A stretch of 64,000 bases of DNA from Streptomyces sp. cg36 (lineage in GTDB: Bacteria; Actinomycetota; Actinomycetes; Streptomycetales; Streptomycetaceae): positions 301,793-365,792 of the forward strand of contig NZ_CP163521.1 in assembly GCF_041080675.1 (NCBI RefSeq). The letters are read 5' to 3'. Below, one piece after another: positions 1 through 64,000 of this stretch. Each line of letters starts with the position of its first letter. The first letter of the stretch is position 1. The notes under the pieces are model-generated. The model made no database searches. It was not told the origin of the DNA and worked only from the letters and a program-made list of their open reading frames with translations. The translations under genes were made by a program, and so were the position numbers.

Positions 1-972
1 TACGCGGCCGTCCTCGCCGACGCCGGCAACGACGTGCTCATCCACGCCCGACGGCCCGAGATCGCCGAGGCGATCAACATGCGGCACGAGAACCCCGCCT
101 ACCTCCCCGGCATCTGCCTGCCCCACACCCTGCGCGCCACCACCGATCCCGCCCAGGCCCTGGCCGGCGCCGACGCGGCCGTCATCTCCGTCCCCGCGCA
201 GTCCCTGCGCGCCAACCTCGCCATCTGGGCCCCGCACCTCGATGAGCGCACCGCGGTGGTCAGCCTGATGAAGGGCATCGAGACCGACACCGGCATGCGG
301 ATGAGCGAAGTCATCCAGGAGGCAGCCGCACTCCCTTCCGAGCGGATCGCCGTGCTCTCCGGCCCGAACCTGGCCCGGGAGATCGCCGCGAAGCAGCCCG
401 CCGCCTCCGTCATCGCCAGCACCAACAACGACCTCGCCCACACCCTCCAGGCCGCGTCCCTCACCCCGTACTTCCGCCCCTACACCAACACCGACGTCAT
501 CGGCTGCGAACTCGGCGGCGCGGTCAAGAACGTCATCGCCCTCGCCACCGGCCTGGCCAGCGGACTGGGACTCGGCGACAACGCCACCGCCCTCCTCATG
601 ACCCGCGGCCTGGCCGAAACCGCCCGCCTCGGCACCCTCCTCGGCGCCGACCCCCTCACCTTCGCCGGCCTCGCCGGCGTCGGCGACCTCGTCGCCACCT
701 GCGCCTCCCCGCTATCCCGCAACCGCACCTTCGGCACCCACCTCGGCCAGGGCATGACCGTGGCCCAGGCCACCACCGCCACCTCGCAGACCGCAGAGGG
801 CGTGAAATCCGCCGCAGCCCTGCTGTCCCTGGCCCGCCGCCACCACGTGGAGATGCCCATCACCGAGGTCGTCGTAGGCGTCCTCGACGCCCAGCTGACC
901 GCCCGGCAGGCCGCCGAACTGCTCATGTCCCGCACCCCGAAACCCGAGCAGTACACGGCGACAGCACGATAA
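1..972 (+). CDS. gpsA: glycerol-3-phosphate dehydrogenase [NAD(P)+], 5'-truncated by window edge
   Basis: GpsA reduces dihydroxyacetone phosphate to sn-glycerol 3-phosphate, the phospholipid backbone precursor, in the cytosol. The frame is open from base 1, so the N-terminal Rossmann glycine motif lies outside the window; about 323 residues are visible, against about 335 for the family. Diagnostic segments are VLIHARR at the end of the second strand, LMKGIE, SGPNLAREIAA, then GDNATALLMTRGLAE and GVGDLVATC in the helical catalytic domain. The stop is TAA at 970-972. No phospholipid genes follow. An extra gpsA in a terminal arm may be a paralogue serving specialised metabolism, but that is inference. 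The family call is secure. Confidence 0.93.
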   Translation, partial: YAAVLADAGNDVLIHARRPEIAEAINMRHENPAYLPGICLPHTLRATTDPAQALAGADAAVISVPAQSLRANLAIWAPHLDERTAVVSLMKGIETDTGMRMSEVIQEAAALPSERIAVLSGPNLAREIAAKQPAASVIASTNNDLAHTLQAASLTPYFRPYTNTDVIGCELGGAVKNVIALATGLASGLGLGDNATALLMTRGLAETARLGTLLGADPLTFAGLAGVGDLVATCASPLSRNRTFGTHLGQGMTVAQATTATSQTAEGVKSAAALLSLARRHHVEMPITEVVVGVLDAQLTARQAAELLMSRTPKPEQYTATAR

Positions 973-1341
973 AGACCCGTCCTGGGATAGACGACCCTCC
1001 GTTCGTCGGGTCGGAGCTGTACATCTGGGTCCCTCGCGTGTCGGCCCAAGGCGGTGTCCGGGCGGTCCAGCCGGATTCACCACCGGTGAGGCCCGAGTTC
1101 GGGTCGGCCGTGAATACGGGGGCCGCCACCAGCAGCGGTCCTCTCGCAAGGTTTGGCGGTAGGGGAGGGCCGGACGGGATTGTCCGCCCCGGTCCTTAGA
1201 AGCTGTATCTCAACCGATCATGGAACGTGCGGGTCGAACAGGTTTCCCGCTGGGGTGATCTTCCCGTTGTGCGCGCATGAAGACAGGGCCTCTCGGTAGC
1301 TCGGGGATGCGAATCTGACCGAGCAGTGCCGGGAGGCCCTG

Positions 1342-2260
1342 ATGTCGTTGTTGTACGCGTTGGAGCCCGTCCAGTTCAACTCGGCTGCACGATCGTGTGA
1401 TTGCCTCGCGCACGTGTACGGCAATGCGGCCGACCATCCCGACCGGGAACGCCGATATCCGTCGGACATGACGGACGCGGAGTGGGCGGCCATCCGGCCG
1501 TTGCTGCCGGTGCCGCCCTGGCTGAGGGGCAGGGGCGGACGCCCCGAGGGCTACTGCCACCGCCAACTGCTGGACGCGGTCCGCTACCTGGTCGCGGGCG
1601 GGATCTCGTGGCGGGCGATGCCCGCGGACTTCCCCGGCTGGGGCCGGGTTTACGCCTTCTTCCGCCGCTGGCGCGAGCAGGGGCTGATCGCTGAGTTCCA
1701 CGACCGGCTGCGAGGGAAGGTCCGTGAGCACGAGGGCCGTGAGGCCGAGCCCACGGCGGGAATCATCGACGCGCAGTCGGTGCGGGCCGCCCCATCGGTG
1801 CCGGCCGCCTCACGCGGCTACGACGGCGGGAAGAAAGTGCCCGGGCGAAAGCGGCACATCGTGACCGACACACTCGGTCTGCTCCTGGTCGTCTGTGTCA
1901 CCGCCGCGAACATCGGTGACCGCGACGCCGCTACGGGCCTGCTGCAGCAGCTGCGCCGTCTGCACCGCGACATCACCCTCGTCTGGGCCGACGGCGGCTA
2001 CACCGGCTCCCTCGTCGACTGGTGCCGGGACAGACTCGCGCTGACCTTGGAGATCGTCAAACGCACCGACGACATGACAGGGTTCGTGGTGCTGCCCAGG
2101 CGCTGGGTGGCAGAGCGCACGTTCGCGTGGCTAATGCATTCGCGCCGGCTGGGCCGGGACTACGAGACGTTGTACCAGTAGCGAGGCGATGATCCGGTGG
2201 TCGATGGTCACGCGGATGAGCCGGCGTCTGGCACGGCCACGGGCCGCCGCCCGGCACTGA
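1342..2260 (+). pseudogene. IS5-family DDE transposase, frameshifted near C-terminus
   Basis: The intact reading frame runs 1342-2181 (279 residues). An N-terminal DUF4096-like part (YPSDMTDAEWAAIRPLLP, residues about 37-54) is followed by the DDE nuclease: GIIDAQSVRA (first Asp), VWADGGYTG (second Asp) and RRWVAERTFAWL (Glu). After RDYETL the frame stops at TAG 2179-2181, but the expected family ending (SSEAMIRWSMVTRMSRRLA) continues in another frame to TGA 2258-2260. A single-base change near 2174 therefore removed about 26 residues. The catalytic core is complete, so residual activity cannot be excluded. It lies inside the element at 1198-2846. Confidence 0.85.
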
Positions 2261-2729
2261 ATGCCCCCGACTCCTCCATGAGGAGCCACCCGCGCTCGGC
2301 CAGGCGCCGGGCCTTCGAGCGCACCCCCTCGACCTTCGCCGACGTTGTCTCCAAGCCCAGCCGAGCCGTGATCTCCCTGGCCTTCAGCGGCCCCTGGCCC
2401 GCAGGCTGCCGCTCGTCGAGCACGCCCAGAATCCGCTGATAGTCCGGCGCCAGCACCGTCACCGGCAGTCCTTCGCGCCAAGGCGGCACGATCGAACCCG
2501 GCACCGGCGAGGGCGCGGTTTCCGCCTTCGCCGCGGTCACGGCGGTGGTCTCGGCAGCCGAGGCTGCCAGGGCCTCGACCAGCTCCTCCCGCGCGATCAC
2601 CCGTCGGTCCAGCTCGATCTCCGCGGCCTCCAACACCCCAGCCAGCCGCGTAACTTCCTCCCGCAGACCCTCCACTCGCACCCGGGCTGCTGTCTCCCGC
2701 TCCTCCAGAATTCCCAGCACCGACGCCAT
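2208..2729 (-). CDS. IS-borne accessory protein, coiled coil plus winged helix
   Basis: A protein of about 173 residues starting at MASVLGILEERET; an in-frame ATG six codons upstream is an alternative. Residues about 5-50 are heptad-rich and charged (EERETAARVRVEGLREEV), consistent with a coiled coil. The C-terminal half (VLAPDYQRILGVLDE, then LKAREITARLGLETTSAKVEGVRSKARRLAERGWL) looks like a winged helix. Comparable proteins occur beside transposases in actinobacteria, where they are annotated only as hypothetical. The gene is convergent with the transposase and overlaps its broken tail. A role in DNA binding or transposition control is inference. Confidence 0.6.
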   Translation of the reverse strand: MASVLGILEERETAARVRVEGLREEVTRLAGVLEAAEIELDRRVIAREELVEALAASAAETTAVTAAKAETAPSPVPGSIVPPWREGLPVTVLAPDYQRILGVLDERQPAGQGPLKAREITARLGLETTSAKVEGVRSKARRLAERGWLLMEESGAFSAGRRPVAVPDAGSSA

Positions 2730-2846
2730 CGCGCACCCCCCGATCACGGAGCCGAAACAAGACGCCGCATGCCTCCCTCATTCCGAGCTAGACCATGCCT
2801 GACCAGCGGAAATCAAGCGATGATGTTCGGTTGAGATACGGCTTCT

Positions 2847-2875
2847 GAGATCTCTATCGAACCCGGAGCGGTTCC
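2847..2875. repeat. orphan IS3-element terminal repeat (scar)
   Basis: The bases CGAACCCGGAGCGGTTC and the preceding TCTAT match, with few substitutions, the right terminus of the IS3 element ending at 45166 (TCTACCGAACCCGGAACGGT). No IS3 coding sequence is attached here, so this is a relic end left by deletion or by insertion of the neighbouring IS5-type element. Confidence 0.6.
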
Positions 2876-2933
2876 CTCATCCAGTTGCGTCCTGTCGCGG
2901 GCCAGCGAAAAGCACGTTGGGCGCTTTGGGGAG

Positions 2934-3190
2934 GTGAACGACCGTAGGTACCCTGCCGCAGCCGCGCACTACTGGATGGTGCGCGAGAACATGGCGCCCC
3001 ACCCCGGTGGCAAGGCCCGAAAAGACAAGTCTGTCTACGCCGTCACCGGCCTGACCGCCGAACAGGCCACCGCCGCCCGGCTCGCCCAACTGATCCGTGG
3101 CCACGGGAAGACCGAGGCCCGGCACCACGTGAGAGACGTGACGTTCACCGAGGACCTCACAGCTGCGCACCGGGACCGCTCGGGCCGCCC
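2934..3190 (+). pseudogene. chimeric relic: NucA/NucB toxin fragment joined to ISAs1-type transposase C-terminus
   Basis: Codons 5-27 (RYPAAAAHYWMVRENMAPHP) closely resemble YPAAAAYYWVIMEKLASHP in the secreted toxin at 35272-39639, and the DNA is also near-identical (TACCCTGCCGCAGCCGCG). The frame then passes into KSVYAVTGLTAEQATAARL and HHVRDVTFTEDLTAAH, which are typical of the C-terminal domain of ISAs1-family transposases. The normal transposase end is lost beyond AAH. Two unrelated genes are therefore joined, with no sign of a working product. Confidence 0.6.
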
Positions 3191-3196
3191 GGAGCC

Positions 3197-3400
3197 GTGG
3201 TCCCGGCCGGGCTCGCGCGCCTGCTGGCTCAACTTGCCGGGCCCTACGACTTCTGGGACCGCCCTGATGGGCACTTCGGTCCGCTGACGGAGGCCTACCA
3301 GCTGTCTGCCGGGGACCGGGCGCACGCCAACTCCCTCTGCCTCGCCCGACGCCGAGCCGACGTGCTCTTCGCGATCCTCCGCGATGGGGCTTCCATCAAC
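3197..3400 (+). pseudogene. IS110-like transposase C-terminal remnant
   Basis: A short frame contains ANSLCLARRRADVLFAILRDGA, the pattern that ends many IS110-family transposases (LARRR.DVLFAMLRDG.). Nothing of the N-terminal RuvC-like domain is present and the frame runs on into unrelated sequence. It directly follows the ISAs1 fragment, so this stretch is a graveyard of transposase ends. The family call rests on one motif. Confidence 0.4.
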
Positions 3401-3622
3401 CGCTCCCTTTTGCCTCTTGACCGAAGCAATAGAGGCCCCGCCATCCCGCCGGAGCGATCCAGCGCCTCGACCCACTTCTCGCGCACAAGAAGCATACCAA
3501 CTCGCCACGCAGTAACACGACTTGCGCGAAGAAGGCGGCTGCCCGCTGATCGCAGCAGGGCAATCCACCCTTGCCGTGAAGTTTCCGAAACATTAAGTCC
3601 ACGTTGAATACGCCTATCCCTG

Positions 3623-3652
3623 TTGATCATGCCGGGCTCATCTGAATATATT
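3623..3652 (+). promoter_or_regulatory. candidate promoter of RiPP-like operon
   Basis: TTGATC (3623-3628) and TATATT (3647-3652) are separated by 18 bases in an unusually AT-rich stretch about 50 bases before the precursor ATG. This fits a vegetative sigma promoter with a leader of roughly 40 bases. It is proposed by inspection only. Confidence 0.4.
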
Positions 3653-3703
3653 GATTCAGGTAGCCCTCCGGACGGCATTCAATCACTACCGAGGAGTCAC
3701 AAG

Positions 3704-3865
3704 ATGGCCACGACAGCTACCGCTCCGATCGCACCCTCCGCTCCCGAGGAGGCGGACCGGGTGGACACCGTTCCGGCGTACATCCCCACCATCGAGGAAA
3801 CCGTCAAGGCAAGCGGTGGCCACATGCAGGCTGCCGAAGACCCGACGCCGAACATCGTTTCCTAA
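3704..3865 (+). CDS. putative RiPP precursor peptide (53 aa)
   Basis: The start is ATG 3704, with GAGGAG at 3691-3696, seven bases upstream. The N-terminal part is Ala/Thr/Pro-rich (MATTATAPIAPSAPEE), followed by DRVDTVPAYIPTIEETVKA and a short tail after a Gly-Gly (HMQAAEDPTPNIVS). The peptide is acidic, lacks Cys and a Sec signal, and ends in serine. Its size and its place as first gene of an operon with a peptide-methylase-like enzyme, two kinase-like proteins and an exporter argue for a precursor whose C-terminal segment is modified. The GG is a plausible leader/core boundary but is unproven. No known precursor family was recognised. Confidence 0.7.
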   Translation: MATTATAPIAPSAPEEADRVDTVPAYIPTIEETVKASGGHMQAAEDPTPNIVS

Positions 3866-3908
3866 GTTCATCAAGAGAATCCCAAGAGAGTATTTAGAGG
3901 GTCATCGG

Positions 3909-4724
3909 GTGCGCATGAAGCGTGAAGACCTGCGCGTCCCCGATGCTCAGGCCGACCTTTATCTGGTCGGTCTGGGCATCGGGGGATTTGATCGCAGGAG
4001 TGTAGAAGTTGACAACCTGCTGAAGAGCGCGCAGAAAGTGCTGCACCTGACGGCATTTGACGCTGATCTTCGGCGCCTCTCCGCGGGGGACGTCGTCGAT
4101 CTTGAGCAGGTCTACGGAACGGGCTCTGATCCACGGCAGGCATACCAAGAGATGGCCACGCAGGCACTTCTCGCCGGGGTGGACGCTCGGGGTAAGGGGT
4201 ATGCGTGTTTTCTCACCTACGGTCACCCGCTGTTCCTTGTCGACTCCGGATGGTGGATTGAACAAGCAGCAGCTGAGTACGGCATCACGGTCAAGGCAAT
4301 CCCAGCCACCTCTTTCCTGGATTCACTGCTGATCGACCTGGGAGCCAGGTTTGACCGTGCGGTGCAGTCCTACGAGGCAAATGTCTTCTTTAGGTATCAG
4401 ATCCAACCAGACATCAGGTTCCCTGTCGTGCTGTCTCAGTTCGGGTCCTTTGGCGTGGGCCGACTGAGGCAGCGGGACAACCTCTACGGTCGGCTCGCCC
4501 CGCTCACCCGACGTCTCCGTGACCTCTATCCCACGGACCGGCCCGTGGCCGCAGTTTTGTCGGCCTGGCGAGCGGACATGGCGCCCCAGATCGCACATAC
4601 GACCGTGGGTGAGATCGACACCCTCGCCTCCAGTAGCCACAGCGGTATGAGCCTCTATATCGGAGGGAGTGAAGAGTGGACACGTTCCCGACGGAACTCG
4701 ATACTCTATCCTCGACCCGCCTGA
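3909..4724 (+). CDS. borosin-like SAM-dependent methyltransferase (tetrapyrrole methylase fold)
   Basis: GTG 3909 is chosen because GAGG (3897-3900) lies eight bases upstream; ATG 3915 is the alternative. The N-terminal glycine loop YLVGLGIGGFD (residues about 17-27) and the segments TYGHPLFLVDSG, AIPATSFLDSLLIDLG and AVQSYEANVFFRYQ match the tetrapyrrole-methylase superfamily. They are closest in style to peptide alpha-N-methyltransferases of borosin pathways (YGHP...; QSYEAT-like). The length of about 271 residues fits a stand-alone catalytic domain with the substrate encoded separately, as in split borosins. Its 3' end overlaps the next gene by 49 bases. A corrin or porphyrin substrate is unlikely because no such genes are nearby. 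Confidence 0.8.
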   Translation: MRMKREDLRVPDAQADLYLVGLGIGGFDRRSVEVDNLLKSAQKVLHLTAFDADLRRLSAGDVVDLEQVYGTGSDPRQAYQEMATQALLAGVDARGKGYACFLTYGHPLFLVDSGWWIEQAAAEYGITVKAIPATSFLDSLLIDLGARFDRAVQSYEANVFFRYQIQPDIRFPVVLSQFGSFGVGRLRQRDNLYGRLAPLTRRLRDLYPTDRPVAAVLSAWRADMAPQIAHTTVGEIDTLASSSHSGMSLYIGGSEEWTRSRRNSILYPRPA

Positions 4725-5497
4725 ATTTCTGGGGAATAGACGTCATGCTGCTGCTTCAGAGCAGCTATGATATCTCCCATATCTCGTATTACTTCCAGGA
4801 CTATCTGGTTCCCGCATCAGATCGGGCACCACTACTCACCGTGGCGCTCACCTCGGAATCTCACAGCTTCATCGGTGAACGTGCGGGTTCACTCAAGCGC
4901 GTCCACGTAAGATGCCATAACGGGCCTTGGGAAATATACGACGAGTATAGAAACTATCCGCAGCGCCCGACGCCATTCCCCCCGTTTGCGTTATGGCCAC
5001 TGAATAGATACATTCGCACGGTTCACGCTAGCGCCGCCACCCCGCCTGATACCCCTGGCAAATCTATTCTCTTGCACGGACCGTCACGCTCGGGTAAATC
5101 TGCCCTCCTCTTGGAACTCCTTAACCGAGGGTGGGGGTTCGTCTGCGACGACACGGCGCTTATCGAGGCCCGTGACACGACACTGACGTACAGCCGTCCC
5201 ATCGGCATCCGGGAACGCACACTGAAGATCCACCCGTGGCTGGCCGCGCACATACGCCGCACGCCCAGCTTCCACACCCCGACGGGTACAACCTGGGCCG
5301 TTCATCCAAACCTACTGCCTAGTCGACGCGCCCCGGCAAGGACTGCGTGGACCTGGACGGCCCGGCTCGCCCCCTCGGCGCGCTATGCGTTCACCCGACA
5401 GTCCGACTCGGAGTGGTCCATCACCATGGACCCCTATCTGCACACACACCGCGCTGCCGCAGACTTGTCTGCGGCCCTTGCCGAGGACAGGACATGA
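4676..5497 (+). CDS. HPr-kinase-like P-loop protein, copy 1
   Basis: GTG 4676 follows GGAGGG (4662-4667) by eight bases and lies inside the end of the methyltransferase gene, so translation is probably coupled. The product has 273 residues. Residues about 1-110 have no recognised motif. A Walker A loop GPSRSGKSALLLELLNRGW (about 131-149) is followed by FVCDDTALIE and SRPIGIRE, the order seen in HPr kinase/phosphorylase-like proteins. Relatives in some lasso-peptide clusters phosphorylate the precursor's C-terminal serine; the precursor here also ends in Ser. That substrate is inference. The protein lacks the N-terminal domain of true HPr kinase. Confidence 0.75.
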   Translation: MDTFPTELDTLSSTRLNFWGIDVMLLLQSSYDISHISYYFQDYLVPASDRAPLLTVALTSESHSFIGERAGSLKRVHVRCHNGPWEIYDEYRNYPQRPTPFPPFALWPLNRYIRTVHASAATPPDTPGKSILLHGPSRSGKSALLLELLNRGWGFVCDDTALIEARDTTLTYSRPIGIRERTLKIHPWLAAHIRRTPSFHTPTGTTWAVHPNLLPSRRAPARTAWTWTARLAPSARYAFTRQSDSEWSITMDPYLHTHRAAADLSAALAEDRT

Positions 5498-6405
5498 CGC
5501 AATACGGCAGCCCAAGCCCCGATAGCTCCGGCCACAGCCTCTACTTCGACTTCTATGGGACGGTAACCCGCCTGAGTATCACACAGGCGGACATCGATGC
5601 AGCGCTCTTCTACTTCGGCGGTCAGCGCATCGCTCCAGTCTCCCTCAAGGAGACCGATGTTCAGGTGAGTCTGGACTGCACGGAATGGCCCAGCCGCGGA
5701 TTCTTCACGAGCCTGCTCCGCAAGGACGGGCTGGCCAAGCGCATTCAGATTGACCAGCGCACCGACTCCCAGTGGCAACGGGTGGCAGACCATACCTTCA
5801 CCACATGGTCGAGCATTCCTTCCCCCCTCCCACCCTTCCGGTATTCGAGCCTGTGGAACACCCTCGCTGTAGCAGCCGGCACATGCCTGCGCCTGCCCGA
5901 CAGCAGCGGGCTTCTCCTGACCGGAGACAACTATGTCGGCAAGACCTCGGCAGCCCTAGAGTTGTGCGATCGGGGAGCCCGCCTGATTAGCGACAGCCTG
6001 GCCGTACTGAACGTGAACACCGGGTACTTTCTGCGGCACGACAGCCCCATCGGCTTCCGCCGTGCTTCCAGGCGCCAGCACCTCGCGAAGATCACCAGCA
6101 TCAACCATCAGGAAACAGTTTCCCCTGACACCGGACTCGTGCTCCTTGCCCGTCCTGAGGATGTTCTTGGACGACCCAACCTTGACCGGGCGAAGGTGCA
6201 GCACGTGGTCCGGCTGGTCCGCCAGGAGGCTCCGACCGGCCACGCCTCCTGGCAGGAAACGGATACCTCTCGGTGGTTCTCCGGCGTTGACCCTGCAGAC
6301 ATACGCAGTCGGCTCCCACCTCGTACGCGCATCGTGACCGTGGCCCCCGAAGCCACTCCGAGCGAGACGGCTCAGCAAATCCTCGACTCACTGGAGGGGC
6401 GCTGA
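5494..6405 (+). CDS. HPr-kinase-like P-loop protein, copy 2
   Basis: ATG 5494 overlaps the TGA of the preceding gene (ATGA). The product has 303 residues with the same architecture as its neighbour: an unrecognised N-terminal half, then a variant Walker A GDNYVGKTSAALELCDRGA (about 188-206), ISDSLAVLN and DSPIGFRR. Sequence identity to copy 1 is low outside these motifs. The loop keeps GKT, so nucleotide binding is expected, but the acidic pair DD of copy 1 is SDS here. One partner may therefore be catalytic and the other regulatory. A pair of such genes beside a peptide methylase is unusual. It is followed 13 bases later by the exporter ATPase. Confidence 0.72.
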   Translation: MTQYGSPSPDSSGHSLYFDFYGTVTRLSITQADIDAALFYFGGQRIAPVSLKETDVQVSLDCTEWPSRGFFTSLLRKDGLAKRIQIDQRTDSQWQRVADHTFTTWSSIPSPLPPFRYSSLWNTLAVAAGTCLRLPDSSGLLLTGDNYVGKTSAALELCDRGARLISDSLAVLNVNTGYFLRHDSPIGFRRASRRQHLAKITSINHQETVSPDTGLVLLARPEDVLGRPNLDRAKVQHVVRLVRQEAPTGHASWQETDTSRWFSGVDPADIRSRLPPRTRIVTVAPEATPSETAQQILDSLEGR

Positions 6406-6418
6406 TGGCGGAGGCGAC

Positions 6419-7129
6419 ATGCTGACCCTGGAACGTATCGCCAAAACCTACCCTAAGAGCACCACCCCGGCCCTGCAAGACGTGTCATTCTCTCTCGATG
6501 CAGGGGAGGTGGTCGCCCTGATCGGGCACAATGGGGCAGGCAAATCCACTCTGTTCGACATCGTCGCCGGGCTGAAGCGTCCCGACCAGGGTGCCGTACG
6601 ACTTTCGGTACCCCGGCACGATTTCGGCTGGTGCCCGCAGCGCGAAATCATCGACTGGTCTCTGACGGTGCGCCAGAACGTGGAATTGGGCCTGGCGCTC
6701 CGCAAGGGTTCTCGGCGCAATGTCCGGCAAGAAGTGGTCGAAATCTGTGAAGTGGTCGCGCTGCAGAAAAAGTTGGACAACCAGGCAGAGACCCTGTCCG
6801 GAGGCGAGCTGAGGCGCTGCCAGATAGCCCGAGCCATAGCCGGTCGTCCTCGCCTCATGCTCCTGGACGAACCGACCACCGGGCTGGACCCCGACGCCAT
6901 CGCTCGTGTCTTCACCTACTTGCGCGAGAGCGCGCTGAACTCTGGTGCGGCGCTGGTCAGTACGCATGAGACGTCGCGGTTCGCCGACCACTGCACACGT
7001 GTCATTGCCCTGCACGGTGGTCGTGTAGTTGCCGACGCACCCACCGCCGCTTTCCTGGAACCCGTCCCGGGATCCACCGACCTTTGGGACGGATATCAAC
7101 TCCTGACGGCAGACCTGGACGGCTCATGA
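6419..7129 (+). CDS. ABC transporter ATP-binding protein
   Basis: A 236-residue ATPase with Walker A GHNGAGKST (residues about 37-45), Q-loop region WCPQREI, signature LSGGELRRCQIARAIAG, Walker B LMLLDEPTTGLD and switch histidine in STHETSRF. GGAGG sits just upstream of ATG 6419. It is translationally coupled to the permease (ATGA at 7126). The subfamily is that of ABC-2 exporters, used for drug or peptide export and self-resistance. From its position it most likely exports the modified peptide of this operon. Confidence 0.93.
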   Translation: MLTLERIAKTYPKSTTPALQDVSFSLDAGEVVALIGHNGAGKSTLFDIVAGLKRPDQGAVRLSVPRHDFGWCPQREIIDWSLTVRQNVELGLALRKGSRRNVRQEVVEICEVVALQKKLDNQAETLSGGELRRCQIARAIAGRPRLMLLDEPTTGLDPDAIARVFTYLRESALNSGAALVSTHETSRFADHCTRVIALHGGRVVADAPTAAFLEPVPGSTDLWDGYQLLTADLDGS

Positions 7130-7905
7130 CTTCCACTCGCGTCAGTCTTGACCGGGTACTCGTCGCTGCACGTTTCCATACGGCCTCCATGTGGAACTGG
7201 CGGCAGGTCTACTATGGACGCATCATCGAGCCCGTCACCTACTTCGTGTTCCTCGCTGTCGGCATTGGCGGGGCACTCGCATCGGCCGACGGTCGACACC
7301 CTGAGGACTACCTGTCCTTCGTGATCCCCGGGATGATCGCCATGCTCGCCTTCCGGTCGTCGACTGCGGCCATGTCAGACGTCGCCAACGATCGCAAGTG
7401 GGGTGTCTTCGCCTTCTACCGCATGTATGGCGGTGGCGTGGCTGGCTATCTGGCCAGCATCCTTATTGTCCTGACCGGCATGTTCCTCGTTCAACTTGCT
7501 CTCATCCTCGTGATTGCCGTGCCACTCGGTGGTCTTGTCGGCACGTCCGGTGGACGGCTGGCCAGCGCCCTAGCAACGGGCGTGCTGGCAAGCGTTGGCT
7601 GGACAGCAGTCGGCGCGGCGGTCGCCACGCGAGTGCATTCGTACGCGACGCGTAACCTCATCGTGTCCGTCATCACGCTTCCAGTGATTCTCGCGGCGCC
7701 ACTCTTCTATCCGTTGAAGTCGGCCCCCGAATACTTGAAGATCATCGCCCGTGTCGACCCTCTCACTTACCAGGTCGACTGGCTGCGCGATGTGTGGTCC
7801 GGCTCGCTCGATGGGCTCCTCTGGTCGGCGATCTGGGCGCTCCTGACGTCCGCAGGCGCTCTCTCTCTGCTCCGTCGCGCGGATCCCCTGACGTCAGAGC
7901 GATAA
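7126..7905 (+). CDS. ABC-2 type transporter permease
   Basis: A 259-residue integral membrane protein with about six hydrophobic segments (for example VTYFVFLAVGIGGAL, FVIPGMIAMLAF, ILIVLTGMFLVQLALILVIA, LIVSVITLPVILAAPLF). The segment PLTYQVDWLRDVW is typical of ABC-2 permeases. ATG 7126 overlaps the ATPase stop codon. Together they form one exporter, presumably a dimer of each subunit, in the cytoplasmic membrane. It is the last gene of the operon; no clear hairpin terminator was seen between 7906 and the IS at 8022. Confidence 0.9.
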   Translation: MTSTRVSLDRVLVAARFHTASMWNWRQVYYGRIIEPVTYFVFLAVGIGGALASADGRHPEDYLSFVIPGMIAMLAFRSSTAAMSDVANDRKWGVFAFYRMYGGGVAGYLASILIVLTGMFLVQLALILVIAVPLGGLVGTSGGRLASALATGVLASVGWTAVGAAVATRVHSYATRNLIVSVITLPVILAAPLFYPLKSAPEYLKIIARVDPLTYQVDWLRDVWSGSLDGLLWSAIWALLTSAGALSLLRRADPLTSER

Positions 7906-8021
7906 GCGCGCTAACGACGAGGCGACAACATCGGAGGGGATACCCAAGGGGGGCCAACGCTCCGCGAGTCGGCGGCAGACTTCAAGGACCCGGTGGGGGT
8001 GGGCAAACGATCACTGGCTAA

Positions 8022-9036
8022 CGAGTTGGTGCGTGATAGCGGGTGGGGTGTGTTGGGCTGCTCGGGGGTGTGGTTCAGGTTGTGGCGGTGCGGTCGGAGA
8101 CGAGGCCGGCGATGGCTCGGTAGGTGTCGGGGAGGCGGTCGCGGGGGTGGGTCCAGCGGATGAGTTGTTTCCAGCGTTTGTAGTCGGCGAGGGCGTGTTC
8201 GACGGTGATCCGCTGTGAGGAGTGGTCATGTCGCTGGCGTTCTCGGTGTTCGACGAAGGGCGCTATGGCTCCCGGTCGTAGTTTGCGCGGCGGGGTGAGG
8301 GCCTGGCCGGGGTGGTCACGGCCCAGGCCGAGGTAGCCGTCATCAAGGAGGACCTGGACCAGCCCGAAGTGGTCGAAGCACCCGCTGATACCTGCCGCGC
8401 GGGCGGCGGTCGTGTCATGCATCCGCCCTGGCCTGAGTGTGTCGGCCCACAGTGTGCGGCCGTGGTGGTCGGCGATGACGGTAGCTTTCATCGTGTTCTG
8501 CTTCTTCTTGCCCGACACAAATGCACGCCGGCCGCTGCGGCCCGCGGCGGGGCGGCGGACCTGGACCTCGGTGGCATCCAGCCGCAGCCGGACGTCTTCG
8601 GCCTGGGCGTAGGCGAAGACGTCCTCCAGCGTGCGAAGCCGCACGCCAGGCCGCTCAGGGACCGCGAAGCCCCGTTCTGCCAGCAGCCGGCGTACCTCAC
8701 CGACCGCACGGGTGACGGTGGATCGGTCCACACCGTACAGCAGGGCCAGAACAGAATGCGGCAGATCGTGACGCAAGTGGATCAGCGTGGCCACCAGACG
8801 GTCCACGAAAACCAGCCGGTAGCGGGCACCAGCCCCCAGAGCCCGCTTCCTCTCCCCGCCCCTCGCCTGATACCGGCGACCCTCCACCCCAGCCACCCAC
8901 GGCCTGGCCAACTCCGCCACCAGCGACGACAGATGCGCCATCGAGACACCCGTGAACAACGGATGCGCCAGCACTGCCCGATCAACCGTGTCCCTCACCA
9001 CGAGAGCATGCCCACCCGCTATCACGCACCAACTCG
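8022..9036. mobile_element. IS5-type insertion sequence with TAA target duplication
   Basis: This is a 1015-bp element. Near-perfect inverted repeats start CGAGTTGGTGCGTGATAGCG at 8022 and end at 9036 on the other strand. TAA at 8019-8021 and TAA at 9037-9039 form an exact three-base duplication, the TNA type expected for this family. It carries one minus-strand transposase. The clean ends suggest a recent, possibly still active insertion immediately downstream of the exporter operon. Confidence 0.85.
8075..9025 (-). CDS. IS5-type transposase (HTH_Tnp_4 / DDE_Tnp_4)
   Basis: An intact transposase of up to 316 residues. GTG 9025 lies inside the terminal repeat; GTG 9001 or 8998 (VRDTVDRAV) are alternative starts. 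The helix-turn-helix part is HDLPHSVLALLYGVDRSTVTRAV. The nuclease part contains LRLDATEVQV (Asp), KATVIADHHGRTLW, VLLDDGYLGLG (Asp) and RITVEHALADYKRWK (Glu). The KKKQNTMKA and GRMHDTTA segments are family hallmarks. No frame disruption was seen, so the protein may be functional. Confidence 0.88.
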   Translation of the reverse strand: MIAGGHALVVRDTVDRAVLAHPLFTGVSMAHLSSLVAELARPWVAGVEGRRYQARGGERKRALGAGARYRLVFVDRLVATLIHLRHDLPHSVLALLYGVDRSTVTRAVGEVRRLLAERGFAVPERPGVRLRTLEDVFAYAQAEDVRLRLDATEVQVRRPAAGRSGRRAFVSGKKKQNTMKATVIADHHGRTLWADTLRPGRMHDTTAARAAGISGCFDHFGLVQVLLDDGYLGLGRDHPGQALTPPRKLRPGAIAPFVEHRERQRHDHSSQRITVEHALADYKRWKQLIRWTHPRDRLPDTYRAIAGLVSDRTATT

Positions 9037-9148
9037 TAAGTACACGGCGTCGACCATCTCGGGCTCGTCGCAGGCTTCGATCAGAGTGGCCCTGACCGGG
9101 GAGAAGGCACACTGGGCGACGGCAGGTTCGATCAGCTAGTCGCCCTCC

Positions 9149-9583
9149 TTGCCCAGCGGCACCGCGGCGGGGCCCGCCTCCCTGCTCGCCGTCCACATCC
9201 CGCGCAGCGTGCCGGCCCCGGGCCCCGCGACGGGGGCGTACCTGGAGGCGGTCGTGCTGCGCACGGTCAAGACCGGCGGCTCCTCCGGCCCGGCGCCGGC
9301 CGTCGTGCTGGTGACCACCGGCCGCGACCATCTGGTGATCCTGCCCGAATGCGGCGAGGCCGACCGGCTCGCGGCCGTCATCGAGCACACCGTCTGGCAC
9401 CCCGGCATCGCCGTGCACCTGGTCGGCCTGGCACCCAGCAGGAACGAACGGCTCATCACCACACTGGAATCGCTCCTCGCCACCACCCCCCGCACCACTG
9501 CCTGGGAGCAGCTGGAACGACTGGCCGGCCCCCATCCGCAGGAGGGCTACTGCATCTACTGCCGGCGGGAGAGCACCGGGTAG
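9149..9583 (+). CDS. hypothetical protein, possibly 5'-interrupted
   Basis: A 144-residue frame from a TTG, with high GC3. It contains VVLVTTGRDHLVILPECGEADRLAAVIEH and a C-terminal CIYC pair that could bind metal. The same frame continues upstream to the IS boundary at 9040 (KAHWATAGSIS) but is cut by TAG 9137-9139. Either the gene starts at 9149, or it is the 3' part of a gene broken by a nonsense codon and by the IS. No family was recognised. Confidence 0.4.
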   Translation: MPSGTAAGPASLLAVHIPRSVPAPGPATGAYLEAVVLRTVKTGGSSGPAPAVVLVTTGRDHLVILPECGEADRLAAVIEHTVWHPGIAVHLVGLAPSRNERLITTLESLLATTPRTTAWEQLERLAGPHPQEGYCIYCRRESTG

Positions 9584-9664
9584 CGACCGCACGGCGGACT
9601 GTCCCAGCTCCGGTGGATCCTTGGATGCACGCCGGTCGCCGGGGGTGAGGCCCACCCTGTGGTG

Positions 9665-9910
9665 TCAGCGCAGGCGGCCGAGGTGGATGACGCTGACGCG
9701 GACCTGCTGGTCGCTGATCTCGTACATCACGCGGTAGGCCCCGACATGGATGCGCAGCACGTCGGCACTGCCGAACGCGCCTTTGGGCCGTGGTTCCTCG
9801 GCGAGGTGGTCGACGGCGGTGAACACCTGGCGCACCCCGTCGGGGTCGTCCTTGGCGAAGCGTGCGGCCTGGGCGAGCGCCTCGGGTTCCCAGATGACCT
9901 CGTAGGTCAC
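9665..9910 (-). CDS. type II toxin, RelE/ParE family
   Basis: An 81-residue protein with the RelE/ParE fold signature: MTYEVIWEPEALAQAARFAKDDP at the N-terminus, then GSADVLRIHVGAYRVMYEISD and a terminal VIHLGRLR. RelE toxins cleave mRNA at the ribosome; ParE toxins poison gyrase. The sequence does not settle which. GTG/ATG 9910 overlaps the antitoxin stop by four bases, giving translational coupling. Confidence 0.88.
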   Translation of the reverse strand: MTYEVIWEPEALAQAARFAKDDPDGVRQVFTAVDHLAEEPRPKGAFGSADVLRIHVGAYRVMYEISDQQVRVSVIHLGRLR

Positions 9911-10167
9911 GCCTCAGCTCCGCCGAACACACGCCGGTACGCCTCGTCGTGCGGGACGCCGGCGTTCTCGCCCCTCGCCTGGCGCGCCCGGTAGGCGGCC
10001 AGCGCACGCAGTTCCTGCAGTTCCAGGGCGTCGGCGGGGCTGACCAGTATCGCGACGGTCTGCCCGTGGTCGGTGATGGCGACCGGTTCGCGGGTGGCGC
10101 TGACCTCGCGTGCGATGGCGCCCAGGCGGGCGCGGGCTTCCACGATCGAGTACGTGCTCTCCGTCAT
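9907..10167 (-). CDS. antitoxin, Phd/YefM family
   Basis: An 86-residue protein starting MTESTYSIVEARARLGAIA. It carries the Phd/YefM DNA-binding beginning (S-x-x-EAR-x-x-L) and EPVAITDHGQTVAILVS, followed by an Ala/Arg-rich C-terminal tail that would wrap the toxin. It is first in the operon, so it should neutralise the downstream toxin and repress the shared promoter, as is usual for this family. An in-frame extension to 10236 lacks family similarity and is disregarded. Confidence 0.88.
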   Translation of the reverse strand: MTESTYSIVEARARLGAIAREVSATREPVAITDHGQTVAILVSPADALELQELRALAAYRARQARGENAGVPHDEAYRRVFGGAEA

Positions 10168-10348
10168 GCACACCAGTGTACGGAAGTGTGCACTATCCCG
10201 CTCGCTTCCGCAGGACAGACGGGAACAATCCGACATGCATTGGTGTCCTGGGCGCGGTGTGAAGAACCTGGCAGCTCCGCTCCTCTTCTACCCGGCCGAA
10301 GCGGGGCGGAGCTGCCGGTGGCCGGATGGAGACCGGCCGGTAGGGCAG

Positions 10349-11077
10349 TCAGCGGGTGAGAAGGTCTTCGAGCCGGTGGGCGAGAGCGGCACTGGGCTGG
10401 GGAATGTTGCCGAGTTCGTCGTCGCCTTCGACAGCCAGGTACCGGACGGCGTTTTTGACGGCGTCGTCGGGGACGTAGGTGTCGTCGCCGGGGGCTTCGA
10501 AGCGCATGGTGATGCCCGCGCCAGGGGCGCCGGGGGTGATGGCGCTGTGACCGACGGGGGTGTACTGGCCCACCTCGCGGTCGAGGACGGCCAGCTGGGA
10601 CGCCCAGAAGTCGGCGTCCCGCAGCTCTCCGCGGCGCAGGTGGAGGAAGTACAGACACAGCGCGCTGGTCGGATTGCCCGCGCCCGCGGCGAACAGCCAC
10701 CAGAACTGTGCGCCTTCCTCCCGGTCGGCGAGGTCGAGCAGGCAGGCGAAGGTGAGGGCGCCCCCGGGGTCGCGGTCGGCGTGGAAGCGGGCGAGGCGGC
10801 AGGCGGCCTCGGAGTCGGTGATGACGTTCTGCGACAGTTCCCACAGCCGGTGTGCGGCCTGTTCATGCAGCGCGGTGGGGGTCCGGCGGCGCGCTCCGCG
10901 GCCCTGGTCGGCCATCAGCAGGCCCATCCAGGTGAGCTCGGTGAGGTCGCGGGCCAGGCGGGCGCGGGAGGCTTCCAGGTGGGCGGGTGTGTAGTCGCCC
11001 TGGAAGACCCGGGTGCGGGTGAGGGCGTGGTCGATGCTGCCGGGCGGCTGGGTTGGCATGGTGTCCTCACTGGTCAT
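10349..11077 (-). CDS. Sel1/TPR-like protein of sigma cassette 1 (no IclR domain)
   Basis: A 242-residue protein. Its central part (residues about 90-160) contains ALTFACLLDLADREEGAQFWWLFAAGAGNPTSALCLYFLHLRRGE. This aligns with EGAQFWFQYAAGAGSQAAARCLYLLHLTRAE in the larger protein at 13628-15448, so the two are paralogues. The C-terminus (DDELGNIPQPSAALAHRLEDLL) matches DADLGEVLRPSAHLAAEL there, just before that protein's IclR part, which is absent here. ATG 11077 overlaps the sigma gene end by 11 bases. The role is unknown; a partner or anti-sigma of the upstream sigma factor is inference. Confidence 0.65.
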   Translation of the reverse strand: MTSEDTMPTQPPGSIDHALTRTRVFQGDYTPAHLEASRARLARDLTELTWMGLLMADQGRGARRRTPTALHEQAAHRLWELSQNVITDSEAACRLARFHADRDPGGALTFACLLDLADREEGAQFWWLFAAGAGNPTSALCLYFLHLRRGELRDADFWASQLAVLDREVGQYTPVGHSAITPGAPGAGITMRFEAPGDDTYVPDDAVKNAVRYLAVEGDDELGNIPQPSAALAHRLEDLLTR

Positions 11078-11672
11078 CGTCGTCTTTCATGTCGAAGCCG
11101 AGTTCCGCCGCGAGCCGCCGCTTGGCACTGCAGCGCAGGGTGCGCACTGTCTCGGGAGTGATGCCCATGGTCTGCGCGGTGCGCTTGGTGGTGAAGCCGA
11201 GTGCGTAGTTGAGGACCATCACATCAAACTGGCGCTCGGGCAGGCGGGCCATAGCCGCATAGAGACCGATGGTGTGCTCGAGTTCGTCGAGTTGAGCGTG
11301 GAATTGGGCACGGAAGTTCTCTATGACGACATGAGTGGCTGCCTTGATGGCTCGTTCGAACACCATCGTCTGGGGGCCCGCGGCCGGCCGTCCCTGCATC
11401 ATCAGCTCGGTGGCGACGCGTTCCTTGTGCAGTGCCCAGGAGTAGGAGTGGAAGTCGGGCTGCTCTGTGCAGTGCTGCCAGTTGATCGCCAGGTAGAGGA
11501 AGGTGCCGTGGACGAGTTCACTCGCGTCGCGTTCGTTGCCGAGCTGGATGCGGGCGTATTCGTAGTAGGGGCGGTGGTAGTCGGTGTGGAAGGCGCGAAA
11601 AGGCAGCGGCATGGCGTTGATCAGTTCCGTCATCGCCCGCTCGCTCGGCTCCGGTGACGAGCTCTCACTCAC
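11067..11672 (-). CDS. ECF-like RNA polymerase sigma factor, cassette 1
   Basis: GTG 11672 is preceded by AAGGAG at a good distance and gives 201 residues. The region-2-like segment is HRPYYEYARIQLGNERDASELVHGTFLYLA. The region-4 helix-turn-helix is ARLPERQFDVMVLNYALGFTTKRTAQTMGITPETVRTLRCSAKRRL. Such proteins direct polymerase to a small regulon. The gene overlaps the small protein upstream and the Sel1-like gene downstream, so all three are probably one coupled operon. The closest relative in the window is 13056-13631 on the other strand. Confidence 0.8.
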   Translation of the reverse strand: MSESSSPEPSERAMTELINAMPLPFRAFHTDYHRPYYEYARIQLGNERDASELVHGTFLYLAINWQHCTEQPDFHSYSWALHKERVATELMMQGRPAAGPQTMVFERAIKAATHVVIENFRAQFHAQLDELEHTIGLYAAMARLPERQFDVMVLNYALGFTTKRTAQTMGITPETVRTLRCSAKRRLAAELGFDMKDDDDQ

Positions 11673-11862
11673 TGTCAGCTCCTTCGGCCCGCAGGGGGGC
11701 GTCGTGGCGCACCGCAGGGCGGGGGTGCTGGCTGACGAGGGTTGAGGCTCCGATCCGGACGCCGGCGCCCAACAGGCGCCGCAGCAGGCACCACGCATCC
11801 GGCGCGTACGCGCGCGCGGCGGCGGCCATGGCCAGCACGAGGCTGACAACGTCTGACTTCAC
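11665..11862 (-). CDS. small protein of sigma cassette 1
   Basis: A 65-residue protein from GTG 11862. A hydrophobic stretch (VVSLVLAMAAAARAYAP) is followed by CLLRRLLGAGVRIGASTL. This matches RCWRRLLGAGVRVGAAEL in the protein at 12829-13059, which shows that the frame is real in both places. It could be a membrane-associated peptide acting on the sigma factor, but no function is known. The end overlaps the sigma gene by eight bases. Confidence 0.6.
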   Translation of the reverse strand: MKSDVVSLVLAMAAAARAYAPDAWCLLRRLLGAGVRIGASTLVSQHPRPAVRHDAPLRAEGADSE

Positions 11863-12194
11863 GGTGGTTGTCGTCCTTTGTTCGCGTTCGTGTGCGGCAC
11901 CAGCCCCCTGGGCATCCCCGCCCGGCGCCTGAGCGACATTGCTCTTGCGGAACAGCAAAGCGGGCCGGACCTGCGGATCGTTGAGGTGAACGGCAACAAA
12001 TCTTCGACACAAAGTTACTGGTCAGTTACGAGAGGTTCGCTCACGGGTTCACTCTGCCCTCAAAAGGGCGTACACGGCTTGGGGGTTGCGTTCAACATGT
12101 GGCGCCGACCTGTGCATCATGTCTTTAGGTGCGCAATCAACTACCGTTTGCGCAAAGAGCGGTATGTCTCCCTCCACTTCCAGCGTGATGGACG

Positions 12195-12488
12195 TCACAC
12201 TCTGGAGAGGCTGCAGGTGCCGGGCGCACACGGCTTCCCGGCAGCCGATCGTGACGCCGCCTTCGGTTCATGCACGGGGCGCCGTTTCCGAGGACGTCGC
12301 CGGGGGCGAGGACCGAACCGTACTTCGTGGTGGGGTGAGGCCCAGAGGGCCTCTTTGATGCTGTCGGCTTCGCAGTCTTCGCCGGTGGCGGGGTCGGTGA
12401 CGATGAGCCGCCCGGCGGACTCAGTTACGCGGCCGCTCCAGCCGCGGCCGGTCAGGCTCGCACTGACGGTGGCGATGATCTCGTCCAT
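12195..12488 (-). CDS. hypothetical protein
   Basis: A 97-residue frame from ATG 12488. The first 60 residues (MDEIIATVSASLTGRGW, then VTESAGRLIVTDPATGEDCEADSIKEALW) read like a folded alpha/beta domain. The rest is a basic Pro/Arg tail that may be non-native. It lies between the two divergent sigma cassettes. No family was recognised. Confidence 0.4.
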   Translation of the reverse strand: MDEIIATVSASLTGRGWSGRVTESAGRLIVTDPATGEDCEADSIKEALWASPHHEVRFGPRPRRRPRKRRPVHEPKAASRSAAGKPCAPGTCSLSRV

Positions 12489-12828
12489 GGGCGCAGGGTG
12501 CTCGGTGATGGCCTGTCCGTCCTGAGAGGGAACCCGGTCCGCCCGAGGGATGCCGCTTCAACGCCCATGGAGGGTGAGGGTATTGCCTTCGGGCCGATGC
12601 CGCCGGGTGGCCTTATGAAAGGTGTCTGCGCGCTGGGGCGTGCGCGGGTGTGAGGGGGCGTGTTCGTATCCGGATGCCACCGTTCCGTGAATTGGGCGGT
12701 GGGCGGCGTGCACGAGGGGGGTGGGATTTCGCTTGGCTGGGCAGTGAGGGCCGTTCGGTTCTCCGGCTGCCGTAGGGGGGCGGGCAGGCTGTCCGGTTGT
12801 TGCGTTGAGCGGAAGGACCTTGGCCGAC

Positions 12829-13059
12829 GTGAATGTCGTCGAGAAGACCATGTGGGTGCTGGTGGTGGTGACGGCGGGCCGGGTCTTCGCCCCGGACGTG
12901 GGTCGCTGCTGGAGGCGCCTGCTGGGGGCGGGAGTGCGGGTGGGGGCAGCCGAGCTGACCGGCCGCCACCGGTCCGGGCCGGACTCCCGCCGCCCTCGCC
13001 CCGAGGTGCCCCTTGCCCAGGCGGATGCCGGTGCGGAGGCAGGGTGGGGGGCCTCGTGA
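12829..13059 (+). CDS. small protein of sigma cassette 2
   Basis: A 76-residue protein. GTG 12829 is chosen by homology with the small protein at 11665-11862. A hydrophobic N-terminal segment (MWVLVVVTAGRVFAP) leads into RCWRRLLGAGVRVGAAEL, the shared motif, and then a Pro/Ala-rich tail. The stop overlaps the sigma start (GTGA at 13056). The function is unknown. Conservation of an otherwise unremarkable frame in two cassettes is the main evidence. Confidence 0.6.
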   Translation: MNVVEKTMWVLVVVTAGRVFAPDVGRCWRRLLGAGVRVGAAELTGRHRSGPDSRRPRPEVPLAQADAGAEAGWGAS

Positions 13060-13631
13060 GCGAGGGCGATGACTGGCTGAGTGAGCAGGCGGTCAGCGGT
13101 GAGCTGGCCGGAGTGCTGCCGGTGGACTACGTCGCGTTCCACGCCCACCACCATCGCACCTACCTGCGCTACGTCCATCTGCAGCTGGGCAGTGACGCGG
13201 AGGCGATAGAGGTCGTCGAGGACGTGTTCACGTTCTTGCTGAAGGTCTGGGACCACGCCCTGCGCGAGCCCAGCACGGAGGCATTCGCCTGGGCCGCACT
13301 GCGCGAGGCGGTCGAGCGCCGACGGGCTGTACTGGACCGGCCGGTGGCGATGGTGGAGACCGCCTGGTTCGCCGCCCTGCGCCGCACCTCGCGCACCCGC
13401 CTGGAGCTGCTGGAGTCCAAGCTCGGCCTGTACGCGGCGATCGCGCAGCTTCCGGAGCGGCACTACGACGTGGTGCTCCTGGTCTTCCTGGAGGGCTGCT
13501 CGACCGAGACCGCCGCGCGGATGATGGGCATCTCGCCCGCAACGGTCCGGTCCCACATCCGCGGGGCGCGCCGGAAGTTGTCTCACACACTCGGGGTGGA
13601 CTGGGCCCCTGGAGAGGAATCGGACCAGTGA
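13056..13631 (+). CDS. ECF-like RNA polymerase sigma factor, cassette 2
   Basis: A 191-residue protein. The region-2-like segment HHHRTYLRYVHLQLGSDAEAIEVVEDVFTFLL is followed by a variable linker and region 4 (AQLPERHYDVVLLVFLEGCSTETAARMMGISPATVRSHIRGARRKL). It is paralogous to 11067-11672. GTG 13056 overlaps the preceding stop and its own TGA overlaps the next GTG (13628), so the three genes are tightly coupled. The target promoter is unknown; autoregulation from the 12.0-12.8 kb divergent region is plausible but unshown. Confidence 0.82.
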   Translation: MSEGDDWLSEQAVSGELAGVLPVDYVAFHAHHHRTYLRYVHLQLGSDAEAIEVVEDVFTFLLKVWDHALREPSTEAFAWAALREAVERRRAVLDRPVAMVETAWFAALRRTSRTRLELLESKLGLYAAIAQLPERHYDVVLLVFLEGCSTETAARMMGISPATVRSHIRGARRKLSHTLGVDWAPGEESDQ

Positions 13632-15448
13632 GCGACATGATGCGGGTGCTGAAGGTGGTGGCAGCGGCCCTGCGCGACGCGCAGGTGCTCGTGGAGGACT
13701 ACGCCGGCTACGACGACCACGCGGCACGGCGCCGGATCGCACGGCGCCTGGTGGCGGGCGAGGCCCGCCAGGAAGCGGGCTCGCGCAGCGGGGCGCGGCC
13801 CGAACCGGCCCTCAACCACCCACGGACGGTGAGCGTGCCCGGGCCCCGGACCGTGCCGGGCCCCGACAATCTCGTGCTCGACGCGGCCTGCCACGTGCGG
13901 GCGGGCAACGGACTGGATCTGCTGGCCTGGCGGCTGGTGAGGGACCAGGACTTCGCCCTGCGCGCGCTGGACGCGGCCTCATGGCCGCACGGACGGGAGT
14001 CCGCGCTGCTGTTCGCCGCGCTGCTGCACCTGGGAGGGCGCCTTGAGGGAGCCCAGTTCTGGTTCCAGTACGCGGCGGGCGCCGGCTCACAGGCAGCGGC
14101 CCGCTGCCTGTACCTGCTGCACCTGACGCGCGCCGAAGTCCGCACCGCCCGGCACTGGAAGCAGCAGATGCTCGAACTGCCACCCGAGTCCGGCCTGCCC
14201 GAGCTGCCCCCCCTGCCGGACGGGCTGGAGGAAGCGCTGGAAGCGTCGGTGATCTGGACGTCGCCCCCCATCACCACCCAGGACCTCACGTTCCTGCCCC
14301 TGGCCGCGTGTTCAGCCCCGTTCGGCAGGAGCGGCGAGGAACGACGGGCCCTGCCCCGGCCCCTGCACCGCGCCGTCGCCGCCCTGGTGGCCGAGGAGGA
14401 CGCTGATCTGGGGGAGGTACTGCGACCCAGCGCACACCTGGCAGCCGAACTCAGCTGCTTCCACGGCCGTATCCCCCTGCGGGCGATGCAGGGCGTCGGG
14501 GCCTGGTCACCGGCCGCGCTGCGCAGCCCGGCGATCACCCAGGCCGTCCAGCAGATCCCGGACCGGCCGACACCGAAGGCACTGGCAGAAGTGCACCGGG
14601 CCCTGCGAGTCCTGGAGGTGATCGGACGCTATTCCGGCGGAGTCAGCACGGCACAGATCGCCCGCGAGACCCGTCTGCCCCAGCTTGCCCTCGCCGAGGT
14701 ACTGGCACTTCTCGTCCGCGACAACCTCGCCCACCGGATCGGCCCCAGCGCCTACATCACCGGCTCCGCCCTCCACTTCACCGTCTCCGCGGCCGAACGC
14801 ACGGGCCAGCTCCAGCAGACCCTCGCCCTGGTGCGCGACGCGGTCGGCGCCGCCGTCTACGTCAGCCGCTACAGCGACGGCGAAGTCGCCATCACCCAGT
14901 ACGCCGACGCACCCCACGCGCCCAAGGTCACCGAATGGGTCGACTTCCGCGCCGCCGCCCACGCCAGCGCCGTCGGCAAGTGCCTGCTCACCGAACTCGA
15001 CTACGACGGACGCAAAGACCACCTGACCCGGCATCACACCGCCCGCCTCACATCCCGAACCATCACCAGCGAGCGGGCCCTGTTCCGCCAGCTCGACACC
15101 CGCCCCCTCGGCAGGCCGGTCCTGGACATCCAGGAATACTCCCTGGGCACCGTGTGCGCGGCCATCCCCATCACCAAAGGACTCGCACCAGAATGTGTCG
15201 CCCTGTCCCTGCCCCTGCAGCACGCCCACCGGCTACGCACAGCCGCACGGATCCTCCAGGGCGAGGCAGCAGCCGTCCTCCTCGGCATCCTCATCGCCGG
15301 CACCACCACTGTCTCCGAAACCGTCGGCGAAGGGCCGTCCTCCCCGCAGACAGCAGCCCGACACCAGCCGCCACATGACTCCTCCCCGCCTGCGAGGGGG
15401 GAACTCGCCGCGGACACCCGGGACAGGGGCTCGCTCGCAGCGCGGTAG
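13628..15448 (+). CDS. Sel1-like/IclR fusion regulator, cassette 2
   Basis: A 606-residue fusion. Residues about 80-190 hold Sel1/TPR-like helices (LLFAALLHLGGRLEGAQFWF, AARCLYLLHLTRAE). At about 316-370 an IclR-type winged helix is visible (ALRVLEVIGRYSGGVSTAQIARETRLP). From about 400 to 560 an IclR effector-binding domain follows (GAAVYVSRYSDGEVAI, EWVDFRAAAHASAVGK, AAIPITKGLAPECVALSLPL). IclR proteins bind small ligands and DNA. Fusion to Sel1-like repeats, directly coupled to a sigma gene, is not an arrangement I know to be described. The protein may sense a ligand and gate the sigma factor, which is inference. Paralogues: 10349-11077 (without IclR) and 58550-60274. Confidence 0.8.
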   Translation: MSDMMRVLKVVAAALRDAQVLVEDYAGYDDHAARRRIARRLVAGEARQEAGSRSGARPEPALNHPRTVSVPGPRTVPGPDNLVLDAACHVRAGNGLDLLAWRLVRDQDFALRALDAASWPHGRESALLFAALLHLGGRLEGAQFWFQYAAGAGSQAAARCLYLLHLTRAEVRTARHWKQQMLELPPESGLPELPPLPDGLEEALEASVIWTSPPITTQDLTFLPLAACSAPFGRSGEERRALPRPLHRAVAALVAEEDADLGEVLRPSAHLAAELSCFHGRIPLRAMQGVGAWSPAALRSPAITQAVQQIPDRPTPKALAEVHRALRVLEVIGRYSGGVSTAQIARETRLPQLALAEVLALLVRDNLAHRIGPSAYITGSALHFTVSAAERTGQLQQTLALVRDAVGAAVYVSRYSDGEVAITQYADAPHAPKVTEWVDFRAAAHASAVGKCLLTELDYDGRKDHLTRHHTARLTSRTITSERALFRQLDTRPLGRPVLDIQEYSLGTVCAAIPITKGLAPECVALSLPLQHAHRLRTAARILQGEAAAVLLGILIAGTTTVSETVGEGPSSPQTAARHQPPHDSSPPARGELAADTRDRGSLAAR

Positions 15449-15539
15449 CCGACGAGGGAATCGGCCCAGCCCGGCTGGGCTGCCGGCATCGCTGCACCAG
15501 GTTTTGTCCTCGACAGGGGACCGCGCCAGCCTGGGCCCT

Positions 15540-15784
15540 TTCAGTCCCTCCGCCCCGCCGTTCACGAAGTAGCAGGTCAGATCCCTTCTCTGTGAACAGG
15601 GCGGGGACTGGAGGGACTGAAGGGACTCAATTCTCCTGTTCCTCCTATCGCGTGTGTGTGCGTATGCGCGTACGCGACAGGACACTCTTCTGCCCTGACG
15701 CCTTCATAACTGGGATTTTCAGTCCCTTCAGTCCCTCGAAGGAGATGATCAAGGCTCTGACCTGCTGTTTCGTGAGGGACTGAA
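15540..15784. repeat. TTCAGTCCC iteron-like repeats upstream of primase
   Basis: A 9-base unit TTCAGTCCC recurs. There is one copy at 15540-15548, three tandem inverted copies at 15604-15630 (GGGACTGGA, GGGACTGAA, GGGACTCAA), two tandem direct copies at 15718-15735 and one inverted copy at 15774-15784. The two tandem blocks face each other about 90 bases apart around an AT-richer stretch. The 9-bp phasing is too regular for chance. A replication origin or repressor operator for the primase gene that follows is a reasonable inference. No gene is recognised between 15449 and 16020. Confidence 0.6.
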
Positions 15785-16020
15785 AGAGAGGACGAGAACG
15801 TGCGGCGCCTGGAGGAAAGCAGCGTCTTGGCGCAACAGACACCGGCCCCCTTCTCCACGCAGCGCAGCGTCCACCGTCCCCCTCTCCTTAAGAAGTACGT
15901 ACAAGCCCGCACCCCCGGACCCCGTCCCTGCGGGCAAACGGCCGGGGGTGGTACACGACCCGGCCCGCCCTCTGCCGTGTCGACCGGCGCGTGTCACCCC
16001 ATCCACTGCGAAGGACGTCG

Positions 16021-17598
16021 ATGAGCAGCGCCGAGAGCCACAGCTTCGACGCCCAGGCCGTCGTTCAGCAGATGCTCGACCTCGGCCAAGGCCAGAACAT
16101 GGCCAGCCTGCCCGCCCAGCAGAGCGTCGATGCGCCGCCCGTGCCGGCAACGACCGCGGGACTACTGCCGGATCTGCTGTCCGACCGCGGCAACGCGAAG
16201 CTGTTCGCGACCCTCTACGCCGGGCAGTTCCGGCACGTCGAGGGACTGGGCTGGTATGTGTGGGACTCCTACCGGTGGAAGCGGACCGGCGGAGAGAAAG
16301 CCGCCGTGTGGGCGGCCGGGGACATGGCCGAGGAGATGGCCGCCACCGATCCGCGCGGCCGCTTCACCGACCGCGACCTGGAAACCCACCGCAAGCGCTC
16401 GATGTCGACACCCGGGATCAAGGCCATGCTCACCCAGGCCAAGGCGTCCCCGCTGCTCGCCCTGGACCCCGACGTCCTGGACGGCGACCCGTATGCGCTG
16501 TGCACCCCGGCCGGGGTGGTCGACCTGCGCACCCGCGAGCTGCGCAAACCCGACCCCGGCATGGACATGCACTCCCGCGCCACCCACGTCGCCCCCGACC
16601 CCATGCCCACCCCGCGCTGGCAGCGCTTCCTCACCGACACCTTCGGCGACGACCCCAAGGGCCAGGAGACGACAGCATTCCTGCACCTGCTGCTGGGCTA
16701 CTCCATCACCGGCGACGTCGGCGCCCAGGTCCTGCCGTTCCTCTTCGGCACCGGTGCCAACGGCAAATCCGTCCTCCTGGACGTGATGATGCAGATCCTG
16801 GGCGACTACGCCCAAGCCGCCCCTCCCGGCTTCCTCATGGAGAAGGGCAAGTTCGCCGAACACTCCACCGAACTCACCGAACTCCATGGCCGGCGCATCG
16901 TCGTGTGCTCCGAACTCAGGCCCGACGACCGGTTCGACGAGGCCCGCGTCAAACTCCTGACCGGCGGCGACCGCATCATGGCCCGCCGCATGCGCCAGGA
17001 CTACTTCTCCTTCACACCGACCCACAAGCTGTGGCTGCTGGGCAACCACCGCCCCGAAGTCGGCACCGGCGGCCACGCCTTCTGGCGCCGCATCCGCCTG
17101 ATCCCCTTCGAACGCGTGGTGGCCGCCGACCGCAAGATCGACAATCTGGCCCGTCAGCTCGTCCAGGACGAAGGCCCCGGCATCCTGCACTGGCTCACCG
17201 AGGGCGCCCAGCGCTACCTCACCACCCGCGACCCCCTCACCGGCCCTGCCACCGTCCGCGTCGCCACCGAGGCATACGCCACCACCGAGGACCACATCGG
17301 CCGCTTCCTGACCGAACGCTGCACCCGCGTCCCCACACTGGCCGACGCAGGCGCAGGTGACCTGCGCGTCGAGCAGGGCCTGCTCTACAGCGCCTACGGC
17401 GCCTGGTGCTCGGTCGGCGAGGGCATCCGCCCCGCCACCGCCCGCGCCTTCGCCACCCGCGTCCGCAGCGAACTCGGCCTCGCCTCACCCGCCGAGATGA
17501 TGAAGTCCAGCGGCAAGAAGTACTACCCCGGCCTTGGCCTCTTGCCCGAGGACACCGACACCGACCCGAGAACGGCCGCCGGGAGCGGACATGGCTAA
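16021..17598 (+). CDS. D5/P4-type primase-helicase (phage/plasmid replication protein)
   Basis: ATG 16021 has GAAGGA six bases upstream and gives 525 residues. The N-terminal D5_N-like part (FATLYAGQFRHVEGLGWYVWD) is followed by TPAGVVDLRTRELR. A superfamily-3 helicase contains Walker A FGTGANGKSVLLDVMM (about residue 243), Walker B-like RRIVVCSELRPDD and the sensor stretch HKLWLLGNHRPEV, then FWRRIRLIPFERVV. These enzymes unwind and prime replication of phages, integrative elements or plasmids. With the upstream repeats it suggests a relic or active replicon module in the arm. No integrase was found nearby. Confidence 0.88.
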   Translation: MSSAESHSFDAQAVVQQMLDLGQGQNMASLPAQQSVDAPPVPATTAGLLPDLLSDRGNAKLFATLYAGQFRHVEGLGWYVWDSYRWKRTGGEKAAVWAAGDMAEEMAATDPRGRFTDRDLETHRKRSMSTPGIKAMLTQAKASPLLALDPDVLDGDPYALCTPAGVVDLRTRELRKPDPGMDMHSRATHVAPDPMPTPRWQRFLTDTFGDDPKGQETTAFLHLLLGYSITGDVGAQVLPFLFGTGANGKSVLLDVMMQILGDYAQAAPPGFLMEKGKFAEHSTELTELHGRRIVVCSELRPDDRFDEARVKLLTGGDRIMARRMRQDYFSFTPTHKLWLLGNHRPEVGTGGHAFWRRIRLIPFERVVAADRKIDNLARQLVQDEGPGILHWLTEGAQRYLTTRDPLTGPATVRVATEAYATTEDHIGRFLTERCTRVPTLADAGAGDLRVEQGLLYSAYGAWCSVGEGIRPATARAFATRVRSELGLASPAEMMKSSGKKYYPGLGLLPEDTDTDPRTAAGSGHG

Positions 17599-17697
17599 CC
17601 AGTGTGCCCTGCCCGCCCCGATCCCGCGCACGTACGATGAGATCAGTGCCGCACCACTCGCCAGCCACAGCGACAGGGACACGAAGGGGCCACAGAG

Positions 17698-18081
17698 ATG
17701 AGCTCGCTACTGGAAGACAGCGAACTGGCCCACGAGGACAACGTCGTCTGGCTCGAAGACACCACCCGCCTCGACTACGTCCGCCAGGCCCTCGACAAGA
17801 CCACCCGCCGCCGCGGCAAGCCACGCTACGCCCGTGACGGACGCATGGTCGGTTACACCGAACTCGCCCCCGACGCCGAAGCCGATCCCGACAGCGGCCT
17901 CCAGCTCCGCCGGGTCTTCTTCCTGCTCCCGCACGACCGAGACAGCGAACCGGCCGGCCTTTACCAGCAAGGCGCCCCTGGTGAAGCGGTTGACCCCCGC
18001 ACTATCGAACCTGGCCGCGTCGGCGAGAAAACCTCCCGCTCTCAGCAGGGCACCACGGCAATAGCGGCAACCAGCTCCTGA
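17698..18081 (+). CDS. DUF6009-like protein
   Basis: A 127-residue protein resembling a Streptomyces family I recall as DUF6009: HEDNVVWLEDTTRLDYVRQALDKT, then GKPRYARDGRMVGYTELAPDAEAD, RVFFLLPHDRD and GAPGEAVDPRTI. The function is unknown. It lies 99 bases after the primase gene in the same direction and may share its transcript. The family number is from memory and should be treated as tentative; the gene itself is convincing. Confidence 0.65.
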   Translation: MSSLLEDSELAHEDNVVWLEDTTRLDYVRQALDKTTRRRGKPRYARDGRMVGYTELAPDAEADPDSGLQLRRVFFLLPHDRDSEPAGLYQQGAPGEAVDPRTIEPGRVGEKTSRSQQGTTAIAATSS

Positions 18082-18350
18082 CCGCCCGCCGACGTACAGG
18101 CGTCGGATGTACACCAGCCGTGCCCAGCCGCCCATGGACCCAAGGTGCGCAGCCCGGCGCGGTCCGGACTCCACCGCCGTGGCTGAGCCGCCCGCCGGTC
18201 TGGAGGCGCGTACACACTGTCCACGTCCTCGCACTACCGCATGCTCGCAATTTTTTGACCTCGTGCCCGCCTTGCGGGGATGCCGGGGACGGGCGGGCTG
18301 CACGGCCAGGCCGTGCTCGTCGTCGCCTACAGCGGTCGCTTCCACGGTGA

Positions 18351-19256
18351 TCATCTGGTGCGCGGTACCGAGGCCCGGCGCACGAGTATGGCGTGCAGGT
18401 CCCGGGCCGCCCTGGGAACCGCGTGGGCGTGCCGTTGCTGGATCATGACGCGGAGCTCGGTGATGTCATCTGCCAGTGGACGGGAGGTGATGGTGCCACA
18501 GCGCTCCAGCGGATCGCCGTGGACGCTGTAATCGGGCAACACGGCGGCGCCGAGCCCCTCCGCGACCATGAGCTTGCCCATCTCGGTGCCGTCAGCCGAG
18601 TAGGAATGGGAGGGCGTACGGCCGCTGAGAAGCCGGTGGACGTAGCGGTGCATGACGTAGCCCGATCGCATCGCGATCAGCGGCTGGGCCAGCAGATCGG
18701 TGACGGTGACGGTCTCGAGCGACGCCAGGGGGCTGTCCGGACGGATGCAGACGACCGGCCGGCCGCGCAAGAGCTCGATGGTGTGCAGACCAGGTGGAGG
18801 CTCGTCGTCGAGCAGATAGCTGACCAGCCCGAGGTCGAACCGTCCATCAGACAGCTGGCGTTGGATGCCGTCCTGGCGGGCCGCGACGACTTCCACCTGG
18901 GTGGATGGATGTGCCGTGCGGAACTCACGGATGGCCGGCGCCAGGAGTGTAGCCGTGGCTGCGTGGACTGTCCCCAGCCTGAGCACGCGGCTGACGTTCT
19001 GCTGCTCGTCGGCTGCCTGGCGCAGTCGGCTGACCGCGTCCAGCACCTCGGCGATGTGCGGCAGCAGCTCGCGTCCTCCACTGCTGATCTTTGCCCCGAG
19101 CCGCGTGCGTTCCAGGAGGTCCACGCCCAGTTCACGTTCCAGATTGCGGAGTGTCTCGCTCAATGCTGGCTGGGACAGGTGCAGTTCCTCCGCGGCGCGA
19201 CGGAATGACCCCAGCCGTGTCACTGCAGCCAGGTATTCCAATTGTTCTACACGCAT
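18351..19256 (-). CDS. LysR-family transcriptional regulator
   Basis: A 301-residue protein. The N-terminal winged helix (MRVEQLEYLAAVTRLGSFRRAAEELHLSQPALSETLRNLERELG) is the classic LysR DNA-binding domain. From about residue 90 the periplasmic-binding-like effector domain follows (LRLGTVHAATATLLAPAIREFR, GRFDLGLVSYLLDD, PLIAMRSGY). GGAGG is eight bases before ATG 19256. LysR regulators normally control a divergent neighbour, but none is recognisable in 19257-19940, so the target may have been lost or lie elsewhere. Confidence 0.92.
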   Translation of the reverse strand: MRVEQLEYLAAVTRLGSFRRAAEELHLSQPALSETLRNLERELGVDLLERTRLGAKISSGGRELLPHIAEVLDAVSRLRQAADEQQNVSRVLRLGTVHAATATLLAPAIREFRTAHPSTQVEVVAARQDGIQRQLSDGRFDLGLVSYLLDDEPPPGLHTIELLRGRPVVCIRPDSPLASLETVTVTDLLAQPLIAMRSGYVMHRYVHRLLSGRTPSHSYSADGTEMGKLMVAEGLGAAVLPDYSVHGDPLERCGTITSRPLADDITELRVMIQQRHAHAVPRAARDLHAILVRRASVPRTR

Positions 19257-19940
19257 GGTGGGCTACCTCCGACGGCCATCATAAACCGGCTGGTGCGACG
19301 AGCGAGGAAAGGCAAGGATAGACGGAAGGGTGCCCCTGCCACGAGATCGGGTATTCCGATCACCCGAGCCGGGCCTATTGAACAAGCTCCAGAGGCGGCC
19401 GATGATGCGTGCTCCGCGCCACCACCGGCAGAGGTCCGGAAGAAGTCCGGCAGAGAGTTGCCAAGACCCGGAATCAGCCTCATGGACCTGCATCAGCAGA
19501 CCGCAACCCACCCCCAAGGACCAAAAGGATGCGGGAAGTTGATCAGGAGTGATGGCATCGGCCATTGACCAATCGCGAGCATTTGTCTTGCCCTGGCGCG
19601 CATCACCCTGATGCCGCGGCAGGGCTGCCCCGTCGGGTTGCCCTTCGAGAGTGCGCCAGCAAGCCGTCAACGGGAAGATGCTGCTGCTGCGACGCCCGGC
19701 CGACCGGCCTGGCCGGCAATAATTCCAAGCGTTGACCTGGGCCGAAATGATTTCCCTGCCTGGTGACAGGAACAACCTTTATCCCTCTGATGGTCGGGGT
19801 GGAGAGCATATCGGTTTAGGATGCGCTTCGAAAGTAGTCGGGTGTGTGCGATACGGCCGGAGTATCTGGTGGCGGAAGCGACTTGAGGCCCTGCGCCACA
19901 TCGATCAGAGCGACTGGTCGAGCAAGAGTGAGGAGCGCGA
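19257..19940. other. no confident gene
   Basis: About 680 bases with short frames only and mixed codon bias. A plus-strand frame ending at TAG 19965 (WWRKRLEALRHIDQSDWSSKSEEREWEILMGI, translated in part) abuts the next gene and could be the tail of a lost gene. No terminator or RNA gene was seen. Confidence 0.4.
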
Positions 19941-21038
19941 GTGGGAAATCCTGATGGGGATCTAGGCGTGACGGGCGAGGACAGGTTCATGTACCAGAAA
20001 AGCGAAAGTCAAGTGCCGAATTGCCCCAGCTGGGCCGTTGTCTTCGGCGGATTCGAGGTCGTGCCCATCGACTCGCTGCTTCCTGCCGACACCCCCAGGA
20101 GCGCCGGAACGGATCCGGAGCATGTGCTGCGCCTCACGGACATGGCCGGGGCAACCCCTCCGATCCTCGTGCAGCGAGCGACCCTGCGTGTCATCGACGG
20201 CATGCATCGCCTGCACGCCGCGCGATCACGGGGCGATGAAGAGATTCTGGTTCAATACTTCGAAGGAAGTGACGAACAGTCATTTGTACAGTCCGTACGC
20301 GCGAACGTGACGCACGGTCTCCCCTTGACGACAGGGGAGCGGCAGACGGCCGCAGCGAGAATCCTTCGAACCTATCCCGACTGGTCGGACCGGGCGATAG
20401 CGGAGGTCGCGGGCATCAGCCCGCCAACCGTTGCGAGCATCCGTCACCGTTCAACTGAAAACTCATGGCAGTTGAACACGAGAGTAGGGCGTGACGGCCG
20501 CAGGCGCCCCGTCAGAGGAACACTCAGGCACCAGAAAGCCGTCGAGATAATCCGGGAGCGTCCGCATGCCACGATCAGGGAAATAGCCCGCGAAGCCGGA
20601 ATCTCGATAGGCACCGCACACAGAATCCGAGTAGGAATCATCAGTCAGGCAAAGACTCGTACAAACACCTCCTCTCGGGGCAGAGAGGTCCAGACCACAC
20701 AGCAACCCCCTTCCCTCTCGCCGCAGACTCCAGGGAGCGCTGAAGTGATGCAACCCACCACACAAATGCTCGCAGTTCACCGGTTGCTGGAGAGCCTGCG
20801 AAAGGATCCCGCGCTGCGGCGGACCGACAAAGGCCGTCAGATCCTTCAGTGGCTCAGCGTCTCCCTCGAGGCGGAACAGCTCAGGCTCTTCGTCGATGCG
20901 GTGCCGGCCTACCGACTCGGTGCCCTGGCCCAACTCGCCCACAACTGCTCCCTCACCTGGCAACACCTGGCCAGGGACATAGAACAGCGAGCGCGTAGGT
21001 CCCGCACGAACTCCAGCGGGGACCTACGCAATGACTGA
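19941..21038 (+). CDS. StrR/ParB-like transcriptional regulator
   Basis: Up to 365 residues from GTG 19941 (AGGAG five bases upstream); GTG 19968 is also possible. A ParB-type N-terminal domain contains VPIDSLLPADTPRSAGTDPEHV, PILVQRATLRVIDGMHRLHAA, and ANVTHGLPLT with the following helix-turn-helix WSDRAIAEVAGISPPTVASIR. This order is typical of StrR-like activators of antibiotic clusters (streptomycin, novobiocin type) rather than of chromosome-partition ParB. A second HTH-like stretch TIREIAREAGISIGTAHRIR follows. It is coupled to the next gene by ATGA. No biosynthetic cluster is adjacent, so it is an orphan here. Confidence 0.8.
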   Translation: MGNPDGDLGVTGEDRFMYQKSESQVPNCPSWAVVFGGFEVVPIDSLLPADTPRSAGTDPEHVLRLTDMAGATPPILVQRATLRVIDGMHRLHAARSRGDEEILVQYFEGSDEQSFVQSVRANVTHGLPLTTGERQTAAARILRTYPDWSDRAIAEVAGISPPTVASIRHRSTENSWQLNTRVGRDGRRRPVRGTLRHQKAVEIIRERPHATIREIAREAGISIGTAHRIRVGIISQAKTRTNTSSRGREVQTTQQPPSLSPQTPGSAEVMQPTTQMLAVHRLLESLRKDPALRRTDKGRQILQWLSVSLEAEQLRLFVDAVPAYRLGALAQLAHNCSLTWQHLARDIEQRARRSRTNSSGDLRND

Positions 21039-21357
21039 CACCGCACCATCCCTTTGGCGGTCGACCATCCATCGCTCTGCAGTCGCTCAACCCAAGCAGC
21101 CGGACATGAGCAAGGAGATCGTGTCCGGCGCGGTCAGCGACACCCGGAATTTCGTGGAGGTCGTCCCCGCAGCGGAATTCATGCCTCGCCACATCCAACT
21201 ATGCGGCGTCACATTGATCACACCAAGCCACCTTGCCGGCATCCTGCGTTCCTGCGACGAACAGGACATCCCTCTGATGCTCCGACAGAGGATCCTCATC
21301 ACGGTACGACGCCTCCGGCCTATATCCTCTGAACACTGCGAATGCATTAGGGAGTAG
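21031..21357 (+). CDS. hypothetical protein coupled to StrR-like gene
   Basis: A 108-residue frame whose ATG overlaps the end of the regulator gene, the arrangement expected for a co-translated partner. It contains FVEVVPAAEFMPRHIQLCGVTLI and SCDEQDIPLMLRQRILITVRRL. No family was recognised. Coding bias is weaker than in neighbours, so it is only moderately supported. Confidence 0.45.
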   Translation: MTDTAPSLWRSTIHRSAVAQPKQPDMSKEIVSGAVSDTRNFVEVVPAAEFMPRHIQLCGVTLITPSHLAGILRSCDEQDIPLMLRQRILITVRRLRPISSEHCECIRE

Positions 21358-21422
21358 ACGAGATCTCCGCTGCTAGTGAACATCAGCATCCTCTGGACGA
21401 ATTCAGGCACCCTGAAGTCCCC

Positions 21423-21743
21423 TTGGACGGATTTCCTGCACCAATCCCCCGAAGAACCACGACACCCCGATCCAAGCATGACCGAACGACTGACCGCCGC
21501 GGCATCTTGTCTGCCACCGTACCCAGTTCCACCTCTAGCTGCCCAAACGACGAGGACGACTACGACGGCCATGCTTTGCGCACACTCGTGCAGCAGCTGG
21601 TCCACGACGGCGATCAGCGAGCCGCGATGGCGGGCCGACGCATGCGGCGCACCCTGGCAGAGATGGTTCCGGGGCATGAGCGCCAGCCAGTGCTGATCCT
21701 GCATCATGTCAAAGAAAATGATGAGCTAGGAGGTGCAGTATGA
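21423..21743 (+). CDS. weak candidate gene
   Basis: A 106-residue frame whose second half (HALRTLVQQLVHDGDQRAAMAGRRMRRTLAEMV) looks like a helical domain with normal codon bias, while the first third does not. It may be the remains of a gene cut by the IS copy that follows. No family was recognised. Confidence 0.25.
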   Translation: MDGFPAPIPRRTTTPRSKHDRTTDRRGILSATVPSSTSSCPNDEDDYDGHALRTLVQQLVHDGDQRAAMAGRRMRRTLAEMVPGHERQPVLILHHVKENDELGGAV

Positions 21744-21852
21744 CGGTGAGGCAGTGCATTCGCTGGGGTAATTTGAGCGTCTGTCTAATCATTGCGGCTT
21801 TTGTGATTGTGACCTTCGGGCAGGGTTGTCGGACCGTGAGCCTTTTCCAACC

Positions 21853-22602
21853 TCACGCTGATGCATGGTGAAGGACGACGACGGCATTGACGACGTCGGT
21901 GATGCGATTGGTGCTGCAGCGGAGTTTCCGTAGGAGGCGCCAGCCCTTGCGGATGGCCATGGCCTGCTCGCCGAGGCAACGGATCTTGGCGTGGGTGGTG
22001 TTGTGGCGGCGCTTCCACTGCTTGAGGCGGCGGCCCCGAAACGGGACCCGGACGGGGTGTCCGGCACCCTGGTACGCCGCCTAGCATTTGAGGCCCGCTG
22101 CGGTGAGCGCTTCGATGATTCCGTGCTGTCGGGCGGCGGTCAGGTCGTGGGTGGATCCGGGCAGCGCCGGGGACGTCCACAGGAGTCGGCCGAACGGGTC
22201 GGTGAAGACCTGGACGTTCATGCCGTGGCGTTTGTGTTTCCCGGAGTAGTACGGGGTGTCGGCGGCAATGCGGTCGCTGTGCAGCAGGGTGCCGTCGAGG
22301 ATGACGAACGCCTTCGTCCGGATGGTCTTCATCGCCTCGGTCAGGGCCGGGGCGAGAGCGGCCAGGACCTCGATGGCCTCGCGTATGTAGCGGTACACGG
22401 TCGCGATCCCGATGCCGAACCCGGCGGCCAGCTGAGCGTAGGTGTCACCGCACCGCAGGTGGGCCAGGGTCAGCAGGGCATGCCGTGCCGCGGGAAGTCG
22501 CCGCCACCGCGTGCCGATCTCCTTCCGTCTGGCAGTCAGCTGCCCGGCCAGGAAAAGCAGGGTGCGGGTGGACAAGTCGATCGAGGACGGGTAGACAAGC
22601 AC
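21853..22602 (-). pseudogene. IS5-type transposase with nonsense codon
   Basis: The frame starts at GTG 22602 and has an HTH (CGDTYAQLAAGFGIGIATVYRYI) and the DDE_Tnp_4 nuclease (KAFVILDGTLLHSDR, GKHKRHGMNVQVFTDP, LPGSTHDLTAARQHGI). After GLKC a TAG interrupts, but the same frame continues with YQGAG, then FRGRRLKQWKRRHNTTHAKIRC, to TGA 21853. Compared with the usual CWADKAYQGAG, the Trp codon has become TAG and two codons are missing. Terminal repeats were not found. It is inactive unless suppressed. Confidence 0.8.
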
Positions 22603-22739
22603 GCGAAGCTCCTGGCGGACACGGGTGATCTTGGTCGAGAACCCGTCTACCAGGAGCTTTATCGTTACGCAGGACCGGCCAACTCGCGGTCAGCACCGCC
22701 AGCTTGAAAACAGCTCACTGACACACCTCACGGCCGCCG

Positions 22740-23835
22740 TCAGAAGGTGTGCTCGATGGCGAAGCGTCTCAGGTAGGTCTGCCAGAGGCGGTCGGTGTCT
22801 GCAGGGGTGGCGTCGGTTTCTGACCACCACCGCCAGGCCGGCTTGGGGGTTGCTCCGCTGGGCAGGTGGTCGATGTCCAGGCGGATCACCGTCCCCTCGA
22901 TGACGGGGAGGGCACCGTCGGCTGCGGCCCAGGAGGAACGGTGGGTGAGCCTGGGGTGGAGGCGGTCCCAGGAGCGTGCGGTGGCGGTGCCATAGAGACG
23001 TGTGTCGGTGATGGTTTCGGTGTCGGGTGTGCCTCAGGTGGCGGGCTGTCCGAAGACGAACTCGCCTCCGTGCCGGGGTGGGCGGCCCATGGTGTGTGGC
23101 TGGCGGTGCGGGACGGATCTGCGCAGGACGCGGTCCGAGCGCATCCGGGCCAGGACCTGGACGGGCAGGTCCTTGAGGACGTAGGCGAGTCGGGGTGCGC
23201 GTCGTAGCCGGCGTCCGCGACGATGAGGACGTCGGGTCGCCCGGGTGCCACTGTCCGGCGGCGATGAGTCGCTGAAGCAGATCACGCAGCTGGCGGGCAG
23301 TGACGGTGGCGGTATCGTCCCCTGGGGTCAGACGCCGTGCGTCCAGGGGTGCGGTCCACGAACTGCGGCCGGGCTCGAGCGCGCAGACGATCGAGTAGGG
23401 CCAGCCGGGGACGGGGATGTGCTGGTCCTTGCCCCGTCCGTAGGTGTGGCACAGGATCCGTTGCGGTGAGGTGTGTGCGTCGGGCCGCAGACAGCAGGTC
23501 ACATCAACCGCCAGGACCAGCCGGCCGCCGGCAGCGCGTGGGAGTGGCACTGCGGCCAGGGCCTGCCGCAGCCGGCTGGCGTCGATGCGTCCACGGGCCA
23601 CCGCGGCATACAGCCCGCCGTGGCCCCGGCGGTGTTCACCCACCAGTGACAGCTCGGCCGACGACCTCACCGGCCCGTCGCCGCACAGAATGGCATCGGC
23701 CAGCTCGAACAACGCGTTTGAACGTGCGGTGAGGCAGGAGTAGAACTCGCCCCGGAAGCATGACAGTTGTGCCAACGGCTCTCGCCGGGCGTTGCGATGC
23801 AGCAGACTCACCCTCACGGCCTTCGTGCTGGACAT
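22740..23835 (-). pseudogene. transposase of the IS701/NF041680-like group, multiply frameshifted and 3'-truncated
   Basis: It begins intact (MSSTKAVRVSLLHRNARREP, CFRGEFYSCLTARSNALFELADAILCGDG abbreviated) through LVLAVDVTCCLRPDA (first Asp) and CHTYGRGKDQHIPVPGWPYS. Near 23240 the match shifts frame (DVLIVADAGYDA, then LAYVLKDLPVQVLARMRSDR in a third frame). The C-terminus resumes in yet another frame to end at FAIEHTF, where the normal continuation is missing. At least three frameshifts plus truncation against the neighbouring IS remnant make it a dead gene. Confidence 0.75.
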
Positions 23836-23977
23836 GTGTGTTCCTTGGTCGGAGCACATGTTCAGACGAAGGCCGCTTTAGCGTACGCCGGATGCCGAAC
23901 CGAGTGAGCAAGTTCGAGGCACCATTCGACCCCGGCTGATAAAGGTCAAGCGAGATGACGCAGGCCGCGGTGAGCGG

Positions 23978-24335
23978 GTGCCGGGGCGTCGTTGGACGGT
24001 GCGTCTGGATGCCGCCGGCCGGGGCAGTGCGGCGGTACGCGTCTCGTGCAGCCGTCCCACGTGTGCCGAGCAGCGCCTGCCGTCCGCGGCCGCCATCGCG
24101 CACCTCAAGACTCACTTGCGCACCGCCCCCGCTCCCAGGCCCGGGGCGTATTGCGCATGCAAGTTGGAGGGCGGCCACACCCACCTTCGGGACACCGGCA
24201 GGCACGCGCGTGCCGAACCCTGGCGGTGCGGCGGCCCGGTCGTCCTGGCCGTGCTCACGGACCGGGAGGGCGCTGGTAGCAAGCCATGGAGTGCTGCGCG
24301 AGGTGCGCGGCCGCCAACCCCGGCGTCAAGACCGC
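23978..24335 (+). pseudogene. hypothetical Cys-containing protein, frameshifted
   Basis: A frame with good codon bias runs RRWTVRLDAAGRGSAAVRVSC, AIAHLKTHLR, GAYCACKLEGGHTHL and AEPWRCGGPVVLAVLTDREG. After 24262 the expected continuation (QAMECCARCAAANPGVKT) lies in another frame behind a TAG. One base appears lost and one Trp codon is now TAG. The spaced Cys and His residues suggest a zinc-binding protein. No family name is known to me. Confidence 0.4.
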
Positions 24336-24425
24336 AGACCACCAGATGCCCGGCCCTCACAGCCACGGGAACCGACACGAGCGGGCCGCAGTTCTCCGAC
24401 CACCAGGTCGCTGCCGGCACAGCAT

Positions 24426-24806
24426 TTACTTCGTATCGAGTTGGCCGCTTAGCTCCGTGACGAGATGGTAGCCCCCCGCAAGATCGATGTCAGTCCGCTC
24501 CCTGAGCAGCTTGATCGCAGAGTCGCGATGGCCGCTGTTGAGTAGGGCACTCAACTCAGCGACCAGGGGGGCATCAATTTGCCGTAGTGCATCCAACGCC
24601 TGGCCATAGCTAGTGGGCAATGCGTGTCCCTGAATCAGCAGGTCCATTGCCACTGGGGCCGTGGCCAGGCTGAGGCCCGAGTCCTTGCGCAGTCGACGGA
24701 TGGCCTTGATGAAGCGTCCTTCAGCAGCCAGCTCCTTCCCCTCGTTCTGGGCTTCTTGCGCGATAGGCGTGATCAGTGCGGTCGTGTGGGCTTTGGTGTT
24801 CGTCAT
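24426..24806 (-). CDS. hypothetical protein, downstream partner of secreted protein
   Basis: A 126-residue protein starting MTNTKAHTTALITPI. It is mostly helical and hydrophilic (EAQNEGKELAAEGRFIKAIRRLRKD, GQALDALRQIDAPLVAELSALL, SAIKLLRERTDIDLAGGYHLVTEL). The C-terminal part resembles the ribosomal L7/L12-type helical segment only in style. It starts 18 bases after the secreted-protein gene, so the two are very likely one operon. Codon usage is less GC-biased than in its neighbours, suggesting transfer. Function unknown. Confidence 0.6.
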   Translation of the reverse strand: MTNTKAHTTALITPIAQEAQNEGKELAAEGRFIKAIRRLRKDSGLSLATAPVAMDLLIQGHALPTSYGQALDALRQIDAPLVAELSALLNSGHRDSAIKLLRERTDIDLAGGYHLVTELSGQLDTK

Positions 24807-24824
24807 AGGGCTCCAGTCCACCTC

Positions 24825-25364
24825 TTACGTGCAGTTCGTCTTAATTCCGTCGATCCCGAGTACCTCCGAGGCTAGGCTACCGAGTACGGGGCCCAGTTCA
24901 TTGAGTTTTTCCTCGCCCTTGGAGATGCGGATGAGGAGGAAGGCAGCTTCCCTTGCGGAACCGGCCTTCCCAATAAATGCCTTCAGCTTGAGGATCTTCG
25001 CGGCGGGGACCAGGCCGCTGGCGAGGGCGGCCGTTATGGAAGCTGCGCACTTAGCTGCCTGCGACCAGTCGATGCGCGGCTTCGCACCAGTAGGGTGCGA
25101 CTCAAGGTAGGCTTGGACTGCAGCGTCCCCTTGATCGGCGACGCTTTCGGGCATCTCGTCTATTGCCTTCAGCGTGGCGAGAAGCTTCTTCCCGTCAGCT
25201 GAGTTCAACTCTTCCGCAGCGGACATGTGCTTGTTGGCGGCCACAACCGCCGGACCTGCCGAGGCGCCTCGATCGACGGCCACCGCAGCTTGGTTTAGAA
25301 CAGTGCTGATGATCGCGGCTGCGGTCATCGCAGCCGTGGCAGCGGTCAGTCTTCTCAACTTCAA
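24825..25364 (-). CDS. secreted hypothetical protein
   Basis: TTG 25364 with GAGGGG six bases upstream gives 179 residues. A Sec signal is evident (KLRRLTAATAAMTAAAII, cleaved near NQAAVAVD). The mature part is helical with Ala-rich stretches (AAKCAASITAALASGLVPAAKILKLKAF) and two Cys, one near the C-terminal end (KTNCT). It is the first of a two-gene unit with 24426-24806. The size and style resemble small secreted effectors or bacteriocin-like proteins, but nothing specific was recognised. Confidence 0.65.
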   Translation of the reverse strand: MKLRRLTAATAAMTAAAIISTVLNQAAVAVDRGASAGPAVVAANKHMSAAEELNSADGKKLLATLKAIDEMPESVADQGDAAVQAYLESHPTGAKPRIDWSQAAKCAASITAALASGLVPAAKILKLKAFIGKAGSAREAAFLLIRISKGEEKLNELGPVLGSLASEVLGIDGIKTNCT

Positions 25365-25845
25365 GGTTTTCCCCTCTTTGGTCTTGCGACCAGATGGTCG
25401 CCGCAATGCACTCGATCAGCGAGTCGGAGATCGTGCCGACGAGGTCGACCGCTTGCTGGGCTGCGGCGATCCCCTTCTCGTCATTGATGTCAATAAGGTC
25501 GGAACTGATAGGGGAAGAGATTTTGCTTACGTGTGACTCGTGAGTTCCGAGACGGAGCACGGCACTCGTTACTCCCCTCACCCGACCTGCGGATACCGTC
25601 GCCCGTATTCCTTTTTCGTGCGTGCGGTCGGCAGCGGCCGACCGCTGTCCCGGATATGGCGTGCCGCACGAAGCTCCTCTTGATTCCCATTTCAGGCGCG
25701 AATCGGCAGCACGGCATCTCAGCCCCAACTGCACCGACGTCTCACTCCTGTGCTGTGCTCGAACTCTACTGAACGTTTCGGAATAGATCGATTAGGAATT
25801 CTCAATACTCCGATAAGGTTCCCCTTCCACCCCCTCGGCGCCTTA
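25365..25845. other. intergenic, no gene recognised
   Basis: About 480 bases between the secreted-protein gene and the IS at 25846. Short frames only, with lower GC than average. It should contain the promoter of the minus-strand two-gene unit; none was assigned. Confidence 0.4.
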
Positions 25846-26695
25846 GAGATCATCTCATTTGGTGAGTCTGCGGTAGCAGATGAGTGTGCAGGCAATGCTG
25901 GTGAAAGCGAGGAAGTGGATTGCTTTGCGCTCGTAGCGGCGGTGCAGGCGGCGGCATCCGGCAAGCCAGGACATCGTGCGTTCGATGGTCCAGCGGTGGC
26001 GCCCGAGTCGTTCGGAGGATTCGATGCCTTTGCGGGCGATGCGGGGTGTGATGTGCCGGGAGCGGAGCCATTGCCGCAGGTGGCGGTTGTCGTAGGCCTT
26101 GTCAGCGTGGAGCTTGGCGGGACGGCGTCGACGCGGCCCGCGGCGGGACCGGATGGGCGGTATGCCGCGCACGAGCGGCTCAAGTGCCTGGCTGTCGTGA
26201 AGATTCGCGCCGGAGACGCCGATGGAAAGGGGCAGGCCCGTCCGATCGGTGATCAAGTGGATCTTCGAGCCGTACTTGCCCCGATCCACAGGATTCGGGC
26301 CCGTCAGGTCCCCTTTTTCAAAGCCCGCATGTTCACCGAGTCGATCGCACACCGCGACCAGTCCAGCTCGCCACAGGCGCCGAGTTCGTCGAGCACCAGG
26401 CGGTGCAGCTTCGCCCACACCCGCAGCCGGCTCCACTCCATGAACCGACGGTGGGCCGTCGCCCCGGAAGGCCCGAACACCGGCGGGACCTGCGACCACG
26501 TACACCCCGTCGTCGCCACGAAGATGATCGACGCCAGCACCTCACGGTCCCCGTACCGACGCCGGCCACCACCCTGCGGACGCGTCGGCGCCTCCGGCAC
26601 CACCCGCTGGAACAACTCCCACAACCCGTCCGGCACCAACCGCTCAACCATCAACACACCTACAGGCTACCGGATTCTCCAAATGAGATGATCTC
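25846..26695. mobile_element. IS5-family (IS427-type) insertion sequence, 850 bp
   Basis: The terminal inverted repeats GAGATCATCTCATTTGG at 25846 and its complement ending at 26695 are perfect over 17 bases. TA precedes the left end and TA follows the right end, a two-base duplication normal for this group. It encodes one two-frame transposase on the minus strand. An IS701-family element later inserted exactly at its right end. Confidence 0.88.
25855..26657 (-). CDS. IS5-family transposase in two overlapping frames (probable programmed frameshift)
   Basis: Frame A (26657 to 26304) carries LVPDGLWELFQRVVPEAPTR, WSQVPPVFG and CAIDSVNMRALKKGT with the first Asp. Frame B continues to 25855 with GKYGSKIHLITDRTG, KLHADKAYDN (second Asp) and RRWTIERTMSWLAGCRRL (Glu). 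The switch falls at a run of A and G (AAAAAGGGG on the coding strand), a typical slippery site in this family, so the split is likely functional rather than decay. The intact ends support an active element. Confidence 0.85.
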
Positions 26696-26698
26696 TAA

Positions 26699-28102
26699 TA
26701 CTGCAACGGTCTTTTCTGTGACGGGTGGGTAGGTCGGTCGTTGGTGTGGTTATGGGTGGGGACGACGTTGTTGATGTCAGGTTGTGGGCCGGGGAACTGA
26801 GTGCGGTGCACGGGCGGTTCGTGCACCGGTTCAATCGGGAAGAGCCGCGGCAGTCGGCGCTTGCCTATATGCGGGGGCTGATTGCTCCGCTGGAGCGGAA
26901 GAACGGCTGGACACTCGCGGAGGAAGCCGGTCACGCGAGTCCTGATCGCATCCATCGACTGCTGAATCGGATTGAATGGGACGCTGACGAGGTCCTGGAC
27001 GATGTGCGCGACTACGTGGTTTCCCACCTCGGGGACCGGGATGCGGTCCTGATCATCGATGACACCGGCTTCCTCAAGAAGGGCACCCGCTCCGCCGGCG
27101 TCCAGCGGCAGTACTCCGGCACCGCCGGACGCACCGAGAACAGCCAGATCGGCGTGTTCCTCGCCTACGCCACCCACCGCGGGCGCACGTTGATCGACCG
27201 GCGTCTGTATCTGCCCACGTCATGGACCGACGATCGGGAAAGATGTCGGCAGGCCGGCATCGACGACACTGTCGCCTTCGAGACCAAAGTGGCCATGGCC
27301 AGGGCGATGGTCCGCAGGGCGATCGCGGACAGGATCCCGTTCGGATGGGTGACGGCGGATGCCGCCTACGGCTACAGCAAGGGCTGGCGCTTCGAGCTGG
27401 AACAGGCCGATGTCTTCCATGTGATGGCCACCACCCGGCACGACACCGTCGTCACCCGCTGGTCCATCGACCACCCCGTCCACGACCTGTTCCCCGGCCT
27501 GCCGCGGCAGGCATGGAAACGCCGCTCCTGCGGCCAGGGCGCCCACGGCCCACGGGTCTATGACTGGGCCCGCGTCGAGGTCCGGCCATGGCACCGCGAA
27601 GACCGCCGGCACTGGGTGATCGCCCGCCGCAGCGTCCGACGGCCCGAAGAGATCTCCTATTACATCGCCTACTGCCCCGCCGAAACCACGCTCGACAAGC
27701 TGATCTCGGTTGCGGGCAGCCGGTGGGCCGTGGAGGAGTGCTTCCAGAGCGCGAAGCAGGAGTGCGGCCTGGACGACTACCAGGTCCGCCGCTACCCCGG
27801 CTGGCACCGCCACATGACCCTGGCCATGGCCGCCCACGCCGCCCTGACCGTCGTGCGCGCCCGCGCACTCGACACGGAGAAAGCAGAAACGGATCCTCCG
27901 GACTCATCCACCTCAGCCTCGCCGAGATCAGACGCCTGACCCACCGCCTCACCCACCGCCGGCCCGCATCCGTCGAGCACATCCTGCACTGGTCCCACTG
28001 GCGCCGGAAAAGGCAGTACCAGGCCCGCCTCAGCCACTACAAACGACGCGGCCACACACCACCAGAAACTGCCCACCCGTCACAGAAAAGACCGTTGCAG
28101 TA
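26699..28102. mobile_element. IS701-family insertion sequence, 1404 bp
   Basis: Inverted repeats of about 30 bases begin TACTGCAACGGTCTTTTCTG at 26699 and end at 28102 on the other strand. CTAA at 26695-26698 and CTAA at 28103-28106 form an exact four-base duplication, the YTAR type expected for IS701. The left duplication includes the last base of the IS427-type element, proving this insertion came second. Confidence 0.9.
26752..27939 (+). pseudogene. IS701-family transposase, C-terminal frameshift
   Basis: About 395 residues from ATG 26752. The DDE residues sit in LIIDDTGFLKKG, GWVTADAAYGYSKGW and WAVEECFQSAKQECGLDDYQVR, all intact. After RALDTEKAE the frame runs to an early stop at 27939, while the usual family ending (GLIHLSLAEIRRL, HILHWSHWRRKRQYQARLSHY) continues in another frame to 28106. 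A one-base change near 27885 therefore replaces the C-terminus. The catalytic core remains, so some activity is possible. Confidence 0.82.
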
Positions 28103-28106
28103 CTAA

Positions 28107-28620
28107 CTCCTCGCCGCGCTCACGCCCACCGCTCTCGGCCAGCTCCTCAGCCACCAACGCTCCTTGACTACATAGGGTGTTGCCCAAGGCGCACATCTTG
28201 CATGACGGCCCGCAGGAGCCACGGCGAAATCGCAAAAGATTCCAATAAGGCACATACAGCCGAAGCCGCGAGAAGCAGTCGACCGCTTCATCAGTGGTAC
28301 GAGCCCCTACCCGCACGGTCAATGTGGCGACCCCTGGCGCCTCATGGCGGACACACGGACCGACGACGCGGCGGTGTCCACGGATCTGTGACCGTGCTGG
28401 CTCCATACGCCGCGTGCTGTTCGTCGCCCGCCGCCCGGCGAGGAACATCGTGCCCGATCCGGTCTCGGCCTCTGGGCGGCTACGACCATCCAGGTCGTGC
28501 GAATGGAACCAGCCGGACCACAAGCCCTCCGCGGCCGTCGTAAGAGCGGGGAGCGCGGGGCCAGGCGGAGAGGGGGGTGGTGGTGCGGCAACGGCGGCAG
28601 ATGGATGACGGGGGATCGCC
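28107..28620. other. no gene recognised
   Basis: About 500 bases after the IS701 right end. Open frames here have inconsistent codon bias and no recognisable motif. No RNA gene or terminator was identified. Confidence 0.4.
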
Positions 28621-29376
28621 GTGGCCACCGGCTACCTGCGTGAACCAGACATCGACCTGCCTATGCCCGGCCCCGACTTCGCCCATCAAATCCGCGCACT
28701 CCTCGAGACGGCAGCCCACCGGCCAGCCGTCCCCAGACCCCTTCCCGCCCGCCCTGCGGAAGAGGCGACCGTACCGCCCGCCGGGCCCGGCTTCCACTGC
28801 CACGGCTGCTGGAAGGCCCAGCAGGCCCGGCTGGATGAGGAGAAAGCGAAGGCCGAGGCGAAAGAGCGGGCCAGCGAGCGCATCGGCCCCGCGCTGGTCG
28901 CCGCCGCCTGGGGGCCGAGGGCAGCTGCTGCTCCTCCAGCAGCAGCTCGGGAACGTCCGACAAAGGCGTCACCTACTCCGGCAATGTGCTGCTCGGCCGC
29001 CGGCCTGGCCCGCCGGAGCGGCGACCGCAGGATCGAACGCCTCGCCACCCAGCACCTCGCCCGCCACCAGGCCGACGCCGGCCACTGGCACCAAGGCCTC
29101 ACCACCACCGACCGGGCCCTGGAGTTCGACTACCGGCCCGGTGCCACCGACATCCCCCACATCCTGCTGCTCATCATCAAGGGCGAAGCACTCGTGGGCC
29201 TCGGCCACCACACCGACGGCGCCACCCAACTCGACCTCGCCGCCCGCGAGGCGGAGGCCGCCGGCTACGACGACGGCACGGTCCGCGCCCTCGCCGCCCT
29301 CCTGCGCGCGGCACCGGACCCCGACATCCAGGCACGGTACGACACGGCACTCGCACGACTCACCACCCGGGCCTGA
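28621..29376 (+). CDS. hypothetical protein with TPR-like C-terminal half
   Basis: GTG 28621, with GGGGGA upstream, gives 251 residues. The first part is Pro-rich and ends in a charged helix (ARLDEEKAKAEAKERASERI) preceded by CHGCW. The second half (HLARHQADAGHWHQGLTTTDRALEFDY, ILLLIIKGEALVGLGHHTDGATQLDLAAREAEAAG) has the alternating helices of tetratricopeptide-type repeats. Residues 100-130 are low-complexity Ala/Pro and may hide a compensated frameshift. No specific family is known. Confidence 0.5.
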   Translation: MATGYLREPDIDLPMPGPDFAHQIRALLETAAHRPAVPRPLPARPAEEATVPPAGPGFHCHGCWKAQQARLDEEKAKAEAKERASERIGPALVAAAWGPRAAAAPPAAARERPTKASPTPAMCCSAAGLARRSGDRRIERLATQHLARHQADAGHWHQGLTTTDRALEFDYRPGATDIPHILLLIIKGEALVGLGHHTDGATQLDLAAREAEAAGYDDGTVRALAALLRAAPDPDIQARYDTALARLTTRA

Positions 29377-29516
29377 CCACAGCCGCACCCACACCAGCGG
29401 GGTGGTGGATAGGAACGTGTCATCGGCCCCGGCACAGCACCGGACCGCCGATGGCGTGCAGGCCGTCGGCAGTGCGGGCTTGCGTGACCCCGGTGGACAA
29501 AGATCGTTGGCGGGGC

Positions 29517-29942
29517 ATGACCAACACTGCCAGGCGTGTACTCGCCTCCCTTGCTCTTGCCGGGGCGCTTCTCGCCTTCTCCGGAACGGTCCATGCTGAC
29601 ACCGCCGCCAACGGGGGTGCCAATCAGCCGCGGTCGGGCGACTCCTTGCGTTCCGTGCGCGTGGCCATTCCGGAGCGTGCGTTTCGCACGTTGAGTCTGA
29701 TCGACGCCGGCGAGTGGCCGCCGAACGATGCTTCAGGTACCAAGGGGGGTGCCACCTTGCCGAATCGCAACGGAGCATTGCCCCGCACCCATGGTGATGG
29801 CAGCCCGATTCACTACCGGCAGTGGGACGTCAACCGCAAGGAGCCCGGCCAGGCCCGGGATTCGGAGCGCATCGTCACCGGCGACGACGGCAGCGCCTGG
29901 TACAGCGCTGACCTGTTCCGTACATTCCAGCGCATGCGCTGA
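29517..29942 (+). CDS. secreted guanyl-specific ribonuclease (RNase N1/Sa family)
   Basis: ATG 29517 gives 141 residues. A signal peptide (RRVLASLALAGALLAFSGTVHA) ends at an Ala-x-Ala site. The mature domain follows the microbial RNase pattern: TLSLIDAGEWPPN, LPNRNGALP, HYRQWDV and RIVTGDDGSAWYSADLFRTFQRM, where the E/R/H catalytic set of RNase Sa maps to this region. It would cleave extracellular or competitor RNA after guanosine. Two Cys of RNase Sa are absent. No barstar-like inhibitor gene was found next to it. Confidence 0.82.
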   Translation: MTNTARRVLASLALAGALLAFSGTVHADTAANGGANQPRSGDSLRSVRVAIPERAFRTLSLIDAGEWPPNDASGTKGGATLPNRNGALPRTHGDGSPIHYRQWDVNRKEPGQARDSERIVTGDDGSAWYSADLFRTFQRMR

Positions 29943-30342
29943 GCGTGCGGGGAAGAACTCAGCGCGAGTGAGAGGGCGCTGGGGGCTCTTCCGGCTTCAA
30001 TGAGACGAACCCACGGCCACCAAGGCGGGCCGGCAGTACGCGCTCCGATCGACGGCACGGTGACAACAGACAGCAGCCGGGCCGGATCTCTCCCGCTCGC
30101 CCGTCGGCCAGTCCCCGCGTCCGGCCCGCCGCGCCGGACGGGCACGGCCAGGAGCGGGAGCGGGAGCCCGGGCCGGGGTGTGAGGGTTGCCGGGGGTGTG
30201 GGGTGAGAGCGCCTCGTTCCTGTGTTGTAGGCCGCAGGGGTGAATCCGCCGTACAGCCTGGTCTGTGGTGCATCCAGGAAGGCGCGTGGGCGGGAAGTCT
30301 GCCCGCGCCGGAACTTCCGGCTCTGCAAGGAGAGGACATTCC

Positions 30343-30684
30343 ATGCGACTTCGTAACGCGCTCGTCGCGTCGGCCAGCGCCCTGCTGCTGGGTCTGACGT
30401 TCGCCAACCCGGCCCAGGCGGCCTCGGGCGATTTTCTCTACACCTACATCGGCACCGGCGGGATCAGGGTGAACGGCCAGCTGGCCGACCCCGAAAGCGG
30501 GGTGTGCATCGACATCCCCGAGACGGTCGGCAACGACTTCCCCGCGCTCGCCCCGAGGAACCTCACCACCTCCACCGCGACCGTCTTCCTCGACGCCAAC
30601 TGTGACGGTGACGTCTACTACGTGATGCCCCCCGGCAAGAAGCTCGGTGACCGCCTCCGGTTCCGCTCCGTCCTCTTCAGCTGA
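30343..30684 (+). CDS. small secreted protein
   Basis: A 113-residue protein from ATG 30343 with AAGGAGAGG about ten bases upstream. The signal peptide RNALVASASALLLGLTFANPAQA is clear. The mature 90 residues (GDFLYTYIGTGGIRVNGQ, GVCIDIPETVGNDFPALAPRNLT, TVFLDANCDGDVYYVMPPG) are rich in beta-forming residues with two Cys that may form a disulfide. The style recalls small Streptomyces proteins related to beta/gamma-crystallin or I36 folds. A hairpin terminator follows at 30696. Confidence 0.65.
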   Translation: MRLRNALVASASALLLGLTFANPAQAASGDFLYTYIGTGGIRVNGQLADPESGVCIDIPETVGNDFPALAPRNLTTSTATVFLDANCDGDVYYVMPPGKKLGDRLRFRSVLFS

Positions 30685-30695
30685 CCCACCACCGC

Positions 30696-30722
30696 CGGGG
30701 CGGAACAACAACTCCCGCCCCG
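30696..30722 (+). terminator. hairpin terminator after secreted protein gene
   Basis: CGGGGCGG (30696-30703) pairs with CCGCCCCG (30715-30722) across an 11-base A-rich loop, 12 bases after the stop codon. There is no U-tract, as is common in Streptomyces. Confidence 0.55.
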
Positions 30723-30796
30723 CGGCCACCCGGCCACCCCGCCCGGGTGTGCATGAGCAGCACAACGACCGGATGATCCAAAAGAAGCGGTAAACG

Positions 30797-30845
30797 CCCC
30801 GGCCCCCGGTCCGGCCCGCCCCCAGGGTGGTCCCATCCCGGACAT
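30797..30845 (+). repeat. repeated intergenic element, copy A
   Basis: The stretch containing CCCCGGTCCGG and GGGTGGTCCCATCCCGGAC recurs with few changes at about 51880-51925, in the same orientation and also between genes. Nothing coding is shared. It may be an operator, a promoter or a recombination remnant. Confidence 0.5.
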
Positions 30846-31036
30846 GGGGCCCGCGGGGCGCGACCCCTGCCCGGCCGCACGCCCCGTGAAGCGGAGACGG
30901 CCGGGCGGGGGCACATTGCCGTGCAGGCCGCACCCGTCCCGCCCCGACAGATCGACAGCTGCGGCACGGGAGCCTGCAGTCATCACCGAGAACCGTGTAC
31001 ACGGCCTCGGTACCGTCTCGCCGTTGACCGGGCGGG

Positions 31037-31490
31037 GTGGACGCGGGTCCGGCTCGCAGCCAGGCTGCCCGTGCCGCCTGTTCGTCGCCGGTGCGGGCGA
31101 GGAGCTGGTGGAGGTCGGCGCGGTCGGCGCGGGTTTGGCGGCTTGTCCAGGTCCACGCCGAGCAGCAGCCCGTCCTGTTCCCACGCGGCGGGGGCCTTGA
31201 GGTCGCCGTGGCGAGCCTGATAGGCGGTGGCGGCCTGCATGACCCGCTCCAGATCGAAGCTCACCGGATCGGAGACAACGGTGTTCTTGAGCCAGTCCAC
31301 CACCGCCCGCGACGAGCGCTGACGGGTTAGACGCGGCATCCCGGCCAGCTCCCGCGCTCGCTCCGCACGAGCCTCCCGCTCCTCTTGGCTGGACAGCGCG
31401 AGATACCCGCTCCGGCTGCTCGGCCCCGCCGCCGCGGGGCCGCCGTCGGGCTCGTAGGACTGTACGACGCGCAGCATGTTGACCACCGGG
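31037..31490 (-). pseudogene. helicase-associated-domain fragment (frameshifted)
   Basis: On the minus strand, SSRAVVDWLKNTVVSDPVSF, LERVMQAATAYQARHGDLKAP and WEQDGLLLGVDLD resemble the helicase-associated repeats (W..N...A..Y...HG.L..P) found in the terminal helicase at 60882-63446. After DLDK the sensible continuation (ADLHQLLARTGDEQAAR) is in a different frame. No start or helicase core is present. It is probably a displaced piece of a telomere-linked helicase gene. Confidence 0.35.
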
Positions 31491-31564
31491 TCCCGGTCTG
31501 CAGTGCGCACGTCCTTGTCACCGGCGGGGCCTTCCAGATGGAGGGCGGGGGTGCTGGAACAGGC

Positions 31565-31680
31565 ACCGCAGCCGTGTTGACTCGGGTGCGGCCCAGGGGC
31601 ATCAGAAGGGGACGGCGAGACGGCGTGAAGAGCAGTCCGGAGTACGTGGTCGACACCGCGAACGGCGACCGGGGTGGGGG
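31565..31680 (+). pseudogene. truncated copy of the 50866 gene start
   Basis: About 110 bases match the region around 50812-50920, including the leader CATCAGAAGGGGACGGCGAG and codons for VKSSPEYVVDTANGDR. After GDR the similarity ends abruptly and the frame is lost. This is the 5' end of a duplicated gene, in the same orientation as the full copy. Confidence 0.6.
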
Positions 31681-31921
31681 CGACGGCTGGGTGCGAGCGA
31701 CGGCTGGGTCTTGACCGTGACAGCGTCGGCGTCGGCGTCGGCGTGGTGCGGGGACGGGCGTGGTCGGGTCCACCGGGGTGTGACCGCGGCGGCGGCTTCC
31801 TGGAGGCGTGGTTCCGGTGCGCGGAGGCCGACGCCGCGGTCGTTGAGTGCTGGTACCCGGGAATCGGTGCATGACCCGCACCGCGCCCGTGCTGATTTCT
31901 CAGGTGCCTGTGCGGATATGC

Positions 31922-31964
31922 GTGTGGGGGCTGCCCATCCTGACAGGATGGGCAGCCCCCACAC
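31922..31964 (-). terminator. strong hairpin terminator of hydrophobic-protein gene
   Basis: A 21-bp perfect inverted repeat (arms 31922-31942 and 31944-31964, beginning GTGTGGGGGCTGCCCATC) lies 23 bases beyond the stop codon of the minus-strand gene at 31987-32148. It is the most stable hairpin seen in the interior of the window. Confidence 0.75.
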
Positions 31965-31986
31965 GGTGATGATGTGCGGTTGGTGT

Positions 31987-32148
31987 CTACCAGCGATACC
32001 AGCGTGCACTTCCGCCCTTGGGACGGGCGATGAACCCGAGCAGCCAGACAACGATCACGATGACGGCGATCCACCACAGCGCCTTGAGTGCGAATCCCGC
32101 ACCGAAGAGGAGCAGTGCCAGCAGAAGAACGAGAAGCAGGGGAACCAT
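31987..32148 (-). CDS. small hydrophobic membrane protein
   Basis: ATG 32148 with GGAGG nine bases upstream gives 53 residues. Two membrane segments (VPLLLVLLLALLLFGAGFAL and WWIAVIVIVVWLLGFIA) are followed by a basic tail KGGSARWYRW. Such proteins are common in Streptomyces and are annotated only as hydrophobic protein. It is divergent from the CsbD gene, with a shared 250-base promoter region, suggesting joint stress control. It ends at a very strong hairpin. Confidence 0.75.
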   Translation of the reverse strand: MVPLLLVLLLALLLFGAGFALKALWWIAVIVIVVWLLGFIARPKGGSARWYRW

Positions 32149-32400
32149 AGTTATCAACCTCCGGGCCACCGGATGCCCTGGTGCTGTGGTTCTACACCGT
32201 GCAGACGCGGCTGTTTATAAGATTCTTGACCGGGAAACTTCTTGGTTCCCTCCGCCGACGGGGTGAGTCGTGTGGCCGGTGCCGGGCTGGTGTCCGGCGT
32301 CTTGAAAAAAAGTGTGCCGGTTGCTGTTTGCGACGTGGCGCGGGGGACATCCGTGCTGTGAGCGGGATTTTCTTTCGTATTGCGTGAGGAGTTGAGTGCT

Positions 32401-32574
32401 GTGGCTGGCGATGAGAAGGCCAAGGCGAAGGTCGAGCAGGCCAAGGGCAAGGTCAAGGAGACGGTCGGCCGGGCGGTCGGCAACGAGCGTTTGGAGGCCG
32501 AGGGACGGGCGGAGCAGGCCAAGGGCGATGCCCGTGGCGCGAAGGAGAAGGTCAAGGACGTCTTCAAGGGCTGA
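32401..32574 (+). CDS. CsbD-family stress protein
   Basis: GTG 32401 with GAGGAG eight bases upstream gives 57 residues. The sequence is Lys/Glu/Ala-rich and helical (GDEKAKAKVEQAKGKVKETVG, NERLEAEGRAEQAKGDA, AKEKVKDVFKG), the standard CsbD pattern. CsbD proteins are general-stress proteins of unknown mechanism, usually under SigB-type sigma factors. A truncated SigB-type sigma gene lies just downstream at 32817. A 12-bp hairpin ends the gene. Confidence 0.9.
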   Translation: MAGDEKAKAKVEQAKGKVKETVGRAVGNERLEAEGRAEQAKGDARGAKEKVKDVFKG

Positions 32575-32600
32575 CCTGGACCGTATCTCTGGTGCTTTTC

Positions 32601-32641
32601 GGTGGTGGGGGTCACAACCCGTGGGTTTTACCCCCACCACC
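32601..32641 (+). terminator. hairpin terminator after CsbD gene
   Basis: GGTGGTGGGGGT (32601-32612) pairs perfectly with ACCCCCACCACC (32630-32641), 27 bases after the stop codon. Confidence 0.7.
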
Positions 32642-32816
32642 AGGTCTGCCACGGAGTCTTCGGTGCAGTCGGCTGGCGAGCTCTTCCGTATCATTTCGGC
32701 GTGGCGGAGCGGGATTCGTGTAGGGGGCGTCAGCCGATTTTCCCCATGTCTGTGAGGCGGGCCCTTCGACCGTGGGCCCGCCTCACAGGTTTGATGTTCC
32801 CGGTTCAGGCTGTAGT

Positions 32817-32998
32817 TCAGGCCGTATTGGCGAGCATGCTACTGCGGAGCTTGGTGAGGATCCGGTAAAGGAGGCGGGAGACCTGCATCTGGGAAATGCC
32901 GAGCTCGGCACCGATCTGAGCCTGAGTGAGTTCGTATCCGAAGCGCATACTGACAATGCGCCTTTCACGCTCGTCGAGCTGGTCGATGAGGGGTGCTA
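32817..32998 (-). pseudogene. C-terminal remnant of SigB/SigF-type sigma factor
   Basis: The minus strand reads LAPLIDQLDERERRIVSMRF, GYELTQAQIGAELGISQMQVSRLLYRIL and TKLRSSMLANTA up to TGA 32817-32819. This is region 4 of a stress-response sigma factor of the SigB/F/G group. The 5' part, about 200 residues, is missing because an IS630-type end starts at 32999. There is no start codon, so the fragment cannot be expressed alone. Confidence 0.85.
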
Positions 32999-33235
32999 GT
33001 GACCTGAGTCAGAGATTCGTCGGCAGTATGTGGCGACTTTGTCGAGGATGTCGTCGGCGGTCTTCGTCCAGATGAAGGGGCGTGGGTTGTCGTTCCAGTC
33101 GGTGAGCCAGTTGCGGATGTCTCGTTCCAGTGCCTGGACGGAGCGGTGGATACCGCGTTTGAGTTTCTTCTGCGTGAGTTCGGCGAACCACCGCTCCACG
33201 AGGTTCAGCCAGGATGGGGTCTGTACCGTCAACGG
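32996..33235 (-). pseudogene. IS630-family transposase C-terminal remnant
   Basis: On the minus strand, TPSWLNLVERWFAELTQKKL, HRSVQALERDIRNWLTDWND and FIWTKTADDILDKVA match the last third of IS630-type transposases, including the final catalytic Glu in LVERWF. The frame ends at TAG created at the junction with the sigma gene. The N-terminal two thirds have been replaced by an IS256 fragment. Confidence 0.82.
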
Positions 33236-33263
33236 TGGATCTTCGAACAGGAAGTAACACCTG

Positions 33264-33657
33264 ATGACAAACGTGATCGTCTCGGCTGAGGCCGTCGAGG
33301 AAGTGAAGCCCGCCGGGGCACGGGACACCCTGGACGACCAGCTGATCAGCCAGCTGGTGGACCGGGCGAAGGCCGACGGGATCAAACTGACCGGCCAGGG
33401 CGGGCTGCTGCAGCAGCTGACGAAGAAGATCCTCGAGTCCGCCCTCGAAGGCGAGATCACCGACCACCTCGGCCACGACAAGCATGAGAAGACGACCAGC
33501 GGCAACACTCGCAACGGCACCCGGTCCAAGACTGTCCTCACGGAGGTCGGACCGGTCGCCATCGACGTCCCGCGCGACCGGGAGGGCAGCTTCGAGTCGA
33601 AGATCGTGAAGAAGCGGCAGCGCCGGCTGACCGGCGTCGACGAGATGGTGCTCTCGC
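33264..33657 (+). pseudogene. IS256-family transposase N-terminal remnant
   Basis: ATG 33264 starts a frame with GLLQQLTKKILESALEGEITDHLGHDKH, GNTRNGTRSKTVLTEVGPVA and IDVPRDREGSFESKIVKKRQ, the N-terminal domain of IS256-type (mutator) transposases. The match stops at GVDEMVLSL, before the DDE domain, where an IS110 fragment begins. About two thirds of the gene are missing. Confidence 0.85.
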
Positions 33658-33714
33658 TTTCACGTCCACCTTGCTGATGTCGATCCCCGCACAGCGTTCG
33701 TGGATCACTTCCAT
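33657..33714 (-). pseudogene. IS110-family transposase N-terminal remnant
   Basis: The minus strand from ATG 33714 reads MEVIHERCAGIDISKVDVKA, the hallmark start of IS110-family DEDD transposases (the D in GIDISK is catalytic). It breaks off against the IS256 fragment after about 19 codons. Confidence 0.65.
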
Positions 33715-33953
33715 CGCCCCGGCACCCCCTTCCGTGATCGGCCGCGAGCACGCGACCGCCCGGCAGGGGTCCGGCAGGCCAAAGACTCTGATTCACGTGC
33801 TCGAAGCAACACATCCGGGTGCCTGTCATGGACCCCCAGCGTCCTACTGACCCGCGGGCTCGGAACGCACCAAGAAGACTCGACGTCCGCCGGACGGCCA
33901 CACACCGATTTTCACGCCCACAGGGTGTCGCCGTCAGGCGCACCGGATTACTG

Positions 33954-34063
33954 ACCCGTCACCGCGGCGGGGCGCGGCGGTCGCCGGGCGGCTTGCTCCG
34001 GGCTGTGGTGTCGCACGGGAGCAGGGGTACGCATCTTCACTGGTTCGGACGCGAGAGCGCCCA
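33954..34063 (+). repeat. 110-bp direct repeat, copy A
   Basis: The segment starting CTGACCCGTCACCGCGGCGG and ending ACTGGTTCGGACGCGAG is about 85% identical to 55960-56072, in the same orientation. Both copies are intergenic. See copy B. Confidence 0.7.
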
Positions 34064-35271
34064 CGTCTGCCGTGACTTGCTCAGCACAGAGGCTTGAGCG
34101 TTTCGGAGCGAACGTTTCACTCGTAGACGGTGGCGGTCTGAAGCGCTCGCGCCAGGAAGGTCCAGTCCCCGCCGTCCGGGAGTTCCTTGCCGAAGTTCTG
34201 GTACCAGCCCGGCGAGGCGCGGATCCATGCCGCCAGAGCAAGGGGAAGTGTGTTGCCGAGGGCGGCCTGACGGCAGCATCGATGCGGAGTCCGGCTCACG
34301 TCACCCCGCGTATGCATACGGCATCACAGAAAATCCATAACTTTGCTAACTCTTGATGTCCCGTATGTGTCATACATCTAGTTTGAGTGCCTGTCAAAGT
34401 GATCTAATGATGCAGAAGTTGCGCGAGCAACCGCTGCGTTCGGCCGGGGGGATCTGGCCTGGAGCGGGTCTCGTCAACACACGGCGCCCGCGGGGGCGTG
34501 AGCGTACACGGGTGTTCCAGGGGGTTCATCGATGGAGACTGCCACTCGCCGCGTGCGTGGCCAACTATGGCCGCACGCGGCCCACTTGTTTGACGGTCAG
34601 CGGTAGCTGCATCCACTCCCCTGTCCTTCCCGGCGTCCGTAGATCTACTGATCCTCCGGTGGATGTCATGCCGTCGGCCGGGCTTCCTTGGCCTCGGTCT
34701 GTCGTATGGGCAGGTGATGGGCGACTTTCCATGGATCGACTGGAGTGAAATGTGCAAAGCGGCCTGTGGTGCGCCCTGGGTGCGCGAGGACACCGCATCC
34801 CCCTCCAGTTCCCCGTCATGTCGACCACCCTTGGCCGTCTCGGGGGCCTGACCGGCCCGGCCACCGGATCGCCGTAGCCACCGCCGCTGCCGCTGCCGTA
34901 CGCGAGCGGACCCCGACCTCGACATCCTTGCCCGGTCCTGGCCCCCGTCTCAGGGTTTCATGGGCTTGTCGGTTGGTCTTCTGCTCCGCATGGCGCGCCT
35001 CACGGATCCCTCCAGCGGGGGCACTGCGCGGCTGACGCGGCACAACAACACATAGCCCTTGGAAGGCAATCCGGGGGCCTGGGCCGCCTACACATACGGA
35101 ACTGGCCTGGCAGCACTCCGGTGAGACACCGCCGACGCCTGTGCTGTCTGTACTCGTCCTGCGGTGGCCTCCCACTCATGACTTCCGGTACACACCGGGC
35201 GCCACGCCCCATGCGTACCGGTAGCTGCCCGCCGACTGTGTGCGGGTGGTGGACATTCACTAGGAGAACCG
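34064..35271. other. 1.2-kb region without confident gene
   Basis: A minus-strand frame ending near 34120 (AAWIRASPGWYQNFGKEL, WTFLARALQTATVYE) may be a gene tail. Two small palindromes occur (CGTATGCATACG at 34309-34320; GTATG TGT CATAC at 34363-34375). A 10-bp hairpin lies at 34548-34581. The rest shows nothing convincing. The 3' end should hold the promoter of the toxin gene, with AGGAGA just before its ATG. Confidence 0.4.
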
Positions 35272-38200
35272 ATGAGACTCAGTAAGAGGGCAAGGGTGCC
35301 GGTGACCGCGGTCACCGCTGCCGCCCTCCTGACCGGGCTGCTGCCCGGCATCTCGATAGCGGCGTGGGCTGACGCAGCCATGGCTAAGCCGCCTGTTCCG
35401 CCATCGGCGCCTGGCCAGGTGCAGGATCCAGGCAAGAAGCTCGGGAAGGACTGGCAGTCCAGTCCGGACCGTGCCGTGACCGCCGCCGCCGACCGGGACG
35501 GCTTGCGCATTCTCGTCGCGGACAGCAGCAAGGCGTACACCTGGAAGACGGTTGCCGTGCTGTCCGAGCCGGGGATGCCTGCGGACTCGTGGATCGGCAA
35601 CCAGTGCCAGATGGACCGCGGGCACGCCGCTGTCGTCTATGCGCCGCGCAGTTTCACGAACAAGCCGGACCTGATGCAGGGCGGCGCGTTCACCGCGATC
35701 GTCGATCTGGAGTCGGGGCGGGTGGCGAAGCTGCCGTTCACCGCGTCGCTGGCCTACTTCGATCCGTCCTGCAATACCGCCACCCACACGGCCGCGTTCA
35801 CCGCCTTCCGGGACATGAACGATCCGGCGAGCACGAAGACGCGCGTCGTCACCGTCGGCACCAGCGGCAAAACCCTCGGTTCGGCCGCGGCGAAGGGTGA
35901 GCTCACCAGCGCCGTTCCGGTCAAGGACGGCACAGTCGCGGCCCTCGGCAAGCACCTGGTGCACCTGGACCGCTCCGGCAAGGTGAAATCGCTCGCGGAC
36001 GCGGACAGTACGCCCTTCGATATCCGGGCCGCCGCTGACGGCAGGGTCGCCTTCGTCGACCGCAAGAACACCTCCACCGTCCACGCCAAGCTCTTCACAG
36101 GCAAGGGAAAGCCGGCCTCGATCGCCACGGGCAAGCTCGGCGACCTCGACCTGATGCAGGGGGACGCCGGCAAGGTATTCCTCACCGGGCACCCCGCCAC
36201 CGCCCCGTCAGCCCGGGGCACCGGGGTCACCCCGATCAATGCCCCGGCTGACACGGACATTTCCTCCCACGGCCGCCTTGCCGTCGACCCGGTCCTCACC
36301 CCCGGCATCCGCGCTGGTCTGAAGCACGTCAAGGACGCGAGCAAGGGCTTCTCCCAGGTCAATCCCGCGCAGGAACGGTCAGCGGCACCTACCGCGCCGG
36401 CCGCCTCGGCCGACGAGCCGGTCACCATCACCAGTACGGCCACCGCCACCGGGGCGAAGCTCGCCCAGAGCGTGCAGCAGGACACCACGGATGGCTCCGC
36501 GATCGGTCTCTCCCCTGCTCTCAAGGCAGCCGCCCCCGCGGGACCCAAGGCGCTGCGCGGCGTTGCAGCTGCATCGAACGACCCCACCGATCCAGACCGC
36601 TGGTGTTCGGTCTCCCGCAACGACGTGAACGTGCAGGCACTGCAGCCGACCGCGAACCAGGTCGAGTGGGCGGTCGACATGGCGGTCCGGGGCAACCTGC
36701 GGGGCAACTACCTGCGTCAGGGCGGATACCGCGACCAAGCCGGTCTGGGGACCGTCGACCCGCAGGGTCTGTTCCCGCCGCCGACGCTGAACGGCGGAGG
36801 CCGCATCCCCGCCAATGTGCTGCTCGGGATCATGGCGCAGGAGTCCAACCTGTGGCAGGCCGAGTCCGGTGCGATTCCCGGCCAGATGGGCAACCCCCTC
36901 GCCGCCGTGGACGGCTACTACGGCCACAAGGCCGTCGCCGGTAACCCCGATGCCTCCTGGCAGATCCACTGGGACAAGTCCGACTGCGGCTACGGCGTCG
37001 GGCAGGTCACCGACGGCATGCGCCTGGCCGGGCACGAGAAAACGGGCGAGACCAGCCTCTCCCCGGCGCTGCAGAAGCTCGTCGCCATCGACTACGCCAC
37101 CAATGTCGCCGCCTCGATGAAGATCCTCGCGAGCAAGTGGAACGAGGTCCACACCGACGGGCAGAAGATCACCGTCAACAATGACGACCCGGCCATGGTG
37201 GAGAACTGGTTCACCGCCGTGTGGAACTACAACCTCGGCTTCAACCCGCCATCCGACGCCGCCGCGCACGGCGGCCACTGGGGTCTGGGCTGGTACAACA
37301 ACCCGGCCAACCCGCTCTACAAGAAGAGCTGGGGCCACCCGTTCATGGACACCACCGTCGACGGAACCGAGGCCAACCGGGATGCCGCCCACCCGCAGGA
37401 CTGGCCGTACGAGGAGAAGGTGATGGGCTGGGCCGCCTGGTCCATCGACACCGGCTTCTCCTACGGCACCGACGGCCGCCAGGACTGGAAGGGCGAATCC
37501 GGCTTCTCCTCGGCCGGCTTCCGGCCCGCCTGGTGGGACGTCAACTCCTCCCGCAGCCTCGTCTCACCACCCCTGGGCGTCTTCTGCAACAGCGCCAACA
37601 ACTGCGACCCGGACACGCCGCCCGACTGCAAGGACGAGGCCTGCTACGCCCAGTTCTGGTGGAACCAGCCCAACGCCACCTGGAAGCAGGCTTGTGCCAG
37701 TCAGTGCGGCCACGAGAACATCAAGTACCAGACACTGATCTCTGAACCGGGCCGCGGCACCCGCCTGAAGAACGGAACCCCGGTCTGCACCGGAGCCCCG
37801 GCCGGCGCTCTGGTGGTGGCCTCTGTCCCCGACGGGACCCCGACCTGGGGCGACTGCGGCAAGGCCAGCTCGGCGGGCGGCTTCGAGTTCACCTTCACCC
37901 CCGGCGCGGAAGGCCGCTTCGAGGCCAAGGCGGACCTGCACCAGATCGGTGGCGGCTACGGCGGCCACTTCTGGTACGCCCACGACCGCAACGTCGCCCA
38001 CCTCGGCGGCAACGGCGGCGTCATGAGCATCGACGGCGCCTGGAAACTCGGCAAGCCGGTCGACAAGGGTCAGGCCAAGGTCTACGCCCACATCCCCGAC
38101 ACCGGAGCCCAGACAAAGGAAGCGATCTACCAGATCGTCACCCGCTTCGGCACGGTGACCAAGACGGTGGACCAGGGCGCCAACGCGGGCAAGTGGGTCG

Positions 38201-39639
38201 ACCTCGGCGCCTACCGCTTCAACGACCAGCAGCCCGAGGTGAGGCTGTCCAACTCCAACAGCAGCGGAACCGCGGACAAGGACATCGCCTGGGGCGCGGT
38301 CGCCTTCGTCCCCGGCAACTATTCCGGCCTGCCCGAGATCCACATCCCTGCTGAAAACCCCAACGCCCCGGATATCGATTTCGTGGCAAGGCAGACGGCG
38401 AAGGAGGCGGCGCCCGCGGGAGTTGCCGCCCAGAAGCTCGCAGCAGGTCCGACACATGCTTCTCCGTGCCGGGCAGGTGCTGACGGCGTCACCCTGTGCG
38501 CCGAGTACAAACCGCTGAGTTCCACGATGCAGAAGACGGCCCCGCCGCTCGCGGCCGCGCCTACTCCCTCGAAGCCCAGGGCCGCCGCAGCAGGCGGCAC
38601 AGGCCCTGTCGGCTGGTGCAAGAATGTGAACGGCAGCGCCATGCTGACCCGGACAGAGGGCTGTCTGCGCGGTATGGTCCCCCTGACGGCCACCCGCGAT
38701 GGCGTTCCCGTCGGCAACGCGGTCATGCAGATCATCCAGGAGATCAACCTCAATCCCAAGTCGTCTCAGTTCACCACGTGGACCGAGATATCGCTGATCA
38801 ACATGACGGGGATCAGCTCCACGAGTCTCACGTCGTTCGACGAGAACTGCTGGCCGACGTCGGGATGCGCCGAGACCGAGGGGCCCTGGACGGGGAGCAC
38901 CACCTGGACTGCAGGTGATACCCATGTGGCCACCCGCACCAATACCTATACGTGGAACAAGATCGCTGGCGGCGATCAGATCCTCAACCTCGACTGGACC
39001 ACCGCCTGGTCGACGCCGCAATCCGCGGTCAAGGCGGTGCCAAAGTGGAGCAACAGCGGGTTCGACCTGCGCTGTGACAACAAGGTAGCCGGCAACACCG
39101 GCTGCGTCTTCTACAAGTACACGCCGACTCTGCAGCTGAACACGAAAAAGTACCCTGCCGCAGCCGCGTACTACTGGGTGATCATGGAGAAGCTGGCCTC
39201 CCACCCGGGGAGCGAGAGGTACAACAAGCCGCTCCACCGCCTCGCCGACGACAGCAAGGCCAAGGGCAACAGGGATGTGATGTGTGATCTGGCTGTAGCG
39301 GAATGGAAGCCGCATCCGGACGCGACGGGAACGAGCTGCGACGAATATCCCTTCGCGAAGTCCCGTGAAAGCGGCGGGCAGTCGCTGCCCTCAGGTAAAT
39401 ACTGCGTGCAGTTGTATGACGACAAGAACACAGGACTGCTGGAGCTAGACAGTAACTATCCGTATCCCACCTGGAATGAGGTCTGCGGCCGGGCCGCAGT
39501 TCCGACAATCCAGAACACCTCCGCAGGCGGTGATCTCGGGCGGTTCACATCAGACATCCGGCTTCTGGACAACGATCCGTACTACGTCCAGACAGGATTC
39601 GAGTACTGTGACATCAAGTCAGTCTGCAACATCAGCTAG
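35272..39639 (+). CDS. large secreted toxin: transglycosylase, golvesin-like and NucA/NucB nuclease regions
   Basis: A 1455-residue protein from ATG 35272 with AGGAGA upstream. Signal peptide: residues 1-34 (VTAVTAAALLTGLLPGIS). Residues about 45-330 read as repeated beta strands, possibly a propeller. Near residue 518, VLLGIMAQESNLWQA and CGYGVGQVTDGM fit a lytic transglycosylase with a catalytic Glu. Near 880-1015, FEAKADLHQIGGGYGGHFWY and WVDLGAYRFN resemble golvesin C-terminal-like modules. Near 1355, SCDEYPFAKSRESGGQ is the NucA/NucB DNase signature. The cell-wall part could deliver the nuclease through peptidoglycan. A SUKH-type gene faces it, consistent with toxin and immunity. Confidence 0.82.
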   Translation: MRLSKRARVPVTAVTAAALLTGLLPGISIAAWADAAMAKPPVPPSAPGQVQDPGKKLGKDWQSSPDRAVTAAADRDGLRILVADSSKAYTWKTVAVLSEPGMPADSWIGNQCQMDRGHAAVVYAPRSFTNKPDLMQGGAFTAIVDLESGRVAKLPFTASLAYFDPSCNTATHTAAFTAFRDMNDPASTKTRVVTVGTSGKTLGSAAAKGELTSAVPVKDGTVAALGKHLVHLDRSGKVKSLADADSTPFDIRAAADGRVAFVDRKNTSTVHAKLFTGKGKPASIATGKLGDLDLMQGDAGKVFLTGHPATAPSARGTGVTPINAPADTDISSHGRLAVDPVLTPGIRAGLKHVKDASKGFSQVNPAQERSAAPTAPAASADEPVTITSTATATGAKLAQSVQQDTTDGSAIGLSPALKAAAPAGPKALRGVAAASNDPTDPDRWCSVSRNDVNVQALQPTANQVEWAVDMAVRGNLRGNYLRQGGYRDQAGLGTVDPQGLFPPPTLNGGGRIPANVLLGIMAQESNLWQAESGAIPGQMGNPLAAVDGYYGHKAVAGNPDASWQIHWDKSDCGYGVGQVTDGMRLAGHEKTGETSLSPALQKLVAIDYATNVAASMKILASKWNEVHTDGQKITVNNDDPAMVENWFTAVWNYNLGFNPPSDAAAHGGHWGLGWYNNPANPLYKKSWGHPFMDTTVDGTEANRDAAHPQDWPYEEKVMGWAAWSIDTGFSYGTDGRQDWKGESGFSSAGFRPAWWDVNSSRSLVSPPLGVFCNSANNCDPDTPPDCKDEACYAQFWWNQPNATWKQACASQCGHENIKYQTLISEPGRGTRLKNGTPVCTGAPAGALVVASVPDGTPTWGDCGKASSAGGFEFTFTPGAEGRFEAKADLHQIGGGYGGHFWYAHDRNVAHLGGNGGVMSIDGAWKLGKPVDKGQAKVYAHIPDTGAQTKEAIYQIVTRFGTVTKTVDQGANAGKWVDLGAYRFNDQQPEVRLSNSNSSGTADKDIAWGAVAFVPGNYSGLPEIHIPAENPNAPDIDFVARQTAKEAAPAGVAAQKLAAGPTHASPCRAGADGVTLCAEYKPLSSTMQKTAPPLAAAPTPSKPRAAAAGGTGPVGWCKNVNGSAMLTRTEGCLRGMVPLTATRDGVPVGNAVMQIIQEINLNPKSSQFTTWTEISLINMTGISSTSLTSFDENCWPTSGCAETEGPWTGSTTWTAGDTHVATRTNTYTWNKIAGGDQILNLDWTTAWSTPQSAVKAVPKWSNSGFDLRCDNKVAGNTGCVFYKYTPTLQLNTKKYPAAAAYYWVIMEKLASHPGSERYNKPLHRLADDSKAKGNRDVMCDLAVAEWKPHPDATGTSCDEYPFAKSRESGGQSLPSGKYCVQLYDDKNTGLLELDSNYPYPTWNEVCGRAAVPTIQNTSAGGDLGRFTSDIRLLDNDPYYVQTGFEYCDIKSVCNIS

Positions 39640-39657
39640 CCGCTAGGCCCCCATGGC

Positions 39658-39691
39658 ATCGGCCCTCCAGGTAGGTTACTGGAGGGCCGAT
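39658..39691. terminator. bidirectional terminator between toxin and immunity genes
   Basis: ATCGGCCCTCCAG (39658-39670) pairs perfectly with CTGGAGGGCCGAT (39679-39691) across an 8-base loop. CTCTTTT follows on the plus strand. It serves both convergent genes. Confidence 0.85.
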
Positions 39692-39703
39692 CTCTTTTGC
39701 GGG

Positions 39704-40312
39704 TCAGCTGACGACCCATTCCAGCATGCGCTCCTCATGAATAGAGGGGCGACAGCCCACAGTGGGAAGAGGCGACATGCCTTCCACTGCCCTACAGATA
39801 TCGTCCATCATCAGGCCCATGCCCGGCCAGAGCCACACATACTCAGGAGAACCGAAAGAGATCTCTCCGACCTCTCCGTAATGTTCGATCCGGTGGTCCA
39901 CGAACAGCAGATCGCCACTCAATTTCTGGGCGAAGGGAACCCACTGCCGATGGGCAGTACGCCCCACCACCTCTTCCTCGTATCCCTCCTCCTCGGCGTC
40001 CTCTGCCATTTCGGCGAGGTTCTGCTGCCACTCCAGGATCCCCTCCGTGCCCAGGAGGCTGTAACCGAGGACGAACCCGCCGGCTTCCATGCTCGACCGG
40101 CGCGGCGTGACACCGTTGTGCATCGAGAGCAGCGCCTTGAGATCGCCGGTGAGCTGAAACCCAATGCCGACTTCTAGCGTGAGGATATCTGCATCGGACG
40201 CGCCTGGTCGCAGCACGGCGTGCTCTTCCGGGGCGTTGCACGTAAGCCAATCATCGAACCTCTTCCAAAGGTGTTCGAAGTGAAACGGTCCATCAGAGGC
40301 AGACTGATCCAT
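39704..40312 (-). CDS. SMI1/KNR4 (SUKH) family protein, probable immunity protein
   Basis: ATG 40312 is preferred because GGAGG lies five bases upstream, giving 202 residues. FHFEHLWKRFDDWL, DADILTLEVGIGFQLTGDLKALLSMHNGV and FVLGYSLLGTEGI follow the SUKH pattern (helices, then L-P-x-D-x-x-x-x-x-x-x-x-NG). The C-terminal half includes WVPFAQKLSGDLLFVDH and GSPEYVWLWPG. SUKH proteins are the commonest immunity proteins of nuclease toxins in polymorphic toxin systems. It is convergent to the NucA/NucB toxin gene and shares its terminator. Confidence 0.82.
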   Translation of the reverse strand: MDQSASDGPFHFEHLWKRFDDWLTCNAPEEHAVLRPGASDADILTLEVGIGFQLTGDLKALLSMHNGVTPRRSSMEAGGFVLGYSLLGTEGILEWQQNLAEMAEDAEEEGYEEEVVGRTAHRQWVPFAQKLSGDLLFVDHRIEHYGEVGEISFGSPEYVWLWPGMGLMMDDICRAVEGMSPLPTVGCRPSIHEERMLEWVVS

Positions 40313-41218
40313 TCGGTCCTCCACGCTGCTCCGTACCAGTGGACGATTATGTCAAGCGATGTCATTGTTCCACTCGTGCTGTCCCCCTTCTGTCCGGGGC
40401 GGGAGCAGGCTGTTACTGGGCGAGGCGGGAACATGGTCCCATTGCAGTACTACGGGGCGGAATCTTCCGTTTGCACCAGAATCCGACCAGCGGTCGGCCG
40501 CACGCCGTGCGGCATGGCCGGCCGTCCTGCAGTTGCTGGCAGCTTCGGCGGCGGGGCCGTGGTCAGCGCAGAAGCCGACCAGGAGGGACTGAGCCCGGAT
40601 CCACCTCGTCACGGTGGTCTTATCGCCGTTCGCGCGGGCGCGGAAGTGAAAACCTCACACGGGACGCACCGCCGCGCTGGTGACATCGTTGGTCTCTGCC
40701 ACGTGGTGCTGGATGTCAGCCAGAGCCAGTGGGCGCCGCGCTCGAACCACGGCACCAGTCCTACGCGGCCATCCCCCGCAGAGAATCTCGGCTCAGTGTA
40801 CGGCTGGCTGCCACTCCAGGGACGTGGGCCGTCGAACCGTGCCCCATCCCCAAGCCGGCTATACGGGACAGGCCCCGGGCCGCGCTGCGCGGGCACGCGG
40901 TCTGTTCGCAGCCCCCGAAGCAGACCCGACCGCACGGATGGCACCGCGCCAAGCCGGATGCCCGAGAACCGTCCGCGCCAGAGGAACGGCCGTACCAGGG
41001 GCCAGGGGGCGGGACGGCTCTGTGCTTAACACCGCGCACTCCATCGCCCGTTCGCACTGCAGCACGAGTCATCGGCAGCCAGCTGCGGCCGATGCCGACA
41101 CCGGGGATGCTTGCCGGATCACGAAGGATCGGTGCACGGCTCGCGCATCCCACCCGTTCGGTGCCCGCTAAGATCACCGCAGTCACAGACACCACCTCTT
41201 GCTAATGAAAGACGTGTC
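40313..41218. other. 900-bp region without confident gene
   Basis: Many frames are open because of high GC, but none has consistent codon bias or a recognisable motif. It must hold the promoters of the immunity gene (minus) and the lectin gene (plus). Confidence 0.4.
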
Positions 41219-41731
41219 ATGCGCAAGCCAATAACCTACCTGTCGGCACTTCTGCTCGCGGTGGGCTTCCATGCCGCCACGACGGCGCAGGCCTCGGCGG
41301 CAGGCCCCAACTGGGGCGAGCTTTACACGCCGGTGGGTCCTGGCACCTGGTACCCCGCCAAGTGCGCCACGCCGAAGGGCAACAGCACCGCCAACGGAAC
41401 CATCGTCACCTTGTGGACATGTACGGGGGACGAACTGCAGAAGTGGGATCACGACGGCTACCAGATCGTTCACAAGGCGAGTGGAAAGTGCCTGACCCCG
41501 CAGGGCGACGCATACAGCACCAATGGCGCGGTACTCACCCTGTGGCCGTGCGAGAACAGCGGCACCAACCGAAGCCAGCAGTTCTGGTCGAGTGACTGGT
41601 CCATGCATACCAACTACTCCGACAAGTGCCTCACTAATAAGGGGGGTTCGGCGGGCAACGGCACATACCTCACGCTCTGGACCTGTGCCTCGGATTACCC
41701 GCCGGAGCAGCACTGGATGATGCGCTACTGA
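41219..41731 (+). CDS. secreted ricin-B-type lectin
   Basis: A 170-residue protein. A signal peptide (KPITYLSALLLAVGFHAATTAQASA) precedes a single beta-trefoil of three repeats: CATPKGNSTANGTIVTLWTC, CLTPQGDAYSTNGAVLTLWPC and CLTNKGGSAGNGTYLTLWTC, each followed by a Q/W element (LQKW, SQQF, EQHW). Ricin-type domains bind galactose or other sugars and are usually attached to hydrolases; here the domain stands alone. It may bind cell-wall or plant polysaccharides. Confidence 0.9.
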   Translation: MRKPITYLSALLLAVGFHAATTAQASAAGPNWGELYTPVGPGTWYPAKCATPKGNSTANGTIVTLWTCTGDELQKWDHDGYQIVHKASGKCLTPQGDAYSTNGAVLTLWPCENSGTNRSQQFWSSDWSMHTNYSDKCLTNKGGSAGNGTYLTLWTCASDYPPEQHWMMRY

Positions 41732-41963
41732 CGCTGTCCCGGGTGGCGCTCCCAGCGGCGACCCACGGTCCTCCGAAATCGAACCCGCCGACGTCAGATC
41801 TGCTGGCGGGCCCGATCCAGGCTATGTGTGAGCGCTGGTGTGCCGTCAGGCCCGAGCCTCGCGCCCAGCCGGTGGGCCGTGGTCGGGAGGGCGGCCAGGT
41901 CCAGGGTCCATGCACCCGCCCAGAACCTTCGGCGATGCGGAGCAGGCTGGCTTGGACCGGCAG

Positions 41964-42330
41964 TCAGGCGTAGTGGCTGGCCACCGCGTCGCCGACGGCT
42001 TCGCCCTCCGCGTCGGTGAGTTCGGGGTAGGCGGCAGGCAGAGCCGCTCGGTGGCGGGCTTGGACAGGGCCGTGACGACGTCACGGTGCGGGATGCTATC
42101 GAAGGCGGGTTGCTGCGGCAGAAGGTAGGGATAGACGCGCTCGACTTCGATGCCACGGGCAGCGAGGTGCGCGGTGAGCGGCTCGGGGTCGGGGCACGTG
42201 ATGGCGTACCTGTAGAACGCATGCCGGTACCCGTGCCGGGTGGCGGGGGCCCGGAGGGGGAGGCATGCGGAGCGGCGGTTGAAGTACTCGGCCACCTCGT
42301 TGCGCCGGGTGTCGGAGAACGGGGCTTTCT
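41964..42330 (-). pseudogene. DegT/DnrJ/EryC1/StrS aminotransferase C-terminal relic
   Basis: On the minus strand, HGYRHAFYRYAITCPDPEPL, AHLAARGIEVERVYPYLLPQ, FDSIPHRDVVTALSKPATERL and LCLP fit the end of PLP-dependent sugar aminotransferases. After LCLP the ending continues in another frame (AYPELTDAEGEAVGDAVASHY) to TGA 41964. The N-terminal three quarters with the PLP lysine are missing upstream of the IS3 element. It is the remnant of a sugar or antibiotic biosynthesis gene. Confidence 0.7.
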
Positions 42331-42432
42331 GGCCCCGCCAAGATTTCCGTGAAGCGGGCTGTGCCCCTGCGCGCCGGTAACCTGAACCGTTCCGGGTTCG
42401 GTGGGGACTCGATCATTTGAGAGGATCGAGTC

Positions 42433-42759
42433 ATGGCACGTCCTTCCCAGTACCCGCTTGAGCTGCGCCGTCGTGCGGTGCGCATGGTCGCCGAGGTGCG
42501 GCCCGACTACGACACCGAGTGGGCAGCGATGAAAGCGGTCGCCGCGAAGCTCGGCATCGGCGCAACCGAGACGCTGCGCAAGTGGGTCCGCCAGGACGAG
42601 ATCGATGCCGGCACCCGGCCGGGGACGACGACGGAGGAGTCCGCGCAGGTCAAGGCGATGAAGAAGGAGATCGCCGAGCTGAAGCGTGCCAACGAGATCC
42701 TGAAGGCCGCAGCGAGTTTCTTTGCGGCCGAGCTCGACCGGCCACACACACGCTCGTAG
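42433..42759 (+). CDS. IS3-family OrfA
   Basis: A 108-residue protein. ARPSQYPLELRRRAVRMVAE and KLGIGATETLRKWVRQDEID form the HTH_Tnp_1 domain. A leucine-zipper-like helix (MKKEIAELKRANEILKAAASFF) ends it. OrfB begins in the -1 frame inside its end, so the full transposase would be made by programmed frameshifting. Confidence 0.9.
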   Translation: MARPSQYPLELRRRAVRMVAEVRPDYDTEWAAMKAVAAKLGIGATETLRKWVRQDEIDAGTRPGTTTEESAQVKAMKKEIAELKRANEILKAAASFFAAELDRPHTRS

Positions 42760-43382
42760 CATTCATCGACGAGCACCGGGACCGCTTCGGCGGAGTCGAG
42801 CCGATCTGCCGCGTTCTGACCGAGCACGACTGCAAGATCGCCCCGTCCACCTACTACGCCCACCACAAACGCCTGACGGCACCCTCGTCCCGCACTCTCC
42901 GGGACACCGAACTGAAGATCCTGATCCAGGAGGCATACGACGCCAACTACCGTGTCTACGGCGCGAGGAAGATCTGGCGGCACATGAACCGCCAAGGCCA
43001 AACCGTGGCCCGCTGCACCGTCGAACGCCTCATGCGCGAGCTCGGTATCACCGGCGCCGTCTGCGGCAAGAGAGTGATCACTACGATCCCGGACCCCTGC
43101 GCACCCAGGGCGCAGGACTTGGTCGACCGCGATTTCGTCGCCAGCGCGCCGAACCGCTGCTGGGTCGCCGACTTCACCCACGTCGCCACGTTCTCCAGCG
43201 TCGTCTACGTCGCCTTCGTCGTGGACACCTTCTCCCGCCGCATCGTCGGCTGGCCCGCCTCGGCCGCGAAGCAGACCCGGCTCGTCCTGGACGCCCTGGA
43301 CATGGGACTGTGGCAATGCGACCGCGACCAACACCCGCCCCTTCCAGGTGAGTTGGTGCATCACTCGGACGCAGGATCGCAA

Positions 43383-44833
43383 GGCGGATTCAACTGGTCG
43401 TCGCAACACCTTGTGATCAGCGAGGTGTTGGATGGTTCGTCGTCAGCAGGCAGCCGATCGAGCGGTGCGCCCGAAGTTGAGGTCCCCGGGGCATCCGAAG
43501 TATCAGCGTCACGTCGAAGCGGCTTTCTGGGTCGAGATCGCCAAGGGTCCTCTCCCGGAGGAAGCGGCCGGGGTTATCGGCGTGGCGCCGGCGGTGGCCA
43601 CGCGCTGGTATCGACAGTGTGGCGGCATGCGACCGTTCGATCCGAAGCCGCATTCCGGCAGGTACCTGTCGTTCTCCGAGCGGGAGGAGATCGCCCTCCT
43701 AAAAGCTCAGGGCAAGGGCGTTCGCGAAATCGCTCGGTACGTCGGCCGTGATCCGGGGACGATTTCCCGTGAGCTGCGGCGCAACGCGGCTACCAGAGGC
43801 GGGAAGCTCGATTACCGGGCATCGGTCGCGCAGTGGAAATCGGACATGGCCGCACGCCGCCCCAAAACGGCAAAGCTGGTCACCAATCCGCGGTTGCACG
43901 CATACGTTTAGGAGCGGCTGTCGGGACAGATCAGCGCGCCCGGCGGCACGGCGATCGCAGGGCCGGCGACGGGTGAGTGGACGGGGCGGAACAAGCCGCA
44001 CCGCAAGGACCGCGCGTGGGTGCAGGCATGGAGCCCGGAGCAGATCGCGAACCGGATCACGCTTGATTTCCCGGATGATGAGTCCATGCGCATCAGCCAC
44101 GAGGCGATCTACCAGGCGCTCTACATTCAGGGCCGCGGGGCGCTCAAGCGGGAGCTCATCCTGTGTCTGCGCACGGGCCGCGCGCTGCGCTCCCCGCGTG
44201 CTCGTTCGCGGCGCAAGACCTGGGCGCACGTGACGCCCGAAGCGTTGATCAGCGAACGGCCCGCCGAGGTCGAGGACCGTACCGTTCCCGGCCACTGGGA
44301 AGGGGACTTGATCATCGGGCTTGAGCGTTCCGCGATCGGCACCGTCGTCGAGCGCTCAACTCGATTCACGATGCTGATTCACCTGCCGCGCGAGGAAGGC
44401 TACCGGCACAAACACACGGTCAAGAATGGCCCTGCGCTGGCCGGTTACGGGGCGATCACGATGAAAAACGCACTCGCCAATACGATGTCGACGCTGCCCG
44501 AACAGCTGGCACGGTCGCTGACATGGGATCGAGGCAAGGAGATGTCTGCGCACGCGCAATTCAAAGTCGAGACCGGTATTCCCGTGTTCTTCGCCGATCC
44601 TCACAGTCCATGGCAGCGCGGCACGAACGAGAACACCAACGGGCTCCTTCGTCAGTACTTTCCGAAGGGAACCGATCTCTCACGATGGTCCGCCGAGGAA
44701 GTTGCGGCCGTCGCCCACACCCTCAACAGCAGACCCCGCAAGACGCTCGGCTGGAAGACACCGGCCGAAGCGTTCAACGAACAGCTACTGTTGCTCCAAC
44801 AGACCGGTGTTGCAACAACCGGTTGAATCCGGT
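43383..44833. mobile_element. IS30-family element nested in IS3 OrfB
   Basis: 1451 bp. The terminal repeats GGATTCAACTGGTCGTCGCA (left, 43386) and, complemented, GGATTCAACCGGTTGTTGCA (right, ending 44830) differ at a few positions. CAA at 43380-43382 and at 44834-44836 is a three-base target duplication. It carries one transposase gene with an internal TAG. Confidence 0.88.
43432..44826 (+). pseudogene. IS30-family transposase with internal amber codon
   Basis: One frame runs from 43432 to 44826, broken only by TAG 43909-43911 after LHAYV, where the family normally has Gln (V-Q-E-R-L-S). The N-terminal HTH: SFSEREEIALLKAQGKGVREIA and VGRDPGTISRELRRN. The DDE part: PGHWEGDLIIGLE, SLTWDRGKEMSAHAQF and PWQRGTNENTNGLLRQYFP. 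A single C-to-T change (CAG to TAG) explains the stop. A restart at GTG 44020 would give a protein without the HTH. Confidence 0.85.
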
Positions 44834-45166
44834 CAATATACGTCTTTCATGCTGGCCGAGCACCTGGAGAAGGCCGGCATCGCCGCATCGATCGGATCGG
44901 TCGGCGATGCGTACGACGACGCGCTGATGGAGTCCACGATCGGCCTCTTCAAGACCGAGGTGATCAAGCCGCAGCGGCCCTGGCGATCCCTCGCCCAGGT
45001 TGAGCTGGCCACCGCCGAATGGGCCGACTGGTACAACCACACCCGGCTCCACGGTGAGATAGGGCACATTCCGCCCGCCGAATACGAAGCCAACCACTAC
45101 CGAGCAACCACGAAACCCCAGGTCACAACCAACATTTGAGACCTCTACCGAACCCGGAACGGTTCA

Positions 45167-45475
45167 CCGCATCTGGATGCGGTGCAGGTGGAGCGGGTTT
45201 GGTTGGCGGGTGGCGTGGTCCGTATCGCTGCTCGTACCGGTGAGTTGGTGGTGGCGTGTCCTGACCGCAGTCGCGGGTCAGCGCGGGTGCACAGCCGGTA
45301 CTCGCGCACGCTGGCCGACGTCGCTGCCGGTGAGCGTCCGGTGCTGATCAGCCTGTCGGTGCGGGGGTTGTTCTGCGACAGTGCGGACTGCGGGCGACGG
45401 ACGTTCGCCGAGCAGGTCGAGGGACTGACCGTGCGCTACCGGCGCCGCAGTCCGCTGCTCCAGCAACCTGTTGAG
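45167..45475 (+). pseudogene. ISL3-family transposase N-terminal remnant
   Basis: VERVWLAGGVVRIAARTG, VVACPDRSRGSARVHSRYSR, LADVAAGERPVLISLSVRGL and FCDSADCGRRTFAEQVEGL form the N-terminal zinc-ribbon and HTH region of ISL3 transposases. The sequence starts directly at the IS3 right end and is cut after RRRSPLLQQ, so the DDE domain is gone. Confidence 0.8.
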
Positions 45476-45503
45476 GGCGGCCGGAGTGTTACTGGCCCGC
45501 GTC

Positions 45504-45698
45504 TCAGCGCAGGAACAACCAACCCGTCACTGCCGTTGCCAGAGTCAGGGACACCCACGCCAAAATGCGTCGCCGTCTGATGTGTTCGCCGCGTTCCAAT
45601 GCTGCCTCCACCAGGGCGGGTACATCAGCCGTAAAGGACTCAGCCGTAGCCCGCAGGGCGCCGGGAACCGGCTTGGTCACGCCGTCCACTTGGTTCAC
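45504..45698 (-). CDS. small membrane protein
   Basis: A 64-residue frame. The amphipathic segment GALRATAESFTADVPALVEAALERGEHIRRRR precedes one C-terminal membrane helix (ILAWVSLTLATAVTGWLFL). The topology would be N-in with a tail anchor. No family was recognised. It begins just after the ISL3 remnant. Confidence 0.4.
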   Translation of the reverse strand: MNQVDGVTKPVPGALRATAESFTADVPALVEAALERGEHIRRRRILAWVSLTLATAVTGWLFLR

Positions 45699-46100
45699 TT
45701 CCGTTGTCTCAACGTTTGCGCTTCACCCATGGTGCCGGTGAGAAATGGTCCCCGGACCATCCCACGCACCCCAGCGTCCTGGGCGGTCACGGGTGGGCGC
45801 AGCGGCCTCAAGATACCCAATATGCGGCGGCCATCGTCCCCCGCCGGGCGACAGCGCCTCGATGCGCCACCCCTCCCGACTCGTCGGGCTCAATACCACT
45901 GTCTACCTGCGGCAACAGCGTGACTCCCGTTCCGTTGTGGGCAGGTTGTGAGCATCCTCACGTGGCCGTTACATGTGGACATTGCGTGCTAACTTCCCGC
46001 TTGGAGCGGCAACGGGGGTTGGCTCTGCCGATGGCAGCTGTGTGACGGCCCCTGGCGCGGCAGCCACTTTTTCTTTCTCTTGCTTTTGGAGCACCTTCCT
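45699..46100. other. intergenic, no gene recognised
   Basis: 400 bases with only short frames; it presumably holds the promoter for the secreted protein at 46101. Confidence 0.4.
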
Positions 46101-46607
46101 ATGCCTACCTCCACCATGACCAGCCGTCGGCGTCTGCGCTCGGCTGTACTCGCCGGATGCCTCGCCGCCGCCACGCTCAGCGGTACGGGCATCGCTGCCG
46201 CCGAGGGCAACCCCACCATCCCCTACGACACCGACCACGACTCGTGGGAGTCGCCGCACAAGTGCGCCGACCAGTCGGAGGAGTTCCGCTTCCGCTTCTA
46301 CTTCAACTCGAACTACGGCGGCTCCTGGGTCAACATCGGCCACAACCTCTCCGACCTCGCCTCGCTGTCCATCGGCGGCAGCGGCGGCGGCTACGTGGCA
46401 CTGTCCTACTGCGACAAGGGCAAGGGCGCGGGCCAGCGAGTCGCGAACAACTCCGCCTCCGCCTACAACTGGTACCGCGGTTACTGCGCCACAGTGCACT
46501 ACAACTCCGGCTACCGCGGCGCCACCGACCGGATCTACCCCAACAACGGCATGAACCTGTCGGCCACGTACAACAACAACAAGTCGATCAACTTCGACGC
46601 CTGCTGA
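46101..46607 (+). CDS. secreted protein of the peptidase-inhibitor I36 type
   Basis: ATG 46101 gives 168 residues. A signal peptide (RLRSAVLAGCLAAATLSGTGIAAA) is followed by a duplicated crystallin-like motif. The first copy is FRFRFYFNSNYGGSWVNIGHNLSDL...GAGQRVANNSASAYNW. The second is YNSGYRGATDRIYPNNGMNLSATYNNNKSINF. Streptomyces I36 inhibitors (SMI type) share the YNSxYxG pattern and block metalloproteases; the target here is unknown. It is followed by a lipoprotein gene 21 bases later. Confidence 0.75.
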   Translation: MPTSTMTSRRRLRSAVLAGCLAAATLSGTGIAAAEGNPTIPYDTDHDSWESPHKCADQSEEFRFRFYFNSNYGGSWVNIGHNLSDLASLSIGGSGGGYVALSYCDKGKGAGQRVANNSASAYNWYRGYCATVHYNSGYRGATDRIYPNNGMNLSATYNNNKSINFDAC

Positions 46608-46628
46608 TCCAGGCGCCAGGAACCTCTC

Positions 46629-47606
46629 ATGAGACAACGCCACCGCAGGGCTTCCTCAGCTCTCGCCGCCCTTACCGTGCTTCCCCTCGCCGGCTGCTCC
46701 GGCACCGACAGCGGCCCTGCGGTGGCCTCCGCACCACCCGACACACACCCCCGAACCAGCGCACACCAGCCTGCCTCGGACGACCCGGCGACCTGGGACC
46801 TGCCCCTGATGCGCTACCAACCTACCCCCGAGCAGGCCCGTACCATCCGCCAGGCACGGGAGACGCTGATCGAGCAGTGCGCCCGCCGCTACGGCATCAC
46901 CCTCACTCCCGATCCCGAACTCCCGCCCCTGGGCCCGAAGAACCAGATGGACTGGCGCTACGGCATCCACGAGCGTGATCTGACCGAGCGCCGCGGATAC
47001 CAGGTCGACGACAAACAGCAGGCACGCTACGACGCTGCCCTGCAGGCGCAGGCCAACCGCCCCCGACCGCCCCGCGACACACCCGTCGTCGTCGGCGGCA
47101 CGAAGATTCCACCCGAGGCCCTCGCCACCACCAGCTCCGACGCCCAGGAGGGAATCGTCGCGGGCAAACCCGTACCCGACGGCGGCTGCAGCGGCGAAGC
47201 CAACCGCGCCCTTGGAACCTCGACACAAGGATTCGCGCCGCTGGTGGACCGCCTGATGAACGCCTCCTACCCGCAGTCCATGAAAGAACCAGACGTCAAA
47301 AACGTGTTCGCCCACTGGTCCACCTGCATGCGCACCCGCGGATTCAGCTACAGCGCACCGATGGACGCCAACGACGACCCCGCCTTCCGCGCCAGCCCCA
47401 GCGGCGTCTCGCGCCACGAAATCAACACCGCCCTCGCCGATCTCGACTGCCGCACCACGTACCGGGTCGCCGAAATCTGGCACGCCGCCGAGACACGGCT
47501 CCAGGAACAAGCGGTCGCCCGGAACGCTTCCGCTCTCGCCGCCGCGCGCCGCGACCTCGACCACACGCTGGCCGCGGCCCGAACAATCAAAGCTCCACCC
47601 CACTGA
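46629..47606 (+). CDS. lipoprotein of unknown function
   Basis: A 325-residue protein with a lipobox (SALAALTVLPLAGC, Cys about residue 23), so it is anchored on the outer face of the membrane. The mature part contains MRYQPTPEQARTIRQARETL, EQCARRYGITL, DWRYGIHERDLTERRGYQ and a C-terminal helix (AVARNASALAAARRDLDH). It has several paired Cys (CARRYG, GGCSGEANRAL, CMRTRGF, DCRTTY). It is probably co-transcribed with the I36-type gene. This lipoprotein type is common in Streptomyces and uncharacterised. Confidence 0.75.
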   Translation: MRQRHRRASSALAALTVLPLAGCSGTDSGPAVASAPPDTHPRTSAHQPASDDPATWDLPLMRYQPTPEQARTIRQARETLIEQCARRYGITLTPDPELPPLGPKNQMDWRYGIHERDLTERRGYQVDDKQQARYDAALQAQANRPRPPRDTPVVVGGTKIPPEALATTSSDAQEGIVAGKPVPDGGCSGEANRALGTSTQGFAPLVDRLMNASYPQSMKEPDVKNVFAHWSTCMRTRGFSYSAPMDANDDPAFRASPSGVSRHEINTALADLDCRTTYRVAEIWHAAETRLQEQAVARNASALAAARRDLDHTLAAARTIKAPPH

Positions 47607-47989
47607 GCTGAACCACTCTGCCTGATCGTGTTCCCACGGTGTGATGTGCTGACTGACGGCAGCTCTCACGTCATGGTGTTCGGCTGCGCACCAGTTCGTC
47701 GATCCGAGAGGCTGGCCTGGGCAGAACTGCCGGGGTGGGGGAGCTGGACGGTGCGGTTGTCGAGGTGCTGGAGCCGTCGGAGAGTGCGGCGGAGAAGACA
47801 AGGGCCAGGACACAGCGATGCTGGTGCGACGGTGTATGGGAACCCCTCGCTGGGAGTGGAAGGTCTGACAGCTACCCCCACGGAGCTCCCTGCCGGCAGA
47901 TGTCGGGGCAGGAGGGCGGGGTCAGTGGTCCAGATGGCGCGGACACTCCTTGTAGGAGGCGTGCCGCTCAGCTAGGAGGCCGTTGATCC
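47607..47989. other. no gene recognised
   Basis: About 380 bases between the lipoprotein gene and a TrmO-like fragment. Nothing coding was recognised and no clear terminator was seen. Confidence 0.4.
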
Positions 47990-48005
47990 GGTTGGACCAG
48001 GCTGC

Positions 48006-48255
48006 ATCCAGGTGCAGGGCCTTGAGGAGTTCTCCCACCTGATCGTCACCTGGCGCTTCCACCTGGGATCCGATGCCGACCTCCACCTCGGAGCCTGCAG
48101 CCCCCAGAACAACCCGGAGTGGGAACCCACCGGCACGTTCGTGCACCGAAACCACAGGCGCCCCAACCGTATGGTGACCAGCTTTCCCCGGCTGCTCAAG
48201 GTCGAAGGACGAGACCTGCACGTCACGGACCTTGACGCCGTCTCGTCCATGGGGG
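48006..48255 (+). pseudogene. TrmO/TsaA-like methyltransferase fragment
   Basis: VQGLEEFSHLIVTWRFHLGSD, EWEPTGTFVHRNHRRPNRMV and LLKVEGRDLHVTDLDAV follow the TsaA/TrmO pattern (G-L-x-x-F-S-H; R-P-N-R; L-L-x-V-x-G-x-x-x-x-V-x-x-L-D). TrmO N-methylates t6A37 in tRNA with SAM. The N-terminal 40-50 residues and the end after LDAVDGTPVLDIKP are missing, and the linker looks altered, so it is a relic. Confidence 0.6.
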
Positions 48256-48294
48256 ACGACGCCAGCGACGCGCGGTCGGCGGGCCGGTGCGGCG

Positions 48295-49098
48295 TCATTC
48301 CCAGGCGTAGGCGTAGGCGTCGTACAGCCCGTGGGCGGCCAGGGCCGGGATCAGGGAGCGCTGCCACAGGGTGACGGCGGTGGCGGCCAGGGCGAAGAAG
48401 GCGGCGTGGGCGACGTTGGCGCTGCCGCCCATGGCGTGCCCGGCGGCGAACAGGACGGCCGACAGGCAGGTGGCGGCCCCGGTCAGCGGCCGGCGTACCC
48501 ACCGCCGCCCCGCCCAGGCGCCGCGCTCGCGGGCGGATGCGAGGGCGAGCCAGAGCGCCAGCAGGGGTGCACGGTAGAAGAGTTTCTCCAAGGGGGCGGG
48601 GGCGAGGAGCCCGTAGCCGAGCCGGACGGGGAAGGAGGTCTGCGCCACGGCGAGGATGCGCGCGTCCTGGCCGGCGGGCACCGACGTCAGCGAGGGAACG
48701 CACGTCACCGCCTGCCCTGCCGCCCCCACCAGGACGGCGGTGGCCAGCCCCGCAGCCGCCCAGCGCAGCGCCTGGCGCCGCGAGGCGGGGCACAGCCCCA
48801 GGCCGTCGGTGAACCGCCTGACGGCGGCCCGCACCGGGATAATCCCCCAGCCGGCCCACAGGGCCAGGGCGGTGAAACCGGCCGCCCCGCCGAGGAAGAC
48901 GGCAAAGCCGCGCGGACTCTCCCCGTCCCACGGCACGAAGCCCGGCACGAAGACGAACGCCTCCCGCAGCGCCTGCGCGGCCAGGACCGCGGCGAACCAC
49001 AGGAGGAGCCACATCAGCAGATGGGCGACCTGCCCGGTGCGCGGGGTCCGGCGGCCTTGCGGGGCGTCGCTCAGCGGTGCCGTGCGGCGTATGTCCAC
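48295..49098 (-). CDS. CPBP-family intramembrane metalloprotease-like protein
   Basis: GTG 49098 with GGGAGGAG upstream gives 267 residues and about seven membrane segments (for example LLMWLLLWFAAVLAAQAL, VFLGGAAGFTALALWAGWGII, LAAVTLW region). CPBP motifs: EKLFYRAPLLALW (motif 1, normally EExxxR), ATCLSAVLFAAGHAMGG (motif 2) and HGLYDAYAYAWE (motif 3). CPBP proteases process prenylated proteins or peptide pheromones and bacteriocins. The first Glu pair is reduced to one (EK), so activity may be altered. Confidence 0.75.
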   Translation of the reverse strand: MDIRRTAPLSDAPQGRRTPRTGQVAHLLMWLLLWFAAVLAAQALREAFVFVPGFVPWDGESPRGFAVFLGGAAGFTALALWAGWGIIPVRAAVRRFTDGLGLCPASRRQALRWAAAGLATAVLVGAAGQAVTCVPSLTSVPAGQDARILAVAQTSFPVRLGYGLLAPAPLEKLFYRAPLLALWLALASARERGAWAGRRWVRRPLTGAATCLSAVLFAAGHAMGGSANVAHAAFFALAATAVTLWQRSLIPALAAHGLYDAYAYAWE

Positions 49099-49478
49099 GT
49101 GCTCTCCTCCCACCCGTGTGGTCCCAGTTTCGCCTGGGGAACGCGGGAGTGGGATGGATCTTCCTGGTTTCCGGCCGGGGCAGGGCACAGCGCGGGCTTG
49201 TACGGTTGCCCGTGCTGTTGATCTGCCTTTCGGGGCTGGACTGCTGGAGGATCCCGGCCAGCGGCCCTGCGGGGGCGGCCAGTTGGGGCCGCGCGAGGGT
49301 GGCCCGCAGCTCGGCGAGTGTCTGCGGCCCCTCGTGCGCCCCGGCCCGGCAGGCGCAGGCGCAGGCGTGGGGTGGCGTGCTCATCGTGGGTGCCTTCGGC
49401 CGTGGTGCCTGCGGCGTTTGCCGTACGCGGTCGCCGCAGGGCCCGGCAGCCCTCCCGCAACAGCTCCCGACTGCTCGG
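49099..49478. other. intergenic, no confident gene
   Basis: A minus-strand frame starting near 49384 (MSTPPHACACACRAGAHEGP) could encode a Cys-rich small protein but has a Pro/Arg-rich tail without family similarity. Nothing else was seen. Confidence 0.35.
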
Positions 49479-50678
49479 TCAGAGGCGGATGCCGGAGAGC
49501 TTGGACAGGCGCAGCAGCCTCGCGTTGCTGCGCTGGTGGAGCGACCCGAGGACGCGGAACACTTCACGGCCCATGGGGTGGATGCGGGCCATCTGGGGCG
49601 CGATGTCCCAGGCGAGGGTGAGGTTGGTCAGGGCGCCGTCGCGGTCTCCGATGTCGAGCTGGGCGCGGGCGGCGTTGATGTGGGTGGGGGCGACCCGGGT
49701 GGGCGGCATGCCCGCCATGGCCGTGGGAATGTCCTCGGTGAGCGCCAGCGCGTCGCGCGGCTTGCCCAGGTCGATGAGGGTCGCGAAGCGGTGGGCGAAA
49801 GTATTCTGCGGGCCGACGGTGAGCCCGTACGCCTCCAGCTCCCGGGGCATGCCCTGGGACGCGGCGAGCGCGGACCGGATGTGCCGCTCGGCCTCCCGCC
49901 TGGCCTCCCTCTTGTCCTTGAGCCGCCCGGCCAGCGTCATCCCCCGCAGGTTGAGGATGCCCATCGCGATGTCCCGGTCCGTCCCGGACAGCGACTGCTG
50001 GGCAGCACAGATCGCCCGGTCCACCACGGTCAGGCCCCGCTCGATGTCCCCGAAGTTGAGATAGGTCCCGGCCCGGTCGCGGGCCGCGACGGCGGAGCCG
50101 AGCGGGTTGGGCTGCTGCTCGGTTGCCCACCGCTGGCGGGTGACAGCGAGCTCGGCCATGTCCATCCACCGGTGCCTTGCCGCGATCCAGTAGACGATGC
50201 TGTACGTCTCCGCCAGCACCATCCACGCCTCGGGAGTGTTCTCCTGGTGGGCGTGGGCGGTGGCGTCCCGCAGCAGCTGCGGAAGCACGACCAGGAGCCG
50301 GGCGACGTCGACCCTCTTGCGGTACTCCTCAGCGGTGCACAGATCGGCGGACAGCTTGTCTTCGAGCACCGGGGCGCTGCCGGGAAGGTCGTAGTCGCGC
50401 AGCGCGGAGCGCAGCGCATCGAGGGAGCGCCGCTCCCCCCGCCGCACGAACGGCTTGCCCATCACCTCCGCCATGGAGATCCCCATGGCCTGGCCGACCG
50501 ACGCGGCCACCACGGGCGTCAGGGCCCGGTCCCCGATTTCGATCTTGCTCAGCAGGGAGACGGAGACCAGGGCCTTGCGCGCCAACTTGGCCTGTGACCA
50601 GCCGCGTTCCTTGCGCAGTACCGCGACGTGCGCGCCCGGGGCCAGCTCCGTTGCAGCCTCATCAGGTTCAGTGCTCAT
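49479..50678 (-). CDS. XRE-family regulator with tetratricopeptide-type C-terminal domain
   Basis: ATG 50678 gives 399 residues. The N-terminal HTH_XRE (VAVLRKERGWSQAKLARKALVSVSLLSKIEIGDRALTP) is followed by a long all-helical region with TPR-like pairs (NTPEAWMVLAETYSIVYWIAARH, DRAGTYLNFGDIERGLTVVDRAI, ALTEDIPTAMAGMPP). This architecture is typical of Streptomyces regulators that bind a small molecule or peptide through the helical domain. It is divergent from the three overlapping small genes at 50866-51874, which are its likely targets, through a 190-base shared promoter region. Confidence 0.88.
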   Translation of the reverse strand: MSTEPDEAATELAPGAHVAVLRKERGWSQAKLARKALVSVSLLSKIEIGDRALTPVVAASVGQAMGISMAEVMGKPFVRRGERRSLDALRSALRDYDLPGSAPVLEDKLSADLCTAEEYRKRVDVARLLVVLPQLLRDATAHAHQENTPEAWMVLAETYSIVYWIAARHRWMDMAELAVTRQRWATEQQPNPLGSAVAARDRAGTYLNFGDIERGLTVVDRAICAAQQSLSGTDRDIAMGILNLRGMTLAGRLKDKREARREAERHIRSALAASQGMPRELEAYGLTVGPQNTFAHRFATLIDLGKPRDALALTEDIPTAMAGMPPTRVAPTHINAARAQLDIGDRDGALTNLTLAWDIAPQMARIHPMGREVFRVLGSLHQRSNARLLRLSKLSGIRL

Positions 50679-50865
50679 GATCGTCTCTTCCGCGTGGGGA
50701 CGGCCCGTGTACCCATGCCCGCAAGCCGTCTGCGTAACCGCACCACAAGTGTGCATACAGTGTGCAAGCCCCGCCCGCCGTACGGGCGTTGACTGTGGGA
50801 AGAGGTGCGCGGCCGTGTTGACGCGGGCGCGGGCCAGAGTCATCAGAAGGGGACGGCGAGACGGC

Positions 50866-51324
50866 GTGAAAAGCAGCCCGGAGTACGTGGTCGACACCGC
50901 GAACGGCGACCGGCTCGGGGTGGTGGAGGAGCGCTACGAGGGGAGCGTCTACCTGCGCCCGCCCGGCGGCGGAGCACCGTGGGCGACGTCGCCGGATGCC
51001 CTGCGGTGTCTGACCCGGCACGAGATGATGACGGCCCGGGGTACGGAACACCCCGGGGCGGGGGAGGAACTGAGGATGTGGGCGTGGTCGGTGGGGGCAC
51101 TGCCCACCGGGAGGGAGCACGGCTCGGTGTCCGTCAGCGAACTCGACCCGGCGCCCGGCGCGGAGCCGGGCGGCGCCGGGGCATGCGACCTGTGCGCGGC
51201 GTGGCGGGCGGAGCGGGAGGTGGCCCGCCACGCGCGCGAGCACCGCCGGGTGCGGCGGGCCACGGGCGAGCTCGTCCGCCATCCCGACCACCGGACCTGG
51301 CCCGGGGGGCAGGCGGTGCGGTGA
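50866..51324 (+). CDS. hypothetical protein, first of three overlapping small genes
   Basis: GTG 50866 gives 152 residues. VKSSPEYVVDTANGDRLGVV and SVYLRPPGGGAPWATSP are followed by CDLCAAWRAEREVARHAREH, a C-x-x-C pair that may bind zinc. The start region is duplicated in truncated form at 31565-31680, showing that this gene has been copied within the arm. It overlaps the next gene (GTGA). Streptomyces carries many such small proteins beside XRE regulators of this type. Function unknown. Confidence 0.65.
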   Translation: MKSSPEYVVDTANGDRLGVVEERYEGSVYLRPPGGGAPWATSPDALRCLTRHEMMTARGTEHPGAGEELRMWAWSVGALPTGREHGSVSVSELDPAPGAEPGGAGACDLCAAWRAEREVARHAREHRRVRRATGELVRHPDHRTWPGGQAVR

Positions 51325-51650
51325 GCGCGCGGCGCATCCTGCGCGGGGTGCTCTACCGGCTGGGGCGGCACCCGGACAGCGAAGTGACCCTCACCGCCCG
51401 CTGCATCTCCGGCGACGGCTGCCGCTGGCTGCTGGACGCCACCGCGGACCTGGAGGCGGGGGGCGCCGCGCTCATCGAGCACACCGCCGCAACCGGCCAC
51501 GCCCTGTTCGCCCGCAGCGTGGAGGACGTGGCCCTGGTGGTGCGTCACCACCAGGAGCAGCGTGCGGCCGGCCCCCGGCCGAAGCCGGAGCCGGGGCCGG
51601 GGCCGGAGCCCGCCGAGGAACACTCGCGCACGGCGTGGGCGCCGTGGTGA
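51321..51650 (+). CDS. DUF7848-like small protein
   Basis: A 109-residue protein. VTLTARCISGDGCRWLLDATADLEAGGAALIEHTAATGH contains two Cys and a conserved-looking EH...TGH, a pattern I associate with DUF7848-like zinc-finger proteins of Streptomyces; the number is tentative. The tail is Pro/Glu-rich. It overlaps both neighbours by GTGA, so the three genes are translationally coupled. Confidence 0.6.
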   Translation: MSARRILRGVLYRLGRHPDSEVTLTARCISGDGCRWLLDATADLEAGGAALIEHTAATGHALFARSVEDVALVVRHHQEQRAAGPRPKPEPGPGPEPAEEHSRTAWAPW

Positions 51651-51874
51651 GCCGGTTCGTTGTGATCGGCCCGGGCGGCCATGACCTCGGCTCCTGCCGC
51701 CGGATCACCCGCGATGCGTGGTCCGGCCGGATCCTGGCCCTGCGCTGCCCCGGCTGCCACCAGCGTGCGTGGGTGGACAGCCGCCACCAGATCGCCGCCC
51801 ACCAGAGGGGCCCCGGGGCCGGGGACGTCTGCGGCCTGTCCGGCCTCCACGTCGTCGACACCGCCCACCCCTAG
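51647..51874 (+). CDS. small hypothetical protein
   Basis: A 75-residue protein from GTG 51647. FVVIGPGGHDLGSCRRITRD and LALRCPGCHQRAWVDSRHQIAAH contain a C-x-x-C and spaced Cys/His that could bind a metal. It is the last gene of the three-gene coupled unit opposite the XRE regulator. Confidence 0.55.
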   Translation: MSRFVVIGPGGHDLGSCRRITRDAWSGRILALRCPGCHQRAWVDSRHQIAAHQRGPGAGDVCGLSGLHVVDTAHP

Positions 51875-51879
51875 ACCCC

Positions 51880-51925
51880 CCGGCCCCGGTCCGGTCCACC
51901 CCCGGGTGGTCCCATCCCGGACCAA
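51880..51925 (+). repeat. repeated intergenic element, copy B
   Basis: It contains CCCCGGTCCGG and GGGTGGTCCCATCCCGGAC, as at 30797-30845, in the same orientation. It follows the three-gene unit directly and could be a terminator or the promoter for the gene at 52086. Confidence 0.5.
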
Positions 51926-52085
51926 GAAGGGTCCGGGGCACCACCCCGTTCCGGCGCACACGAGGTCCGTTCCGCCGGAACGGGGCCACGGCCCGCCCCG
52001 GTGCGCCCCCTACCGGGCGCCGGGGGCGGGGGAGTTCGGCACTGCGCAACATCCGTGTGTTGACACCCGACGAAGGAGGACCACG

Positions 52086-52383
52086 ATGGGCAGGGACGAA
52101 GTGAACGGCTACGACGTGGCGGGCGAGGAGATCATCAGCGCCCCCGAGCCGGAGCCGGAGAGCGATGAGAACGGCGACGGAGATGACCAGCAGCAGGAGC
52201 ACTCCTGGTTCGGGCGACGGGAGCGCCCGCGCCACGGCCCGAAGGTTCCTGAAGCGCGATCTTCCGGAGAACTCCGAACTGTCGTGGCTGTGCACGGTCC
52301 ACCGGGACTCGGACGCCATGCGGCTGGTCCTGCGCACGGGCTACACGTGCCTGCACTGCCAGCGCGAACGCGCCCGCGCCTGA
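52086..52383 (+). pseudogene. hypothetical acidic protein, probably frameshifted
   Basis: ATG 52086 with GAAGGAGG upstream begins MGRDEVNGYDVAGEEIISAP and an acidic stretch (EPEPESDENGDGDD). Near 52240 the sensible continuation moves to another frame: RRFLKRDLPENSELSWLCTV, then MRLVLRTGYTCLHCQRERAR to TGA 52383, with a C...C-x-x-C metal-binding look. One base change would join the two. Confidence 0.4.
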
Positions 52384-52707
52384 CCCCGTGCCGCCGACCG
52401 GATCCCCTCCCGGCGGCACGGCTCCCGGCCCCGGCCGGCGCTCCCTTCCGAGTGCCGGCCGGGGCCCTCGTACGCGGGGGCGGTGCGCCCTCCCGTCGGG
52501 GCGGGCTCACACGGCCGGGCTAGGATGCGGGCATCCTGCGCCGGAATGGAGCGCGTGGGAAAGGCCCCGGTCCCCGCGTGACGGCGGGGCGCAGTACGGC
52601 CGGGGCCGCACCCGCGTTCCCCTCCGCCTCGATGTCCCGCGGTGTGCGCTGCCGTGCGCCTTTGTCCCGGGTGGTGGGGCGGGGGTGGGGGATGGGCACT
52701 TGCCGGT

Positions 52708-53209
52708 ATGGATCTTGAGCTTGCTGGGTGGCGGGCGTTGAAGGCTGCCGGGCCCTGCCCGTCCTGGTGCGGCATCGACCATGCTCTGGACGACCCCAGG
52801 GACGACGTCTACGTACACACGTCCGGGCCGCTGACGGTGACGATGGCGCCGCTGGTCAACGGTGATGCGGTCCGGTTCCTGTTCAGCACGGACCAGCAGG
52901 AGGAGTTCCTGGCTCGCGAGACGCCGGGAGCGGCCTGGCGACGCTCGACGAGGCGGTGGTGGGGGCGGTGGTGCGCCAGGCGGTCCGCGACATCCGCACC
53001 ACCCCCGCCCACACGCCGCCACAGCTCCTGGCCGGTGGCCCGTCGGCCGATCTGGAGACGGCCGCGCTGTACCCCGCCATCGACCAGGTCGCCGCCGACG
53101 CACGTGTGATGGGGCAGCTGATGCTGGAATTCGCTCGCCTTACCCCTCCGACACCGAGGCCGTCGGCGTCCTGGCGCTGCTGTGCGAGGAGATCGGCGAA
53201 CCTCAGTGA
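52708..53209 (+). pseudogene. hypothetical protein with two frameshifts
   Basis: ATG 52708 begins MDLELAGWRALKAAGPCPSW, CGIDHALDDPRDDVYVHTSG and RFLFSTDQQEEFLARE, a pattern common in Streptomyces (CPxWC..DH). The match then moves to a second frame (GSGLATLDEAVVGAVVRQAV, LETAALYPAIDQVAADARV) and finally to a third (YPSDTEAVGVLALLCEEIGE) ending at TGA 53209. Each segment has good codon bias, so two small indels have broken the gene recently. Function unknown. Confidence 0.6.
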
Positions 53210-53364
53210 GGCGACCGGGTCCGGCTGATGTCAGTGGTGTCTGACAGGCTGAAAAGGCGGACCGGACGTGAGGTCTGTCTGCGTGCAAAAACCGGATGAT
53301 CAGGATGAGTTGGCGCGAGTACCGTAAATCGCGGAAACAACTGTGTGCGTGAAGCGAGGCGAAC

Positions 53365-54567
53365 ATGCAGGGACCAGTGGTTGGCGCCGCCTATGGGTCA
53401 AGTCTTGCCGAGTTCGCTCGGCACCTCGATCCCAGGGTTCGTACGGCGCTGGGGCTGGACGACGCTTTCGTCACCGGCATGGAGCTTCTGGTGTCCGTCT
53501 GCCGCGTCTTGACCGACTCCGAGAGCTCGCTTCCCTGGCAGGACCGGCTGGAGAGCGTCATGGAGTCGATGGGGCTGCAGCAGGTGGAGACGGGTTTCGC
53601 AGCCATAGCCAGCGAGGTCCAAACGCCGGAAGGTGCGAAGAACTGGCTCAAGGCCTTCCAGAAGGTGAACTATCTGCTCTTTGCATGCCGACTGCTCGGA
53701 GCCGCGGAGTACCGCCGCTACTTCGACGCGGTACGAGAGGACCAAGCAGTCGTTGCCTTGGCGGCCCGGCGTGCGCTCCGAGCGCTCATGCCCTTCGCCG
53801 TGGCATGGAGCGACGCGGTCGGCAGCATGTCGAAAGGCCAGCTCAAGGCCGTATCAAACAAGGCAGTCCTTTCTCTCGACCTGGTACGGGGCATCGCCTT
53901 CGCCGACAAGGCCCTCGGTGAGAAGCTCCTGAGCAATCTGCCGATGGAGCTCACGGCTGCGACGCGCCAGGACCTCACCGGCTGGGAGCCCGACGACCTC
54001 ACGGAGATCGTCACCAGCCTCCGCGCCCGAGTGGCTGAAGCCTCCGCCGAGCGGCTGGAGCGCGAGAACTCGCAGCTCGTCAGGAAGATCAGAGGTGCCC
54101 GAGACGCGCTGAAGTACTCCGAGGACGGCGTCTCCCAGGCAGCCAACTCCCTGATCGAGCTCATCGACCGGATCATGCGGGAAGCGGTCCCCCCGAAGCA
54201 CGTCCTGGAGTGGATTGCGGACAACCTCCCCGGCGAACCAGGGCTCACCTTCATCAACAAGGACGGAAACGAGGCACCGACGAAGCGGGGGGAAGCCCTG
54301 TGCTTCATCTACAGCGGCGGCCCCGTGGCCCGCGAAGCCAACGAGTACGACGACGGCGTCGGCCCGGCCCTCATCCAGGACGTCCTCGCACGCATCTTCG
54401 TCGGGACACGCGACCAGCTTCAGAGGCTCAAGCACAGCGACGCAGGCACACAGGAGGAACGAGAGCAACTCCTCGGACTGTTCACGGCCCTGGAAGGCGC
54501 GCTGCTTCTGGGACTCTCTATCCGGCGCTTCCCTCCTCTGGCGGAGCCAGCCGCGCCTGCGGCGTAA
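53365..54567 (+). CDS. uncharacterised 400-residue protein
   Basis: The start is ATG 53365. The protein is almost entirely helical. The N-terminal half includes AKNWLKAFQKVNYLLFACRLLGAAEYRRYF. A coiled coil follows at about 215-255 (VTSLRARVAEASAERLERENSQLVRKIRGA). The C-terminal domain contains PPKHVLEWIADNLPGEP, GEALCFIYSGGPVAREANEYDDG and RNQLQRL-type helices. No signal, membrane segment or catalytic motif was seen. It is a complete, well-biased gene standing alone, which makes it a reasonable candidate for an unrecognised function. Confidence 0.7.
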   Translation: MQGPVVGAAYGSSLAEFARHLDPRVRTALGLDDAFVTGMELLVSVCRVLTDSESSLPWQDRLESVMESMGLQQVETGFAAIASEVQTPEGAKNWLKAFQKVNYLLFACRLLGAAEYRRYFDAVREDQAVVALAARRALRALMPFAVAWSDAVGSMSKGQLKAVSNKAVLSLDLVRGIAFADKALGEKLLSNLPMELTAATRQDLTGWEPDDLTEIVTSLRARVAEASAERLERENSQLVRKIRGARDALKYSEDGVSQAANSLIELIDRIMREAVPPKHVLEWIADNLPGEPGLTFINKDGNEAPTKRGEALCFIYSGGPVAREANEYDDGVGPALIQDVLARIFVGTRDQLQRLKHSDAGTQEEREQLLGLFTALEGALLLGLSIRRFPPLAEPAAPAA

Positions 54568-54955
54568 CAGCGTGGACACCCGGCACGCGGACGTGAAGTA
54601 CCGCCGGGCCGCGTCCTGCCTGCCGCCCGGGCCCCGGTCATAGACGGTGGGCCCAGGGCGGCAGCGGTGCCCCTGCGCCGGGGTAGGGGGCTCAGCGGTT
54701 GCGTGCGCTGAGGTAGGCGGTGATCCGCTCGGTGTCGTGGTGCATCAGCGCGGCGAGCTGTGCGCAGGTCCCGGGCGGTACGCGACGTGCTCCCAGGGGG
54801 GAAGCCCCCCATTGCCCGTACGGCACCGTCTCGGGTGCTGCACTTGCTCGTGTATTAGGCCATTTGGGATTTGATTGTCAGTGGTGGTCTTTACGGTCAT
54901 CTCGTGCATCCCGGGCGCTGGGCTCGGGGTGGGGTGAGGTAAGGAGCTGGACGTC
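54568..54955. other. intergenic, possible gene tail
   Basis: On the minus strand a short frame ends AALMHHDTERITAYLSARNR near 54690, which looks like the C-terminus of a lost gene. The rest shows an AT-rich stretch around 54855-54890 that could hold the promoter of the gene at 54956. Confidence 0.4.
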
Positions 54956-55909
54956 ATGACCGCGACGATCGAGGCAGAGAAGGCACTGTCGGCCCTCCCG
55001 GGCAGAGAAGAAGGGGACCTGGATGTCCTGTGCCGGTGGCTGCCTTCCTGGGCAGTCGGCCACGGGATGCGGCTACTGGAGAATCTGCCCCAGGGCAACG
55101 CACCGATCTGGTGGGCGCCCGACGCCATGGGCCTGGAGGAGTTCTGCACGCTGGCTCACCGGCTGGGTGTCTGCCTCCTCTACATGAACGCCGAGCCGTT
55201 CGACGCGGACACCTTCGACGTCGGCGCCGGCTGCGCCGAACTCCTCGACGCCGCCGACCGCAAGCGCCTGGCCCTGCTCAAGACCCGAGCCGCCCGGGAG
55301 CAGGGACGCTGCCAGGAACTCGCGGTGCGCTTCATGAGCGGCGGCATCATCCACGCGTGGACCATGGAAGCCCTGTGGCACGACGAACTCGGCACCGAAC
55401 TGGTGGAACTGGAGGAGAAGTACGAGGACGAACTCGAGGCCGCGGCCGACCCGGAGGATCCGCCCGCCACCCCGGAAGAGGTCGACCGGATCGCCGGGCT
55501 GCTGCACGCGCTGCCCGCCTTCCGCGAGGCGGCCAGGAACACCGAGCGGGAACGGATCACCCTGCGCGAACACCCCGGCCTGCGCTCGTGCCGCCACCAT
55601 GGCCTGAGCCGCCTTGGCTACGAGGCCGTGAACGAGGCGGCCTTGCGGGTCAGTGACGCGGCCAAAGTCGCCTACGCCGACTTCGCCGCACGGGTGCCCG
55701 AACTCGTCGACGAGATCCTCAAGGCAGGCGTGCTGAGCAGCGCGGCCAACGCGCCCTCCCGCAAAGCTGCCCTGCGCGTGTACCTCCAGGAGCGGTCCGG
55801 CGGGTACCCGCCCACCAAGGACTTCGTCGAACTCATCGCAGGCGAGCCGTTGCTGAAGAGCGCGTACAGGAAGCCGCAGTTGCCCACTGCGCCGGATCTG
55901 TGGAGCTAG
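54956..55909 (+). CDS. uncharacterised 317-residue protein
   Basis: ATG 54956 with AAGGAG upstream. LDVLCRWLPSWAVGHGMRLLE and GLEEFCTLAHRLGVCLLYMNAEPFDADTF begin an alpha/beta-looking domain. A charged helix (ELVELEEKYEDELEAAADPE) and a C-terminal helical part (AALRVYLQERSGGYPPTKDFVELIAG) follow. No family was recognised. The gene has full-length, consistent codon bias and no frameshift. It may form a pair with 53365-54567, which has the same orientation. Confidence 0.68.
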   Translation: MTATIEAEKALSALPGREEGDLDVLCRWLPSWAVGHGMRLLENLPQGNAPIWWAPDAMGLEEFCTLAHRLGVCLLYMNAEPFDADTFDVGAGCAELLDAADRKRLALLKTRAAREQGRCQELAVRFMSGGIIHAWTMEALWHDELGTELVELEEKYEDELEAAADPEDPPATPEEVDRIAGLLHALPAFREAARNTERERITLREHPGLRSCRHHGLSRLGYEAVNEAALRVSDAAKVAYADFAARVPELVDEILKAGVLSSAANAPSRKAALRVYLQERSGGYPPTKDFVELIAGEPLLKSAYRKPQLPTAPDLWS

Positions 55910-55959
55910 CAGCCCGCAATGTCCGCGACCGCCGCGCCCTGTACGTACGGCACGGTCCT

Positions 55960-56072
55960 CTGACCCGTCACCGCGGCGGGCGCGGCGCCGCCGGGGGGCT
56001 TGCTCTGGGCCGTGGTGTTGCCCGGGAGTGGGCGGGTACGCATCGTCACTGGTTCGGACGCGAGTGCTCTGC
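55960..56072 (+). repeat. 110-bp direct repeat, copy B
   Basis: It begins CTGACCCGTCACCGCGGCGG and ends ACTGGTTCGGACGCGAG. It is about 85% identical to 33954-34063 with the same orientation, 22 kb apart. Here it lies between two convergent genes. Confidence 0.7.
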
Positions 56073-56140
56073 CACCGCCTGGCCTGAGTGGCTGGGACGC
56101 GGCGGGCGGCAGGCCGTCCTGGCGTGGCACCGGCGAGAAC

Positions 56141-56842
56141 TCAGGCCGGAGCGGCCGTCTTCTCCTGCTGCTTGGCCTTCACCAGAGCGGCGAGGGGGGA
56201 CCGCCGGCCCTTTGCGATGTTGCGCAGCTGCTCCCAGTCGACTTCGGGGTGGGCGGGGATGACCGCGTCGACGGACGCCGTGGTGTAGAGCGCGACGTCG
56301 ACGGCCCCGGCCCGGCTGGTGCCGAAGCGGACCTCGATCGACTGCGGGGAGCGGACCCAGCCGAGCCGGACCATGTGGTCGAAGTCGGCACGGCGTACCC
56401 GGAGCCGGGCGGCGGCTTGCTCCGGCCCCAGCGGGGTGTCGGCGGCGACCAGGTCCGCCAGGTCCTCATGGCGGCAGACCTTCGCGACCTGGCCGGGGTG
56501 GTGCAGCGTCCCGTCCGGGTTCGCGCTCAGGTCGACCAGCAGGCCGCGGTCGACGAACCGCCGCACCACGAAGGCCGTGACGTTCGTCTTCTCGCCGATC
56601 ACGTTCGGGGTGCCGAGCGCGTCGGCGATCCGGTCCGCCGCTGCGCCGCCGGGGATCGGCGCGCAGGGCATGGCGGCCCGGACAGCGTCGGCATCCAGTG
56701 CCTCGACAGCGGCTCGGGACCACTGCCAGGAGGAGGCGTCGGGGGCAGGGATGAGCCCGGTGTGCCGGGCCCACCGGAAGGCGGTTGCGGGCACCTTCAG
56801 GCGCTTGGCGGCCTGGCCCGCGTCGTACTCGGTTCGTCGCAT
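56141..56842 (-). CDS. hypothetical protein, possible DNA-binding
   Basis: ATG 56842 with GAGGTGATC upstream gives 233 residues. The N-terminal YDAGQAAKRLKVPATAFRWARHTGLIP has the look of a MerR/Xis-type helix-turn-helix. A second such unit lies in LVAADTPLGPEQAAARLRVRRADFDHMVRLGW, so there may be two winged helices around a middle domain. Similar proteins are found on Streptomyces plasmids and terminal arms. Function unknown. Confidence 0.6.
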   Translation of the reverse strand: MRRTEYDAGQAAKRLKVPATAFRWARHTGLIPAPDASSWQWSRAAVEALDADAVRAAMPCAPIPGGAAADRIADALGTPNVIGEKTNVTAFVVRRFVDRGLLVDLSANPDGTLHHPGQVAKVCRHEDLADLVAADTPLGPEQAAARLRVRRADFDHMVRLGWVRSPQSIEVRFGTSRAGAVDVALYTTASVDAVIPAHPEVDWEQLRNIAKGRRSPLAALVKAKQQEKTAAPA

Positions 56843-57022
56843 GAGATCACCTCTCGATCGTTCGCCGGAAGCGGCGGACAGAACATGACAGAACACCTAA
56901 GGAACTTCAATACCTCCTGGAAATAGGCAAGTTGGGCGTGCGCCGCTAGGACTGCGCCCGCGTACGCGAAGGAAAATCACCCGCCCGGGTGCCACCGCAG
57001 AACGGACCGGACCTGAGCACGC

Positions 57023-57071
57023 AGAAGCCCCCGGCCGCCCACTGGTGCAGAGCGGGCCTCCGGGGGCTTCT
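57023..57071. terminator. hairpin terminator
   Basis: AGAAGCCCCCGG (57023-57034) pairs perfectly with CCGGGGGCTTCT (57060-57071), a common Streptomyces terminator form. It is placed to end the minus-strand gene at 57194-57478. Confidence 0.7.
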
Positions 57072-57193
57072 CGGCGGTCGCCCAGCAACGACGGGGGCGG
57101 TGCCGGGCGAGTTCAGGGCGCTGACGAGCCGGCGGGTGCGTCGGACGCCGCGCGTCGTCCTTGGCCTTGGTCTCCTGGAGCCGGTCCAGGCGC

Positions 57194-57478
57194 TCATACA
57201 GGGACTGGGCATCCGGGCACGGTGCTTGACGCCGACCAAGGTGTTGCGCCGGGCTCGGTGAGGCGGCGGTCGGTCTCGCCCAGCACGATGCGGGCGAGTT
57301 CGAGGCGGGGATCGTCCGGGGGCAGCTTGCTCATGTGCTGGCGTACGTTGTCGGCGACGGAGTGCCCGGCCCCGGTGAGCAGCAGCCCCACCTGCTCGTA
57401 GTCGTCGGGCGGCAGCGCGGCCGGGTCGGTCCACGACAGCACCGCCCGCAGCAGCCGCTCATGCAGATGCAGCCGCAT
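57194..57478 (-). CDS. hypothetical protein, C-terminus probably frameshifted
   Basis: ATG 57478 begins MRLHLHERLLRAVLSWTDPA, then DDYEQVGLLLTGAGHSVADNVRQHM and DPRLELARIVLGETDRRLTEPG. The last 15 codons look unnatural, and a better continuation (PDAQSLYERLDRLQETKAKDDA) exists in another frame, so a one-base change near 57240 is likely. The family seems to be a plasmid-type hypothetical. A terminator follows at 57071-57023. Confidence 0.5.
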   Translation of the reverse strand: MRLHLHERLLRAVLSWTDPAALPPDDYEQVGLLLTGAGHSVADNVRQHMSKLPPDDPRLELARIVLGETDRRLTEPGATPWSASSTVPGCPVPV

Positions 57479-57706
57479 GTCCCCGGCCAACTCCCCCGGC
57501 TGAGCCCGGTCGGCACGGGCGGATTCGTTGCAACGTTTGCCTGGACCGTGACGCCGATGGGGAGAGTGCAGCCTTTTTGATCAGGAGTGATCAGAAAAGG
57601 GGCAGTAGCGAAGGCTTTCTGTCCCTTGTTCATCCTGGGGGCTCCGCGCCCGTAACTGATGTACCAGCGCACCACACGCGAATCTTCGTAGAGCGGGAGC
57701 AGTTGC

Positions 57707-57970
57707 ATGACGACGCCCTGGGAATGGGCCGGGAACCTCTCGGCCGCTGTGAGCGCGGTCCACGCGCTGGGTGCCCTCTGGCGCCAGCCCTGGGCTGTGA
57801 CCTGGCGCCGCGGGGTTGGTACCCGGGAGCACGGCCGGGTTGTGGAAGTCCCGTCCGGGCCCGGACGCCCGCCGACCGTATCTATCACCGTCCACGTGCC
57901 CGCCGACTCCTTGTGCACGATCCGGGTGGTCACCGGGTCCGGCCGTCGTGGCCGGGGGGATGGCCGGTGA
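57707..57970 (+). CDS. small protein of sigma cassette 3
   Basis: ATG 57707 with GGGAG upstream gives 87 residues: an N-terminal WEWAGNLSAAVSAVHALGALW helix, then a beta-rich part (TVSITVHVPADSLCTIRVVTGSG). It has no clear similarity to the small proteins of cassettes 1 and 2, but it occupies the same position and overlaps the sigma start in the same way (GTGA at 57967). Confidence 0.5.
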   Translation: MTTPWEWAGNLSAAVSAVHALGALWRQPWAVTWRRGVGTREHGRVVEVPSGPGRPPTVSITVHVPADSLCTIRVVTGSGRRGRGDGR

Positions 57971-58557
57971 GTGACGCCTCTTCTCCGCACGAGGGCCAAG
58001 TCAGGGCTCCCGGCGGGCTCAGGCAGGAGCTGGAGGACGTCCACCCGCAGTTCATGGAGCGGGTGGTGCCCAGGCTTCGGGGCAAGTTCCCCGACATGAC
58101 GGTCGTGCAGTGCCAGGACGCGGGCCAGGCCGCCTACGTCAAGATCCTCAAGAAGGAGCAGGCAGGCACACTGCGCGCGCCGGAGAACTTGATGAGTCTC
58201 CTGCTCCTGGCCGCTGAGCGGTGCGCGATTGACGAGTGGCGCAAGACCGGCCGCTACGAGGTGCTCGCGACGGCACAGGAACTGGAGCCGTGGGTGGAGA
58301 GCTGCCGCCCGGACGACGGCCCACGGCTGCGCCTGGACGACGAAGTGCTTCCCGTTCTGGAGGCGATGCGCCCGACGCAGCGCCTCCAGGTCGGGAAGCT
58401 CCACCTCGCCGGGTACGGCAACCAGGAGATCGCTGAAGAACTCGACATATCCACGGCCGTGGTGGCCACGCAGCTCTGCCGGTTCCGCAAGGAACTGCAG
58501 GACGGCGTGGACAAAAGGAAACAGCAGCAGTGTGGCGATGAGATGGGACGTGAGTGA
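57967..58557 (+). CDS. ECF-like RNA polymerase sigma factor, cassette 3
   Basis: A 196-residue protein. Region 2 is weak (QFMERVVPRLRGKFPDMTVVQCQDAGQAAYVKIL, then ENLMSLLLLAAERCAIDEWR). Region 4 is clear (MRPTQRLQVGKLHLAGYGNQEIAEELDISTAVVATQLCRFRKEL). It is more divergent than the other two. It overlaps both neighbours, like cassette 2. With the IclR fusion downstream it forms the same kind of unit. Confidence 0.72.
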   Translation: MSDASSPHEGQVRAPGGLRQELEDVHPQFMERVVPRLRGKFPDMTVVQCQDAGQAAYVKILKKEQAGTLRAPENLMSLLLLAAERCAIDEWRKTGRYEVLATAQELEPWVESCRPDDGPRLRLDDEVLPVLEAMRPTQRLQVGKLHLAGYGNQEIAEELDISTAVVATQLCRFRKELQDGVDKRKQQQCGDEMGRE

Positions 58558-60274
58558 TGTGAGCAGGCATGACGGCGACCACGGCGGAGTGCGGGTGTCG
58601 GCCGCTCCAGCCGGGTTCACCGCGACGCCGGCCACCGATGAACAGCTGCGGGACTTCTGGGACCGCCCCGCGGGAAACTGGGGGTCGGCCGATGCGACCC
58701 CGCCCGCAGAGGAAGAGGCGTGGTGGGAGGAGCGAGCGCAGGCCAACGCCCTCTACATCCTTGGCAGCCAAGCCCTGCGCCGCGGGGAGCTGAAGCAGGC
58801 CGCGCACTGGCTCGGACGGGCTGCTGATCACGAGCATCCCGGAGCCCTGTTCCGGCTGGCTGTGATCGCCTGCCGGATGCTGGGCGGCCCCGGCACGGCC
58901 CGCGCGGTCTTCCTCGTCTCGGAAGCGGCCCGCTGCGGGCATGGTGATGCCCGCTACCTGATGCGCCGCCGCCTCGGCCTGTCCGCGGGCAAGGAGCGGC
59001 CTGGAGCGCAGGACCCGGAGTTCTGCGACGAACTCGCCGACACTTTCGGACCGGGCACGCCAGCGCTGTGGAGTCCACACGCCCTGAGGGCTCCCTCGCT
59101 CACCGACACCTTTCAGCAGGAACCACAGGAAGCCCGGTGGACGAGGCGCTGGGACTCGGTGCAGCGCGTCCTTGAAGTCCTCGACCTGGTCGGTGACGCC
59201 GGACGGTCGGTCAGCGTGGAAGACCTGCGCCGCAGGACCAGCCTGCCCCGTGCCGTCATCGAGCGGCTCCTGGTCTGGCTGTGCGGGAAGGGTCTCCTCA
59301 CCACCGTCAGGGACGGCGGCTACACCCCGGGCCCTGTTCTGCAGGTGCTTGCCCAGGAGGCTTCGGTCGGCCAAGGCATGGGCAACCCCCGTCTGGGGGG
59401 AGAGCCTGCTGCCGGCCAGACGATCCGGAAGCTGCTGGCAGGACTGCGCGACGCTGTGGGAGCTGCTGTCTACGTCGGCACCTACAGCGAAGGGGAGATC
59501 CGCATTGACCAGTGCGCCGACTCGCCCACCGCCCCGAAAGTCACTGAGTGGGTCGACTTCCGGGCCTCAGGTCATGCCAGCGCAGTGGGCAAGAGCCTGC
59601 TCCAGCAACTCGACTTCGAACAGCGGATGGATCACCTGAGCCGTCACCGTCCCGCCCGGCTGACATCCCGCACCATCACGAACCACAGCGATCTCTTCCA
59701 CGCCCTTGACGGGCATGGTCCCCACGCGGCGCAGTTCGACCTGCTGGAGTACTCCACCGCCGAGGTCTGCGTCGCAGTCCCCCTTGGGGTCGGTGGTGAA
59801 GCGGGCTGTGTCGCGTTGTCGCTGCCCGTCGCCCAAGGCCACCGGCTTCTCGAAGCAGCACGCATTCTCAGCAGCCGCTCGGCCAGCCTCCTGATTTCCC
59901 TGCTGCTGACCGCGAATCCGCCCCGCCTCGAAACCGGCCGACAGGGCACTGCCCCGCACCTTCACCACAACCGCGATGTCCCTGCCGGCATCCCGGCCGG
60001 GGCTGACGCAGCCAGCCAAGGGATTACGCCTTCGACACATGAGCCCCCGCACACGGAAAGCCAGGCAGAGGCTGCCGACCGCACCGGCTGGCGGGATCCG
60101 CTGCACACCCCCATACCGCCAGCGCCTCCCGCCGACGCGCACAGGGCCGACAGGTGGAGCGAGTTCGAAGACCTGTTTGCTCTCGACTTCAACCAGCCCG
60201 ATGTTGACCTTCCCGACACGCCCGAAGCACTGAACCGGCAGCACGTGTACCGGGCAGGAATAGCAATCGGTTGA
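58550..60274 (+). CDS. Sel1-like/IclR fusion regulator, cassette 3
   Basis: GTG 58550 overlaps the sigma stop; 574 residues. Residues about 60-150 contain Sel1-like helices (ALYILGSQALRRGELKQAAHWLGRAADHEHPGALFRL). An IclR winged helix is at about 206-255 (RVLEVLDLVGDAGRSVSVEDLRRRTSLPRAVIERLL). An effector domain is at about 300-450 (GAAVYVGTYSEGEIRIDQCA, EWVDFRASGHASAVGKSLL, AVPLGVGGEAGCVALSLPV). The last 120 residues are a Pro/Ala-rich tail ending in an acidic motif (FEDLFALDFNQPDVDLPDTP). It is clearly paralogous to 13628-15448. A hairpin terminator follows. Confidence 0.8.
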   Translation: MSDVSRHDGDHGGVRVSAAPAGFTATPATDEQLRDFWDRPAGNWGSADATPPAEEEAWWEERAQANALYILGSQALRRGELKQAAHWLGRAADHEHPGALFRLAVIACRMLGGPGTARAVFLVSEAARCGHGDARYLMRRRLGLSAGKERPGAQDPEFCDELADTFGPGTPALWSPHALRAPSLTDTFQQEPQEARWTRRWDSVQRVLEVLDLVGDAGRSVSVEDLRRRTSLPRAVIERLLVWLCGKGLLTTVRDGGYTPGPVLQVLAQEASVGQGMGNPRLGGEPAAGQTIRKLLAGLRDAVGAAVYVGTYSEGEIRIDQCADSPTAPKVTEWVDFRASGHASAVGKSLLQQLDFEQRMDHLSRHRPARLTSRTITNHSDLFHALDGHGPHAAQFDLLEYSTAEVCVAVPLGVGGEAGCVALSLPVAQGHRLLEAARILSSRSASLLISLLLTANPPRLETGRQGTAPHLHHNRDVPAGIPAGADAASQGITPSTHEPPHTESQAEAADRTGWRDPLHTPIPPAPPADAHRADRWSEFEDLFALDFNQPDVDLPDTPEALNRQHVYRAGIAIG

Positions 60275-60287
60275 CCATTCTCTCCGA

Positions 60288-60318
60288 GGTGGGTTGACGG
60301 CGACGTCGTCAACCCACC
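60288..60318 (+). terminator. hairpin terminator after cassette 3
   Basis: GGTGGGTTGACG (60288-60299) pairs perfectly with CGTCAACCCACC (60307-60318) across a 7-base loop, 14 bases after the stop codon. Confidence 0.75.
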
Positions 60319-60881
60319 CCGGAAGAGGGACCTGTGCGTGAGTTGGCAGCAAAATTGGAGGTTCTCCCTCTACGAGGCCCTGGCGGCATGGCACGAACGC
60401 CGCTCGCCGCCGTCTCAGCGCCACGCCGCGTGAGACCCAGATCGGCCCAGGCTCCTCCGGTTGTCCCGGGTCGGGCCCGTGTCCCTACTCGGTGCCAGGT
60501 TCTCTCGGCTGACCTGGGCGAGGCATGGTCGCCTGGAGAAGCACATGACGAAGACCGGTTCCAACGCCCAGAAGCGGATCCGCGTACACGCGGCGGCCAA
60601 GGGCATCACCACCCACACTTCACCCTTCGGCCTCGACGTCCTGGCCGTCGCCCTCAGCCGCAGCGCCCGGCCGGTCCTGGCCCGGTACCCGCCAGTGTGC
60701 CGGTGCTCCCTTGAGGAGCCGTTTGCGCTCGGCCTCATCGAACGCCCGCGCCCTCTCTACGGGGGCCGGGCACGTCCGTGCCGGGATCAGCCGGCGCCCC
60801 GGTGTACTGGCGCCGTACCGGCGGAAGCCCGCTGCGGCCCGACTCGCTGCGCACCCACGCGGCTTCGGTTTGCTCGTGGTG
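60319..60881. other. no gene recognised
   Basis: 560 bases between the cassette-3 terminator and the helicase 3' end. A short frame beginning MTKTGSNAQKRIRVHAAAKG at about 60545 looks gene-like for 25 codons and then degenerates. Nothing else was seen. Confidence 0.4.
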
Positions 60882-63446
60882 TCACCAGCGCATGCCGAGT
60901 GCGTCGAGGTCGGTGCGGCGTTGGTTGGTGAGTTTGTCGGCGCGTCGTCGGGTGTTGTCGAGGAACATGCCGAGCTTGACGTCCACGGGGCCGTCAGCGC
61001 CCGTTTGAGCGCCTGCCGGGCGGTTGTCGGTGTCTGGTCGCTTCAGTCGTTCGACGTGTTTTCTGGGTACGTTCAGGTGTCCTTCGCGGGCGTGGAACGC
61101 CCGTGCTGCCCGTAGGTTGAGTGCCCATTTGTCGTCGCGGGTGGCCGCATTGACGGTCCGCTCGTCGGGCTCGTCCTCGGCGGGGGGTTCGAGGCCGAGG
61201 GCGTTGTGGAGCAGGTACTGCTGGGCGGGCTGGAGGCTGTCCCATCCTGTGCGTTGCGCGGTGATCCAGCGTCCGAGGTCTTCGCCTTGGACTATGACCT
61301 GTCCGGCCGTCGTGGGCAGGGTGCCGTCGGCCTGGAGGTGGAGCTGGGTAAGGCGGAAGGCCCGTTGCCATCCGACCGGCCACACGGGGCACCAGCCAGG
61401 GTCGATGTCCTCCAGCGCTTTCCACCGCTCGGCGGTCATGGATCCGGCCAGCCACACGCTCTGCCCGTCTTCCCCGCGCGCGAGGTTGTCCAGGCACTGG
61501 CGGCCCACCGCGCGCATGTTCTTCGCCCAGGTCCCGATGGGGTGTCCGTTCCATACGGCGGTGGCGGGTGGCAGGAAGTGTCCGTGCTGCTGTGCCCAGG
61601 CGCGTGCGACGGTGATGCCTTCTTCGAAGGCGAGGTCCTGGTGGTTCCACACCATCCCCAGCGCGTCCAGCTGCTCGGTCCGGTGTTTGGAGAGTTCCCC
61701 GGCGTTGTAGTACTTGCGCTGGTCGGCCAGCCATACCCCCAGCGGGAATCCGGCATGCGGCCAGTGGTCGGGTGCCACGAAGTCGTAGGGCACCTTCAAG
61801 ACCATCCCCGGGTTCTCCTGACCCCACCGGGCTGCCGCTTCGAATCCGCGCAGCCAGTACTCCTTCTCCGGCTCCAGCACCCGCAGCGACACGAACCGAG
61901 CCAGCACAGCCGGATCCCGGGGCGTGGAGAACTCCAGCAGGTTCGCCGCCCGCTCACTCACCCGCGGCCCCGCCCCCTCACCGGCCGCGCCCCCAGCACC
62001 GTCATCGAGGAGCTCCTCGTCCAGGTCCAGGTCCTCGTCGTCCTCGTGCCAATTCCCGCTGCGCACACGGGGATCGGCGAGTGCTTCGATGACCTCCGTG
62101 TCGTGCGCGCGGAGCGCTTGGAGGATCTTCGCGAGGATCCCGAACGAGTCCGAGGCCAGCATGTCGCCCGGCTCCTCACCCTCTTTCAGGAAAACCGGCA
62201 CGATAAGAGAAGCAACTTTCGGATCGCCGGGATTCATGCGCAAGGCGCGGCCGACCATCTGCACGATGTCGACCATCGACCCCCGCGCATCACAAAAAGC
62301 AACGGAATCACACGCCGGAACATCAACCCCCTCACCCAGTACACGGACGGAACTCAACAACCGCAAAACAGCCGGTTCAGGCTGGCTTTTGTCATCGAAT
62401 TCGATAACGTCCGAACCGAACTCCTCCAACACCGCGCGCCGCCGGCCGGGAGCATGTTCGCCATACAGCCAGTCCGCCCACACCCGCCGCGCCGACGGGA
62501 ACCGGCCTGGGTCCTCCTCGTGCAGCTGCGACGCCACCTCCAAGGCGCCGCCGGCCATGGCTTCGGCTTCCTCGACCCGCGAGTGGAAAGTGAGCACCTT
62601 CCGCAGCCGCTTCTCGGCCGCCGCGGTCATCACCCCGGTCTGCAGCGCCGTGAGCCTGGCCCCGCGCACTACGTCGGAGCCGGCGGAGTCGGTCACCAAA
62701 GCCTGTTGGAGGCCGGGGTCGCGGATGTCCAGGCAGATCACCCGGTAAGGCGCGACCAGCCCACGCCGGATGCACTCGGACAGGGTGATCTTGTAGGCGA
62801 CGGGCCCGAAGATCTCTGAGCCTTCGGCGTCCATGCTGGCCACCAGCTGCCCTGCATCGCGGCCAGCGTCGGAGGCTTCCCAGATCCGCGGTGTGGCCGT
62901 CATGTACAGCCGCCGGGCGGCAGGGATACGGGCCTGGTCGTGGATCGATGCCCAGGGCTTGCCCGCGTCCCCGCTGGTGCGGTGTGCTTCGTCGATCACC
63001 ACCAGGTCCCAGGGCTCAAGCCCGGCCGCATGCGCGGCCTCCAGCTTTCCCTGCCCCAGCGAGGCATATGTGGCGAACACCGTCACCGGCCCGTCCAGGC
63101 CCTCCAGCCATGACACCAGCTCCCCAGGGTCGGTCGTGCACGGCACTCCCCGTGACTCTTCTGCCCGCAGTCGGCACACCCCGACCATCGCCCCGCCCCG
63201 GCCGCCGGCCCGCCACGCGCCAGCCATCTGCAGCAGGAGATCCCGCGTCGGCACCAGTACCAACACCCGCCGCGCCGCGAGCTTCTGTGCGGCCGCGACC
63301 CCGATCAGGGTTTTGCCCGACCCGGTCGCTGCGATGACCTGACACCGAAGTCCCTGCACCGGAATGCCGCCGGGCGGAATTTGAAAGGCCCTCAGAACTC
63401 CGTCGACCGCCTCCACCTGATGCGGCCACAGTGTCATTTCCGGCAT
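60882..63446 (-). CDS. telomere-proximal DEAD/DEAH-like helicase with helicase-associated repeats
   Basis: ATG 63446 with GGGAGAG upstream gives 854 residues. Motif Q/I: LWPHQVEAVDGVLRAF and VIAATGSGKTLIGVAAAQ (about residues 25-50). Motif II: LVVIDEAHRTSG. Motif III: LYMTATPRIW. C-terminal RecA-like part: VLTFHSRVEEAEAM, VRVLGEGVDVPACDSVAFCD and DIVQMVGRALRMNPG. From about 540 on, helicase-associated repeats contain W-x-x-x-L-x-x-x-x-x-x-x-x-HG (FEAAARWGQENPGM, ARAWAQQHGHFLPP, ARAFHAREGHLNVPRK). Helicase-like genes of this type (ttrA-like) sit next to the ends of Streptomyces linear replicons and have been linked to conjugal transfer of ends. It is transcribed inward from the end. Confidence 0.9.
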   Translation of the reverse strand: MPEMTLWPHQVEAVDGVLRAFQIPPGGIPVQGLRCQVIAATGSGKTLIGVAAAQKLAARRVLVLVPTRDLLLQMAGAWRAGGRGGAMVGVCRLRAEESRGVPCTTDPGELVSWLEGLDGPVTVFATYASLGQGKLEAAHAAGLEPWDLVVIDEAHRTSGDAGKPWASIHDQARIPAARRLYMTATPRIWEASDAGRDAGQLVASMDAEGSEIFGPVAYKITLSECIRRGLVAPYRVICLDIRDPGLQQALVTDSAGSDVVRGARLTALQTGVMTAAAEKRLRKVLTFHSRVEEAEAMAGGALEVASQLHEEDPGRFPSARRVWADWLYGEHAPGRRRAVLEEFGSDVIEFDDKSQPEPAVLRLLSSVRVLGEGVDVPACDSVAFCDARGSMVDIVQMVGRALRMNPGDPKVASLIVPVFLKEGEEPGDMLASDSFGILAKILQALRAHDTEVIEALADPRVRSGNWHEDDEDLDLDEELLDDGAGGAAGEGAGPRVSERAANLLEFSTPRDPAVLARFVSLRVLEPEKEYWLRGFEAAARWGQENPGMVLKVPYDFVAPDHWPHAGFPLGVWLADQRKYYNAGELSKHRTEQLDALGMVWNHQDLAFEEGITVARAWAQQHGHFLPPATAVWNGHPIGTWAKNMRAVGRQCLDNLARGEDGQSVWLAGSMTAERWKALEDIDPGWCPVWPVGWQRAFRLTQLHLQADGTLPTTAGQVIVQGEDLGRWITAQRTGWDSLQPAQQYLLHNALGLEPPAEDEPDERTVNAATRDDKWALNLRAARAFHAREGHLNVPRKHVERLKRPDTDNRPAGAQTGADGPVDVKLGMFLDNTRRRADKLTNQRRTDLDALGMRW

Positions 63447-63804
63447 TGAACTCTCCCTTCCTGCGAGTTCGGTACAGTCTTGTTCGGTGTTTACTGGCGG
63501 TGCCGGGTGAGGTCTAAATTCATCTGGGCGTTGAATTGACGCACGGTGGGTGGTCGGTGTTGTGCAGGTTCTGATGGGGCGACGGTCCGGCGGTCCTGGC
63601 GGTTGTCCTTCAGCCCATAAGCTATCGGGTCTGAAGTTGTGACGCACACGGGTTGGTGGAAGTGTCCTGAAGTGGTTGTCTGCGCTATGATGGTGTGGCA
63701 CGCTGACCACATGAGACCAGTTGTGATCGGTTTCTTCCGGCCCCACCCTTCGGCGTGACGCCACGTCACCACCCGGGCCACCTCCCTTGTAGCCAGCTGT
63801 TTTG
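63447..63804. other. subtelomeric non-coding stretch
   Basis: 350 bases with no recognisable gene. It includes the helicase promoter region, with an AT-richer TGAAGTTGTGACGC / CTATGATGG zone around 63630-63690. It leads into the hairpin array. Confidence 0.45.
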
Positions 63805-64000
63805 GGCACGCGCGGAGCGCGTGCCTGGGGTTTGAGTCGCCGTCAGGCGGCTCGTCCGGGCCACGGAGTGGACCGGATTCCCGGGACGAAGTCCCGGATA
63901 ACCGTGCGGAGCACGGTTTATGGCATCGGCACGGAGTGCCGATAATCCCCGGGCGTAGCCCGGGGTACCGCCGCGTAGCGGCGGCGCGTCGTGTCTGCGG
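63805..64000. repeat. telomeric hairpin array of a linear replicon (right end)
   Basis: Eight close-packed palindromes follow one another. Six have perfect arms around a GNA triloop: 63805-63825 (loop GGA), 63881-63897 (GAA), 63901-63917 (GGA), 63925-63943 (GGA), 63947-63965 (GTA) and 63968-63984 (GTA). 63855-63877 (GGA) has one mismatch, and 63834-63853 has a GTCA loop and a wobble pair. Streptomyces telomeres carry such palindromes, and on the 3'-ending strand the loops are purine-rich GNA. The plus strand here has them in that sense, so the physical end lies to the right, at or just beyond 64000. The archetypal terminal palindrome CCCGCGGAGCGGG is not present. Confidence 0.85.

Follow-up and report, generated by a model that had tools for sequence, protein, structure and literature searches.

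Six co-directional genes spanning 4.2 kb (positions 3704-7905) of a 64,000-nucleotide stretch of Streptomyces sp. cg36 DNA, hereafter the window, are best read as a RiPP-type cassette, and as a new variant in which a borosin-like methylase is joined to a couple consisting of an HPrK-type kinase and a degenerate kinase, all of the chemistry being predicted. The genes lie on the + strand and encode a 53-residue precursor peptide (3704..3865), a stand-alone SAM-dependent methylase of borosin fold with 271 residues (3909..4724), two HPr-kinase-type proteins that we call K1 (4676..5497) and K2 (5494..6405), an ABC transporter ATP-binding protein (6419..7129), and a DrrB-like ABC-2 permease (7126..7905) assigned from Pfam and NCBIfam. 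The methylase and K1 genes overlap by 49 bases, while K1 and K2, as well as ATPase and permease, overlap by 4 bases each. A preliminary description of this DNA had reported six genes here, and we confirmed their positions along with the YGHP and QSYEA motifs of the methylase and the precursor ribosome site, GAGGAG, which ends 7 bases 5′ of the ATG. A weak sigma-70-like promoter match, TTGATC-18-TATATT (3623..3652, +), is not clearly above chance and was set aside as evidence, with two such matches in 3000-8200 against a mean of 1.0 in shuffles. Terminators (two found, 2.4 in shuffles) and an RNA structure between the precursor and methylase genes (z 0.54) were likewise rejected, and the window's final 701 bases held no inverted repeats ≤60 bases apart.

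The order precursor-methylase-K1-K2-ATPase-permease was identical in the window and in 5/5 other actinobacterial loci, with tblastn identities per best piece of 31-62% for the five larger proteins and 50-81% for the precursor. The set thus recurred with both kinase-type genes, as the preliminary description had anticipated it might, and the small gene, whose consistent absence from homologous loci would in that account have spoken against the proposed RiPP-like operon, was carried by all five. Searching by tblastn with the window peptide alone recovered a small ORF in 5/5 of these loci (E 1e-8 to 8e-8), and a protein search with two candidates gave a homologue in Streptomyces syringium (P0044). 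In the window and the five other loci, the short ORFs upstream of the methylase share the motif P-x-Y-x-PTIEET-x-x-ASG-x-H-x-Q. When the seven precursors (43-53 residues in total) were aligned, the window peptide resolved into a variable, leader-like N-terminal part of 23 residues (3704..3772, +), a conserved 19-residue segment, PAYIPTIEETVKASGGHMQ (3773..3829, +), which is the probable core and/or recognition site, and a variable C-terminal tail, AAEDPTPNIVS plus the stop codon (3830..3865, +). Across the loci, only 20-23 variable residues precede the conserved segment and 2-11 residues, unlike one another in sequence, follow it. Thirteen of the 19 positions of the segment are invariant in 7/7 precursors; T29, T33 and S37 are present in every one, as are a His and a Gln, and Lys35 is not invariant. 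The segment is polar and charged, whereas passages of a review describe the tested borosin cores as primarily hydrophobic; the cores of type III borosins alternate acidic with other residues.

Over 15 locus pairs, the 19-codon segment displayed 5-12 synonymous and 2-5 non-synonymous codon changes, and this predominance of synonymous changes points to constraint at the protein level. A profile built from the seven precursors matched exactly once per genome at E≤1, at the operon, in 6/6 whole genomes (E 7.1e-25 to 4.6e-21); because all six genomes are rows of the profile, these E-values are not independent, and it is the single occurrence that counts. The precursor had no Pfam match. Its role as a substrate is putative and, for a core, its conserved part varies unusually little, as might be expected if the small ORF encoded a regulatory or transporter-associated peptide and the enzymes acted on something else, but we consider this very improbable, given that the ORF lies directly upstream of the methylase gene, occurs once in each of the six genomes and is constrained as protein, and that borosin-fold and HPrK-type enzymes both have ribosomal-peptide precedents.

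The methylase start was set by homology to P0008 at the GTG at 3909, with an alternative ATG at 3915. The protein matched Pfam TP_methylase (9.4e-12), and its PDB sequence matches were SonM and OphMA-type enzymes. For a structural model of the methylase (pLDDT 83.7), each of the 50 PDB rows listed by Foldseek was a borosin enzyme, with TM by query of 0.73-0.79, and the model aligned with SonM (7ltc_A) at TM 0.76/0.77 over 249 columns, which is nearly its whole length. In our tree, 25 borosin-type rows split from the other 11 PF00590 matches of the genome with support 100/100, the 11 being not individually named and including one very long branch, and the SonM sequence being partial. A cobalamin or uroporphyrin methylase, which the preliminary description had held out as the outcome that would count against it, was excluded by sequence, predicted fold and tree, and on these grounds the methylase belongs among borosin-type enzymes. 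Within this group its family (the window protein and 20 of 37 matches in the alignment; 16 of those 20 matches in the tree, where P0042 and P0043 were added as borosin-like, a label of our own) forms its own deep clade, with a stem of 1.88 changes per site and support of 100/100. The eight borosin-like rows do not form one clade, L024 falling outside, and the fork that would place the family among them is supported at 94/88.

At the active site, counterparts of SonM Y58, Y71 and Y93 are retained (Y67 in 20/21 aligned family members, Y77 and Y102 in 21/21). The column corresponding to SonM R67 and OphMA R72, which keeps its Arg in 8/8 other borosin-like tree rows, is Pro or Ala in all 21 family members, and the bottom-lock Trp (SonM Trp166) is absent from 17/17 family tree rows. 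The portion of PMC8429565 that we draw on reports only trace activity for the SonM R67A mutant. The earlier statement that the peptide is N-methylated is therefore not supported as written; since the enzyme is of borosin type but has lost the Arg that SonM needs, backbone N-methylation is plausible by analogy. These losses, together with the long stem of the separate clade, the R145 and new RxD (R219, D221) that are invariant in 21/21 members, the R145 column being Asp in OphMA and SonM, and the His and Gln conserved in the precursors, would also suit an enzyme that has left backbone N-methylation and instead methylates a side chain (the conserved His, Gln or Glu) or some other group of the precursor. 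We regard such a change of chemistry as a possibility well short of likely, as the borosin fold is kept over nearly the whole length, YGHP and the active-site Tyr residues persist, and a clamp-region Arg, R185, present in 16/21 members, might substitute for the lost one.

Backbone methylation, the reading that we prefer, has its closest parallel in SonM/SonA, the split (type IV) borosins of Shewanella oneidensis, in which a stand-alone borosin-fold methylase with the same Tyr residues and YGHP likewise stands beside a short precursor. The window cassette differs in the replaced Arg and missing Trp and in its fixed HPrK-type and ABC pairs. In SonA, moreover, a helical borosin-binding domain (residues 1-55) precedes the core, for which window-type precursors, judged by length, are too short, and no recognition domain was identified among the cassette products. 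The fused borosins OphMA, dbOphMA and MroMA1 are related to the window methylase in fold and sequence, but here the precursor is separate from the enzyme. According to a figure legend of PMC11395268, borosin class 4 has methylase and core apart, with no binding domain found; the window cassette likewise has no recognisable one, and with this architecture already described and a methylase fold of borosin type, the cassette could be merely another class 4 split borosin that happens to carry accessory genes. This appears unlikely to us: the accessory gene order is kept in 6/6 loci, window included, key residues differ, and 6/6 other borosin-like methylases examined by tblastn, two of them on stretches of only ~3.7 kb, had no adjoining precursor, K1, K2, ATPase or permease match. 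The gene set also differs from that of class 4, the word "kinase" being absent from the main text of PMC11395268.

Both kinase-type proteins matched Pfam Hpr_kinase_C (K1, 24.4 bits, 2.3e-5; K2, 26.7 bits, 4.6e-6) below its gathering score of 33.3 bits. K1 was also weakly similar to the HprK-related kinases A and B (NCBIfam TIGR04352 and TIGR04355), scoring 27.9 and 21.8 bits, far below cut-offs of 200 bits. In K1, a His (H117), the P-loop GxSxxGKS (G135/S137/G140/K141/S142) and an Asp pair (D158/D159) are found in 15/15 aligned members; the P-loop and Asp pair line up with those of HprK, the equivalence of the His being deduced from where the aligned ranges begin, and we take the His to be catalytic and the other two motifs to serve in their customary roles. 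Residues 112-273 of the K1 model (pLDDT 91.7) match HprK/P (HprK/PEPCK fold), the Foldseek match being weak by TM-score (best row 0.34/0.53), and for residues 1-111 no relative in HprK was assigned. PEPCK and HprK rows were tied in Z in the VIA structure list, which thus does not separate the two fold relatives of K1. K2 has the P-loop GxxYxGKT, and at the HprK Asp pair it has D167 followed by Ser or Asn in 5/5 members; it lacks the second Asp and, as judged by eye against K1, the His. Of the two HPr-kinase-type proteins proposed earlier, K1 therefore has the complete motif set, while K2 looks from its sequence like a degenerate paralogue, with motifs partly lost in all five members.

The HPrK-type enzyme of paeninodin is PadeK. 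BsfK and ThcoK are lasso peptide kinases and, like K1, HPrK-like P-loop enzymes encoded in ribosomal peptide cassettes, and passages of PMC10368454 and PMC8498205 describe HPrK homologues that phosphorylate Ser in lasso precursors, which by analogy makes phosphorylation of the cassette peptide plausible. In contrast to those cassettes, the window has two paralogues, one of them degenerate, and a lasso cassette was rejected, since no lasso cyclase or B1/B2 proteins were among the Pfam and NCBIfam matches listed at E up to 1 (for the ABC ATPase, the best 25 of 200 NCBIfam matches). A C-terminal Ser is found in 2/7 precursors, only the two from Streptomyces; we therefore rejected it as a general phosphorylation site, and the C-terminal-Ser rule of lasso peptides cannot hold for this family. 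The conserved Thr, Glu-Glu, Thr and Ser of the segment are also possible ring partners, and the resemblance of the K1 model to both HprK and PEP carboxykinase structures could mean that K1/K2 leave no phosphate on the product and that the group they activate, a Glu or the C-terminus, then undergoes ring closure or other coupling, as with ATP-using enzymes of other RiPP classes. We find this quite improbable, given that the known HPrK-type RiPP enzymes, in the portions of the literature cited, phosphorylate Ser/Thr, that Pfam and NCBIfam gave no match to a ligase or cyclase family, and that Lys35 varies.

The last two genes matched Pfam ABC_tran (PF00005, 7.3e-30; ATPase) and ABC2_membrane (2.2e-14; permease). 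By tblastn, the ATPase was 53-58% identical to its counterparts in the four loci where it matched in one piece, and the permease 45-47% identical to its counterparts in five loci; from this pair we infer that the peptide may be exported. Pfam and NCBIfam searches revealed no leader protease in the cassette. An anti-phage defence system was rejected, since none of the precursor, methylase, K1, K2 and permease matched a PADLOC family at E≤0.001; 23 of its ATPase models matched the ABC protein (best mad3, 7.6e-32).

A K1 protein search scored 7995 candidates. Five of its 11 strong matches lay on contigs equal in size to contigs with methylase matches (55777, 320333, 9611874, 790823 and 4880), which speaks for the cassette; the six with no same-sized counterpart speak against it, five of these being on contigs <9 kb and one, P0048 from Kitasatospora, on a contig of 266,664 bases. 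Viral contigs yielded 0 relatives among 35 stretches, and the plasmid collection yielded eight records with 24.6-31.6% identity. Each of the genome samples included some genomes that had already proved positive, and scoring was confined to the 6-9 best candidates per genome, so absences there are soft. The six-gene set is rare, patchily distributed and apparently mobile.

Overall, the earlier interpretation stands as regards a borosin-type methylase and a recurring gene set, and not as regards N-methylation as fact or a complete motif set in K2. We consider it somewhat probable that the precursor is methylated by the borosin-fold enzyme, phosphorylated by K1 with the aid of K2 and exported by the ABC pair. 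The conserved C-terminal segment of the precursor would be threaded through the methylase active site and receive methyl groups, most likely on backbone amides; K1 would phosphorylate a conserved hydroxyl residue of the segment (T29, T33 or S37), with K2 helping as a peptide-binding or regulatory partner; and the ABC pair would export the modified peptide, trimmed, if at all, by a protease encoded outside the cassette. The near-constancy of the segment from one family to the next makes a single conserved effector, such as a signal or a metal or target ligand, the probable product, as opposed to a diversifying antibiotic. More speculatively, and with considerable doubt on our part, the methylation may be kinase-gated: K1/K2 would phosphorylate the conserved Thr/Ser, the methylase would recognise the phosphopeptide or the K1/K2-bound peptide, and a single conserved peptide, phosphorylated, methylated and exported, would serve actinobacterial families as a signal or ligand. 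In such a scheme, this recognition would take the place of the lost clamping Arg and of a precursor binding domain.

In the literature searched, two borosin surveys excepted, we found no described pathway with a borosin-type methylase and HPrK-type kinases; the novelty of the gene set is provisional, as those surveys may already list it. If the proposal is true, two kinds of peptide-modifying enzyme found together in none of that literature are joined here, and a borosin-fold methylase would be active despite lacking the Arg on which SonM depends. With six genes in 4.2 kb and a putative substrate of 53 residues, the cassette would be a small, tractable system in which to learn whether peptide methylation can be gated by phosphorylation, and a core kept nearly constant while the cassette is so patchily distributed would suggest that the peptide has a defined biological role.

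All six genes that the preliminary description had placed in one operon were confirmed on the plus strand of the window: a 53-aa precursor ORF (3704–3865, no Pfam match), the methylase (3909–4724, Pfam TP_methylase above the cut-off), two HPr-kinase-type P-loop proteins, K1 (4676–5497) and K2 (5494–6405), both matching Pfam Hpr_kinase_C under the cut-off, an ABC ATPase (6419–7129, ABC_tran above the cut-off) and an ABC-2 permease (7126–7905, ABC2_membrane above the cut-off). The GTG at 3909 was taken as the methylase start because the resulting MRMKREDLRVPDA matches MRLKREDLRVPDA of protein P0008. Among the family matches listed for the six products (Pfam, NCBIfam), none was to a protease, a regulator or a RiPP recognition domain.

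Precursor, methylase and both kinase-type genes proved to recur together. Pattern scanning of a genome collection gave four related loci among 82 stretches, in Microbacterium hominis (L004), Sinomonas albida (L005), Sinomonas susongensis (L006) and Curtobacterium flaccumfaciens (L007), and a fifth (L016) lies in genome G546, from the same family as the M. hominis genome. The order precursor-methylase-K1-K2-ATPase-permease was found in all five (tblastn, with ORFs also read), and the ABC-2 exporter-type pair came last in 6/6 loci, the window included; neighboring genes, judged by eye, seemed to differ between loci. In L007 (8001–8763 and following), tblastn matches to the methylase, K2 and ATPase were split over frames, and therefore this copy, or its assembly, is broken; its precursor ORF is intact. 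The methylase had 37 protein-database matches, 35 of them with identity above 40%, and its closest named relatives were Streptomyces proteins (95% and 90%), which suggests a Streptomyces-type host. Every match bearing an organism name was actinobacterial, the genera being Streptomyces, Kitasatospora, Frondihabitans, Pseudarthrobacter, Arthrobacter, Sinomonas, Rhodoglobus and Curtobacterium.

The suggestion that the methylase is of the borosin type was borne out by sequence, predicted fold and phylogeny alike. Borosin enzymes made up 25 of the 26 matches in a PDB sequence search (E ≤ 1), with the split-borosin methylase SonM from Shewanella oneidensis the best (2.7e-9) and a uroporphyrin methylase the one remaining (E 0.055), as well as 25/25 matches of the family profile to the PDB (E ≤ 0.01). 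With an AlphaFold model of the methylase (pLDDT 83.7), the best 50 of 786 Foldseek matches were all borosin methylases. In a 36-row tree, the 17 family rows formed one clade (support 100/100, stem 1.88) nested in a 25-row borosin-type clade (100/100). Eleven further PF00590 matches from the genome that carries the window fell outside this larger clade, and the eight borosin-like rows not belonging to the family did not group as one clade.

Compared with SonM, the methylase keeps three tyrosines, Y67, Y77 and Y102 (SonM Y58, Y71 and Y93; conserved in 20/21, 21/21 and 21/21 sequences, respectively), but departs from it at two other sites. The position of the clamp arginine (SonM R67, R72 in the fused borosin OphMA), four residues N-terminal of an invariant Tyr, is occupied by Pro or Ala in 21/21 sequences and by Arg in 8/8 other borosin-like rows, and the bottom-lock Trp (SonM W166) is missing from 17/17 family rows and present in the eight others. 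According to PMC8429565, SonM R67A retains trace activity only and R67K loses efficiency 97-fold; its authors consider that R67 organizes the clamp and the substrate, and question whether the residues they mutated take part directly in catalysis. Family-specific invariant residues (21/21) are R145, the counterpart of which is Asp in OphMA and SonM, R219 and D221. R185, in the SonM top-clamp region and Arg in 16/21, might replace the lost arginine.

The precursor is real and conserved. A protein search with it matched only itself and one S. syringium homologue (85% identical), probably because such ORFs are uncalled elsewhere; a 43–45 aa ORF lies 5′ of the methylase in 5/5 related loci, and the window peptide alone recovered each of these by tblastn (E 1e-8 to 8e-8). 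Their products end in P-x-Y-[IV]-PTIEET-[FV]-x-ASG-[GA]-H-x-Q followed by a tail of 2–5 residues; in the two Streptomyces precursors the tail has 11 residues. In an alignment of all seven precursors, 13 of the 19 positions of this segment are invariant. Over the 19 codons, synonymous changes (5–12 per pair) equaled or exceeded non-synonymous ones (2–5) in 15/15 locus pairs. A seven-precursor profile gave a single match at E ≤ 1 in each of six genomes, always at the operon. At E ≤ 0.001, G546 was the only genome to match among 329 sampled from its family.

Six control borosin-like loci (L002, L003, L017, L018, L023, L024) matched the cassette methylase only, with no precursor, K1, K2, ATPase or permease (tblastn, E ≤ 0.01), the L002 and L003 stretches being only about 3.7 kb; L002 was left out of the tree. 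L003, from the chromosome of the same genome, carries a 765-aa ORF (10–2307, minus strand) with an N-terminal Arg-bearing borosin-like methylase domain, the genome's second, and then about 475 further residues. In L018, a 139-aa ORF (3081–3500) that overlaps the start of the borosin-like methylase (3497–4348) is a possible split-borosin precursor. A K1 profile search found 15 proteins, of which 11 matched strongly (E ≤ 7.2e-57; next 5.5e-18). Five of the 11 were on contigs equal in size to those of methylase matches, and six had no such partner, five on contigs below 9 kb and P0048 on one of 266,664 bases. P0048 is a Kitasatospora relative of K1 (58% identity), and its locus may represent a variant lacking this methylase, or the search may have missed it.

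The cassette methylase is rare among the sampled genomes. Relatives (E ≤ 1e-20) occurred in 2/295, 2/398 and 3/394 genomes sampled from three families; of the three in the last family, two are distant, Arg-bearing borosin-like enzymes. A relative used as query gave 3/392 genomes of the window's genus (the window's own genome plus two with distant, Arg-bearing enzymes), the profile gave 1/66 and 1/7, and the window methylase matched in 2 of 100 relatives at E ≤ 0.001 (its own genome and one distant match). Each sample contains genomes known to be positive beforehand, and in the larger ones scoring was confined to the best few candidates of each genome.

The cassette looks horizontally acquired: its GC content is 61.8% versus 67.3% for the window (in 1-kb steps, 58–64% within and about 66–72% on both flanks), and DDE transposase ORFs lie upstream (IS4/5-type, 1342–2181) and downstream (8075–9655, read as 526 aa, transposase part residues 280–515). 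A ParE-like toxin and Phd/YefM-like antitoxin pair (9665–9910 and 9907–10236, minus strand) adjoins the latter, and an ORF without Pfam match (10349–11077) adjoins a gene (11067–11849, minus strand) whose product matches sigma-70 region 4. The window makes up the final 64 kb of a contig 365,792 bases long (genome 9.02 Mb, three contigs); at 63300–64000 there were no inverted repeats of ≥12 bases spaced ≤60 bases apart, and the contig end may therefore be an assembly break rather than a finished linear replicon end.

We provisionally regard this as a novel RiPP cassette variant with a borosin-like methylase. The first interpretation holds for the kind of system, a RiPP-like operon, while the chemistry proposed with it, N-methylation and perhaps phosphorylation before export, is putative. 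In the literature searched, which included 32 papers mentioning borosins, no paper named both a borosin and an HPr kinase; our comparisons drew on PMC11395268, PMC8429565, PMC11285071, PMC10368454, PMC1079889 and PMC8498205. Such constancy in a putative core would not be typical of an antibiotic RiPP and is reminiscent of cofactor or signal peptides. With a precursor core common to several families, and a methylase without the arginine found in its relatives, the cassette is more interesting than it first appeared.
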